From Amyelois transitella (lineage: Eukaryota > Arthropoda > Insecta > Lepidoptera > Pyralidae), in contig NC_083511.1 in NCBI RefSeq assembly GCF_032362555.1, positions 62,001 to 126,000 of the forward strand: a stretch of 64,000 bases of DNA, given 5' to 3'. How positions within the stretch are numbered: the stretch's first letter is position 1; each line of letters opens with the position of its first letter. A program made the translations under genes and the position numbers. This document shows positions 1 to 64,000 of this stretch, in pieces. Under the pieces are notes generated by a model, which was not told the DNA's origin, did no database searches, and saw only the letters and a program-made list of their open reading frames with translations.

Positions 1-3000
1 GCTCCTAAATCTGAAGACGGCAGAGGGGAGGATGCGGGGGCGGGGCTGCTGGAGAGCGAGCAGCAGCGGAAGGAGCGCTGGCGCAGCGTGTATGTGATAT
101 ATTTCACCATGTTCCAGATGTCGCTGGGCTTCAGCATCGTCCTCACCGGCGTCTGGCCGTATCTCGACAAGGTTTAAGTAGTTCTTCACTCTTCCTTTTG
201 ATCTTTCAAACCAACTTCGACACGTGTCCATTTGTTAGGTGCACCTAAATGGCAACAAACTGGCCTGTCTGTATGTTGCAGGCAACATGTATGGAGTGCA
301 AGCCCTTTTTTTATAAAGTATGTAGTCAGTCACAGATTGTAAAAAGCTTTCAAGGAAAAGACTATTAGGTAATTTGATTCTTTTATATGATGATGATAGG
401 CTTCAACCTGTCACTCTCTGAATCTCAATCGCTGAACTATCCAACCACGTAGCCTTTTAGACACTTGTGTCTGTCTGCCTAGCCCGGGACTTCACAATAT
501 TCCCATGGGAACCTAACTATTTATAATAAGCATTTGTATATTAATTTTAAATTTTCAAAGTTACAAAAACATTCCAACGTTTAAACATACCTACAATAAA
601 CCAAAGTACTTAGATACCTACACGAAGTGCTCAATAACATTTGTACATGCAATGTTGTACAGGTCACAAAGGTCATTCTCATTGCAAGAGCCGTTTCTTT
701 GAAATATCAAGAACATAGAAAAGTGGTGAGGAAGGTTTTGCTTTTCTATAAATATTGTAAACAAGGCGACAAATAGGTAGAGTTCTAGTACATATACATA
801 TTTATAGCCATAGAGTTGTTAATGTAGGTATGTTACCTAGGCAGGTAATATGTCGATTGAAAAACCGTTCAACCCGAAGATTTAATACCTAATAGACGAT
901 TGATAGACGCCGCTTTTGATCCTTAGACTTCATCGAAATCCTAGAAGAACGTCTGTGGTAGGATTATTACCGAATGCTACCTATACTCTCGTGTCACGTA
1001 GTAGGTATGTTAACCGCACCTCAATGTCACAGCAGTTCAGTGCCGTGACTCCGCAAAATATTTGTATTGACGGCCTCTGTGGCGCAGCGGTAGTACGCTT
1101 GTCTGTGACACCGGAGGTCCCGGGTTCGAATCCCGGCCAGGGCATGATGAGAAAAGAACTTTTTCTGATTGTCCTGGGTCTTGGATGTTTATCTATATAA
1201 GTATTTATTATAAAATATAGTATCGTTGAGTTAGTATCTCGTAACACAAGTCTCGAACTTACTTCGAGGCTAACTCAATCTGTGTAAATTGTCCCGTATA
1301 TATTTATTTATATTTATTTATCTCCCTTGAATGAAGTCGTCTGGACTCATCGATGTTGTTTGGGCTCGGCTGCTGTTCATTGACCGGCGAGCGACCCACT
1401 TCGTAAGCCGTGATAATGTGAGTCACAGATCGAAGGTCATCGTGGTTGTTTGCAAACTCACACACTACTAACTTATACATGTTGTAAGATAGACAAAGCT
1501 GTCATATAGTTATATCCCTAGGAATATAATTATATATCGGAACATAGGTTTAAGAAAGCGATTCATTACTATCTTACTAGGCATATAACTAATATTATAA
1601 ACCAGTTCCAGTTATGTGAGAGAATTATAGGTAATATAACTAGATATTGTCGGCGGCTCTGCCCGTGTGTATTCTATCTTCTATAGTCGCTTTGACCGCG
1701 GAAAGTTGTGAGTTCGTCTTCCAACAACTTTGCGAAGTAATGACGCCAGTTGCCATCTCCGATTTTTAATAAAACCATATTTAAAGATTGCTTGTCACAG
1801 TGTTGCCTGTTATTATATTCAGTGTTATTTTATTAAAAAATTCAATAGAGATTGCAGTGTGTTAAGTCATTTTTCGATATGAATAAAGTAGAAATTCTAG
1901 CTTTATCTAAATTTAATACGGTTATGTAAATTGCATTCAAAAATGTTTAAGTTATTAAAACCCAAATTCTTCTTCCTTGAACTGGTTTTGACGAAACAAA
2001 GTTTTGACAACGCTCCTAATAAAAACAAAAAATGGATAACAATATACGTTATCCACTTGTAAACACCACGTTCAAATCCATTGAGTAGTATAAAAGTTTT
2101 ACCTGCAAACAGACAGACAGACAAAAGATTGATTTTGTAATGAAAACAATTATTTCAAAGGTTTGTACATATTTTGCTAAACCTAATCTAGTAATATTAT
2201 CATATCACTAAACTTGAACCGTTTTATATTAAGTTTATGCCTAGTAAGATAGTAATAATCGCGTTTTTGTAACAACTATATTCCGGTATTTAATTATATT
2301 AGACAGATATTAGTTTTATTTATAGCTACAAGACACACACACATTAAAACCAGAAAATAAAAGTTATCCCAAAATAGGCTAAATAGGTAAAACAAGCCAT
2401 GCGTGCGCGTGCGCCGCAGCAATACAAAAAGGCAGCAACTCAGCGACAATATTGCTTGATATATATTCCTAGCGATAAAACTACATCACGGATTTACCTA
2501 TCTTACTGCGACATACACACATGACTCGACTCATGGTGTAGTTTCGGAATGTAGCGCTATGAGTTTGTCGTGCAAGCTCGTACGCATATTATACCAAAAA
2601 TAACCGAAAATCGAGATCAACTCTTTGAAATAATCTCCGCGATGCGATTCAGAAATAATTCGGGAATAACAACCAAGGCGTAGTGTAAGTATCCAACTTA
2701 AAAAAACCTCAGGTAGAAGGATCTGATGACATGACATCACACAAAGATATTTCTGTGAATGGGTGCAACCTATAAAGTCTTATGGACATAGTCACGTATG
2801 TGCCCAACCAGCTGATCTGATACTCGTAGTTGATAGGGCAGTAGTTTGGTTACATGTTACATACCTAGGTATCTACTTGAGAGAACGAGGGTTATACCAT
2901 TAGTAATTAAAATGATTATGAAATCATCTTACACCTCTAGAATAGCCTACACCGTGCCGTGTGGCTCCCGGCAAAAATAGAAAAAAAGAATAGGACCACT

Positions 3001-6000
3001 CCATCTCTTTCCTTGACAGACTTATAAACTTGATATTCTTCTTTAATACGATGGGCTAGAAATCCTTCACTCTTAAAATCTCAATTCTATCATTAAGCCA
3101 AACAGCGAAACGTGACCTGTTGGTCTTTTCAAGTCTGTTCGCTCTGTCTACCCCGCAAGGGATATAGACGCGATTAAAAGTATATATGTGTGTAATAGCC
3201 TTCATCATAGCTTGGGTTACTTATACTAAATGTTTTTAGAGGTAAGTTATATAATGTCAGAGCGCATAAAAACAATACATATACACAAAAGAGGCAAAAC
3301 AACAATGTATTTGACATGATAAATCCCTGCATATCAGTCTTTGGCACACAAAACGCATAGTTACATATTGACAGAATGCGGTGCTGCGATGCAATTACTA
3401 TTGTCTGCCTAGTTAGTGCAGTGTTGACATTGGCTTTGTACACAGGTTCTGCATCAACAGCGTCACTGAGCCTTCGGCACAAAGTTGTCGCACTCAAGAA
3501 TTGAAGAGTAATAATAGTCGCTTCATTGTGACGTCGTTAGTGGACAGAACACGTCCAGGTGGCAGCGCCCGGCCACCTACACCTTCACTGGTCAATTGTA
3601 AAATGTATAGTTGCAGATCTCGGAAAACCCATGTAAACAATTCTATTAATTTTTGTTATATCTCTGCCTTCTCCTCAGGGAATATTATGTTTTAATTCTC
3701 CAGTAAGAGCTGAAGAATAGAATATGCAATACGTCCTATAACATACCGTTAATTATGTGGCCCCGGCACCAATTTAAAAAATAATAGGACCACTCTATCT
3801 CTTTCCCATGAATGTCGTAAAAGGCGACTAAGGGATAGGATAATAAGTTTGGGATTCTTGATATAAGCGATGGGCTAACAACATGTTACTATTTGAATCT
3901 CAATTCTGTTATTAATCCTAACAGCTTGACGTGGCCTGTAAGTCTTTCAAGACTGCTGGCTCTGTCTACCTCGCAAGGTATAGACGTGTTTTGATGAATT
4001 AATTAATGAACATAACGTTAATTTAAATGGGTAATTATTGACAGTCTATTTTATTACGATGGTAAATGATTATGATACGTCATTATAGTTGAACTCATCG
4101 TACATAATACTTCGGCTTGCAATAAACAGCAGTAGTCACGCCTAATTGAATTGACATGTGTGAATGACGTCGAAATTGTATCCGCCGATTACTAACAGGT
4201 ATCAGAAGAAGTACTTTCAACATGTAAGTACCTGTTCAACCACTTTGACCTTATCATGCAGTTCCTTACTCGATTGCAACTTTTTTATTTGACCGATAAG
4301 GTGTTCAAAATAACGCGCCCTAGGACAGGAATAAACCTTTTTTATACGTACATACATATATAATAATCACGTCTCCACCTTCATTCAGGGGATTATCAGA
4401 TTAACCGATACGAGCACAGCTAGTACCTGTTTCTTATCGGACATCGATTCAAGCTTGAAAACGTGCGTCCTATCCAAACGAACAACAAAAACGCAGTATG
4501 ATTGTTAAAAAAGTGCACTTTGGTCAGTCAAAAGACACGACAAATCCACGTTTAACTGCCATGACTTGAAATCGCAGCTGAGATTCAGAGTTGACGACAG
4601 GTTAAAGTTGCCAGCCTATCATCCCAATTTTGTAGACCTTCTCTTGATTGACTCAGAAGAATTGAGAATAAGCAGACACACTTATGTTTTTGCTCAAATC
4701 AACATGTATGTTAACAGTCCTCATATACACAAAGTTAGCTAACTATATAATGTTATTTCTTACATTGGTGGGTGGCTAATTAGATTTTTTTTTCTCTCAA
4801 TTTTGCAATGGGCTCATTCGATTAGTAAAAATAATTAAATTACCATCCCATGAGTAGAATGTATCTCCGGTTACAGCTAGAGCCCGGCGCGAAGAAGGAA
4901 GTGCTGGGGCTAGCAGTGGGCGCCAATCCCCTGGGACAGCTGCTGTTTTCACCGCTGCTGGGGCTGTGGGCCAACCGCGCGGGGTCTGCGCGTGCGCCGC
5001 TGCTGGCCACTCTCGCGCTGTTCGTGCTCGCCAGCACGCTTTACGCGCAACTGCATCTCACACGACCCTACGCCAAGTACTGGATGCTTCTCGCGAGGTT
5101 TCTCGTCGGTGTTAGCTCAGGTTAACTATATATATACCTTGGTTTGTCTTGACCTTCATAATTCATATATCTTTCTAGGATTCTGCAAATTTAACATATA
5201 TACATACATAACATCACGCCTCTTTCCCGGAGGGGTAGGCAGAGACTACCTCTTTCCACTTGCCACGATCTCTGCATACTTTCTTCCATTACCACGAAGC
5301 AAATTTAAGACGAAAATAAATTAACATATAAGTAAGTAGGTAGATCTGCTTTCAGTTATTTGAGCTTGAGAGTTGTTTATTCTCCAGTAAGATACTAGAC
5401 AACCATAGATTCAGATGTAATATTGTTTGTACAGCCAACATCGCAGTGGCGCGGTCCTACCTGTCGTCAGCCACGCTGGTGTCGGAGCGCACGCGCGCCG
5501 TGGCCTGGGTGTCGCTGGCGCAGGTGCTGGGCTTCGTGGTGGGGCCGGCGCTGCAGGTACTTCGTCAGATAAACCACACATTATTGTTAAGAGGCTTACA
5601 GCAGCAAAATAATATTGCGAAACGCACGCACACATTGACATTATCGACTTCCACGCCATCTATCAACAACACTTGTGACCACAAGTGGCGAGCGTGGTGA
5701 GACAAAATTGAAAGGAAAGACATAATTTGAAAATAGATACGTCATGATCGATATAATCTCACATGTGCACATAAAATATTTATTTCAAAAGAAACTTCCT
5801 AAATCGATTTAAAAAAAAAATTACCTAAGTGGTTTATTTCACATGGTTTCAAATGAAAAGATACATATCTAATATTTTTATAGTTATTCTATAATAATTT
5901 AAAAATATTTACGGCCTACTAATCTCCATCTGACCGACAGATCCAATAGGTAGGAACATACTGAAATACCACATTCAACTGATGGATTTGAGATTCAGAT

Positions 6001-9000
6001 AGTGTCAGGTTGCCTTTCCCCTGATTGAAATTATTGTTATTTGTAAAAAGTGGAGCCTTGGTATCTCTGAGTTTGATTTCTAAAGTGCATAATTCTGTGT
6101 TGTATTATTATCTATAATCTAATCAAATTGTCTCCGTCGATTTATAGATAACACTATGAGGATGTAGATACGACTTGTACGACTACTTATTTAGATAAAA
6201 GAAGAAGAACCTTTTTCTTTTTACATAGAAAACTACATACAAAATGTAAAGAAGATATTTTGATTCATTTTCTATCTTCAAAAGTATCCTTCTCCCTGTA
6301 ACTTGCAGGCCGCCGCAGCCCCGCTCGGGCCGGGGCCCCCCTACCCTCCCCCCGGCGACCTCTCCTCCCCGCTCCGCCTGGACATGTACACCGCGGCAGG
6401 CTGGATCAATGCAGTTTTCGGGATCGTCAATTTCGTGCTGTTCTTACCGTGGTTCTTCAAGGAGAGGCCCATCGCTGCCAGGGAGGCCATGGTGGCACAG
6501 GGAAAAGATTCAGGTTAATGACTGCTATATTTAAGTCCAGTCTAGAATCAGTACCTATAGTTTTCCATGAAATATAAACTCATGATTACGGGGGTAATGT
6601 TATAATGATGGAAAGAACCAAGGAAGTTACAATTCCAGTTATAGACAATGGGTAGCTAACTTATATTAACTTTACAACAGAGAAAGAAGCACTGAAAGCA
6701 CTCAAGCCGGACTTAATCAGCAGCTGGACGTTGGTGCTGGCGTTCTTCGTGTTGGTGTTCAACTTCGTGCTGTTGGAGACGCTCGCCACCAGCCTCACCA
6801 TGGACCAGTTCGCGTGGAGCAAGCGCCAGGCGCTGGAGTACATGGGCGCGCTCATGAGCGGCGGGGCAGTCGTCGCCTGCGTCACTTTCGCGCTCATCTC
6901 GCCGCTCACCAAATTCTTTGAAGAAAGGTGAGATTCAGAAAAATCACCTCTCCCTCCCACTCCAGATAAACCTCCCTTTAGAATTGTTTTAGCTTAAATT
7001 TTAGCTGTTATTAGCTGCTCAGCCGTTGCAATTCGAGCGCTAAATTCCGCTTTCCTATATGTCTTGTTGTAAAAATATATCCGCTTTTTCGTGTCTTAAT
7101 TTGACTAAGTAGTTAGTAGAACTCGTCTTTTTCTTCCTGGCGTTAGTCCCGGTTACATCCTCACCTCTCTAGAGAGGAGCCTGGGCTGCGTATTTACGAC
7201 CATGATTGGGTTGGTGACCTCAGCTGTCTTTTCAGGGGAACCCAACTCATATTGGGTCATGGTTACCTGAATACCATGGTTCAGTTGCCTGAATGTGCAG
7301 GTTTCCTTATGATATTTTCTCTCATCGTTAATCATCGAATAGCTCACGGTTGTAGAAGTATTAAGATGTAATTATAGTAATTCTGTTACGGAGTGATGAG
7401 AAGTTTCGGGTCCAGCCGCAACAAAAAGCAAATAAAAAAAAAATTTGCTTATTGAGCATTTTAATGCCTGATGAATCGCGGCTTTCAGGGTGTTGAATCG
7501 GAGGTTGTTCGTATTTATACTTCAATCAGAACAAACCCTGCTAATAAGACACTTTATTTTCAGAGCGCTACTGCTCTGGGGCGGTTTCCTATTAACTGGT
7601 GTGGCATCACTACTGTGCATTCCATGGGGCCCGGGCGGGCCGCCGCTGGCGCCGCCGGACGCCGCGGAGGCCGGCGGCGGCTGCCCGGCGGCCGCGCAGC
7701 CGTGGTGCGAGACCACGCGCGGGCTGACGCTCACGCAGTTCTTGCTCGGCTACGCTAGCGTCTCCGTGGGGTATTCGCTCGGCGTCACGCTCATACAGAC
7801 CATCTTCTCCAAAGTGCTGGGTCCTAGGCCGCAGGTTTGTTATTCCTTTTTTTAATATCTTTATACTTATTTGGACAATTAAGTGTCACAAAAAGGGTTA
7901 TGTGGAGGGAAAATAGAATAGTTGATGAATAATGGTTGATGCCGCTCAAAAAAATAATATTAGGAAAGACTCAAGAATGAAGTGTTCTGACATCTGAAAA
8001 TAATATGGGAACTATATTTTCTATCACCAAAATTTATATTTGTCATCAAGTTGTATCACCTAATAAATAGATCTATCGCCACGAAATATTTTCGTTCTCA
8101 GATAAACAAAAATTGTTCCCAGGTATGAATTATCAAATTAATGTTAATATATGTGTAAAATAAGAGATCGATAACCAATAAAATTATATTGAATTACATG
8201 AATATAAACTTCGTTCTTATAATAATAGTTTTGTTACTTAAATAATAGCTCTGTGCTCAGAATGGTAGATCTGTCACCAAATAAATCGATTATCGATCCC
8301 TGACTGCGACTCCTTTTTATTTGATATTTTGTCACCAATACAGTAGTAACATTTTATTTCGTTCAGATATTAAATTAATAGTATTTGTTACCAATTTAAT
8401 ACATCAATTTATAATTGGAAGTGTCTAGTCTGCCACCAGTGGTCATTTAATAAAAATAAATATACTGCCACTTGTGGTTAGATAAAAAATTATATTATTC
8501 TGCCGCTATAGGCACAATAACAAATAAGGCTATTTTGCCACAAGTGGCAAGTCAAACCAACAAAATATTCTACCGCTAGTTAGAGGCAGCACACCTACCA
8601 AAAATAAACAGCCACCAAAGCTGAGGCAAGCCTTTTGCGGCAATTGATATACTTATCAAAAAGTAGTAAATGATACACGATTTCTAAGAAATATATTTAT
8701 TTTTCATGTACGAGTACATAACAACGTTTATTTAGATATTGTTTCATTTCTATCTTCAGTTTTTACATGTTTCTCAGCCTTTTCTAGATTTTGTTTCTGT
8801 TCAACAGGTTTCTCTATATGTAGATTTATTTCTTTCTCATCCTGTTTATTATGTATTATAAGTTGTCTCTCTGCGTATTCTATATTTACTATCTCTAAAT
8901 CTTCTGCAGTATGGTCGATTATATGTATGTGAATTATTTGTTTTTATCGTTACATTTTCATAGTTTTTTGTGTCTTCCTTTTCTGTTTCTGGTTCAATAT

Positions 9001-10663
9001 GTATTATTACATGTGTCTCTAAGTTTATTTTATTGCTTTCATTATGTATTATTACTATATTTTTAGCAAATCCAATTTGCTCTGTTTCTAAAACCTCTGT
9101 AGTGTTATTGTTAATTTCTATGTTACTTGTTCTTTTAAACGTATTTTCATCTTTATTTCTGTCATCATTTTCTATTTCTTCGTCGTTTATTTCTAAATGT
9201 TGTATTTTTTTGGTCTCTTCCTTTTGATTAAGTACTGTTATTGTTTTATGGCCTTTATTATTTTAACATAGCTGATTTGTATTTTTGCGGTACACAGAAA
9301 AAGCACTCTAAGTGCTTTTTCTGGGTTTTATCGTTAATTATAATTTACAGTAATACAAACAATGAAAACAGTTTAAAACTTCCTCATCAACTACAAAAAC
9401 AAAAACCGAAAGGGTTATGTTTTTGTTTTTGTCACATTGCTAACTTCGGTACGATACTTTAACATAATGAAATATATGCTTTATATACAACTTATAAGGA
9501 ACATATTCCAATAACTAATAACTTGTGGCGGAATAGCATTTTATATTAGTCTGCCGCAATAGGAACAACTTCACTACGCTGCCCTAGTGTATTTTAAAAT
9601 TAGACTTTATTTTAGTTTGACTAAAGGAACAAATTTGAATACCACAATACTTGTGGCAGAATTATTTAATTTCTTATTTTACCACTAGCGGCTTAGTAAT
9701 TCGATTTGTTAAATGGCCGTTGGTGGCGGACTAGACACTTCCTTTATAATTTTAATGAAAAAATGATCAAAGGGGCGGAGACAAATTGGCGCGCTTTAAA
9801 AATTGACCAATCCGGCCTCAACGATGGGTAGTATTAACTATTGATTATTTTAACTTTAATTAAGTGTTTTATCTACTATTCTGCAAGCCATAAGCCAGCT
9901 ATTTTAAACCAGCGCTGATTGTTCAGTGGTAATTATTTTCAACAATAAATATTGATTATTTTAACTTTAATTGTTTTATTTACTACTCTGCTAAAAATGT
10001 TATTTAAATATAATTTATACTACCAGTGGAAATTTAGAACCTTGGGAGTCTAGTTAAGTAGCAGAATCTTTTGGTTGAAACGATGATGACAACCCTAATT
10101 TTTTATTTGAACTTAATGCAATTTTCTAGTAACATAATATGATTTATTGGTGATCTCTTTAAATTAGTTTGCTTAAATACTTATTAGGACACACCTATTA
10201 TAATACATACAAAAATATTTATTTGGTACTAGACCTTATATCTCAGGATTTTAGGTGATTTATTGTGGAACTGATTTTGCATTGTTTGGTGACTACATTT
10301 TGGTGACAGATCTACTATGTTGAGGACAAACCCTATTATTTAAGAAACACAAAACTAATTAAATTGGTGATAGCTTAAATGATACCCAAATAATATTTCC
10401 TGGCGCAGGGCGTGTGGATGGGCGTGCTGACGGGCGCGGGCTGCGTGTCGCGCGCGCTGGGCCCGGTGTTCGTGGCGGCGGTGTACGCGCGGCGCGGGCC
10501 GGCCGCCACCTTCAGCTGCACGGCGGCGCTGACCTTCCTCGCGCTGGCGGCGCTGCGGGCGGTGTACGGCCGCCTGCAGCCGCCGCCGCTGGCGCCGCCC
10601 GCAGCGGAGCTCCGGCCGCTGAGCCGCCCGCCGGACGAAGCGGCCACAGATTTGGTCGCGTAG
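1..10663 (+). CDS. Mfsd8: MFSD8/CLN7-like lysosomal MFS transporter (N-terminus cut by window edge)
   Basis: Seven exons join in frame: 1-171, 4877-5120, 5435-5556, 6309-6513, 6681-6927, 7564-7834 and 10409-10663 (stop TAG). All introns are GT-AG and the sum is 504 residues, against about 518 for human MFSD8, so only a short N-terminal piece is outside the window. Family landmarks, judged from memory of the family, are [20 protein letters not shown] at TM1, the [13 protein letters not shown] segment at TM4, [10 protein letters not shown] at TM5 and the KVLGPRPQ junction before the last exon. An acidic stretch with a Leu-Leu pair precedes TM1, where the family carries lysosomal sorting signals, although the spacing is not an exact [DE]xxxL[LI]. 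MFSD8 is a 12-TM protein of the lysosomal membrane linked in humans to CLN7 neuronal ceroid lipofuscinosis. The loop in exon 6 (about 7625-7715) is unusually rich in Pro, Ala and Gly. Gene A converges on it from the right. Confidence 0.9.
1069..1330 (+). repeat. tRNA-derived SINE
   Basis: A tRNA-like head starts near 1072, with an A-box-like GTGGCGCAGCGGTAG and a B-box GGTTCGAATCC. An unrelated body follows, ending in an AT-rich TATTTATTTA tail. The acceptor stem pairs poorly, with mismatches at positions 5 and 6, so this is not a working tRNA gene. A truncated copy lies at 44952. It sits in intron 1 of the MFSD8 gene. Confidence 0.7.
2957..3190 (-). repeat. Retroposon family X copy
   Basis: Begins with the shared block GTGTGGCTCCCGGC and runs through GAATAGGACCACTCCATCTC to GGGATATAGACG. 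It matches copies at 3757, 16892, 26107, 37242, 41566, 31493 and 57259. It is degenerate and lies in MFSD8 intron 1. The strand is set so that the (TACA)n tail of better copies is not read as the head; polarity is provisional. Confidence 0.6.
3757..3996 (-). repeat. Retroposon family X copy
   Basis: A second degenerate X copy in the same intron, starting GTGGCCCCGGCACC and containing the block ATGAATGTCGTAAAAGGCGA. It ends near TATAGACGTG without a clear tail. Confidence 0.55.
5196..5322 (-). repeat. Non-LTR retrotransposon family Y, 3' fragment
   Basis: The run CATACATACATAACATCACG followed by CTCTTTCCCGGAGGGGTAGG matches the 3' ends of the longer copies at 59917 and 61474. The coding sense is the minus strand. 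It is truncated soon after the motif that encodes the GKW-type C-terminus and sits 75 bp downstream of MFSD8 exon 2. Confidence 0.6.
7130..7430. repeat. SINE-like dispersed repeat (probable)
   Basis: Contains AGTCCCGGTTACATCCTCAC, the inverted pair CTCTCTAGAGAG and a block around GGGAACCCAACTCATATTGG, a pattern I associate with dispersed lepidopteran repeats. Only this copy is in the window, so the call rests on recognition alone. It lies in MFSD8 intron 5. Confidence 0.3.
8417..9742. mobile_element. 1.33-kb TIR DNA transposon with palindromic subterminal repeats
   Basis: Terminal inverted repeats begin GGAAGTGTCTAGTC at 8417 and end in the reverse complement at 9742, matching at 30 of 34 positions. 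They are flanked by a perfect 9-bp target duplication TTTATAATT (8408-8416 and 9743-9751). Inside each end are four or five degenerate copies of a palindromic motif, consensus TGCCACNNGTGGCA. Left copies start near 8430, 8465, 8500, 8536 and 8571; right copies lie near 9531, 9551, 9648, 9680 and 9715. The centre holds two hairpins (9295-9323 and 9393-9432). No transposase is recognisable. A 9-bp duplication fits MULE-like or Merlin-like elements, but the family is not established. It lies in the last intron of MFSD8. Confidence 0.75.
8690..9255 (-). other. Stop-poor Lys/Glu/Asn-rich reading frames inside the TIR element
   Basis: On the minus strand one frame is open from about 9250 to 8850 with no in-frame ATG. 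A second frame, offset by one base, continues to a TAA near 8738. The translation is acidic and rich in Lys, Asn, Glu and Ile. This could be a decayed exon of the transposon or only the result of strand purine bias. Confidence 0.2.
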
Positions 10664-13349
10664 CACGCACGGGAGTGTCGCTTTTGTCCAGGCACTACGG
10701 CGACGTGGTTGAATAGTTGTAATGGAGTATAACGCGGCCAAACCTGAGTTCACCTATGGTACTGTGATAAGGAGGCGATTACTCCTACTATATAAGGTTG
10801 TATATATGGAAGATTCCGAAGTCCCTCGTTACAGTATTTTACCAATATACAATACAGGGTAGAGAAGTCACGTGACAGGGTTTTTACAGATAAATCTTGT
10901 AGATTGCGCATAGGCATAGGTCTTAAACTTGCGGCAGGTGCGCCGTAGGAAAGTACCCCCTAGGTGATTCGACGGCCTTAAGTTGATGCTGTTGTTGTAT
11001 AATCACTCCCAGCCGGTCTTCAGAATAATAATAATATATTTTTGGTAATAATATGGCAGGTCTATTTACAGCAAAGCAGTCTCAGGTTAAATATGTATAA
11101 AATTTCTATCATTATAATTCTTCATGAACTGTCGCGTTTTATCAAAATTTATAGACTATAAAAATATTTTGCATTCATTCAATATCGCGATCAATTTCGT
11201 TACGAAATAGACTTGAATGGGCCGTATTAAGGTTTTAATTACCTAGATTATGTTAAGTTAATGTTTGAAAAAAAATACCTGAATATAAACTGGTGTAGGT
11301 TAGATTTTTATTTGTGGTTAAGTTGTAAATTAATGTACATAGTTAATTTCGATTTAAGGTTAATGAGATGCCTACCATTTTGCCTCGTTACCTACACTAT
11401 TGTTAGGCGAACGAGTATTAACATTAACATTTTTGCACTGAAATGATTTGCCATAGTTTTTACAATTATTTTATAGGGTATGGAACTGTTATCTCTTTCT
11501 TATTGTTTGAAGCTTCGTTATAGAAAATCTTATTCATAAATGTATGCTCAAACAAGCACAGTAAATGACTAAAGTGCTCAATACAATGTGTTATAAATAA
11601 ATGTGACTTTAAAATCCTTGTTAGATGTATTGTATATACGTATTTTCTTATTGTTCCGATAAGGTAACTGTAAGAATTAGATAAAATGCGTCGTTGGTTG
11701 ACAATGAAACGATAAGTAAGTATAGGTATTTAGTGTTTAATGACTGCAATTTAGTTTAAGTAGTGTTCCGGATGTGATAACAATGTGACAACTGAGTTAT
11801 TATTGTAAGAACAGATGTTTATATACATAAACCTATTTGATTGATCGTGCCATGGCGGCAGCGGATGCATGTTCTTATCATATTTATAACACGATTTGGT
11901 ACCCCACTGCGAATCACTTATGTATATAAGCGTGCGTTATTATAACGCTTTATTAAACGACTTAACAAATTATTTCAAAGTTTAGTTGACGAGCGTACTA
12001 CAATCAATATAATAAGCCACATAAGGAAGTTTCAAATATGCATAATTTCTGTTACAATCGGCTAGTTAGGGCTGGTCTGAGCTGAGTACCTGTCTGTACA
12101 TACGTATTTATATTAATATAGTTTATGATGTTATGTATGGATTATTGTAATGTTGGAAGCTAGCCGTTGTGTTCAATTCAAAGTTAAACGTTTTGTTTAC
12201 ACTTTTGAAACTATTTGCGAAAAATAATACTTAAAAAAGTTAAATATATTTACGTGTCATGTTGGTCCTAGGGGTAGGTGTTTTATTTACGTGCAATGAA
12301 TTACTATTTTTATATTTGGTAGCTAATTATATATGTTTACATCCATAGAAAGTTGCAATGTGTTATGAGTAAGGAGGACTGGGTCACGCAGCCATGTTTA
12401 CGAGCCCTGAAAATGTTACAACTCTCTTCAGGGTTCCTGATAGATTCTTAATAATATATCGTCAACGGGAAGCCGAAAAGTATTTCATCCAGTCCTGTTG
12501 GTGGAATGTGAAGACATGTTTGTACAGAGTTTTAAATAAATGACGGTTTTACAAAATACCTGTTATTTTAATTTATTTCAGTTTAGGCGCAAGTAAAAGT
12601 TACAAAGTATTTTTTTCTACTTAAACGATAAATAAGTACTACCAATAATAATTAATTTATCGCCTTAAAAATATTTATTTTTAATATATAACAAGTATCT
12701 TACTTGTACACGTAACTTTACTATCATTTTAATATAATACTATAATTATAATAATACCTAATAGCTGGGTATCACTTGTACATTTAAGTTAATGTAAATA
12801 CTGAACAATGAAGAAGGGATTAGGTATGAATACCTGCAGTACAAACTGAGTAAACCTTCTTCATTATTACGAGTAGATAAGATTAATAAGTACATTTGGG
12901 AGCAGAATTATTAAAAAAGTTAACAACATGTGCTGCATTTAAAATGTCTTGGGATAAGTCGCGACCAGCGGCTATGGTTACCTCATAGAATAGAATAGAA
13001 TAGATTTATTTTCAAAATTGGATACAAGGTATCACTTATTGACATCACATCACTTAAATCTAATTATACTCGTAACTACTACTGCTTCCAAAGATCATGT
13101 GTAGAATTTTCACCGGATGTCAATTTACACCAAAGACATCTCTATCTTATCGTATGACGGCAAATTTATATTATTGTCGCTTCATTGGAAATCGTCAGTT
13201 TTCTGGACCAACTAAAGTGACTTAGATAAAAAATTGACTAGAACAATTCGACCACACCGTTAAACATTTGCTAGTTCCATTTTCAAAATTTAAAGCCTTA
13301 ACTTAGATAGTTTTTTTAAACTTAATTTGCTATTAGACTACTGAAGCTG
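10664..13349. other. Intergenic region between convergent MFSD8 and gene A
   Basis: AT-rich, with no recognisable gene. It presumably holds the MFSD8 3' UTR: candidate AATAAA signals occur near 11596 and 12533. Short ORFs here show no family resemblance. Confidence 0.5.
12985..13110. repeat. Retroelement 3'-end-like repeat with (GAATA)n tail
   Basis: The tandem GAATAGAATAGAATAGATTT followed by TATTTTCAAAATTGGATACA looks like the tail of a non-LTR element common in moth genomes. There is one copy in the window. It lies just downstream of gene A's stop. Confidence 0.35.
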
Positions 13350-16300
13350 TCACATGTCTGCCGAGAGTACAACACGTGCGGGGGGTGGGGGCGGAGGCGC
13401 GGGGAGCGCCGCCTCGGGCTCCCGCAGCTGCTCGGCGGCGGCGACACTCTGCGGCAGCACCGCGCGCCTCGTCTCCGGCACAAGCAGCACCAGCAGAGCT
13501 GCTGATAGGGAGCACCCGCCGTACAGCATCGCTTGGACGTACCCACTCTGAAATGTTTACGTTACGAGAGAACTTTACTTGTGGCTGCAGTAATGGGGAA
13601 AGTTGTATAAGAAGGGTAATTCCTACTCTCTTCTTCTTCAGAGACTGGAGGCTACTATTAGAGATTTTTCTTCCTTCTTTGAACATTTTTCATTTCAAAT
13701 ATTGGTTATTTTATTGCCCTTATATCAGGTCAATAAATTTAATGTTATCTATATATCATAACGTTAGAACGTAGTGAAACTCCCACTCTTTGATTCATAG
13801 ACGGAACCTAAAGTTCTCCCGAAGGATGATACAACCATAACAAAATCCAGGACGCTGATTGGCAATCGCGATGACATTAATATAAAGTCAAATCATGCCA
13901 TGACTTACAAGCAGCGGCGTCTGTGGCGCGAGGATGGAGCCAACTCGGCCCACCAGCGAGGTGGCGGCCAGCGCCGAGCTGCGCGCGTGCGTGGGGAACA
14001 ACTCCGCTGTGAACACGTACAGCGAGTTGAACGCGCACGTGATGGCTAGCTTCCCCATGAAGAACAGGCCGAGACCCGTGCCGGAGTGGGCTGAAAACAG
14101 ACAAAATAATGAACTGCCTAAATTTGAAGTTCTGCATCAGGGAACTCATGCCTGATTTTTGTAAAGGATATGAACAGTAACATGGTTAATCAAGATTTCA
14201 ATGTGGTGTCTATTGCTAATCAGAAAGTATTCAGTGGACATTAAAATTGTGAAAAAGTAGAAAAACCAAGAGCACTTACTTATAAAGAAAGGCACGACAC
14301 AGGCTACGCCACAGAGCAGGAACGAGAAGAAGACTGTGCGCTTCCTGCCAACGCGTTCCAGTAGCATCATCAGCAAAAGAGACGCCACGATCTCCATGGC
14401 CATGTTGAGGGCGAAGTTGACGTGCCTCTGTCCAGCCAGCGACACGGAGTTGATGCTGAGCCCGTAGTACACGAACGAGCAGGCGGCCCAGCACCACCCG
14501 CACAGCGCGAACCGGCCCACCAGCACGCGGGATTTGACCAGCCGCAGCCATGGGTTGCCGTCTGTCTTTGATGCTTCTTGCGCGTCATTGCTCTCTAATG
14601 GTTTTATTAAATCTTCATTGAGAACTACCTAAAACAAGTTAGTCGCTGTAAAATACTATAGAAGTTCAAAGTGTCTTTAAATTATAAAAATACTAATATA
14701 AGTTTCCGTCTGCATGATATCATGATAATTGTAAGGCATTTATTGACTGTCTGGATGTTTTTGAAGAATTTTTGTAGATGAAAATGAGTGAGTATAATAA
14801 ACAGTCAGGATTAAATTATCAGAATAATTCTATACATATTCCTATTTACAACTTTAAAGCTGTCCTGTTGACCTTGTTGACTCTAGCCATCTTCTTCAAG
14901 ACGGCAGTCAGTTCCATTCCCCGTCCTCTGGCCAACAACCACCGCGGGCTCTCGTCCAGCAGCATCCAATAGAGAGGCAGCAGCAGCGCAGGCGCGTGGA
15001 TGGTGACCAGCAGATGCCGCCAGTGGGGCAGGCCCCAGGCCGCCAGCGCGAACAGCACGCCGCCGAGCCCGTACGCCACGCCCGTGGCGCACGCGAACGC
15101 TGCGCGCACTTGAGGACGCGCTAACTCCACCACTGGAACATTACAGTGTTGGTTGTTGTATCTGTCTGTCACATTGAATTATTTTGCGTTTACAATTTTC
15201 TGGAAGCAACCTAACCTTAAATTTCAAACCTTTACTAAATAACGACTTACCTTACTACTTATAAGCTGTGGAATTTAATCCAAATATATATTTTTTTATT
15301 AAAAAACAATTCTTTTTCAAACCCATTGTGACTTCAATCTGAGACATACTTTCTTTTAACATCCTCCTCAAGTCGTTCGCTCACTGAAGGTGAGCTGCAG
15401 TAGGTTTACATACATACATAAAATCATACCTCTTTTCCGGAGGGGGTAGGGAGAAACTACATCTTTGCACTAGCCACTATCCTTGCATACTTATTTCGCT
15501 TCATTCACTTTTATAACTTTCTTCATATAACAATTTCAGCTTTTGGCCAAACTCACCCATGACATATCCTGCGCTGTTAAATCCATATCCGAGCATCGCT
15601 TCAAAGAATTCCATGGAGATGTACATATTATAGTTAATAGAAAGAGCTTTCACGATGCCCAGTGCGCCCGCGCAGCCGGAGAATATGCAGAAGGCGGTGC
15701 GGCGACCCCATCTGACAACACACATTTTCGTGATTAGAATTCGCAAAGCAGGAATATTTGGATTCGATTGTACTCAATTAAAAGCACCTCTGAGTAGGTA
15801 GTTGCTAATCAGGTAGATCTGATACTTGTTTTTTATGTGCTGTGCAACGAGAAATAGGTGATGAAAAAGATGGTGGATAGTACACACTTACAGGTCGGAG
15901 ACATATCCTGTGAGCAGCAGCGCGAGCGGCAGCGCGGTGTTGCGGACGGAGCCCACCAGCGTCCGCAGCCAGGGCCGGCACCCCAGACCGAACTGCAAGC
16001 GGGACCAGGACTTAACATTATCAAAAACAGTCAATAATTTCCCATAATCTTACACTTAGGTAACTGACGCGGATGAACATCTGATTTATCGACGGTTTTA
16101 GAATCTGTTCGTCAGGGATTATTCCGATTCCGATTCTGAGCCGAAGTAGGGGGTTAATTATGCAGGTAAATCTGAGGCCCTTTTCATTAGCTAAAGATTT
16201 ATGTTCAAGGGATAATAGTTGGAAGAAAAATCATAAAATAATTTAAAATCTTAGTTACCTCAGAAAATACAGTATTATCATTCTCATAAAGTATATCTTC

Positions 16301-19300
16301 ACATTCTTGTGTCACTACTCTGTAATCTTTTGGGTGGCAGGAATCAATGGTGTTGTTGTTGAGTGGCTGGTATCGCTCGCAGGTGGAGTTGGGCAGGAGA
16401 GCCCACACCGTCTCGTTGCTGAACTGGTCTTGTGAAGGCCAACCTTCGCACTCTGGTATCACGCAACTGGCAACAGTTTTTGGTCTGCTTATTATAAAAT
16501 GTTGAACTTATTTTTGATTAAATGCATTCGAATTATGAAGAGAAAAGTCGGCCAATCAATCAGAATGAAAAGGAAATTTAATTTGCAAGCCCAATTTATG
16601 AGGCGATTAAAAATGTATTTTTAAAACATTTTGATGCTAATGTGAAAGATTATGGAAGAGTTGATATCAATTTTGATAAAAAAAAGTATTATGAATGTTA
16701 GTACGAGTAGATAAGTAAGTTCTAGTTTTGCAACAAGAAGAAAAATCTGAAGGGCTAGAGATGCGTTACGAGTTTAGGTTTCGTTATCAAAATGCGGATA
16801 AGATTAGAGCGCAGTTGTGTTTTGATTAACGGTCATTGCTGACACGTCTTCAGTGTTGATAGCCCCCTCGTCTTTTTACATCGTATTCTCCAACATACAT
16901 AAATACATATGGTCACGTCTATATCCTTTGCGGGGTAGACAGAGCCAACAGTCTGGAAAAGATTGAATGGCCACGTTCAGCTATTTGGCTTAATGATAGA
17001 ATTGAGATTCGAATAGTGACAGGTGGCTAGCCTGTCGCCTAAGAAAGAATCCCAAGTTTGTGAGCCTATCCCTTAGTCGCCTTTTACAACATCAATGAAA
17101 AAGAAATGGAGTGGTTCTATTCTATTTTGTATTGGTGCCGGGAACCACACGGTATTCTCCAACCTCCAACAGAAAGTTACATTTACAACAAGACACAAAA
17201 GAGGACCATCGGTAACTTTTGTCAGTGCAGGGTTTATATCAGATTAATTATCCGAAATCATCAAATCATCCGGAATATCAGTAATTATCCGAAAGCTAAT
17301 CAATTAAAAAAATATAATCAATTAAAAAAAATCTGTCTGATCTTTGAGTTGCTGTCTTCTGTTTCTGAATAAATTTTAGATAAAGTTAGTTACGTATTGA
17401 TGCAGACAATAATGGATGGACGTGACTAATTGATACATTGAAATTGATAAAGTAACACATGATAAGGTGCTCAGACGGAGATAACGACTGCACTATATCA
17501 CCCAGAAGGGCAATTGTTTTGTTGTGTTGATTACAAATGACAGATCCTAGGTTCAAGTCCCGCAGGGAGTGTAATACTCCGGGATAGGAAACCTTCAGTC
17601 TTGAAGAACAAAACCATCAACAAAGCAGGTTATGCTTTTTTGATGGTTTTCTTGTTACGAAGATAAGACTGTTTGTCCCGCTCGCCTTCAAGGCGGTATG
17701 TATTTGAATCTTCGGCATTAGTAACGTGTTGATTAAGCAATCACTTGAAAGGACTAAATCGTTATAAACACTGCGAAAAATATATCGAAAATTAAAAGGA
17801 CTTTTGTTGAAGAGAATATTATAAGTATCAATAGTGGAGTATAGGCTATCATTTGTTTCGTTAATGTGGAATATTTTTACTTATATTCTGTTTGTGTGCC
17901 TTTATATATTATTAATAAAATAAAAAGTATTTTACGAGGAATATCAATTTAAGGAAAGAGAAATTTCCAAGAAACCAGAAAATATTTTACTGGCAATAAA
18001 GAGAGGAATGCCGATCATGATGACCAATAAATTACTTTATCGGTCGTGTAGTTTCCAATACCCCTTTTGTTCATTTTGTATCAGATTGATATTTGATTTT
18101 TTTCGATTAACCTTTCGGATAATATACTTTTTCGAGATAACTTTGATACTTTAGAATTGTATCAACTGTTGTGGTCGGCCTGAAATTTATACTGGAGCAA
18201 AAGGCTCATTTATAAAATATTTTATGTAATCTTAATTTGGACAAATTCAGATAACTCTAACTAACAACGTCTCGGTCTAATGAAAATGTCGGCACAACAC
18301 CTAGGTGTAGCTTCTAACTACTTGCCAGACATCAAGAGAATGAAGAAGAATTAAGGTTTTGGCTTTATTAAGCTCCAAAAATACTCCTGAAAATGTACAC
18401 GAAATGCGCATTTAAATAAGAACTTATTAATACTACAACATTTACATAATTACCCTTTATCATGATTATAATCTGAACAAATATTTGAGGCTGTTACGGC
18501 ACTATCTCGACTTCGCTCGATTACCTATTATCAAAATACATTTCCAAAACCGATCCAATACCATCACTGCTTTTAGTGTATAATCATCGTCATCCTGACG
18601 CTGTAGACCATGATCCACGAATGAGAAGGTCAAATTATTACGATTAGCGAATGAAACATTACCTGAGTTGATCGTAACAGGGGAATCAGACGAGATGTTT
18701 TGATATTAGAATGCCTAGATGTGCAGATTTTTAAACGATGTTTTCTGACTCCGTAAGGGAATGAGGTAAATTCGATAGGTTAACTACATGGCAGTGTGAT
18801 ACGAGCTCAGTACTCAGAGTGCTTCTAGCTCAAGTGCTGACTCCCGGTCAGGGCTGATCAGTAAACGGAATATGTGAGGTCGGTGACAGCTTCTGACATT
18901 TGACTATTTTTCTCAAGGTATATTTCATTGCTGTAGATTTTTACAAACTACGGTTTCGTTTGCCTTTAGAGCAATATATTTGCGTGTTTATTTTGCTGTG
19001 TCGTATAAAATATTCAGTAGAATTTGTTACACGTATATTAGGTAAAACCCAGGCAGATATAAGTAATCTTCACGTATCAAACTTAATATCTTAAATAGGT
19101 CTAATACTACTAATTTGGCTGTTGTTTCACGCAACTGCGGAAATTATTTTTAATTTAAAATGCTAATAGTTTCTCAAGTCAGACTGTTATGTATAACTGG
19201 CGAGGGTATTATTGTCAACATCTTTATAAAAACTATTGAAGGAGTGAGTCTCACCGGAAAGGCACCAACTCAGCCACGAACACATAGTTCATGGAGTACA

Positions 19301-19460
19301 TCGCTGCGAACAGGTTGGGGATGCACAGCAGGATCACCACGTACCGCTGGTACAGGCCGAAGGGCTTCAGCTGGTCGAGGGCGGCCTCGAGCGCCGCGCC
19401 GGGCTCGGCGTGCGCCGGCGCAGCGCCGCCGTCGCCGTCGCTCGCTCTCTTCTGCACCAT
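13350..19460 (-). CDS. SLC22-type organic cation transporter, gene A
   Basis: Eight exons on the minus strand: 19255-19460, 16259-16466, 15892-15992, 15557-15711, 14873-15132, 14280-14628, 13909-14090 and 13350-13547. They total 552 aa. The start is the ATG at 19460, 85-92 nt downstream of a TATA box. TM1 ends in MNYVFVAELVPFR. The large extracellular loop (residues 69-137) has cysteines and sequons NET, NST and NNT. The SLC22 signature DESPRWLLARGR is at 283-294 and AELFPTHAR at 455-463. Motif A reads GYVSDLWGRR, with Leu172 where paralogues have Arg; the codon is split across an intron. The donor of exon 5 is AAG|GTCAAC, chosen because it alone keeps phase and aligns VNK|VVLNED with gene C's NNVTLSEE. 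The tail is rich in Ala and Pro. The family carries organic cations, carnitine or carcinine across the plasma membrane; the substrate here is unknown. Confidence 0.88.
15404..15530 (-). repeat. Family Y retrotransposon 3' fragment
   Basis: CATACATACATAAAATCATA followed by CTTTTCCGGAGGGGGTAGGG matches the family Y 3' end. It is short and diverged, and lies in intron 4 of gene A. Confidence 0.55.
16892..17157 (+). repeat. Retroposon family X, near-full-length copy
   Basis: Runs from an AT-rich CATA block through GGTCACGTCTATATCC and GGCCACGTTCAGCTATTTGG to GGTGCCGGGAACCACACGG. It is about 265 bp and closely matches 37242-37503. It lies in the 2.8-kb intron 1 of gene A. The rest of that intron (17160-19250) is AT-rich, with no exon that I can recognise. 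Confidence 0.7.
17610..17650. repeat. Short hairpin, 17 of 18 pairs
   Basis: AAAACCATCAA-C-AAAGCA pairs with TGCTTT-T-TTGATGGTTTT around a 5-nt loop (17628-17632). It lies in gene A intron 1. The upstream ATCCTAGGTTCAAGTCCCGC resembles a tRNA B-box, so this may be part of a SINE. Confidence 0.4.
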
Positions 19461-19544
19461 AGCACTCGCGATACTGACAGGTGTGCGGGAGAACAAATGC
19501 TCTTGTCACGTTGAGATAAGAACACACTCGTTTCTGTGCAAGCT

Positions 19545-19552
19545 ATTTTATA
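19545..19552 (-). promoter_or_regulatory. TATA box of gene A
   Basis: The minus strand reads GTATAAAATAGC, a canonical TATA element, about 85-92 nt upstream of gene A's ATG. That predicts a transcription start near 19522 and a 5' UTR of about 60 nt. Confidence 0.45.
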
Positions 19553-21343
19553 CTTTATCTTCTTGGACTTAAATCTATTTTTAGTATACGTAGCCTCAAC
19601 CCATTGCAAGGGAGAAATGCTGTTGTTAGTCTGATCACAATTCTGGCAGCAGTTTCAAAATAAAAACTTGCAGATCGTCTTTTTTAGTCTCCATAGATAT
19701 ATCGAAGAAATTCGAATCTTTGTTTTGTTCGTATGTTCTCAAGACTTGTACAAAATCTAATCCAGTCTTCAAGCGAACTGCTAGACACCACCATTTACTT
19801 CAAAATCTTCCTAGGGACTGCGGTTATACAGATACTTAATTACTAGAAAAAAGCCATTTATTGTATGTAATGTTTACAATATATCGAACAATTTGTTGTA
19901 ACAACTGGGGCGTCGTTCTCAATAACAAATTTTGTAATATACACCTGAAAAACTGTCTCTTTTATTTAGCTGTCAACTTTTGAAGTCTCGAATAAATAAG
20001 TTCAATAAAACATAATGGGTTAACCTACTCATACAATCTCAATACTAGGTGCTGAAGAAATAATCTTTTAATTTTTTTAATAAGTAGACAATACCAATTA
20101 GTGTTATACCTAAATAACTCACCTATTAAAGAAAGAAAGAATGCTGGAAGACAAGATTCATATCATTTTTTATTGAAAATACACTTAGATTTAAGTTTCA
20201 ACAAAGAGTTCAGAGAAGCGTGATGTAATATGATATCAGATTTTCTCATTGATTTTATAAACTTTATTTATTCCTTAAATAACATCTGTGTGAAATGAAA
20301 ACGCCTAAATGAATTCAGCATTAGGCACTGCAGTAGTATTGCTCAAAGCAATATCAAAGTTCTTTTGACGACTAGATTTGATGTGCGCCATAATTTTCCA
20401 ACTGCTAATATTTATTTTTAAAGATTATCATTTGGTACTTTCCTCTCTACCTTTGTTTTTCTGATATTCTATTGCAACTACATTAGATGCAGAAAAAAAA
20501 ACTTGCTGAACGACTACAAGTACCTATCACTTGAATTTTATGAAACGATGTTTTTGAAAGTGATCAAAATAATAGAATTTCACCATAAAGTAGGTAAATA
20601 TTTGAGTTGGTAACGTGATAAAGAAAACAAGAATTGGAGGCATCGCTAGAAATAACAAATAATAGAGGATGGCATCTGACCCCACGGCCGGCGCGTGTGG
20701 CCGCGGCCGGAGAGTAGCCGGCGAGGCGTTATCGTGGTGTATCTGACGTGCTCGTACAAATTGTGGTCGTACTTAGGGTTGTCAAGTCACTGTACATAAT
20801 AGTCAGAGAGACCTGAAAGTTTAAACTAATCTTTTGGTAAAAAGAGTTGTTCGGATTTTTTTAATTTTTGAGACGACGTAAATATCGATCCACAAAATAA
20901 CAAGCCAGATAAGCCGGATACCGTAAATTTTAGCCAACCAGGCGATCATAAGCCTGACTTCCTGACTCCGGCTTGAGCCGGCTGCCTGGCAACCCTAGCC
21001 GCGCTCCTGTCCGAGTGTCCATTCACCGAAGCTCCCTGAAGCGACGCAGCGTGCTCGTGCGCAATAGTGCGCGCGCCAGGCGACGCGCTACACGTGTCTT
21101 ATACAACCCAGAGGATATCTCCTTTGGCATTAACCTTTTGGCAATAACATCGATTATAAATAAATTCAATAATATCTGAAATAACTTTAAGTAAATTTCT
21201 TAATTTTCCTAGTTAAATTTAAGTCATTAAAACCAAGCGGAACTCTTTCTGTATATCTGTGTATTAATCAGCTTAAATATTCGCGCTCAAATTGAAACTG
21301 AATTTTGAACAATTAACTACGAATCCCCGAAATATTTTTACGG

Positions 21344-21350
21344 TATAAAA
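21344..21350 (+). promoter_or_regulatory. Possible TATA box of gene B
   Basis: TATAAAA in the context ACGGTATAAAAAGCG, followed 25-30 nt later by an initiator-like GTTAGTTAT near 21369. This would give a 5' UTR of about 200 nt before the ATG at 21571. Confidence 0.35.
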
Positions 21351-21570
21351 AGCGTGTTCTAGAAACCGTTAGTTATCATGTTGATTTACATGCCACAAAG
21401 GGAACGAAGACAGCATCATTAGGGAACATCATTCGAATTTTAGAACTTAAAAAGTGGACAATATCAGCATAAACAAAACAACGAAAGTTTTATCTCTGCG
21501 AGACAATACAAAGATTACGAGCAACAAAAGAAAAAAGTGCTTTAGAGTCCGCGTGCTCCGTGACTCCGGG

Positions 21571-24500
21571 ATGTCTGGTGGAGAAGGCTGGAGCGGCGGG
21601 TGCGGCTGGTGGCAGGCGCGGCTGGCGCTGCTGCTGGCGCTGCCGGTGGCGCTCACCGGCCTCTACAACACCAACTACGTGTTCTTGGCCGCTCCTACCG
21701 AGTACAGGTAAACTCCTTTAAGTAGGTATTTTAGGAAACATTCACCTCTCCTCTTTTCATTTGTCGATTAAAATTTAAACTAAGTACTTAAAAGTAATAA
21801 CAAACCGATGTGCGTTGTCTGATAGTTGTTTAATTAAAAATCGTGTCATCGCAATACTTTCCCGTCTTCAATCGAGACAGTTTTAACGATTGTTTTAACT
21901 TGTTGACCTGTGATCACTGCCTATGATACAATACATTGATTATTATAATTACTATTTATTTATCTCGCAATGTCACAACAGAATGTAGGTACCTACTTTT
22001 TTATGTTGAAAAAACTATTTTACTTTGAACTCAGAATGTATTTCACAATTGTATTATGTGGATGCTGATTCGGTTCGTAGTGTTGTAAATCAAAGTTTAA
22101 TTTTTTTTTAAGTTGACGCCTATAGAAATGCTCAATAGGTAATTAACTACTCAAGCAACTTCACAACAGCATAATTATAATGAAAACTCCTAAATCCGTG
22201 AGCATATCAAATGGCTGATATTTTAAAACTTACCTTTTTTATTCTATAAATTTCCGAGTAGGAAGATGTAGAAAAAAAATTAAAATTAGGTAGTTGAACA
22301 CACACTTAGGAAATACGAACAAATTTAAATTTGATGTAATTTGAGACGTAAAAACGTAAGTTGGTTTGTATACCGTATGCCCATGTTTGTAGGTGTCGTA
22401 TTTACCTACATGTGAGTTAACTGTATCGGATGGTTCTCTGCCATCCTCTGCGATGATCATGGGACACACCGAGATACTTTCACCGCAACAAGGTGTCGAG
22501 CACGTGACTTTGAAATGTTTTTATCATCGAATGCTTTCGGTCACTATGTACTATAGTAATAGCACTTGTCTAGGTAAAGATGCCATTTTATTGAAATAGT
22601 TTGCCAACACATGCACCTATTCAAAGAGGATTTTAATTATTGCTACTAGTATCACAGATTTATTGTTCAATCATTGTAATAACTCAACACAGTTTGTGTC
22701 ATGTTTTCCTAAGAATATTAGGTCGTGCTGCTAGGATTCCTCAATAAATCTTATCACTTACCTCAATATTCTTGTATGAAATGTTAAAGTTTCAGATCTA
22801 AAGGCATTTTCTGATTGATTAACGATACTTTGAAAAATCTATTTGAATTTAGTTTATAGTTTTGATACGAGTATAATTCCGTCATCAGTCCATGACCATA
22901 TCCTACAACATAATTTAAAGCAATTTACACAAATTTATTATTCATAAATTCAAAGTAAAACTACCAGAAATGATGTTGTCTTGATTAATTTAGATTTCTA
23001 CCATTTAAAGTTTGTAACCAGTAGATTTAGCATTTGCATAATTTTATATATAGCCCGGCAGAAATTACCATGTTGGTAATTCCTGCCGGGCTAAATATAA
23101 ACACAGACAGGGACAGGTTTGTCAGCTCTCTGAGGGACAGGACGTGGTCGACCGGGGTTTGGACTCCATGGTCGTTGGCGGTGTCTGCCACCCCGCTGTG
23201 TACACTGTGCGAACAAAGTTTTTAAGGTGTGATACTGCCCCACTTATAGCGACATATTGTCAACGATAAACAAAATAACGAAACTGATTTCCGGGAAAGG
23301 AACTAAGTGGTACCAGTCGGTAGATCCTTTCATTCATGAATATTTCCTTAGGTAGATAGTTATTAGCTACTTTTACAAGTTTTCCGGAAATGTATAATTT
23401 TATGATTCTATTCTCAAGGCAAGTATTTGAATTTCATGTCCCCTGCCTCTATAATTTAGAAGGGAAGTGAACTAGGTACCTAATTTCTACATCCATTTGC
23501 GATATTTATTATTGCACTGGTAGATTCTTATTTGCTCTCTTCCATGAGAGAAGTATTAAGTTATTGAATTCTATTATTATCTATCAAGATTCAAGTTATA
23601 TCAATATTAACATTTTACATGATGCATAGAGGCAGCCAGGAGAATAAAGTTGTTTCTCAAACTACCATGAAATATTATCGCCAATAACAGACAAAAATCA
23701 AGAACTTTTTATTCAGAAAAAATACTCCAGAATATTTTTTCTGAGTTTTTTACGCCTTTTCCTTCTTCTTTCTAAATGAATATTATTATCTGATTCGATT
23801 AGAGTCACATACCAATCTGCTATTAACCGGTTCAAAAGTTAGTTGTTCCGTGTTTCAATAGGTAGGTATACGTGAATAGGATATGATGGCCATAGGCTTC
23901 TTTCCCAGTGACAACCCAACTGGGATTAACAAGAGGAATACCATGTCATACAAATCAGTATACTAGGTATATTGATGATATCAATAGTTTTGTGTGTCCG
24001 CCCCTGCCAAACGATGTCGGTTTTTAATTGAATTTAGTAACTTTGATCTTCTGATTGTCCGATAAGAAAGATATTTCTGTGGGTCAGAGTGATTCAATTA
24101 TATATATTTAGAGCATTGGGCGCCGCGCCGTCTTGTTGTTAACGAACGCTGCGCCTACGCACGGACGACGGCAGGGTTGCCAGCTAGACCAGTGAGGAAC
24201 TGGGGCAAGGAACTCGGGAACTACAGTTATTTCCTCAGTTTTTGACCTGACCTCGTTTTGGTGTTTTGAGAATACGGAGATAATTATACATCACAAAATA
24301 TACGAGGTGTGAAAGTTTCAACTATGTAGAGTGGTTTTTCGAATGTACTCCTTTGTAGTATTCGGTGGAAATGGGAGTTAAATAAACTCATTTGACCACG
24401 TCCTAGGATGGGTGCTGAATATAGTCAAAATGATGTTCATATACGAAATGACACAATGTTCTCGTAATCCAAAGTATGGGCAGTTATCAATCTATTTGTC

Positions 24501-27500
24501 TCCCAGTGTCCAGGTGCGATATGGGATAATCGTATATCGTGTTCCTCTGTCGCCTTCCGTGAATATAAAATAAACGCATCGTTTCAATGAAAAATAACAT
24601 CCTCAGCCCAATATGAATTTTGTCTAAAGATGATGGTATAGAGAGGTTGTTAAAACGGTTGTGAAAACGCCCGTTCTAAGGATTTAGTAGATATCATTAA
24701 ATTTTTTGTGAAATTACTAAAAGATAGTACTTATACAAGATATCTCAAAATAAAAGCGTACTTATACACGAGTACCTATTTGTAGTTTCAAAGTTAATCT
24801 GATCAGTTAACTGGATTCCTAATTTGCCACTAAAATTGCCTATAAAAAAGCGATCTTAGCCTGCGATAGTTTTTGCGCCAATAATTGTATCAGTTATCTG
24901 GCGGTTACCAGTGCGGACAAAGGGTCAATAAAGCCCCGTAATGGTTGGACAATGCTGTCTGTCTGCCCGCGTCATCTCGTAGAAAGGCAGCTTTGTGTTC
25001 CATTCCTGGCGTCAAGAAAAACCTTTAATCTATTTTTTAGCAGGCGTAGTTTTCCGTTACCATAACCTTGGGTGTAATGGTAATAATAGATTAGTTCGTG
25101 CTTATACAAATCACCTTATTTTTTAACTGTGCTTGAGCTTTGAGTATGAATATTAATCAAGTAAAATTATTTCTCAAAAAAATTATCAATTTCATTGTCT
25201 CACTTAGAACCTATTTACCTACACCAGAGTCATCCAGGCCTAATGGTCAAGAGGATGTTGATGGTCTTCAAATAAACATATCTACATTCCGCTAACTTTA
25301 ATGTTTACAAATATTTATATGTTTGAGATGGCTTTAAAACCCTTCAATAAATTATTGATCATGCAGTTTGCATGAATACTGTCCGATTGTAGGTGTCACA
25401 TTTTAGTGCGATTGTTGAACTGAAAGTGTGGAATGCAACTAACAGCTGACGACAAATATAGAAGATAATTATAGAAGACCAGATTTAGAACCTGGGTCAA
25501 GCGGGTTCATATGTAGTTGTACCATACTAGCTTGCAAGATTCACGGATTTAACGATTGTTGGTATAACGCGCTTTTAGTTGTAAGTTGTAGGCTCAAAAT
25601 ACTTTTTTTCCCAGAAGTAAACATTCATAAATAAAATCACATTCTTTCCCGGAGGTGTAGGAAGCAACAAAACATTTTCAATTGATACGATTCCTACATA
25701 CTTATACTTTTGATTCAAACTTGTGAACTGAACTTTTCGCCAGTCTGCTCAATTCGATCAAGGTACGTTCGTCTAGGACTTCTCCGTCAATTTTTTCATT
25801 CACACTCATGTACATTTGCTTATTAATAATTAGATTTTTTCTTTTTTCAGTCATTGGAAATTTGTATATGTGATTTTGTTGAAAAATAAGTAGAAAGTGT
25901 GAGTGTTGCCTGTGAGCAGCTTATCTAGACTAAACAAGGCGCACTTATCATATTGAAAGGTGACCGGTGTCTAATTCGTTGATAACGGGTCAAATCATCA
26001 CCTTTGCGAGAGGAACATTCAGAACAATAGAATTTTCCATTACATTAGCTTGCATACTGGTTTAGTAAAACGAACACAGTATCCCAGGGGTGTTGTAAAA
26101 GTTAATACATACATACATGCATGTGGTCACGTCTATATCCCTTGTGGGGTAGTCAGAGCCAACAGTCTTGAAAAGACTGATAGGCCACGCTCAGCTATTT
26201 TTAAGTTAATCAAAGAAGAATTCCATGTTTATATTATGAATTTCGATTCAACACAAAGCCATAAAGCTGTCTGGCTTTGTACCCTATAAAGGATAAGTAC
26301 GAGATAATAGGTGGGATCTATTATCCACTTTAGATTTCAGACAATATTGTCTTATAGACCGCTTTGCAACGACTTTTGCCAAAAATTACCTACTCCTGCA
26401 AAAAATTACTATCCTTTCCGCAGATGTATCGTGGCACAATGTGAGGACTGGCCTGCGGCAGCCACTCCTGGCGAGGTTTCCTCGGAGGCCTGGCAGCCGG
26501 CATGGCGGCCCTGGGCGCTGCCGCCCGCCGCCCCGGCGAGACCCGACGACGCCTGCCTCCAGTTCCGGGCCACTGGTCCCGGGTGCGGACCTGCAGACTT
26601 CGACAACACCACGCTGGTCTCTTGCGACAGGTTCCTGTATAGAACACGCAGTAGTATAGTCGCTGAGGTTAGATATTTAATTTATTAATACCGGTGGATC
26701 GCGGGACATATACTCTTTTATTCCACACCTTTTTTTGAATAATTTTGGGTGTTTTTACACAAATTAATAAGTCCATTATGTACAAAAATATTGGCTGATA
26801 TTATTTAATAGGAGCGATTTTGATCGATTTGAGGTTTGCTGATCAAAAATACTTATATGAGTTGAATTTGAAATTGTACATACCTACTTAAGTTACATCG
26901 CCAAAACAATCTGTCTCAACTGTAAGAACAGGAGCATTACCGGATACATAAAGCAATCTTAATTACAGGAAGATCCAAAAATCTGTTTAGTACCTATCTA
27001 CATATAGAAACTTGTTTTCAAAACAGGAAGCATTAATTTATAAACTATAATAAATCGTTGAGGAGCTGGTGAGGCTACTTTTCTGATCTCTTCTAACTTA
27101 ACGTGTTTGGTACCCTGCGCCGCCATGCTTGCGTTTCTAGCAGTTATCTCTCCGCTGAGTCCCGTTAGACTTTAAGTCTGTGGTAACAATTCTTGTACTG
27201 TTGTTGGCAGTTCGGGCTGGCGTGTGCGGAGTGGAAGCGCGCCCTGGTGGGGACGGTGCACAACGTGGGCATGCTGATCTCGCTGCCTATCATCGGGTTT
27301 ATATCCGACAGGTGCAGTACTATATTCATCTGTTATAGAGTGGTATTGTTCGGTTGGCGCACTGATAGAATTAAATCGGTGGTATGGCGAGTGTATCTGA
27401 GTGTTTGCCTGTAGTATTCGAACAGGAAATGATTATTATAAAAGAAAGTAAGTAGCTGGTAAAATGTTAACAGGGTCCTGAGACTAAAAAGAGAGTCACT

Positions 27501-30258
27501 CACCATCTTTCTTGTATCATGTTATTACGGTTAATAGCTTTGTAAGACTTTTTTATTCTGATGAAGGAAGTTGACAGATATACTAATGACTTACAGATGG
27601 GGCCGGCGTGCCGCCCTGGTGACGTCGGCAGTGGGCGCTGGGCTGCTGGGGCTGGTCAAGTCGTTCGTGAACTCCTACTACACGTATCTGCTGGCTGAAC
27701 TCGCGGAGACTATCCTTGGCGCCAGCGTCTACCCCGCAGCATTCGTCCTCAGTAAGTGTTCACAGTATTGGTTGATATAGCCAGGTCGAAAGTCCAGTTC
27801 TAAAGCCAGTTCAGTACAGGGCTGTCCCAATCCAGGATCATGTTCAAAGACTCGTCCCTGCCTCCTCTTCAGAAAGATAAGCATATAATCTGGTCCTAAC
27901 GCTAGGGGGATAAGAAGATTAGGATCGGAAGTGTAAATAATTACCGTCCCAATTCTACGTTCTAGATAAAAAAAAATAATCAGATGTCCGTAACACTGAT
28001 CCTGGTTTGGCTCTTCGATGTGACCATAATGTCATAGTAGTCTGATTACAGTGTGGCTTAGATCGATTTTCAGATAATTGACGAAATGTCTGATTATACA
28101 AAAAAAAAGTGCACATAGAATTTACAGCTACAATTTAATAACATCCTTAATCTTTTTAATAAGTAAAGCAATAGCCATATGAAAGATACAACTATAACAA
28201 ATGCTTTGGTATTTTTAGTGATCGAGTGGCTGGGCGTGGAGCAGCGCATCTTCGCGAGCTTGGTGCTCGGCATTCCCCTCTCCGCAGGTGCTGCCCTCTT
28301 GGCTCTCCTGGACTATCTCAGCGGCTACTGGAGACTATGGGCACGCATCGCGTACCCACCTTCATTCCTACTGTTGCTTTATCCCTGGCTCTTGCCCGAG
28401 AGTGTACGCTGGCTCGCCTCCCGTGGAAGACATTCTGAAGCGCTCAGCGTGTTGAAACAAGCAGCGAAGTGCAATAATAGTCCCGTTAGTGAGGAGAACT
28501 TGGAAAAGATGCTGCTTAGTGAGACCGAGCAGGTTAATAATAAGGTAGCGGCGGCAGAAGATGAAGAAGGACTCATCAGAGCCTTTTTCAAGTAAGTTAT
28601 ATAATACACTAGAAGTTTAAATGTATCATATTTTTTTTATAATTGGTTTGAGTTTTTACTTTATAATTGATTGAGGTCAATCTGCCTGGTGGTAAGGCCT
28701 AAAGTGGTGCACGGAAGTTCAAATAATGCCTAACACTTTTGCATTGAAAATCTCCAAGTTGTTTGTATCAGTGAAGAGAGATGAAGGGAGGGAATACTAA
28801 ATCACAGATTTGGCGAATTGTAAGGTGTAATTACTTACATGTGGACTTGCATATACTGCCAAATAGTATTTAAGTATGGCTCTTTATTTACCACAAGATA
28901 TAAATACCGACACCTCCAAGGAGCTAACAATTTGAAAATCTCTTGGGATACTTCACATCCAGAATACACAATATATTTTCAGATACGGCGCCCTCCGCCG
29001 CCGGTTGTTCGTGTGCTTCGCGTGGTGGATGTCGGCCGTGTTCGTGTTCTACGGGCTGGCGGTGCGTGCGCACGCGCTGTCGGGCTCCGCGCACGTCAAC
29101 TACGCGCTGGTGGCGGCGGCGGAGCTGCCCGCGCTGCTCCTCAACACGCTGCTGCTCGACAGGATAGGCAGGAGGCCGCTTCTCACTTTCGCATTCCTGC
29201 TCACTGCTGTGTCGCTTATTGCAATATCTTGCATACCACAGGGTGAGTTAATAAATATATGAGAAACAAATCTATAGTACCTTCTGCTTTGTGTTAAATA
29301 ATTGTCAACTCCTGAAATTATACATAATGCTTGCAGAAGGAGGCTGGCGCTGGCTGAACACAGTGCTATACTTGTCAGGCAAGGTCGGCGCGGCGATGTC
29401 CCTGAATGCCCTCTACGTGTACACTGCCGAGCTGTTCCCGACGAGGGCCAGGCAGAGGCTGCTGGCGGCTTGCTCCACGTGCGGGCGACTTGGGTCCTTG
29501 TTAGCTCCGCTCACGCCACTCACGGTAAACAGTTTGTATTAATTTACTTTTGAATGCGAAGTGCCGTATTGTTTTATATACTCTGTGAGAAGGCTTATTA
29601 TAGGACTGATGATTACCTTAATGATAAAAACATCTGGCTCGAGCTTGGCACAGGAACCTCGTAATTAATTGTAGTTTGATTTGATCTTAAATCAAAATTC
29701 AGTACACTCTGTACATAAATCTTTTTAAAATTGGTAATCCATAAAATATATATATATATTTTTCTTTTTAAATATTCAATCTCACATAAATCTGAACAAT
29801 GTATTCTCTCGTCCACATTCTATTCTAAGTTTAATTAATATTGTAAGGTTGACGTTGTTGAAGAAAATGCTGCAGTGCAGTTTGTTACCGCTTCTTCTGC
29901 ACTGACGCCTTGGAAGCGGCAGTAAACTTAGTTTTTAAGTAATTTATTTGACGTCAACCAATGTTGTTAAACCATACGTTTTGACGATTATTAAGCGATA
30001 TATAGTATCCTATAATAATGAATAAAAATTTTGAATTTTGAATTTTTTGAATTTTGATCATCATCTAGCATCTAATCGTTTGTTGTTTGCCAGGCGGCGT
30101 ACCGCTGGTGGCTACCGACGGCGTTGTTCGGCGCTCTCCCGCTATGCAGCGCCATGCTGACCCGGCTCGTGCCGGACACGCTGCACCGCCGGCTGCCGGA
30201 CACCTTCTCCGACCTCGACCCGGCGCCGGGCACCGTGCGAGACGAAGAACAGTGCTGA
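21571..30258 (+). CDS. SLC22-type organic cation transporter, gene B
   Basis: Eight exons: 21571-21707, 26424-26667, 27211-27311, 27597-27751, 28219-28591, 28983-29242, 29337-29524 and 30094-30258 (TGA). They total 540 aa with consistent phases. The start is the ATG giving MSGGEGWSGG; an upstream in-frame GTG at 21454 was discounted. Compared with A, C and D it has a very short N-terminal tail before TM1. Loop 1 has a DNTT sequon and is rich in Pro, Ala and Trp. Motif A is intact, with SDR at 159-161 followed by WGRR. The SLC22 signature PESVRWLASRGR is at 272-283 and AELFPTRARQR is in exon 7. The loop after TM6 is acidic. It is predicted to be a plasma-membrane transporter of organic cations or zwitterions. 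A poly(A) signal starts 8 nt after the stop. Intron 7 contains a retrotransposon 3' end. Confidence 0.9.
23051..23093. repeat. Near-perfect hairpin, 3-nt loop
   Basis: TAGCCCGGCAG-A-AATTACCA pairs with TGGTAATT-C-CTGCCGGGCTA around the loop TGT: 19 pairs and one A/C mismatch. The loop is too tight for a normal pre-miRNA. Confidence 0.6.
25621..25810 (-). repeat. Family Y retrotransposon fragment
   Basis: CATAAATAAAATCACATTCTTTCCCGGAGG, given here in two parts as CATAAATAAAATCACATT and CTTTCCCGGAGG, is followed by ATCAAGGTACGTTCGTCTAG. It matches the family Y 3' region with strong decay. Confidence 0.5.
26107..26202 (+). repeat. Truncated family X retroposon with target duplication
   Basis: Starts at the CATA tail and breaks off after CACGCTCAGCTATT, so only about 96 bp of the 262-bp unit are present. 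Both ends carry the 8-bp duplication AAGTTAAT (26099-26106 and 26203-26210). A truncated copy with a target duplication indicates retroposition, with the CATA side as the 3' end. Confidence 0.7.
29583..30058 (+). mobile_element. 5'-truncated non-LTR retrotransposon, 3' fragment in gene B intron 7
   Basis: Begins inside the last codons of the reverse-transcriptase ORF; the C-terminal residues KNIWLELGTGTS are still readable up to TAA near 29663. It continues through the 3' UTR to the GAATTTT repeat tail. It matches 49166-49647 at roughly 95% by eye. It fills most of the 569-bp intron. Confidence 0.8.
29847..29959 (+). other. Predicted H-type pseudoknot in retrotransposon 3' UTR (copy 1)
   Basis: Outer stem GGTTGACGT (29847-29855) with ACGTCAACC (29951-29959). 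Inside, CAGTGCAG (29873-29880) pairs with CTGCACTG (29897-29904), and CCGCTTC (29888-29894) pairs with GAAGCGG (29913-29919). The two inner stems interleave. The loops are 7, 2 and 8 nt. Confidence 0.55.
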
Positions 30259-30265
30259 GCTTTAC

Positions 30266-30271
30266 AATAAA
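30266..30271 (+). terminator. Poly(A) signal of gene B
   Basis: AATAAA begins 8 nt after the TGA stop, giving an unusually short 3' UTR if used. Confidence 0.5.
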
Positions 30272-31492
30272 ATATACATTATCGCTCCATTCCTTTTCGT
30301 CGACCTGGTTCAAGCGGGATAAGGTTACCCAGTGAACAAGAGTCGCGTCATAGAGTAGAGATGGCTTTTTGTACCCACTCCTGGATCATAGTCATCAAGA
30401 AGCTTGTTAGTTACTTGTTGTTTTAAGCTAAATTCGTAAAGTACTAACTTTTGTTTTAAAATTAAGTATACTTAGAAATAGAATCAACATGTTCAAAATA
30501 TGTTACCCTGCCTAGTTGATTTATTTTTGTGAGGAATGACTTGTTCCATAGCCGTTCAATGTTTTATAAAATAAAGTACCTCGTTGGCATGACATGCATC
30601 AATGTACGAGTATCTCTATATCAATAATTATGCTCTCTGTATCGATAAAACTATATCTGTTATAGAAATAGAGTATTGCTGAATTTTGTTGAAATCAGAT
30701 CTCCATTCGTCGTTGCGTTTGTTATAAGTTGTAATTTATTGCTCTTTATCAACTCAGAAGTGAAATTGAATAAACTGTAATATACGAGTACCTACTCGAG
30801 TTGTAGGGTTATGTTTTATACTTTTATATAATGTTTATAAGGATCATTTGCATCAAGTCTCTCTAGCGCACCTTTTTAACCACAATTCCGTTACAGATAT
30901 GAAAGTTCCTATAGGCTCATTAGGTGTAAATACTGGTACTTGAAAACTTTGAATTGAAAAGATACTTGTAATAAGACTGTCATTGAAAACATAATGTACA
31001 TCTAAGATAAATATAATAATAATAATAACATCACCACCCCTCAGGACGAAAACCTCGTCATGGCTGAGAAAGAACTTTCTAAGTACTTGGACTTGGCCCA
31101 TGAGGTTACCTATATACAAATATGTTTTTTTATTTTTTTTATATTAAATGTATATTTTAAAATGTTGTAAGTGAAAAATAAGTTAAAGAAAAGAAATAAA
31201 AATTAAATAAATTTACCAAAAAAAGTATTTTTATTTTTAATACTAGGACCAGCGCCAGAAGACTTCGAAGAGCAATGTTGTGCTACGAATATAACGTTAA
31301 TAGATAAAGGATATAAAAAAAATCAAATACCTAATTGTTCTACCGGGACAGATACCATGATTGGAAGTTATCAAAATGTTTTTATAAATCATAATGAAAT
31401 TAGAATAAATTTTAGATTTGAGTAATTCTAGTCTCTATAAGGTTATTCAGATTACTGTGCACTATTGAAAACTTTTAAAATGTACCGTAAAT

Positions 31493-31740
31493 GTCGCCGC
31501 GTGGTTCTTGGCACTTTAGAATAGTACCACTTCAAATATCGTAATATGCTACTAAAGGCTTATAAGCTTGGGTTTCTTTTTGTAGGCGATGGGCTAGCAG
31601 CCTGTCACTATTTGAATCTCAATTCCACCATTTTAAGCCATGTAGCTGAATGTGGCCATTCAATCTTTTTGAGAGTGTTGACTCTGTCTACCCTGCGAGG
31701 GATATAGAAATGATTATATGTATGTATGTATATATGTACC
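31493..31740 (-). repeat. Retroposon family X copy
   Basis: GCGTGGTTCTTGGCACTTTA is followed by GCGATGGGCTAGCAGCCTGT and ends GGGATATAGAAATG with a TATGTATGTATGTATA tail. It is diverged and relates most closely to the copy at 57259. Confidence 0.55.
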
Positions 31741-32072
31741 GTATTGTAAGATAGTCTGTAATCAATTAAATAATGAATTTTTTGAAAGCAACTTCGAGAT
31801 TAAACTTCAACGTAGATGTATCTGAGGGAATTCTATTACGAGATTTTGAATTATGAGACACACGTACAAACCGCGTTACGATAGTGAACTATAATTAGTT
31901 CGACTAATAAGTATTTCTCATTCGGAATGCCAGCGTGCAAGTACCTACATGGCAATGCAATCGTTTCTCAAAGTCAAGCACTGTGTGATTGACTGCAGGC
32001 AAACAATGCAGTCAATAGATAGTCGGTTTTGACAGTGACGAGACCTTGACCCACTGGCTCTCCACCACTTAC

Positions 32073-32184
32073 AGCGACGCCCAAGGCGAGGTCGGTGGCG
32101 GGCCGCCGCCGCCGCCCAGCTGCTGGAGGGTGCTGTGGGCGACCACAGTGCCATTAGAGCTGCCGACGCGGCCACCATCCGTAC
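32073..32184 (-). other. Candidate orphan coding exon
   Basis: A 112-nt GC-rich block on the minus strand flanked by a strong acceptor (TTTCCAG|GTACGG) and donor (GCT|GTAAGTGG). One open frame reads TDGGRVGSSNGTVVAHSTLQ then a Gly run and PPPTSPWAS; a second frame is also open. No parent gene is visible in the window, so it may belong to a long-intron minus-strand gene or be a noncoding exon. Confidence 0.3.
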
Positions 32185-32664
32185 CTGGAAACTCGTATAT
32201 TTATAGATTTCACATTAGGGAATTCCGCAGGGAAATTCACATTTTAAATCAATCGTGATTTAGTAATAATTAAACCTGCTTGTCAATCGCTAGTCGCTAG
32301 GTATATATATTACTTCTACCTCATTACTTAATGGTGACTCTGTTTGATAGCTCGAACGGTTAGAGATCTAGACATAATATAGTACTGTGTACTAAAACAT
32401 ACCGCTTGTTAGATACGAGTTTGAATCTCCACACATTTTATCGAAAGTATCAATCGATCACAGTGTCATTGTTTAAAGAGAATATTGACAATCAGCGCGA
32501 CGAAGCGAACCCAATTGGAGCCCTTGATACATCCATTTTGTACGTAATAACCAACCGACCCTGCAGTGGAGCGCAACACCTATCTGGGTCAAAGATCGGG
32601 GAGTGCCAGTGATTCATGGGGATTTGAAGATCGTGGGCATCAGTTCTGTGTAGTGTGAAAAACG

Positions 32665-32864
32665 ATGGAAGATAAAGTAAAGTCTAATGGTGGCGATCAG
32701 AAAGTGACGTTGACGTGTGGGGTGGATGCTGATGGAGTTCTTCGGCAATTGGGGCAAGCGGGGAGGTTCCACCTGCGCACGTACGTGCTGGTGGCGCTGG
32801 TGGCTGTTCAAGTCGGTCTGCTGCACACTACCTATATATTCCTGGCTGCGGACCTGCCTTACCG
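32665..32864 (+). CDS. Gene C alternative first exon 1a
   Basis: The ATG opens a 66-codon frame, ending TYIFLAADLPYR at the donor CG|GTGAGT in phase 2. It encodes a cytoplasmic tail with DADGVLRQLGQAGRFH, TM1, and the start of extracellular loop 1. Joined to exon 2 at 41300 it restores an Arg codon and gives a 552-aa protein. An arthropod initiator-like TCAGT occurs at 32640-32644. No exons 2-8 follow before exon 1b, so it either splices to the shared exons or is a relic. Confidence 0.75.
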
Positions 32865-34914
32865 GTGAGTCGAATAGATCTTATAGCTTAAGCTAGTAGT
32901 GTCTACTAGAGCTTGATGAGCTAGTAGGTACAAATTGTCGATTTCTCTTAAAGAAAAATTTTCAAACAAATCTGTTTAATAACATAAGTTTCAATTCACT
33001 TTTATTATTTTAAATGGTGGCTAACCACATGTCACGTTATCGTTCTTTCATATCAATTAGTATTTGAATGCTTGAGGTTTTGAAAAACTATTCGATAATA
33101 GCTCTTACATTTCAAACCTCGTTAGTTGACAAGTTAAGAGTCTTTGTGGTTACAGCAGCATGTACCGGCTCGTCCAATAATGTACACATCATTACCTTAT
33201 TCATACTTATCAAATATACATCGTGAATCGCTCATATATAGCATTTTCTTTAGTTTTTGCATTCTTTTAAGTAGGTTCAAGTTTCTGATTGTCCCGTGAT
33301 ACTTCTTTTTCCTCGCAGATCGGAAAAGTAAATTAAGGGAAAGTCCTCTTAACTTGGGATTCTTCTTTAACCAATAAGTTAGTAATCTGTCCCTTTTTGA
33401 ATCTCAATTCGGTCATTAAGCTATCCCACTGAACTAAGCCTTCAAGTCTTCGCAAGACAGAAGACGACGACGAAGAAATAAACGTGACTATGAATGTATT
33501 CTTTGAAACATTGATGTTTGGAGTATTCTTAGGCCATAGGACCAGTTCGTACTTACTACCTAAAATCTCGCTTCTTTTTCGCGGGGTACCTGCCTGATAG
33601 CAATCTTGGTTGTTGTCTTATCAACAACCCGTGCTTTGGTATCGCCCTGGTTTTTGCATTCAACAAATATAGCGAACAGAAAGTAATAATGAACACAGAC
33701 CACGTTTGAATGACCGTTTATTTCTTAAGTAATCTCCTGCTATAGTAATTACGGGGTAATTGAACGCACAATGAAATTGGTTACCTAACTACATATTAAA
33801 GAAATAAAGTATCATTCCAATTTAATAAATAACGATTTATCAGCTTAAAGTTATGAATTTATGTCCAAGAATAATCTGGGAAAATGATATTGCTAAAACG
33901 TTTGATTATATAGCAACTGATAATTAGTGGTTATAATATTCGTTGGAACCCCCGTGAAATGACAGTCGTTAACGTGTTGACGTCCGACAATGATGTAATG
34001 ACACAGCGCCCGGCTCACTTCGTGCACCACAATACGCGCCGTCTCGCAGTGCGGTGGAACAAGGGCCGCGATATTTGCTTTATCATCTTTTAGCTGGAAA
34101 TCTCGCATACTTGTTTTTTTGTTTGCATTAATGTTTGAATTGTTTTAACAAGTTCCAGTGTTTATTCTCCTCTGTTATTTTCTTAAGGATAAATTTATTT
34201 GTCATTTATCCTTAGTTATTTTGTTTAATTATCACTATTGTTATTTGAGTTGGTATTTTTCCTCACAATATTGTTGCTCTACCTATATTCTCATATGGAG
34301 TATTGCTTACACCAGTTACAGGATAACCAATTGTATTTGGAGCTTTTACAGGAGGCTATAAAAGTATGATCTGCTTTATGTTGCGTGGGTCCAATAGTAA
34401 CAATTTACCATCAGATGGGCTATATACCTGTGTATCTATCTACTTCATTTTGTATGAAAAAGGAAGTCATTACTCTGAAGGTCAGATAAGGATAAGGTGT
34501 TAAATAAAATTAGTATGCAAAGAGGTGATGGGATTTGATGAGGATATAAACATTTGACCAGAGAAAAGAATAAAGCAGGAAGTGGGACATTTGAGGACGA
34601 GGCTCTGTAATATAATGAAGTAAAGCATAAATTAATATTTGTAAGTCACAGTATGTCGAAAAAGGCATAAAGCGAAACTTGTCTTCAAATTAGAAAAAAA
34701 TTAGTTATAAATATAAAAAAAAGTTCAATACTTTTAAAATACATACTCATTATATCTATGATAATCGTTTGCTAAATTTCTCTCTCCTCTCAGCTCCTTA
34801 TCAACGACAAAATTTAAGACTAAGGTAGTAGAAGTAATTTGTGATAATATTTCGAGTTTGCTATAAATAAACAAAGCGAACATTACGTATGGCCAGGAAG
34901 CAGAGAAAGTTTCG

Positions 34915-35090
34915 CTTGTCGGAGCTTGCGGCGTGCGCGTGGGCATGTTTACAAAGAGCCTTTAGCACCTGTGGCGGCACAGTAAGCAACGCCTCCGGCG
35001 CAGGCGCAGGCGCGGCGAGGATGCGCTGAGACCGCGCGACCAGTCGCGAACTGCGGGTCACCCTTCACCCGCGTGCCCCAACTACATAAA
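34915..35090 (+). promoter_or_regulatory. CpG-rich block upstream of exon 1b
   Basis: Contains repeated GGCGCAGGCGCAGGCGCGGC-type sequence within AT-rich DNA, 230-400 nt upstream of exon 1b's ATG. This fits a promoter or 5' UTR dedicated to that exon. Confidence 0.35.
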
Positions 35091-35319
35091 AACATTTAAA
35101 CCTGACGTAAACATAACTCTTTGGAGGTTTATTTAAACTTATAAACTTATCCGTATACACTTTAAAAAAACGAACTCGGATTTAGTTATTTTAAAATTAA
35201 ATTTAGCAATTTATTATTAAATGTCCTTTAACTTTACAATCTAATTTATTTGTGGTAATATCCTTGCACGCGCCTATATGTGAAATCAAACGTTTTGACA
35301 CACATTTCATTTGATCAAA

Positions 35320-35531
35320 ATGGAGAAATCCTCGGGAAATATTGGAAAACCAGTGGCAGCGGAAGTAGTGTCTCCGGCAAGTGAGGGTTTTGACACGGAG
35401 CGGCTGATGCGAGAGTTGGGCCAAGGCCGGCTGTTCCACCTGATGAACTATGGTCTCCTGGCCGTCACCGTGTTCATGGCCGCCATCTACGGGATTAACT
35501 ACGTGTTCCTGGCTGGCGATGTGTCCTACAG
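35320..35531 (+). CDS. Gene C alternative first exon 1b
   Basis: The ATG opens a frame of 70 codons plus 2 nt: MEKSSGNIGKPVAAEVVSPA, then the conserved FDTERLMRELGQGRLFH, TM1, and NYVFLAGDVSYR at donor AG|GTACTG. The phase equals exons 1a and 1c. Joined to 41300 it gives a 556-aa isoform. An in-frame TTG at 35311 was discounted as a start. Confidence 0.75.
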
Positions 35532-35889
35532 GTACTGTAGCATCATCATCTATCCATATTTTGACAAGTATAATAATTAAAGTTTGATGTAATTTTGTTT
35601 TAGTCTTATCTTGTTTGTTAGTCTTATCATGGCAGTTTAAAGTTTTCAAACATTCTTTCTGTCTAATCAATTGATTCGGCTTCTACCTGATGTTTGTATG
35701 TATATAAATGCTACAGCTTACTTAAGAACAAACCTGAAGAGAATTATTTTTGAATCATAATTTAATTATAAAACTGAGTGTAAAACAAAATCAGAGAACA
35801 ATAAATAATCCGCACACTGTTTTAGCAAACTAATTGTTTTTTTTTGTTCGATCTTCTTCTTTTATTCTTGTTACTTTATTTTTATGGAA

Positions 35890-36118
35890 CCGATATTGTA
35901 CTACTAGCAAGCAATCTTCTCTTTCTTCCTCCTGGCATTACTTCTAGTTGCATGAGACCCGGAGAAGACTCCAGAGAAGCGAGGAAAACAATGATTGACC
36001 ATGGACATACACAACTAGGAAAATAGTCCTTGGTTCATGATCGAGGTGGGATTTGAACCTGTACCTTTATGCCGGGCCTTCATACCGATTTGACCACCGA
36101 TGCTCTCAAGGTACTACC
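35890..36118 (-). repeat. tRNA-derived SINE
   Basis: On the minus strand GAGCATCGGTGGTCAAATCGG and a B-box GGTTCAAATCC form a tRNA-like head ending near 36050. The body runs left to about 35890. It lies in the gene C upstream region, between exons 1b and 1c. Confidence 0.55.
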
Positions 36119-37241
36119 TACTAGCAAGCATTATTATAATATTTTTTTTTGCGAATGGTTCATAAATACCTAAAACTTGATGACAAAGCAAATACTTAGC
36201 TTTAAATTTTATTTACCACAAACTCAATTAGCAGACTATAGTGGAGGCTAGAGGATATTTACTTTGCAAATTATAAAAAGCAAGACAGCTTGATGTAGGT
36301 GTGACGCGTCCCGGATACATGGACCGCTGGACATGCTTATTGGTCCTTCGCAATTGTCTAGTCTGGATCCTGAAGGACACATCCTGTTAGCGGGCTGCAG
36401 ACTGATGACATTCTTGAATACAGTGCATCCATTGATTGAACTTGATTCTGTCGAGGATAATTTGCAAAGGGTATGCAAGCTCCATTAAAATGAAAAGTTT
36501 CACTTCGCGGTCGCTACTGTCGTCAAGAATCAAGCGCCTAATAAACGCACAATTGTCAAGCTCAATAGAAAAAAAATAAGGCTAAGACGGTTAACTTATG
36601 GAGGCATTACAATGTGCGAATTTTTAAGCTTTATTCGTAATCGTTATTATAAGTAATTCTGGGAGTTAAATGCCTGTAAAATACGGACATTTACATTTTT
36701 AGAATGGTAAATAAATAACATGGTGACGAGAAGGATCATAGTCCTAGGAAATTTTTCAATTGTAATTCTTCAATGTGTCACTTGATGTTAACATTATTAT
36801 CGTATTTATTGATTATAAAAATTATATTTATTCCACTTATCTTAATTTATACATAGAGGTATAATAAAGAGTGTATTGAATTGAAACAACAAGCATTTGA
36901 ATTGAGTGATAGATTATCTCGCAACTTAATCCGAAAACCCACACTAGTATATTTTACAAGGCAATATTGCAAAATACGAATTTAAGACATCGCTTTGACT
37001 AAAAGCATATTTAAATAAATACATATTTTTCAATAAATATTTTCGAGTATTTCCTAATATAGAGAATTGTCGAATTGACGGATCGCTATATTGGAGATCC
37101 ATGAAATAGGGAAAGTTGTGAGAGTCAATGTAGGTACCTAAAGAAGTGTAGTACTCATATTTGTATGTTGTAAGGCGTTCAAACATGCTGTGAATGGGTT
37201 TTTCCTTCAGCAGATGAGTTATGGGTTATTCTCATTTGATA

Positions 37242-37503
37242 CATACATACATATGGTCACGTCTATATCCCTTGCGGGGTAGACAAAGCCAACAGTCTTG
37301 AAATGACTGAATGGCCACGTTCAGCTATTTGGCTTAACGATAGAATTGAGTTTCAACTAGTGACAGGTTGCTAGCCCATTGCCTAAAAAAGAATCCCAAG
37401 TTTGTAAGCCTATCCCTTAGTCGCCTTTTACGACATCCATGGGAAAGAGATGGAGTGGTCCTACTCTTTTTTTGTATTGGTGCCGGGAGCCACACGGCAA
37501 CTA
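37242..37503 (+). repeat. Full-length family X retroposon
   Basis: A 262-bp element from CATACATACATATGGTCACG to GCCGGGAGCCACACGG, bounded by the target duplication ATTTGATA (37234-37241 and 37504-37511). It is the best reference copy of the family in this window. Confidence 0.75.
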
Positions 37504-38139
37504 ATTTGATATTTTATGTATGTATTTATATTTATAATGTATGTATTCTGTATATATTTTATGCATCTTGTATGTATTTTGTTTGTAATGTATGTATTCT
37601 GCAGTATGCATGTGCAATTGTGCACTTTGTCACATATCGCCAACGTTTGGTCAGCTGGTATACCGAACGGCAAGCGGTAACCAAGGCCGTCCTTTGTACA
37701 ATTTGTTGAGCAATAAAGTTTAAAATAAAAAATAAATATGGAAAAAATTTAATATCTGTAAACCTTTAATTTGGTGGAATCTCTCTCAGTCAAGCGTTTC
37801 AGAGAAAGGATCACTTTAAAATTTTTACAAGAACTCTGACTTGTTCTAATTAAAACAAATGTTTTTATTTGAACTTGAATTCTTAATTTGGGACGACTGC
37901 AGATGATGATAAAGATGGCATGGTACTTTCCACTCGATGTTTAAAAGTAGTCGCCGTAACCGATGTGACTGCTCATAATACAAACGTACTCTCAGTACTT
38001 ATAATTCCTTTTATTGTTTTTTTTAATTAATTGTAGGAAATAAACTGGAACTCGTACATTTTGAGCTGAGAGAGATTAGCTGTCGAATATTTAGCGATTG
38101 TGTTTACATTATTACAGTAAATGTTATGAGTTCGGTGTC

Positions 38140-38200
38140 GCCAACTTCCAGCGCGGCCGCCGCGGCGCTCAGACGGTCGCGTGCTCGTCGGTTTTGCAAA
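38140..38200 (+). promoter_or_regulatory. CpG-rich block upstream of exon 1c
   Basis: AGCGCGGCCGCCGCGGCGCT and the following bases form an isolated GC island about 200-260 nt before exon 1c's ATG. TCAGT initiator-like sites lie downstream, near 38220 and 38268. Confidence 0.35.
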
Positions 38201-38399
38201 TTGTCGACGAAATTAGTATTCAGTGGCTAGTAAATTTTATGCTTTATAAATCCGCATTTCAAAGGTTTCAGTTGTCGAATAAGGTCGTCACTCACAACAG
38301 AGTTTAAACTGTCTAACTTTTGCCTAATAGTGTACTGAACGAGTTGGCAAAAATAGCGTATGGTGTTGGTTTCAAAAAGGTTTAGTTGAAAATAAAGTG

Positions 38400-38596
38400 A
38401 TGGGTGAAGGAAAAGCTGTCAGGGATTCTTGTCAGGGGGGTGGTGTGGACACAGAGCGGGTGATGAGTGAGCTGGGAGCCCGGAGCCGCTTCCACCGCTT
38501 CCAGCTGCTGGTGTACGCGCTGGCGGGCGCGGCGCCCTGGACCGCCGCCCTCTACAGCACCAACTACATTTTCCTGGCTGCTGACGTGCCGTACAG
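38400..38596 (+). CDS. Gene C alternative first exon 1c
   Basis: The ATG at 38400 (a GTG at 38397 was discounted) opens MGEGKAVRDSCQGGGVDTER, then VMSELGARSRFHRF, TM1, and STNYIFLAADVPYR at donor AG|GTTATA. Phase 2, as in 1a and 1b. It is the first exon nearest to shared exon 2 and gives a 551-aa protein. Confidence 0.78.
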
Positions 38597-41500
38597 GTTA
38601 TATTTTACAAATCTTAAGTTGGATGGTAGAAAAGAGGATAGTAAGATAACTCTAACTCAGTCATGAGAAATAAGACTTTTATTAAATTTTGTTGTGTAAT
38701 AATTCATTCGGATTTCTATTGTATCGAAAGATGGTCAGCATTCGAATTGCACATAAACAACGAACAATCAATATGTATATTGCAAACTTATAGGAAATAC
38801 CTACAAAGCTATGAACTGTCATAATATGAGAGCACAAGAAGGAATTAAAGGCATAATAAGGATAATTGCCCTGACCACTAATGCGATGCAATACGTTCAT
38901 TACTTTCAAACGAAACACTAGGGAGACACTTAAATATCGCTAAAGATGTCAATAAAATTATATTTTCGTTTCGTGGACCTTGCATCGTTTTATTGTTACG
39001 CAAATGTCCACCCACACTTGAAGTCGCATATCCATTATCAATTTAACACTTCGTTACTATGTTTGCATTTACTTATTCTTTTTAATGTTTAGAAACAAAG
39101 TACCTGTTGAAACAGCGGGGTGCGACTTGTTTTAGGTTGACATTCAAGTGAATTGTTATCGCTACTTCAAATGTTTAATCAAGCTATTCAATAACAACAA
39201 GCACACAACAGGAGAAACATAACTACTGACGCGACATCTTATTTAAACAATTGGCGCTGAGTAAGAAAAATTATAGATTTATACGAACCTAACGTAAAAA
39301 TGGGACGTCAGAAGATTATATCCAACCATTTTTTATGAGGTATACAAGGTTGAATTCGTCAGTATAGACCTGAGAGATATTAAAATTAAAAGCTACCATG
39401 GAGAAATACAGGATGAAAGAGTTAGACTGGGAGAGCCAAATATAGTGTTGGGAAGAGACTGCTGGAAGAAGATGCAGACCTGAGTGACCAATAAGTTCCC
39501 AAACACGACGTGCTTTTGTGTTGTATGGTCACAAATTATAATTTAAATATAAATCCCATACACTTAACTTCAATACGGAATCCTCAAAGAAAACTCCGAG
39601 CAGTGTTCGCCCTTGGCAAATTTTTATAACATTTTATGACAAAAAAAGACAACAATCCGAACAAAGTAAAAATAAAAAAAGATTAAGATCCTGCTATAAA
39701 TAGTAACTTCGTGCTCCATTATGTGACATCACTGTTATTATACTATTCATTCGTATTTCGCTTTTTTGGTTTGTAAAAAATCTATAGTCGAACTTGGTGG
39801 TCGTCAGTTATACTGATGATACTTAATTACTCCACTGATTACGTGCATTAAATGAGCTGAAAGAAATCGAAGATATTATTAGTTTTTATTCCTACATACT
39901 ACATATAACCACGTCTTTATTCCTCATGGGATAAACAGAAGTAAACATTAGTATCCAAATTATTATATTTATCTCTTCAAGGCGATAGAAAAACAACACC
40001 AACATGTGAGTGGAAATGAGGTTTTAGTTCAACCACTTTTCTGTTTTCTATTATGTTAACATTTGCATTATCTTTCTAGCGCTGGGTGGTGGTGGTGTCA
40101 ATATCTTCTATTGCAGAATTCTGAGAGTTGGGACAATCGTATTCGTCGTAGTAAAGTTATTCGGAAATGCTTGGTTTTCACTGCATGTGGAGAATATACA
40201 TAAGTTCTAGTAACTATTAGACAAGTAGTTTATAAAATTGTTTTGTATTTATTTGCGGCACGTGCCCGCACTGGCACTCGTGCGCAATCGCGGTAAACTA
40301 CGTGTTTCAATTTGAAGCACTTTCGTACATTATTGTACATGTCCTCTTGATTTGCAAGGATAAATGCTTACAGAAACTAATTCTTTAGAAACATTCAATA
40401 AAGCTGTCTGCATCCATTCCAGTTGAGTTTTAACAATTTTCAAATTGATATAGGTATTGTGGTTGCACTAGCAATTTTTCGTATCCTTAATTAAAAATAT
40501 GATTAAAGATTCTCGTATTTACAAGATCTGTGACCGTTAGTCACCTTACATTAGGTACATACTTAGATCTTACTCCTAAATCGACGGGTATAAAGTAATG
40601 GCCCATTCACAGACTAATTTACTTGTACGCACTCACATTGTCTTCCATCCATTGTATAATTAATTGCCTCGGAAGCCACAGTCGTAGATAAGGACATGCT
40701 CTCTTATCTGGATGCAATAACAGGCATAGTTGCATTAAGTGCATCTGCTTTGTTGCACGCGAACTGATTCTGCAGTCATCACGTGGCACGCGTGAAGTCA
40801 CTTCAAGCTGAGTTTAAATTTGAAGCAGGTTTGACGAAATAAGTATGAATTAGCCATATTCGTTTGTAAACTATTTATCGCACTTAAAATGAAATATAAC
40901 AAATTACAAAACAGTCATTGCATTTAGAAGAATATGTTCCGTATTGTATAATGTTTTACGAGGATACTCGTAAAATTTGAAAAAATTCAAATGAGGGCCA
41001 GCATCGTTACTACAAGTATATAAATCTCAAATCATATGAGGATAAGAAGTTCTTGTTATTTGTTTATGTCGGCCTCGTCTAATAAGATCTTTTACTTGTT
41101 TTTTTTTGTCAAATGTACGGAGACACTACTAAACAGCTTTTCTTTTTAATTTAGCACAGAAATAGACTAGACTTTCATAAAAAGTGAAGTAGCACAAAGC
41201 TTTTTTCTTCCTTTGAACTGGAAACCAGATAGAAATTCCCAGGACTTTGCTCGTAAATGTGTAGTAAAACAATCTTGAATCCAACATATTCCATTCCAGA
41301 TGCGTGGTCCCCGAGTGTGAGTTGTCCAACAGCACGGAGTACCACCCCGCCTGGCTGGCCGGCGCGCTGCCCCCCGCCGGCCGCCAGCAGCGCTGCTCGC
41401 GCCGGGAGCCGCTGGGCGCGGCGGCGGGCTGCGGCGCGGGCACCGCCTTCGCGGAGGAGCTGCGGCCGTGTGACCAGTGGCTCTATGCTTCCTGGGATAC

Positions 41501-44500
41501 GATAGTTGCTGAGGTAGGTCAGATTTAACTTTGGTAAAAAAAGGTTAATTTTGAAATAAGTGCCCTGTGGCTCCCGGCACCAATATAAAAAAGAATAGGA
41601 CCACTCCATCTCTTTTCCATGGATGTCGTAAAAGGCGACTAAGGGATATGCTAACAAACTTGGGGTTCTTTTTTAGGCGATGGGCTAGCAACCTGTCTCT
41701 ATTTAAATCTCAATTCTTATCATTTAGCCAAATAGCTGAACGTGGCCATTCAGTCTTATCAAAACTGTTAAGACTGAATGGCCACGGCTCTGTCTACCCC
41801 GCAAGGGATATAGACGTGACCATATGTATGTATGTATTGATAAAACGACGACAGTTCTTACTAAGCAGCTTTCAGCAGACCACTTCCCGCTCCCGCTGGG
41901 AACGTGATGGGTCGGGCGGCTAATTCCACTGCCGCCATTCCAGTTTATTATAAGTTCATAAGTTGTGAAAGTCTTAAAACATTCTAGATCTACAATTTGG
42001 GTGGTCTGAATGTTACTGATGATATGACTGCTCATTATCCAGTGAGAAATTGACAGAAAGGTCACATTTTTGGTCACATTCAACAAAACGTTTGGACTCT
42101 CCAATAATGTGTTACTTGACTTTTCCTACTATTAACTTAATTTGTTTCTTTAATTTATTAGAAAGCTTAAGAAGATCTGTATTAAAAAATCTAAAAATAT
42201 CTTTGTGTTTTCTTCTTAATTCAATCAGACTCAATATAACTTTCATTTCATGCCTTCACGGACAGGTGCTAAAAGGGACAGTGAAATGGTCTAACGACTT
42301 TCATTGATTATACGAGTCACACTGACCAAAGTTCATGCTACAGTAGGAACTTTCCTATAATTATTTACCTTATCGGGTCAACGCCGACATTTCTGGAGCC
42401 GTCATTGTTATTCCCCAGTAAATAGCTTCTTATCGTGGAATAAGTGAAATGCTTATTAGAATTTTTTTTATTATTGTACTTTTAAACATATTTACGATTA
42501 TACAATTTAAGAAGATTATAATTAGATTTTATTTTAATTAGATTTTATTTTAATTTAGTACCTACCAATAGATTTCTTGAAAGTAAGAAATTTTATTCGA
42601 TTAAGAACTCAAAATATATCTTGAACTCCAAAAATGTGCGGTTCAGTGCCCACTAATGAAAGATGCTGTTTCGACCTTGTCACAAAAGGCATTGACTGCC
42701 AATAGAGCGCGGCACGACCTTCGGCACCCAGCTTCATCAATCTACCGCAGAATTACGCATTCCTCCTCGTAAACCTGACCGCCAATTTTAATCTCCTTAC
42801 GCAACTGATAAGAAAACGGTTATAAGTAACGTTACGTCTATGCATTAGTTATTGATTTGTATTTTGTTTGATAAATTATATGATTGCCAAATCTGGAGGA
42901 TAAAATGGGTTAGCAGAGGTCTAAATATTAGTTTTATCAACTCCCACTCCCACTTAGTAACTGATATTATTTTTTTGGTTTATAATTTGGCGCATGCTAC
43001 AATTTTTACACGGTCATTTGGCTACAGTTTTGTACCCATTGTACTTTTATTATTTATATTCATATATTCAATTATTATTTTTCGTATAACCTAAGATAGA
43101 TAAATTTCATAAGCATGTTCTTAGGTATAAGTGTGGAGTACTACACTTTTCAATTGTCGAAGATCAATTTCAAAACCATAACGGTACTTTAGCAAGTCTA
43201 ATCAATTATAGAGATATACATACATCGACTAATAAATATGTAGGCGGAGAAATGACATCGGCCTAGCTTACTAGATTTTGGAAACCCAAGATCAATAAAA
43301 AGAAAAACGTTTTCTATTATGATCTGACCGAGGATCGCAACCCGTAAGCACCGCTACCACTTCGCCAAACAATAGAATAACGCGCTCTGCAACGTACTCC
43401 TACACGTGTTAAAAATGTTTACTGCGAGTCTAGAGATATGTATCTGATGGTTTGCGGAGGTCAGCGCTTACGTGCGAGGTCACATTATGATGTTGCTGGT
43501 TACTTTTTTGTACAGATTGAAGAAAAAACAATAAATAAAAAAATTACAAGCGTAACTAAAACATAAAGACAGGTATTTTTTGAAAAAAATGTTTAAATGG
43601 TTTTTCGTATTTCTTGTTGTTATCGAAGGATATGGAATTAGGACAATACAAGGAAGAGAACTGCATCAAGCTAGTTTCAATTGTCCAAAAGTTCCTGAGC
43701 ACATTCGTCTCAATGGAGGAAACATCTAATTCAGTCGCTAAGTGGCGATGCTTGTCTTTTGCTAAATGGACAATTATAATTAAGCTGATTTTTAATTGGA
43801 ATACAGTAAGGCCGTTGGACTATTATGGGTTTTAAATAGTAAAGCCACCTCTGCATTCAATCCACTGCTAATTTTATATTATGGTGTTGATTTCAATGTG
43901 GCAAGTGTGGCCGAATTCTGATGTCATGTCTGGGATATGACTTATGAAAATAAAAAAATAACAATTATGATTCTTCAATAAACAGTTGGGATTGTATGCT
44001 ATAATGTTATGGTAAATGATGGTGCAGTTGGTTTAATTGTATTGGTCTCGGATGGATGGATCCTCGACATTGTTCCAGTGTCAACAGACGCGCTGTATCA
44101 CTGCGCCGGCGCAACGCATGGCCGCTTCAACTAATAGGACCATACCGAGATATGTAAATGTACAAACTGAGATAGCACTGCATACATAATACTTACTGAA
44201 CATGGTCACAATCACAATGGATAAACTTAATACCCACTTAAATCCTCTTTTAATCTTTGGGATTTATGCAATTACTCTCTGATCACTCTCATAAAGCATT
44301 TGTTAAATCCAGACTTTCATGCACCTGTTTGTTATGCTCTGCAACTGAAAGTGAAACAATGTGATCTGTCAGAGTCGACGTGCTAATACAAAAATTTAAA
44401 TTTTTCAAAACATAGTTTGGAGCAATTGTACAGTATATTCCATATACGGCAGGGCTTTCAAACGAACCTATGTGAATTAGAAATATTTTGGTCTGACTGT

Positions 44501-47500
44501 GATATTCCACCTGTTCCAGTTTAACTTGGCATGTCAAGAGTGGAAGCGCACCCTGGTGGGCACCATCCATAATGTGGGCATGCTGGTCTCGCTGCCCATT
44601 CTTGGATACATATCAGATCGGTAATAATTTCCACTTTTAATCTTATCTTTACGATCATATTAAACTTACGAATTTTTAAATTCGAAATCTAATATATATT
44701 CGAATCGAAATAATTTAGTGCTGTTACAATTTCTGGCATAATAATAGTTTTGTAGGTTGATCAAATACGGATAAGGTTTCCCTGCAAAGGTTGCGGAGGT
44801 AAGATGGGAGCTGCCTCGTGTAAAAAATTTGATGAACGGATCGGATCTGAAAGACGGATAGACAGACGACGTTAAAATCCTTAACACGTTTGTTTCCCTT
44901 CGTGGCAAATGGCTCAAATGTTTGGGTTTAAAAGTGCCTTTAAATTGATCTGACGGCCTCTGTGGCGCAGCAGTAATACGCTTGCCAGTGCATCGGGTAC
45001 GATCCCGGGCAGGGGATGATGAGAAACGTATTTTATTTTGAATTAACAGGACTTGACATGACGCTTAACATATTTTTTTATGAATCTTTCGTTTTCGTTA
45101 GTTGGGGCCGCAAACGCGCGCTGATCCTCAGTTGTACCTTAGTGGGGGCCATCGGGTCGCTGAAGGCGTTCTCCGTCTCGTACGAGATGTACGTCGTCAT
45201 AGAGTTCCTCGAGACCGTCGCCGGGGCCAGCGCCTTCCCCGCCGCCTATATTCTCAGTTAGTATCACTTCTATGTTTATTCACTAAATGTTACTAACTGA
45301 TACCTAAAAGTTAGTTTTATCAATAATTTGAAGGTGATTATTTTAAATATCGGTTAATAGGTTTATTGAATTAAAAAATCATTCAAATTGAACAATCATA
45401 TTCAAGGGGATAAAATGACTGTGAAATATATATTATGTATATTAATGTTCTATTCAAACTGTGTACAACATTTAAACAAACGTTTTGTTTTACAGCAATT
45501 GAACTCTTGGGCCAAGATAAGCGAGTGCTGACGACGGCCTTCCTTGGCATAATGTTGGTATTGGGCGGCCTTAGCTTTGCTCTCCTCGCCAAAACCTTCC
45601 ACTACTGGCGCACATTCATCATAGTTGTCTACCCGCCCTCGTTACTATTCATATCCTACATCTACTTACTGCCTGAGAGTATTCGCTGGTTGCTCTCCAA
45701 AGGCCGGAAAGAAGAAGCGGTTGAGATTATAATGAGGGCAGCAAAGATGAACAACGTCACGTTGTCGGAGGAGACAATGAAGCAACTCACGGAAGAAAAG
45801 CCCAAAGAGACGAAGAAAGAAGAGAAACAAGAGGAGAGTGGTCTGTGGATGCAGGTAAGTTAAAAAACTTGTGGAGATATCACGCTCGTTATAGGCAAGT
45901 TGCTATATATGTGTTTAAAACTCTGCGTGTGTGTTTCTAATACGGCATCATAATGTTTCAAACAGATTAACTTTGTTTGTGCAGGTGCTGCGTTCTCCAA
46001 TCATCATGACACGCCTTGCCATTTGCTCCTGGTGGTGGATTACTTGCACCTTCGTCTTCTACGGTCTCGCCATCAACAGCGTCTCTCTGGCGGGGGACAA
46101 GTACACCAACTACATGTTGGTGGTGAGCGTGGAGGTGGTGGCGGTGGTCACCAACGCGCTGGTGCTGGACCGCGTGGGCAGGAAGCGGACGCTGCTGGTC
46201 GCGTACACTGTTTGTGGGTTGTCCTGTGTCGCTATCGCTTTTGTTCCTAAAAGTAAGCGGACCTTTATTTATCTCTACGTTATTTTGAAATCAATTGTTA
46301 TCCGTATAGCGCAGTATCAGCCATGTAATGGTAAGTATGTAATAATGTAATTGGTTGGTGTTATTACGAGTAGTACGACTGCTTTCTTGTAAAAGAAACG
46401 TTATAGTATTTTGCTGTTCTAAATGCATTTTATTCGTGAATTTTGTGTATTTGCACTGCTTTTTACTGTTTGTTGAAATTTACGCATTCAAGAATTGTTT
46501 TTTGTTTCCTTAATTTTATTAAAAATCATTTAATTTTCAGTCTCTTACCTAATGAACCTGTACCTAATGAAAAATCTGTTACTTTTTATTCCAGGCCTGG
46601 CGTGGCTAGCGACCTTGCTGTACTTGGTGGGCAAGATCGCCATCACGCAGGCCTTCAGCGGCATCTACATGTACACGTCGGAGCTGTTCCCCACGCACGC
46701 GCGCCACTCGCTGCTCGGCTTCTGCTCCATGGTGGGCAGGATTGGCTCCATCGTGGCTCCGCAGATGCCGCTATTGGTAAGAATTATGTTGTAACAATGG
46801 CAAGAAATAGAACTATATATAGAAAAGTCTCTGCCCTTCAGTTTTGAAATTAGATATGTAAATTTTAAGCAGTTTTTAAATTTTTTACGAAGGATAATAA
46901 AATAAAATAAAATATAAAATCTGCGCGATAAAATCTGGATAATTTTTTTTGCAATAATCTTTTTATACGGAAATCAATTATTCACAAATTGCCCTCGGAT
47001 CACACCGGTCAATATGTTACCTTTGAGAAAGAGTCCTTAAACAATTTAAATAATGATAAAATTATGTGTAGACCTCTTTCTTCCAAAAACATAAGAAAAT
47101 TTAAAATAAACATTGCAAATCAATTAAATACTTTAACATATTCTGGAAATAATCCTAATGAACATTATAACAATTTATTTAATATGATTTCTGCTGAATA
47201 CTCAAAAAGGTTCAAGCAGAAACAAGTCAATATTCGTAATAGATTACAGTTCAGTGAATGGGCTACATTAGGTATTCACAAGAGTAGGAATAAGTTATAT
47301 GACTTATATGCCCAGAAACAATACAATTTTGACCCCAGTTTTGTAGAATATGTCAAAAATTATTCAAAATTATTTAAAAAAGTTTGCAGGCAAGCCAAGT
47401 CTTTTCACATAAGTAGTAAAATAAACAACGCACCAAATAAAATTAAAGAAACATGGAACATTATTAATAAAGAATCTGGCAAAATCAAAGATAGAGACAG

Positions 47501-50093
47501 TATTAAACAAATATCATCCGGTAACAAAAGTATTTCTAAAACTCAGGACATAGTAAATGCTTTTGATAATTTCTTTGCAAAAATCCCTGTGGAGCTAACT
47601 TCTGACGTTGACTCTTGTCCATTGCGCGCTGAAACCCTACTTAATAATAACACAACTCCCATCAAATCTGTCTTTAAATTTAAATATGTTAACTCTGATA
47701 TTATATTAAAGGCGTTCAAACAACTTAATTTGAAAAAGTCTGAAGACCATTGGGGTATGTCTGTTAGTATCATAAGTCAAATCATAGATATTATTGCATC
47801 TGATCTAGCTTTTATATTTAATGAATGTATTGATGAGGGTATTTTTCCAAATTTAATGAAATGTAGCAAATTAATACCTCTATTCAAAAAAGGGGAGAAA
47901 ACAGTCCTTGGCAATTATAGACCTATTTCTATATTGCCAGTTTTGAGCAAGGTGTTTGAGAAGATGATGCTTAATCAAATGCAACAATATTTTAAAATCA
48001 ATAACATTTTCCATTCCCAACAATATGGGTTCACTGCCGGGAAGTCCACCACTGATGCGGGAGTAGCACTTGTTACTCAAATCTATGACGCGTGGGAGAG
48101 TTCACAGGATTCAGTTGGAGTCTTTTGCGATCTCTCTAAAGCATTTGATTGCGTAGATCATCAGACACTTTTGCGTAAACTTCGTCAATATGGGTTTGAC
48201 CACAAATCAACTAAACTAATGGCATCCTATTTGACTGATAGGCTTCAAACTGTAGATATTAATGGAGTAAAGTCAAGCGGATCAAGCGTCTCAATGGGTG
48301 TTCCTCAGGGCTCAATTTTAGGACCATTCCTCTTCTTGGTATATGTCAATGACCTGCCTTTTATGGTGGAAAAACAGGCGGGTATAGTGCTGTTTGCCGA
48401 TGACACTTCTTTAATATTTAAATTAGATCGCCATAGCGAAAATGTAAGTTCGGTTAATAATATACTGTCGGCCATATCTATCTGGTTCTCAACCAACAAT
48501 CTTCTTTTAAATGCTAATAAGACCCAATGCATTAAATTTACCCTTCCAAACGTAAGGCAGGCCAATACTGACATAATACTGGAAGGCCAGAAATTAGAAT
48601 TTGTTGAAAATACAAAGTTTTTAGGAATTATAATTGATGCAAAGCTACAGTGGGGTGCTCATATTTCTAAACTATCCAATAGACTTAGCTCTGCCGCTTA
48701 TGCTGTTAGGAGGATCCGACAATTGACAGATGTAGCTACAGCTAGGCTTGTTTATTTCAGCTATTTTCATAGCTTGTTATCTTATGGTTTACTTTTATGG
48801 GGTAGCGCGGCTGATATACAAACTATTTTTATAATTCAGAAAAGGGCCGTTCGCGCAATTTACGGCTTAGGACCAAGAGACTCGTTAAGACAACTCTTTA
48901 AGAAAATAAACATACCTACAGTAGCGTCCCAGTACATTTTTGATCTTATAATGTATGTTAGGAAAAATACCTCTTTTTTTCAAAAAGTTAGTGCCACAAC
49001 TGATAGAAATTTACGTAATAAACATAAATTAGTCATGCCGTTTCATAGGCTTAGCAAAGTCAGTAAATCATTTATGGGGAACTGTATACGATTTTATAAT
49101 AGGTTGCCGGAGTCTGTTCTTGATATGCCCTACCGAAAATTCAAAGAGTATGTAAAGAAAGTACTTTGTGAGAAGGCTTATTATAGGACTGATGATTACC
49201 TTAATGATAAAAACATCTGGCTCGAGCTTGGCACAGGAACCTCGTAATTAATTGTAGTTTAATTTGAACTTAAATCAAAATTTCAGTACACTCTGTACAT
49301 AAATCTTTTTAAAATTGGCAATCCATAAAATATATATATATATATATATATTTCTTTTTTCAATATTAAATCTCATAAATATATAAATCTCCCGTGAACA
49401 ATGTATTCTCCCGTCCACATTATATTCTAAGTATAATTTAATATTGTGAAGTTGACGTTGTTAAAGAAAATGCTGCAGTGCAGTTTGTTACCGCTTCTTC
49501 TGCACTGACGCCTTGGAAGCGGCAGTAAACTTAGTTTTTAAGTAATATATTTGACGTCAACCAAGTTGTTAAACCATACGACAATTATTAAGCGATATAA
49601 TAATATCCTATAATAATGAATAAAAATTTTGAATTTTTTGAATTTTGAAGTTAGTTTGGGGTTAGAAGTTTTTAATAATAATTAATAATGCAATATTCAT
49701 ATTTAATTTCTATTTTTCTTTAACTTAGATTCAAATCACTTTTTGTAACGGAATGGCATATGTGCTTCGATAGGAGTAGTGTTATCTTTGTAATGAAATA
49801 ATTTACATTAAGAAGTGGCTCACCCTTGCCTTCAATGTGATCTGTCTCTAGAAAACGTCTTCCATCTTTGTTGTTTATTGTTTGCTATTGGTTAATTTAT
49901 AATTTGGTTACAGGCAATATACGTAGAGTGGCTGCCGTCAGTGCTGTTCGGGGCGACGGCGTTAATCGCAGGCGCGTTGATGCTGACCACTCCCGAGACC
50001 CTGAACACGAGGCTCCCCGACACCATCCAGGAAGCGGAGCAGATCAAGAACCAGCCACGAAGCAACGAGATGCAGATGAATAATACCAGTTAA
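38400..50093 (+). CDS. SLC22-type organic cation transporter, gene C (isoform with exon 1c)
   Basis: Shared exons are 41300-41513, 44520-44620, 45102-45256, 45496-45854, 45985-46252, 46595-46776 and 49914-50093 (TAA). With exon 1c they encode 551 aa. Loop 1 has an NST sequon and many Cys and Ala residues. Motif A SDRWGRK spans exons 3 and 4. The SLC22 signature PESIRWLLSKGRK is in exon 5, followed by a charged Lys/Glu-rich cytoplasmic loop. SELFPTHARHS is in exon 7 and TPETLNTRLPDT in exon 8. The exon-3 and exon-4 lengths (101 and 155 nt) equal those of genes A and B. It is predicted to be a plasma-membrane transporter. Intron 7 carries a complete reverse-transcriptase ORF. Alternative first exons at 32665 and 35320 would swap the tail and TM1. 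Confidence 0.9.
41566..41836 (-). repeat. Family X retroposon carrying an internal 17-bp hairpin
   Basis: Begins CTGTGGCTCCCGGCACCAAT and ends CATATGTATGTATGTAT. Unlike other copies, it has GTGGCCATTCAGTCTTA (41742-41758) followed after 10 nt by its exact inverted copy (41769-41785). It lies in gene C intron 2, whose remainder (41840-44519) is AT-rich. Confidence 0.7.
43310..43380 (-). repeat. tRNA-derived SINE remnant
   Basis: The minus strand reads TGGCGAAGTGGTAGCGGTGC then GGGTTGCGATCC, an A-box and B-box pair without a full tRNA fold. It lies in gene C intron 2. Confidence 0.35.
44952..45035 (+). repeat. Truncated tRNA-derived SINE
   Basis: GACGGCCTCTGTGGCGCAGC and the following GATGATGAGAAACG match the SINE at 1069. 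The B-box is damaged (GGTACGATCC). It lies in gene C intron 3, just before exon 4. Confidence 0.6.
46989..49247 (+). CDS. Reverse transcriptase of a Jockey/CR1-group non-LTR element
   Basis: An uninterrupted 752-aa frame. The RT blocks read in order: LGNYRPISILPVLSKVFEKM, FCDLSKAFDCVDH, SMGVPQGSILGPFLFLVYVN and the catalytic LFADDTSL (Asp-Asp at about residues 471-472). A C-terminal domain follows. The N-terminal apurinic endonuclease expected of this class is missing, so the first Met is simply the first one in the surviving frame. With no stops or frameshifts the insertion looks young, but it cannot move by itself. It is nested in gene C intron 7 and is not part of the transporter. Jockey-superfamily or CR1-like is the safest class. 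Confidence 0.85.
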   Translation: MPSDHTGQYVTFEKESLNNLNNDKIMCRPLSSKNIRKFKINIANQLNTLTYSGNNPNEHYNNLFNMISAEYSKRFKQKQVNIRNRLQFSEWATLGIHKSRNKLYDLYAQKQYNFDPSFVEYVKNYSKLFKKVCRQAKSFHISSKINNAPNKIKETWNIINKESGKIKDRDSIKQISSGNKSISKTQDIVNAFDNFFAKIPVELTSDVDSCPLRAETLLNNNTTPIKSVFKFKYVNSDIILKAFKQLNLKKSEDHWGMSVSIISQIIDIIASDLAFIFNECIDEGIFPNLMKCSKLIPLFKKGEKTVLGNYRPISILPVLSKVFEKMMLNQMQQYFKINNIFHSQQYGFTAGKSTTDAGVALVTQIYDAWESSQDSVGVFCDLSKAFDCVDHQTLLRKLRQYGFDHKSTKLMASYLTDRLQTVDINGVKSSGSSVSMGVPQGSILGPFLFLVYVNDLPFMVEKQAGIVLFADDTSLIFKLDRHSENVSSVNNILSAISIWFSTNNLLLNANKTQCIKFTLPNVRQANTDIILEGQKLEFVENTKFLGIIIDAKLQWGAHISKLSNRLSSAAYAVRRIRQLTDVATARLVYFSYFHSLLSYGLLLWGSAADIQTIFIIQKRAVRAIYGLGPRDSLRQLFKKINIPTVASQYIFDLIMYVRKNTSFFQKVSATTDRNLRNKHKLVMPFHRLSKVSKSFMGNCIRFYNRLPESVLDMPYRKFKEYVKKVLCEKAYYRTDDYLNDKNIWLELGTGTS
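49451..49561 (+). other. Predicted H-type pseudoknot in retrotransposon 3' UTR (copy 2)
   Basis: The same interleaved stems as copy 1. CAGTGCAG (49476-49483) pairs with CTGCACTG (49500-49507). CCGCTTC (49491-49497) pairs with GAAGCGG (49516-49522). They are closed by GTTGACGT (49451-49458) with ACGTCAAC (49554-49561). Confidence 0.55.
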
Positions 50094-51323
50094 CCAACAA
50101 CCATGTCTAGTGTGTCTTTAAAGATAGTCTAACAGAAGATGACTAAAATATTTTTGACAATCTCACAGATTACCCAATTGAGTGAGCTAAGGTAGCTAGA
50201 GATAGTTTAAGTTTGGTTGCCGGAGATGAGTGTGTGAGATCTGATAGCATTAAGCAGCACGAATATCTGGTACGGATTTATAATATGGGTGATTTACTTT
50301 ACTTGAGACTTTGTCTAGAGAAAATATACCCTCTAGTTGTTAAAGTATTATAATAAAAGTGATAAGTGAAAGATTTACATTGTTATCAATAAAAATAGGT
50401 AATATTCATATACAAGTTTTATGCCAACTCATGTTTTTAGGATTACTATTATTCACTACGATTTTGACAACATATGTTTGGTGCGGAATGATTGTTATGG
50501 TTATTGTGCTGTGATATTCATATTCATTAAAAGATAAAATTTCAATTTATAGATTCTTTTTCGACGTTTGAATGTACTCTGTTTTCATAAGACAGTGAAA
50601 AAACTATTTGTCAGCAAACTACCTACTGCCTACTAAGATATTTGAGATCCTTAATAATCAATTTTGAAATTGAATCAATCATTATATTTTTATTTGAAGT
50701 ATCAATGATTATGGTTATTTCAATCCAAATATGCATAAAATTATAATATTGCCAAAATTAATACCAGGTCGTAAAGGCCTTGAATCAACCTTGTAACTTC
50801 AACGTATTTGTTGGATATTAATATAAGCTGACCTGACCTTGTCCGTATCAATAAATTATTACAATTCGTAGGTATATATGTTATTAGGACGTTAATGCGT
50901 TATCTAATTGATATTTCAAAGTGATTTGTGATAAGTTCCCAAACTATTGCTCTGTTTTGTTTTGTTTCGGGGTAAAGATTCATATTCAAATTTTTTATTA
51001 ATTATACATATTATGGGAAATCTCGTACATCAGTTTAGTCTCTCGCATACACTAAAGAGATTCTAGTATCATTAACATTTGTAAAATTTTTGTCAAATTG
51101 TTTTGTAGGTTTTTTATGGTATAACTTACCGTAACTTCAAATTATATGTACATATGTATGTGTTTGATAATGTTTTCGATCTTTCATTTCAACTGTGAAA
51201 ATATTTAATGTACAATGCTGGTTGAGTCAGCTATTTAATGTAAAGCATAATTAATAGACTATTTATTTAGTAAATAAATGACATTAAATTATACAGATTC
51301 ATTGTTTGTATTTTTTTTTTGGG

Positions 51324-51367
51324 GCCAAGGTCTGGTCCCCAACTTTATTTGGGGACCAGACCTTGGC
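51324..51367. repeat. Perfect 19-bp hairpin absent from the duplicate
   Basis: GCCAAGGTCTGGTCCCCAA (51324-51342) and its exact inverse (51349-51367) flank a 6-nt loop. The E-side sequence has only the right arm (about 60473-60493). Confidence 0.8.
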
Positions 51368-51540
51368 TCCATTATCTGAGTTAGCAATAAGCATAGTAGG
51401 TAGTTTTTGAAACTCTTTCTTTAGCATTTTTGTATTTTCATCAAAAACTATATGATGTTTAGACATACATATGTAGAGAGATAGGTGAATTTCAATTAAA
51501 TAAATTTTAAGAATCAAATAAATGCTAAATAGAAGAAGGC

Positions 51541-51546
51541 TTTATT
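51541..51546 (-). terminator. Poly(A) signal of gene D
   Basis: AATAAA on the minus strand begins 10-11 nt after gene D's TGA. Gene E has the same arrangement at 60642-60647. Confidence 0.5.
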
Positions 51547-51556
51547 AGTTAACAGA

Positions 51557-54500
51557 TCACTTATTGAGTTGACGTTTGCTGAGGCTCTCGGCCTCCTCCA
51601 TGGTGTTGGGCAGCTTGGTGTTGAGCGTCTCCGGCGTGGTGAAGATCAGGATCCCGGACAGCAGCGCGAACCCCCCGAACAATATTTGTGGCAGCGGCTC
51701 CCACACCTCTGTACCCTGAAATAACATGTACAATATTATCAGACTTTAATCAAACAAAACTAAAGAAATCATTAAATAAAAGTCAATCGACCAATTAAAA
51801 AAAATTGAGGCTTATCAGATAATCTTGTGCTGTTTTATAAGCTGGGGAGGAGAATGCAAAGGACATGAAATCGGAAGGGGAGGGTGAATGAGAAGTTAGT
51901 AACACTCGTATGAGAAAATTTTTATTACAGGACACGACTCTTCCATATTAACGAACAATGCACGCATTTTCATTCAATGTTTGAGATTCCTTATGGTAGT
52001 AGAGTAACTATACGAAATACAAATACCCAATTAAGTAATACTCACAAGAGCGGGAGTGAGTGGCGCCGTGATGGAGCCGAGCCGGCCCACCATGGAGGCG
52101 AAGGCGACAAGGCTGTGGCGGTACTTGGTGGGGAACAGCTCGGCCGTGTACACGTACACCGACGTCATCACCACCGCGATGCTGTACTTCCCCACCAGGT
52201 ACACCGCCATCGATAGCCCGGCGTGGCCTGCAAATATAAAACACGTAAAATCTTTAATTTGTATGATTTGCGTAGATTGGTGCCGAATTTTAAAATCAAC
52301 AGATGATGAAGCTATCAATTATGACCACCGTGTTGATGAGTCCATCGTTATTGTTTATGAAGAGAAATGAACGGATGATGATTTTGTATTTGAAAGCTTA
52401 CCATCAGGCATGAAGGCGAAAACAAACTGGCATATGGAACACAACCAGTACGCAGTGATGAGAACTGGCTTCCTGCCGATGCGGTCCAGCAGCATGATGG
52501 CCGTCCAGAAGCCGGGGATCTCAATAGCAGCCACATACACATAGTTCAGGTATCTGTTACCGGATAAGTTCACGGCATTGATGTTCATGCCGTAGTAGAC
52601 GAGCGTATTCGTGATCCACCAGATTGGAGCCACGCAGCATCGGAGTAAAATCGCACGCGATCTGAACACGAGTATCGGAAGCCATGGCTCTTTTGGTTTT
52701 TCTATATGTTTCTCAGCCTCAGCAGTCGCTCGTAGTAGTTCCAAAGATTTATCAGACAATTTCTTCTTGTTTGCTTTTGCGACTTTCTTCAATATGGCTT
52801 CTGATTCTTCATAGCGGCCTTTACTCATTAGCCAGCGCACAGATTCTGACAGGATCCAGAAATAAGAGACGACGAAGAGTTGGGGTATGTAAAGCACTTG
52901 GGTGAGAGGGCGCCAGGATTGGACCCCCCACGCAATAAATCCTAAGATCACCTGTCCCACTGCAAACATCGTTGATATTGTGGCACCCGCTTTTACTCGA
53001 TATTTGGGGCCAACCAGTTCAGTGACTGAAATCAATCAATGTATTAATAAGTTTAATTTCTCTGTGACTAAAAGTTAAATGACATTATGGTTGAGGCCTT
53101 ACCCAAAATGTGACAAGAAGAGAACGCCCCCGCCCCGACAGTAGACTCAATGACTTCAAGGGCCAAGAACCATTCATAGCTGTTGACGAAGGAGCGCACG
53201 AGCCCGATCCAGCCCGTGTTGAAGGCATTGATGGTGAGGGCGACGCGGCGGCCCCAGCGGTCGGAGATGTACCCCGTGATGGGCAGCACCAGCAGCGTGC
53301 CGATGGTGCGGATGGAGCCGATCTGGCTGCGACGCCACTCATCGCACGCCATGTCGAACTGTGCACAAATTACATAAGCTTTAAGAACTCGTAATCCACG
53401 AGTAGATGACGAGAAAAGTAAATAGATAAAGATCTGTTCCACTTTGTGTACAGAGAGTTTGTATTTATAGTAAGTGAATTCATAGTTTTGCCTTTCCTAT
53501 CGCTAATAAAAGGTAGTGAATGTTCAGCACGAAATTATTTTTATGAAATGGATTTTGTTCATTTTATATGCTGACTTGTGTATAGATTATCTATGTTGTT
53601 TAAATCAATGATTAGAAAACAGAAGATTAAATAAATTAAAAAATGAATTGATTACAGATTATCCTTTATCATAAGATTTTATAACTTACATCATAGACGA
53701 CGCTAAGAGTGTTTTCATAGACATAACCATCGCAGTCTTCCACCCTGGCGCGGTCGAACCAGTCAGCCGGGCAGGAGTCGTTGCTGGGGAGCTGCGGGAG
53801 GCGGTCCGGGAACCGCGAGCAGGCCTCGAAGGAGTCCCGGCTGGTGCCGTTGATGGCGTTGAGCACCCACTCGGGGCGGAACTCGGGGTGCGGCGCGGCG
53901 CTGGCGGGACCGTCGCACTGCGTGATGCGGCATCTGGGGTTGAAGGTGACTTGTGTTTAGAGCTACCATGTTCTGTAGGAAACAGATAAATAAACCTGCA
54001 AGATAAAATAAATCAGCTATAAAAATCAATGCCATTGATGTTTGGCTACATTGACGAACTTAGATTAGTGTTCGGACCAACATGCCTCTGTGTTCCCTAT
54101 AGTGTACCTATTTAGACAATTTCTGACTACTACATAATGTATTTAACAGCATTTCCTTCTTTTTCAATACATATACGCACTTTGACATACATTAAGAAAT
54201 ATACAAAGCTCACTTTGCTTTTAAAATATTCTCATTCTCAAATCGACTGCAATAAATGTATAATCGTCAGATCCGGTGTTTACTCGTATGTATGGAATGA
54301 TAATACCATATTTTGATACGAATTATGCTAAAGGAGCATTACTTCTGAATCTTATCTAGATGTAATTATCATAATGTATGTTCTAACTAGCTATAACCCG
54401 CAGCTTCGCCCGCGCGAATTCGAACGCCCGAACCGGGCTCTTCTCCGAAGAGGTCGCATCCAGGACTAATGCCAAAAGGAAGATGATCGTTTTGTGGCAA

Positions 54501-55174
54501 ATGGCTAAGTAAACTCTTTTGCTAAACTTAATTTTTTTTTAAGATAGAACTCAATATATGTAATTTTTTTCATTTTTATTTCGGTGACATAGTCTTTTAA
54601 GTATTCATACTCGTGGGTAAATAATTTGTGCCGCAGTCCGCGTGACGACATTCGAGAATCTTTGAACTACGTTTTCGTTTACCATGCTTCATTTTCTTTC
54701 ATTCAAGAAATAAAATAGCATATTATTAAATAGTTTGTAAGTTAATAAGTATCTTAGGCAGGTGAAAACAACGCTAACTAAAACACGAAGAAACAAAAAA
54801 CGAAGTCACGCTATGAAAAAAAAAATATTAATGAAAATCCTAATATATCCCTGTAAAAGGTGCAAAAGGTCATGTTCAAATACAGGTTTACTTTCGAAAA
54901 AAAAGAAAATACGTAGGTTATAAAACCTTTACTTCGCCTAAATTAAACCTCACCTAGTAGGAATCCTGGCTGTGGTGAAGATGTACTCCCCCGACGCAAA
55001 TGCTGAGAATATGACAGGCAGCGCTGCCAAGGCCAGGGTCACCAGCTGGTAGCGCCCAAACTGCCCCACTTCATCCGTCAGAATTGCGTCCAGATCGATT
55101 GCAGGAGGATCCTGTTTGGATTTGTCAGTGACGCCGTCAAATGCTTGGCTTTTCTCGGCCGCGGTGTCTGTCAT
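51557..55174 (-). CDS. SLC22-type organic cation/carnitine transporter, gene D
   Basis: Six exons: 54954-55174, 53690-53933, 53103-53358, 52402-53025, 52046-52227 and 51557-51715. They total 561 aa in consistent phase, starting MTDTAAEKSQAFDG. The N-terminal tail is long and acidic. Loop 1 has an NGT sequon and several Cys. Motif A SDRWGRR is at 187-193. The SLC22 signature SESVRWLMSKGRYEES and AELFPTKYRHS are present, and the C-terminal TPETLNTKLPNT closely matches gene C. Two introns of genes A-C are absent: exon 3 (256 nt) equals 101+155, and the exon covering TM5-TM10 is a single 624 nt. Gene E is a near-identical downstream duplicate. Substrate is not inferable. Confidence 0.9.
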
Positions 55175-55543
55175 GGCTACAGAAATATAAGAGTTTAATA
55201 CACGATTGGTTAGGGTATTATAGAAGGTTTCAGATTTAGTTATATTTACGTTGAAAATGTTTTGTAATATGATAATAGGAGATACATGCCCCGTACTATT
55301 TCTTTTCCATGTCGTAAGATGACTTAGAGTAAAAAGCACTTCACTAATCTACAACCATATTCCCAACTAGGTAAAGTTCTATTTCACAAAGTTCCCCGCA
55401 GTCATGAGGTGAACAGAAGTATTAAACATTATTTACTTGAGTTACCTCATCTTGTGGTATATGTTATAGATAATCTTCGAGAAAGAAGAAAGGAGAGTCA
55501 AATATATGTTGTACTCCAGTCTACTAAATAAGCAATCCTATTT

Positions 55544-55999
55544 CTATGGAGCGTTGGTAAAAAATACATCATATTTTAAATTAAAATTCCATATACTAAC
55601 TGTTACAAGGTTCCTTCTCCCTTGCTTAAAGCAAAACTCGTGACGGTGAGGTTGCTTTTTGACCTCGGCCCATGCACCAACTTTTTGAACTGGCTTTCCA
55701 ATATAAAGGTTGTCTTCTGCAGGTTCACTATATTTCACTCCTCGCCCCCTCGAGCCTCGAAGACTCGTAAAGTATGAATGTAATGAGAGGGAGTTGCGTG
55801 TTGTGATGTGAATGCATAATTCCCTGTTATCGCCGATTAGATTAAGGTTAATGGTATCTTTAATAATTTCAATAATCAGCTTAGATACGTAACGGCAAAG
55901 TTGACGAGTAATATCGTTTGTTCGCCTAACAACGGCTGCTGCCTTTTCAGAAAGAGCAATTTTTAAGGGTGACCGGAGACCAGGCCGCGCCGCACTCAT
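55544..55999 (-). other. Unassigned 151-codon open frame upstream of gene D
   Basis: The frame begins MSAARPGLRSPLKIALSEKA and has a basic composition with no recognised domain. It lies 370 nt upstream of gene D's ATG, where a 5' UTR or promoter is expected. Chance or 5' UTR is likelier than a gene. The stretches 55175-55543 and 56000-56871 show nothing recognisable. Confidence 0.15.
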
Positions 56000-56871
56000 C
56001 ACAGTTGCCTTACTTAATTAACCCAATACCGACTAGGTACCGAAATCCAAAACTGTATATTTAAGACCGGGCCGGGAGGAGAAAGAAGGTATGTTTATAT
56101 CTATCTCTTAACAGTCAAATCATTGAGCCGATTTTAAAGAAACTTGGTACACATATAGTTGTGATTCTGAATAATTATAGTTTTGAATTGAGCAATAATA
56201 TGCCCTTTATGTTACTTTTTCCTGCGGGAACGGGTCAAACGGGAATTTTAGTTACCGCACGTGAGCGCAAGCTTGTTATATAACTATCTAGTATAATATC
56301 TCATGTAGATGGAGGTATTTGCTTTGTTTTATGAAAGATGTGTCAGGACCAGATTCCCTTGGAAGTTATGCCTTAAGCAAAAATCTAGTAAAAAAAAAAA
56401 CGAATGAAATTCCATAGGGCCGGCATTTTTTTAATTCGATGTTTAATAAATTTGCTTTTAATTGAATATAAATAAGGAAAAAAATACTTTATTAGACTTC
56501 AATTAATTTATAAATACGGTTTAATGACAAGATATTAAAAACATTCTTTATTGAGTTGAAAACAGCGTACAAAGTTAAGTGTGTAAATAAGATTATTATC
56601 AAACATTATCATAAAACATTTATTGCGCATTCATTATTATTTATATTTACAAAGCAATATCTTTAAGCCTATCATTTGTAGATAAAGCTTATATCCTTTA
56701 ATACTGAAATTTAACTTGGAGAGCTATTTTCTTCTACACAAGCAAAGATTTTAGCAGACAGACGACTCCAGTGCCTATCTGAAAAGTATAAGGAAGAAAC
56801 GGAGTAAGATTAATTCCCGAAGAATTCACGAAGTTGAGGACCTCCGGCACCAGGTGGAAGTCCAGCAGGGA

Positions 56872-57066
56872 TCAGTACTCGGAGTCGGAGTCCTGGTCCC
56901 TGGGCTTGATGATGCCGAGCTTGGTGGCCAGCGCCGCCACGTTGGCGCGGACTTCCTCCTGCACCAGGTTGAAGGACATGGCCAGCAGGGCGATCCCAAA
57001 GAGAAGGTACAGCGAGCAGAGGGCGATGGAGTGTACTGCCGCGGCAGGGTCTTCAAGGCTCTGGCC
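56872..57066 (-). CDS. Isolated terminal exon resembling a two-pore K+ channel
   Basis: Acceptor CTGCCTCCAG, then a 64-codon frame to TGA: GQSLEDPAAAVHSI, the hydrophobic LCSLYLLFGIALLAMSFNLV, QEEVRANVAALATKLGII, and an acidic end QDSDSEY. The LFGIALLAMSFNL-QEEV pattern is what I know from TM4 and the tail start of insect and nematode K2P (TWIK-type) channels. It starts at phase 0. No other channel exon is seen up to the right edge, and gene E lies upstream on the same strand. It is therefore either the last exon of a gene with very long introns or a stranded fragment. The K2P identification is from memory. Confidence 0.5.
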   Translation of the reverse strand, partial: GQSLEDPAAAVHSIALCSLYLLFGIALLAMSFNLVQEEVRANVAALATKLGIIKPRDQDSDSEY

Positions 57067-57258
57067 CTGGAGGCAGACAGTGATTATCAATCAAGAGGCA
57101 TATTGGTTACTTTCACCTTGAAACAAGTTTAATTCTCTGACAAACAAATGAGGACGATGCAGAAACTGCTTGTGTGTGTGCAAAGTCGAGCTTTCAAGAT
57201 ATGTCAATTTTAAACATCTTCGAAAAATATATTTTGTATTTAGTAAGTAAAGTGGTAA

Positions 57259-57510
57259 CCGTGTGGTTCCTGGCATTTTAGAATAGGACCACTCCATCGT
57301 TTTCCCATGTATTTCGTTAAAGGTGACTTAGAGATATGGAATAAAAAAAACTTGTATTCTTCTTTTAGGCGATGGGCTAGCAACCTTCCACAGTTTGAAT
57401 CTCAATACCATCCTTAACAGCTGAACGTGGTCTTTCAGGCTTTGTGAGATAGTTGACTCTGTCTACCCCGTAAGGAATGAAGACGTGAATATAAGTATGT
57501 ATTAAGTATG
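57259..57510 (-). repeat. Retroposon family X copy
   Basis: CGTGTGGTTCCTGGCATTTT is followed by AATAGGACCACTCCATCG and ends near GACGTGAATATAAGTATG. It shares the ATTTTAGAATAG variant with the copy at 31493, suggesting a subfamily. Confidence 0.6.
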
Positions 57511-57839
57511 TGTGTCTTAGCATAGTTGTCAACGTTTGTACTGGACCGTTTATTTTAGAATTTAAATAAAAGAATGTGTACTGAGTGCTGATGTATATTC
57601 GGAAGAGGAAGAGAGTAAATGAGCAATGTCAAATTTTAAAAGTATAAAACGCCATCTATTTTTTTTCTTGGGTACAAGATGCTGCCCGCCATAAAAGCAC
57701 ATCGAGGTGCATTGATTAAAATAGATGGCGCGCAACATCCTCCGCGCCCAAGTACAGAGGGCAGCACTGCTGCCAACTGCACCAGTCTACCATTTCATGC
57801 AAGCACAGCAAGAAATTGTAGACCAACATAGCTCATATA

Positions 57840-57880
57840 CATACAGAGCCATAGCCTCCTAGGGGCTATGGCTCTGTATG
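57840..57880. repeat. Perfect 17-bp hairpin with 7-nt loop
   Basis: CATACAGAGCCATAGCC and GGCTATGGCTCTGTATG flank TCCTAGG. Just to the right, ATATCTGGT (57889-57900 region) recurs inverted as ACCAGATATCT near 57959, suggesting a small fold-back element. Confidence 0.6.
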
Positions 57881-58061
57881 CAGCATGTAGATATCTGGTA
57901 TTTAGTTAAATAGATAAGTTATGTTTAGAAAAATAGGTGTAAATTGAAAAGGGTATGCACCAGATATCTAGCTGCATGTAAAGAATAACAACATCAAACA
58001 TAGTTTTTTATTAAGTTCACAATTACAATGTAACACAATAATTATTATAAGCAAAATAATA

Positions 58062-58692
58062 TTAATCTTCTCGGTTTATAGGTAATGGACAAATATGCTT
58101 GAATGACCGCTTGACTATTCCGCGGTTGGTCTGTATTTCCGCCACTCTCGTCACGTTGTCTGTTCCCTTGCAGCAGTTGATAGTACGCCCGAGTTTCCAG
58201 TAGGTGGGGGGCAGCTTATCGTTCTTCTTGGTGCGGGACTGTAGAAGACCGATGTAGTCTCTGAACCATCGTCGCCAGAAGTTTTGCTGGATTTGTTACA
58301 GCTGTTGGAAATGCGTTAGTCGACAAGTTGGTGTATCATGATAGTCATAATCAGGTATCGAAATAGGAGTTCTACCTAGCAAGAAGTAAACAGGTGTCAA
58401 GCAAAATACCTCATCATTGGTTGAATTAGGAATAGGGCATAGCGGTCGTGAGTTCAATATGGCTTCAATTTGTGTAAGTATAGTTTAAAATTCTTCGAAT
58501 GTTAACAAAGCTTTACCCAGTACTCTTATTAAATGAGATCTAACAGCTGCCTCATGCAAACCCCCCGTGTGCGGCGTTGATACACATAGGAACTTCCAGT
58601 TGGTCCCCTCACCAGCGCTGGCTGCCACAACCTCGGTGGAATGATTGCTCAGAAAGTCATATAGCTCTTTTAGTTCGTTATAAGCCCCACCC
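58062..58692 (-). pseudogene. BEL/Pao LTR retrotransposon relic (integrase end)
   Basis: The minus strand reads through integrase-like FLCVSTPHTGGLHEAAVRSH and AILNSRPLCPI, then FWRRWFRDYIGLLQSRTKK and a KLGRTINCCKG-type C-terminal domain typical of Pao elements. Two in-frame stops break it. No LTR, protease or RT is visible. It lies directly beside the outer boundary (58720) of the E-side duplication. Confidence 0.75.
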
Positions 58693-58932
58693 TCAAATTT
58701 GAAAATCGGTAAAAAAATTGGGAAATCTCGAACATCTTAGTCTCCCGCATACTACTAGATTCTAGTATTATTAACATTTGTTAAATTTTTGTCAAATTGT
58801 TTTGTAGGTTTTTTATGGTATAACTTACCGTAACTTCAAATTATATGTGTTATATGTTACTAATAATGTATTCGATCTTTCATTACAACTGTGAAAATAT
58901 TTAATGTACAATACTGGTTGAGTCAGCTATTT

Positions 58933-59886
58933 ATTTATTTATTTATTCAATACATCTTACAAGCTAACAGATATTACATCCAAATTGCTTACAAGATATA
59001 TTTAAAATAGAATTATATACAATTATTATAGATTATTAACATATTGCCGTGTGGTTCCCGGCACCAATACAAATACTACGAATACGAATTATGGATAAAT
59101 AATGCGCGACTTCACATATGGCCCTTCTAAATCTTAGCGATTCCATACTAACCATACCTAAACCAAATGATGAAGGGTATAGGTACGGATAGTAGCCATA
59201 CTGTTTATATTTATTTTATTTATATTCAAGTTTACTGCGGACGTAAGCGTTGTACAATATTTTAGCTACCACTAAATTACTGAATAGGGAAGTAGTCCTC
59301 ATAACGAATCCTAAGATTTTATGTCGGTTCTGCATAGAGTAGTCATATGTGCATGGAAGTTAAATTTAAAATCTAATACTAAGCCTAAATCTCTAATGTC
59401 ATAAACTCTATCCAGTGGAGCGTCCTATAAATTATAATTAAAAACCATGGGCTGTGCTTTACGTGTAAAAGTTATTATTTTACACTTTAAGTTATTGAAT
59501 GGAAGATGGTTATCCTGACTCCATACTGCTACGGCATTAATATCACTCTGCAATGCAACCGCGTCCGTCTCCGTTTCAATACCCAAACGCAGCTTTAGAT
59601 CACTTTGCGGTCAAAACAACTTCTATTAAGTCATTGATAAATATGACGAAGAGCAATGGGCCCAATGTACTACCCTGACTTAATCCCGATCTCGTAAAGT
59701 AAACTCCAGAACCATATCCTTGTAAACGCACATATTGACAACGATTATTTAAGTAACTAGAAAAAAAGACAAGAAGCTCCTGCGAAAATCCAACAATCGC
59801 TAGTTTTTCCAACAGCTTATCATTATCCACGATGTCAAAGGATTTTTTATAAATCGAAGTAAGCTAGCTACATCGACCTGATTTTT
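58933..59886 (-). pseudogene. Non-LTR retrotransposon RT fragment
   Basis: The minus strand encodes DNDKLLEKLAIVGFSQELLV then SGLSQGSTLGPLLFVIFIND, RT blocks of a Jockey-like element. A degraded C-terminal part with stops and a TTTATTTATTTATT tail on its left end follow. The D side is uninterrupted here (GCTATTTAATGTAAAGC), so it inserted after duplication. It is a different family from the 46989 ORF. Confidence 0.7.
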
Positions 59887-59916
59887 TAATGTAAAACATA
59901 ATTAATAGACTATTTA

Positions 59917-60365
59917 CATACATACATACATAAAATCACGCCTCTTTCCCGGAGGGGTAGGCAGAGACTACGTCTTTCCACTTGCCACGATCTCTGCATA
60001 CTTCCTTCGCTTCATCCACATTCATAAGTCTCTTCATGCAAGCTCGGCGGCTTCGGGTACTTTTGACCTGACCCTTTACCAGGACGTCCTTAATTTGATC
60101 AAGATACGTTCCTCTAGGTCTTCCCACTCCGACCCTTCCCTCCACACTCTCCTTGTATATCTGCTTAGTCAACATGCTTTCATTCATCCTCTCCACATGA
60201 CCGAACCATCTTAACATACCCTTTTCTATTCCTGTAACTACATCTTCTTTCACATCACAACATTCCCTTATCACGCTGTTCCGTATCCGGTCACTCAATT
60301 TCACACACATCATACTCCTTAACGCTCTCATTTACTAATAATTAATAATAATCATTTATTAATAT
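59917..60365 (-). mobile_element. Family Y non-LTR retrotransposon 3' end, with target duplication
   Basis: A 449-bp insertion flanked by the 15-bp duplication TTAATAGACTATTTA (59902-59916 and 60366-60380). The minus strand encodes about 130 residues of a retroelement C-terminus including LRWFGHVERMNES, VGVGRPRGTYLDQIKDVL and RDRGKWKDVV, without internal stops. The 3' tail is (TACA)n at the left end. Confidence 0.8.
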
Positions 60366-60657
60366 TTAATAGACTATTTATTGAGTAAATAAATGACATT
60401 AGATTATACAGATTATTGTTTGTATTTATTATCTTCATGTTTATTATTTCCAGGGCGACTGAAACCAACACCAACTTTATTTGGGGACCAGACCTTGGCT
60501 CCATTATCTGAGTTAACAATAAGCATAGTAACTAGGTAGTTTTTGAAACTTTTTCTTTAGCATTTTTGTATTTTCATCAGAAAGTATATGATGATAAGAC
60601 ATAGATCATAGGTGAATTTCAATTAAATAATTGAAATAGGCTTTATTAGTTAACAGA

Positions 60658-63361
60658 TCACTTATTGAGTTGACGTTTGCCGAGGCTCTCGGCCTCCTCC
60701 ATGGTGTTGGGCAGCTTGGTGTTGAGCGTCTCCGGCGTGGTGAAGATCAGGATCCCGGACAGCAGCGCGAACCCCCCGAACAATATTTGTGGCAGCGGCT
60801 CCCACACCTCTGTACCCTGAAATAACATGTACAATATTATCAGACTTTAATCAAACAAAACTAAAGAAATCATTAAATAAAAGTCAATCGACCAATTAAA
60901 AAAAATTGAGGCTTATCAGATAATCTTGTGCTGTTTTATAAGCTGGGGAGGAGAATGCAAAGGACATGAAATCGGAAGGGGAGGGTGAATGAGATGTTAG
61001 TAACACTCGTATGAGAAAATTTTAATTACAGGACACGACTCTTCCATATTAACGAACAATGCACGCATTTTCATTCAATGTTTGAGATTCCTTATGGTAG
61101 TAGAGTAACTATACGAAATACAAATACCCAATTAAGTAATACTCACAAGAGCGGGAGTGAGTGGCGCCGTGATGGAGCCGAGCCGGCCTACCATGGAGGC
61201 GAAGGCGACAAGGCTGTGGCGGTACTTGGTGGGGAACAGCTCGGCCGTGTACACGTACACCGACGTCATCACCACCGCGATGCTGTACTTCCCCACCAGG
61301 TACACCGCCATCGATAGCCCGGCGTGGCCTGCAAATATAAAACACGTAAAATCTTTAATTTGTATGATTTGCGTAGATTGGTGCCGAATTTTAAAATCAA
61401 CAGATGATGAAGCTATCAATTATGACCACCGTGTTGATGAGTCCATCGTTATTGTTTATGAAGAGAAATTAATACGTACATACATACATAAAATCACGCC
61501 TCTTTTCCGGAGGGGAAGGCAGAGACTACATCTTTCCACTTGCCACGATCTCTGCATACTTCCTTCGCTTCATCCACATTCCTAATTCTCTTTATGCAAG
61601 CTCGGCGGTTTCGGGTACTCTTGACCTGACCCTTTACCAGGACGTCCTTAATTTGATCAAGATACGTTCGTCTAGGTCTTCCCACTCCGACCTTCCCCTC
61701 CACACTCTCCTTGTATATCTGCTTAGTCAACCTGCTTTGATTCATCCTCTCCACATGACCAAACCATCTTAACATACCCTTTTCTAATTAAGAAATTAAT
61801 GGATGTTGATTTTGTTTTAGAAAGCTTACCATCAGGCATAAAGGCGAAAATAAACTGGCATATGGCACACAACCAGTTCGCACTAATGAGAACTGGCTTT
61901 CTGCCGATGCGGTCCAGCAGCATGATGGCCGTCCAGAAGCCGGGGATCTCAATAGCAGCCACATACACATAGTTCAGGTATCTGTTACCGGATAAGTTCA
62001 CGGCATTGATGTTCATGCCGTAGTAGACGAGCGTATTCGTGATCCACCAGATTGGAGCCACGCAGCATCGGAGTAAAATCACACGCGATCTGAACACGAG
62101 TATCGGAAGCCATGGCTCTTTTGGTTTTTCTATATATTTCTCAGCCTCAGCAGTCGCTCGTAGTAGTTCCAAAGATTTATCAGACAATTGCTTCTTGTTT
62201 GCTTTTGCGACTTTCGTCAATATGGCTTCTGATTCTTCATAGCGGCCTTTACTCATTAGCCAGCGCACAGATTCTGACAGGATCCAGAAATAGGAGATGA
62301 CGAAGAGTTGGGGTATGTAAAGCACTTGGGTGAGAGGGCGCCAGGATTGGACACCCCACGCAATAAATCCTAAGATCACCTGTCCCACTGCAAACAACGT
62401 TGATATTGTGGCACCCGCCATTACTCGATATTTGGGGCCAACCAGTTCAGTAACTGAAATCAATCAATGTATTCATAAGTTTAATTTCTCTGTGACTAAA
62501 AGTTAAATGACATTATGGTTGAGGTCTTACCCAAAATGTGACAAGAAGAGAACGCCCCCGCCCCGACAGTAGACTCAATGACTTCAAGGGCCAAGAACCA
62601 TTCATAGCTGTTGACGAAGGAGCGCACGAGCCCGATCCAGCCCGTGTTGAAGGCATTGATGGTGAGGGCGACGCGGCGGCCCCAGCGGTCGGAGATGAAC
62701 CCCGTGATGGGCAGCACCAGCAGCGTGCCGATGGTGCGGATGGAGCCGATCTGGCTGCGACGCCACTCATCGCACGCCATGTCGAACTGTGCACAAATTA
62801 CATAAGCTTTAAGAACTCGTAATCCACGAGTAGATGACGAGAAAAGTAAATAGATAAAGATCTGTTCCACTTTGTGTACAGAGAGTTTGTATTTATAGTA
62901 AGTGAATTCATAGTTTTGCCTTTCCTATCGCTAATAAAAGGTAGTGAATGTTCAGCACGAAATTATTTTTATGAAATGGATTTTGTTCATTTTATATGCT
63001 GACTTGTGTATAGATTATCTATGTTGTTTAAATCAATGATTAGAAAACAGAAGATTAAATAAATTAAAAAATGAATTGATTACAGATTATCCTTTATCAT
63101 AAGATTTTATAACTTACATCATAGACGACGCTAAGAGTGTTTTCATAGACATAACCATCGCAGTCTTCCACCCTGGCGCGGTCGAACCAGTCAGCCGGGC
63201 AGGAGTCGTTGCTGGGGAGCTGCGGGAGGCGGTCCGGGAACCGCGAGCAGGCCTCGAAGGAGTCCCGGCTGGTGCCGTTGATGGCGTTGAGCACCCACTC
63301 GGGGCGGAACTCGGGGTGCGGCGCGGCGCTGGCGGGACCGTCGCACTGCGTGATGCGGCAT
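60658..63361 (-). CDS. SLC22-type transporter, gene E (5' exon not in window)
   Basis: Exons 63118-63361, 62531-62786, 61830-62453, 61147-61328 and 60658-60816 correspond one to one with gene D exons 2-6 and keep frame throughout. Loop 1 is identical to D. Differences cluster in the long exon: Met/Leu for Lys/Met near its start, Thr for Lys and Gln for Lys in the intracellular loop, and SANWLCAICQFI against TAYWLCSICQFV. Motif A is GFISDRWGRR. No first exon lies in 63362-64000; by gene D's spacing it would start near 64.4 kb, just outside. Intron 4 holds a family Y insertion. It is either a working duplicate or, if the first exon was not copied, a 5'-truncated one. Confidence 0.85.
61474..61790 (-). 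mobile_element. Family Y retrotransposon insertion in gene E intron
   Basis: A 317-bp insertion with the 10-bp duplication AGAAATTAAT on each side (61464-61473 and 61791-61800). The minus strand encodes LRWFGHVERMNQSRLTKQ through GKWKDVVSAFPSGKEA. The D-side intron lacks it. Confidence 0.85.
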
Positions 63362-64000
63362 CTGGGGTTGAAGGAGAAACGTAAAAGAAAAATATATCAG
63401 CTATATAAACCAATGTTATTGAGGTTAAGCTACATTGACGCACTTAGGTTAGTGCTTGGACCAACACGCCTGTTTTGAAGTGTCGCTTATTATTTTTGGG
63501 ATTTTTAAAATAAAAATACGGAGCTGTTTTTGAATAAAATTTGACTATAATTCGAAAATCGAAAAGTTAAAAAAAACACATTCGGCCGCGTGCATTGCGT
63601 CAATGCGGCACAGAGGAGGATGGATAGGAGCTTCAACATGCCCCGGGCGTTGAAAGTTATAGGTTCGAGCTTTCAATCCGTCGAAGAAAATACTGGTAAT
63701 GGTGTATAATACTGTGTGTAATACTGGTATATTTTGCTAAATGCCCTGCGGATCACACGAGGGTATTTCTCTCGTTTGGTGCAATTCTGACAATTCTCAC
63801 CTATTTTTGGAGAACTGAAATTTTGATCAATATTCTCAAAATATATGTTATCCTGAATATTAAAGATAAGTTTCAAGCAATTGCCCTGATAAATCTGAAA
63901 GTTATAGAGTTTTAAAAAAATAATTGTAGCCGGTAATGATAGTCATTACCGACTGCGGATGGTAATTTTTTGTTTATATCTACTAGTAATGATTTTGAAC
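63362..64000. other. Start of gene E intron 1
   Basis: The first 100 bp still align weakly with gene D intron 1; the remainder does not. It includes a GC-richer patch (63580-63660) and a short 9-bp hairpin CGGTAATGA-TAG-TCATTACCG near 63932. No exon is recognised. Confidence 0.4.

What the first reader, a model, noticed from the sequence alone, without database searches (positions are those of the whole stretch)
32665..50093. A transporter with three interchangeable first exons (UGT1A/protocadherin-like layout)
Three intact exons at 32665, 35320 and 38400 each encode a different N-terminal tail plus TM1. They share a D-(T/A)-(E/D)-x-x-x-x-x-L-G...RFH/LFH and NYxFLAxDxxYR-like frame, and all end in phase 2. 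No exon 2-8 lies between them; the single downstream set starts at 41300. 1b and 1c have their own CpG-rich block upstream. In MFS transporters TM1 lines the central cavity, so promoter choice could swap part of the substrate path while keeping the rest. I know of no described SLC22 gene built this way. The alternative is that 1a and 1b are relics of lost tandem genes, but their open frames and donors argue against long decay.
Basis: partly seen in the sequence, partly recalled or inferred. Interest (0 to 1): 0.82.

Follow-up and report, generated by a model that had tools for sequence, protein, structure and literature searches.

The report
Moth transporter with interchangeable first exons
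A moth gene for a membrane transporter has three alternative starting pieces, two of them shared with other moths and at least one with butterflies, so one gene can probably build the transporter with different versions of a helix thought to line its transport channel.

Summary
The window is Amyelois transitella. An SLC22-type transporter gene (32665-50093) has three intact first exons (1a, 1b, 1c), each coding an N-terminus plus TM1; all end in phase 2 before one set of exons 2-8. The relic explanation fails. 1a-type and 1b-type exons are separate conserved lineages in Lepidoptera. In Anticarsia, isoforms X1 (1a-type) and X2 (1b-type) share an identical 492-residue tail; a Dendrolimus protein model holds both types in the same order. 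Amyelois isoform X2 is exactly the 1c product. No tail relics lie between the first exons, and no near-identical second tail was found in the genome. 1a and 1b differ at fixed TM1 positions, in the stretch that meets substrate, sodium or the outer gate in human relatives. A second SLC22 gene on another contig has its own set of three first exons. Not shown: RNA reads, separate promoters, tissue choice, changed transport. The age of 1c is open. Nine open-literature searches showed no description; automatic annotation already lists isoforms. It is a new variant of the UGT1A-type layout.

The parts
32665..32864 (+). first exon 1a (N-terminus + TM1, signature ...VQVGLLHTTYIFLA), phase-2 donor CCG|GTGAGT
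35320..35531 (+). first exon 1b (N-terminus + TM1, signature ...AAIYGINYVFLA), phase-2 donor CAG|GTACTG
38400..38596 (+). first exon 1c (N-terminus + TM1, 1b-like pocket residues), phase-2 donor CAG|GTTATA; the exon used in annotated isoform X2 (P0013)
32865..41299 (.). interval around the first exons without any relic of exons 2-8
   Evidence: tblastn, paralogue tails as positive control
41300..41513 (+). shared exon 2 (start of the extracellular loop, CVVPEC...)
44520..44620 (+). shared exon 3
45102..45256 (+). shared exon 4
45496..45854 (+). shared exon 5
45985..46252 (+). shared exon 6
46595..46776 (+). shared exon 7; holds the Arg aligned to OCTN2 R471
49914..50093 (+). shared exon 8 with the stop codon
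21571..30258 (+). neighbouring paralogue (gene A), eight exons and a single detected first exon (21571-21707) with the same phase-2 junction

Best explanation
One SLC22-type transporter gene makes at least three proteins by using one of three first exons (1a, 1b or 1c), each spliced in the same phase to the single set of exons 2-8. Shown: three intact exons, a common junction, one such tail found in the genome, and the same two exon lineages joined to the same tail in annotated proteins of other Lepidoptera. Inferred: each first exon has its own promoter, so tissue or stage decides which TM1 the transporter gets. Also inferred: the swap changes the pocket, gate or coupling. 1a puts Gln, Gly, Leu, His and Thr at OCT positions 31, 33, 35, 36 and 38, where 1b has a variable residue, Ala, Tyr, Ala/Gly and Asn; the carboxylate-binding Arg in TM11 stays the same. 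I put the alternative-first-exon architecture at about 0.9, separate promoters at about 0.75, and a change in transport at about 0.5.
For: Open frames and matching phase. Amyelois isoform X2 (P0013) equals the 1c product letter for letter. Anticarsia X1 and X2 have identical 492-aa tails and 1a-type and 1b-type first exons that are 34% alike. Heliothis (1a-type) and Helicoverpa (1b-type) tails are 97.1% identical while their first exons are 50% alike. The Dendrolimus predicted protein P0001 holds a 1a-type then a 1b-type exon before one tail. P0015 is a 565-aa 1a-type protein on a 2,339-base contig, so cDNA or an intronless copy (inference); its tail is nearest to Brenthis, 87%. Core identity is 75.8% on average within 1a (21 pairs), 67.3% within 1b (105 pairs) and 45.7% between them (105 pairs). 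Fixed differences: position 31 Q 7/7 against 0/15, 33 G 7/7 against A 13/15, 35 L 7/7 against Y 15/15, 36 H 7/7 against A9/G6, 38 T 7/7 against N 14/15. Outside the gene's own exons, none of the 83 genome matches to P0013 exceeds 69% identity, and those over 60% are short pieces (capped, 79 of 195 candidates scored). Exon 1a has one full match; the next best is 46%. Seven of the 20 relatives, from six species, carry isoform X labels. A second SLC22 gene in this genome has three intact first exons, and two of them show dN 0.14 against dS 1.48.
Against: No 1c-type exon was recognised in any other species, and its branch is long in the tree with outgroups (1.66; 0.58 without them). The 1b and 1c donors match the consensus only 6 of 9, though other donors of genes A and B score 5-9. 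Promoter signs are weak: TCAGT occurs within 600 bp upstream of 1a and 1c but not of 1b. dN/dS for 1a-1c between species could not be measured, and pairwise dS among them is saturated or uninformative. AlphaFold models were too poor to place the residues (mean pLDDT 43.0 and 42.4).
Confidence: 0.85

Rival explanations
1. 1a and 1b are leftovers of tandem genes whose other exons were lost; only 1c is used.
For: The gene lies in a tandem cluster of SLC22 genes, so loss of neighbours is plausible. The neighbour gene A has one detected first exon.
Against: 1a-type and 1b-type exons are conserved as two lineages in Lepidoptera and are joined to the same tail in Anticarsia models. No tail relic lies between the exons. 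Frames and donors are intact.
Confidence: 0.03
2. One upstream promoter and a shared non-coding first exon; 1a, 1b and 1c are mutually exclusive cassette exons chosen by splicing, not by promoter.
For: Only weak promoter signs were found for the three exons. AG dinucleotides lie between the in-frame stop and the ATG of 1c, so an acceptor is possible there.
Against: Between the in-frame stop (35296) and the ATG of 1b there is no AG, so no acceptor lies in that stretch; one further upstream would leave a stop before the ATG, which a 5' UTR allows. Each exon starts with its own ATG, which is typical of alternative promoters (inference).
Confidence: 0.15
3. The three first exons are real, but they matter only for expression pattern or for N-terminal sorting; transport itself is the same.
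For: The N-terminal tails before TM1 vary most in length and sequence (alignment), and promoter choice alone could be the selected function.
Against: The TM1 parts differ by fixed residues kept within each lineage, which pure promoter choice would not need.
Confidence: 0.3
4. The layout is an assembly or annotation artefact (missing exons 2-8, or genes merged in error).
For: The gene sits in a repeat-bearing tandem cluster with near-identical neighbours D and E.
Against: The window has no N. Two first exons on one tail are also seen in Anticarsia, and the same exon order in the Dendrolimus model. No near-identical second tail was found in the genome.
Confidence: 0.02

Closest known systems
UGT1A and clustered protocadherin loci (variable first exons, one shared tail; recalled)
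   Same: Several complete first exons in tandem, each with its own start codon, joined to one shared set of downstream exons.
   Different: A multi-pass MFS transporter in an insect. The first exon supplies one helix (TM1) of a bundle, not a whole substrate domain or ectodomain. Only three exons, and promoters not shown.
SLC22 family: OCTN2 (PDB 9pdq), OCT1, OCT3, OAT1, URAT1
   Same: Same family by sequence (E 1.7e-69 to OCTN2), the large loop after TM1, and the Arg aligned to OCTN2 R471 in 20 of 20 tails.
   Different: The OCTN2 sodium-site residue N32 and the PNGFxG motif of TM1 are absent from all three exons. No literature found here describes an SLC22 gene with alternative TM1 exons.
Annotated 'organic cation transporter protein-like' isoforms X1/X2 of Lepidoptera (RefSeq-style names)
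   Same: The same gene: Amyelois X2 is the 1c product, and Anticarsia X1 and X2 have 1a-type and 1b-type first exons.
   Different: Automatic annotation only. The names do not say that the isoforms are old exon lineages, how TM1 differs, or that a second gene has its own set.
Mutually exclusive exons inside membrane transporters (for example cationic amino acid transporter CAT-2A/2B; recalled)
   Same: One gene makes transporters that differ in a short segment.
   Different: There the alternative exons are internal; here they are first exons with their own start codons.

Membership tests
SLC22 transporter | Sequence similarity to solved SLC22 members over nearly the full length | tested here: met
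   Residues 31-539 match OCTN2 (9pdq) at E 1.7e-69; also OCT1-3, OAT1 and URAT1; Pfam MFS_1 and Sugar_tr over cut-off.
SLC22 transporter | Large extracellular loop with cysteines between TM1 and TM2 | tested here: met
   Four cysteines in the part coded by exon 2 (C68, C73, C99, C124 of P0018) are invariant in 19 aligned relatives.
Sodium-coupled OCTN subgroup | TM1 sodium-site residue N32 and the PNGFxG motif (PMC12780140, passages) | tested here: not met
   The position of N32 holds V (1a, 7/7), A10/L4/Y1 (1b, 15) or A (1c), and the motif is absent from all three exons. S28 contributes by its backbone, so its identity was not used.
SLC22 members that bind carboxylates (OCTN2 type) | Arg in TM11 equivalent to OCTN2 R471 | tested here: met
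   Aligned Arg; motif present in 20 of 20 tails.
UGT1A-type variable-first-exon gene | Several intact first exons with ATG and the same donor phase before one shared tail | tested here: met
UGT1A-type variable-first-exon gene | Each first exon is spliced to the shared tail in RNA | tested here: inconclusive
   Models for 1c in Amyelois and for 1a and 1b types in Anticarsia, and a 2,339-base contig with a 1a-type exon; no reads seen.
UGT1A-type variable-first-exon gene | A separate promoter for each first exon | not testable with these tools
   Only weak composition and TCAGT signs; needs CAGE or 5' RACE.
Relics of tandem genes | Decay of the exons and traces of lost exons 2-8 | tested here: not met
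   No traces; 1a and 1b types conserved in Lepidoptera.

The most novel reading that the evidence does not exclude
Lepidopteran SLC22 genes use plug-in first exons as a way to change transport: a common phase-2 junction lets new TM1 exons be added in front of an existing body. The choice between 1a (cavity Gln/His type) and 1b (Tyr/Asn type) gives one gene two substrate ranges or coupling modes, kept since early in the order's history. The same design arose a second time in another SLC22 gene on another chromosome-size contig, perhaps for handling plant chemicals.
Probability: 0.35. Interest if true: 0.78.

Novelty: new variant of a known kind. Interest (0 to 1): 0.58.

Why it matters
SLC22 transporters carry metabolites, signalling molecules and drugs or other foreign chemicals, and their number is usually counted by genes. 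If one gene yields transporters with different channel-lining helices, gene counts understate the range. The case is also a natural helix-swap experiment: in Anticarsia two forms share an identical body and differ only in the N-terminus with TM1. That makes it directly testable what TM1 does in this fold. A second, separately expanded set in the same genome suggests that the layout is a recurrent route to new transporter forms.

Tried and rejected
Relics of lost tandem genes: rejected. One recent local duplication giving all three exons: rejected, since the three Amyelois exons as one clade have p-AU 0.0006. Whether 1c is a pyralid-only copy of 1b or an older third lineage could not be settled: p-AU 0.508 for grouping it with the pyralid 1b exons, with the held tree 1.53 log units better than the free one; the free tree puts 1c outside the 15 1b rows (87/81).

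Structure prediction of the Anticarsia 1a and 1b forms (19-sequence alignments) gave mean pLDDT 43.0 and 42.4. I did not use them and ran no fold search. The viral contig scan found no relative. Pairwise dN/dS among 1a, 1b and 1c is uninformative.

Paper searches on this question: 0 papers; 20 listed of 202; 20 of 78; 20 of 105; 1 of 1; 3 of 3; 1 of 1; 10 of 5,072; 10 of 98. No listed title or abstract start describes alternative first exons in an insect SLC22 gene; unlisted papers were not seen, and many subscription papers are not held. I read passages only of PMC10940649, PMC12780140, PMC11837612 and PMC7379565.
Full report
What is there. The window lies at C7:62001-126000 of a 327-Mb genome. 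The 1c product of the gene is identical, letter for letter, to P0013, named by its source as organic cation transporter protein-like isoform X2 of Amyelois transitella. The contig length given for P0013, 12,169,293, is that of C7. The gene runs from 32665 to 50093 on the + strand. Three first exons (32665-32864, 35320-35531, 38400-38596) each begin with ATG and end with two bases of an Arg codon before a GT donor. One set of seven further exons follows (41300 to 50093), with AG/GT borders and a continuous frame for all three choices (552, 556 and 551 aa).

Is it more than chance? A profile of first exons run over 4274 open segments from 244 kb (the window, C7:156001-236000 and C15:8181001-8281000) finds 15 exons at E <= 1.2e-12, and the next segment is at E 0.14. 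All 15 have a phase-2 GT donor after AG or CG. The profile was built partly from these exons, so this is a survey and not an independent test. The independent test is conservation in other species, below.

Not relics. A tblastn scan of the window with the tail and the first exons finds nothing of exons 2-8 between 32865 and 41299 (best E 7.4). The same scan finds exons of the neighbouring paralogues at about 30-66% identity. Outside the gene's own exons none exceeds 69% identity, those over 60% are short pieces of paralogues, and the strongest long ones are 28-43% identical. Exon 1a has one full match in the genome; the next best is exon 1c at 46%.

Conservation. Three protein searches, each scored on one first exon plus the start of the tail, returned 15 (1b), 7 (1a) and 15 (1c) proteins at E <= 1, together 20 different ones. 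All 20 have a related tail (72-100% identical to Amyelois in the 19 compared, 79% for Dendrolimus). Sorted by first exon, with the exons of Amyelois added and the two of Dendrolimus counted apart, there are 7 rows of 1a type, 15 of 1b type and one 1c (P0013 is that 1c). The 1a rows form one clade (100/100, 100/97); the 15 1b rows hold together less firmly (87/81). Holding the three Amyelois exons together is rejected (log-likelihood 52.8 lower, p-AU 0.0006). The 1a/1b split is therefore older than the divergence of the moths in which both types or the 1a type were found (Amyelois, Loxostege, Heliothis, Anticarsia, Cydia, Dendrolimus; by recall six different families). The 1b type is also in named butterflies (Colias, Nymphalis, Vanessa and others). 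One 1a-type row without organism name has a tail nearest to the butterfly Brenthis (87%).

Same tail, different first exon. In Anticarsia gemmatalis isoform X1 has a 1a-type and X2 a 1b-type first exon; the remaining 492 residues are identical and the first exons are 34% alike. Heliothis (1a type) and Helicoverpa (1b type) have tails 97.1% alike and first exons 50% alike. The Dendrolimus protein P0001 (619 aa) contains a 1a-type exon followed by a 1b-type exon and then the tail. I read this as a gene-prediction fusion that shows both exons in the same order. P0015, with a 1a-type exon, is coded on a contig of only 2,339 bases. A gene with eight exons and introns like these does not fit in that, so the contig must be cDNA or an intronless copy (inference). 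Seven of the 20 proteins, from six species, bear isoform X numbers, which are the style of RefSeq models (recalled). The database is clustered at 90%, so isoforms of one species can fall into one entry; this may hide further pairs, and the absence of 1c-type exons elsewhere is not evidence that they are missing.

What differs in TM1. I counted back from the common Arg-Cys junction, in the numbering of human OCT1/OCTN2 where the Cys is residue 50 (the OCTN2 part is aligned without gaps; the OCT1 numbering is recalled). 1a-type and 1b-type exons differ at fixed positions: 31 Gln 7/7 against 0/15; 33 Gly 7/7 against Ala 13/15; 35 Leu 7/7 against Tyr 15/15; 36 His 7/7 against Ala 9 and Gly 6; 38 Thr 7/7 against Asn 14/15. 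Genes A and C of the window have Tyr at 35 and Asn at 38, which suggests that the 1b state is ancestral; gene D has neither (Ala and Glu), so this is not firm. 1c has Tyr 35, Ser 36 and Asn 38, so its pocket is of the 1b kind. In human OCT1, F32 is part of the aromatic bundle near metformin; the loop after TM1 is residues 44-142, so F32 lies in TM1 (PMC10940649, passages). In OCTN2, N32 (side chain) and S28 (backbone) of TM1 hold sodium, and L37 and V40 pack in the outer gate (PMC12780140, passages). The swapped stretch covers this part. The tail has the Arg aligned to R471 of OCTN2, which binds the carboxylate of carnitine, in 20 of 20 tails. A zwitterion or organic anion is thus a better guess for the substrate than a plain cation, despite the gene's name (inference). 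N32 and the PNGFxG motif of OCTN2 are absent from all three first exons, so sodium coupling by that site is unlikely.

A second gene of the same build. In the 244 kb surveyed, the 15 first exons belong by position to 11 SLC22 genes; 9 have one and 2 have three. A twelfth, gene E, has no first exon in the window, and SLC22-like genes elsewhere in the genome (for example on C5, C16 and C18) were not surveyed. The second gene with three is on C15 (minus strand): first exons at 8212257-8212423, 8210127-8210299 and 8208443-8208612, all open with phase-2 donors, before one tail whose exon 2 is near 8201302-8201385. No tail relics lie between them (best E 0.32 over 19 residues). These three form their own clade (97/93), so the set arose separately from 1a-1c. 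Between the second and third exon dN is 0.14 and dS 1.48; the pairs with the first have dN 0.23-0.29 and dS 2.0 or saturated. This points to purifying selection.

How it most likely works. Each of the 15 first exons seen here ends at the same place and phase, just after TM1, so a duplicated first exon with a promoter can plug into an existing body. Gene B has kept two such exons since before the sampled moth families parted and has gained, or kept unseen elsewhere, a third. The likely mechanism is promoter choice by tissue or stage, which gives transporters with different N-termini and different TM1 faces. Architecture is shown by sequence and by models in other species; promoter choice and change of transport are inferred.

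What is known. Automatic annotation lists the isoforms. Nine literature searches (capped lists, see Tried and rejected) in open PubMed Central papers gave no listed title or abstract start that describes alternative first exons in an insect SLC22 gene. PMC11837612 (passages) reports SLC22 orthogroups gained in Ditrysia, and the passages seen say nothing of first exons. PMC7379565 (passages) reports seven organic-cation-transporter-like proteins in Trichoplusia midgut brush border; which genes they are was not traced. The layout is that of UGT1A and protocadherins (recalled), applied to a helix of a transporter: a new variant of a known kind.

Verdict. What is missing is RNA from Amyelois itself and any transport measurement.

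Noticed in passing
L012:1257-1423, L011:9127-9299, L011:7443-7612 (minus strand; G000:C15:8208443-8212423): A second SLC22 gene in the same genome with three intact first exons before one tail, a separate set.
   Followed up: yes
G000:C7:218227-218379 and 218995-219177 (L025, minus strand): Two different versions of the exon-7 region (about 53% and 70% like the window gene) lie near each other in another SLC22 gene; possible alternative internal exons or parts of two genes.
   Followed up: partly
46932-49244: A reading frame of 771 codons without stop that looks like a LINE reverse transcriptase (by eye) lies in the last intron of the gene; a 3' stretch of the same element, 90.6% identical over 491 bp, lies in the last intron of gene A at 29579-30046.
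   Followed up: partly
51514-54087 and 60619-63471 (minus strand): Two neighbouring SLC22 genes are recent duplicates, 95-98% identical over about 2.6 kb; no first exon of the second was found in the window.
   Followed up: partly
31995-32195: GC-rich block (GC 0.63) upstream of exon 1a, so such blocks are not special to 1b and 1c.
   Followed up: partly
4835-10660 (+): Open frames that look like another major-facilitator gene outside the SLC22 cluster (by eye only).
   Followed up: no
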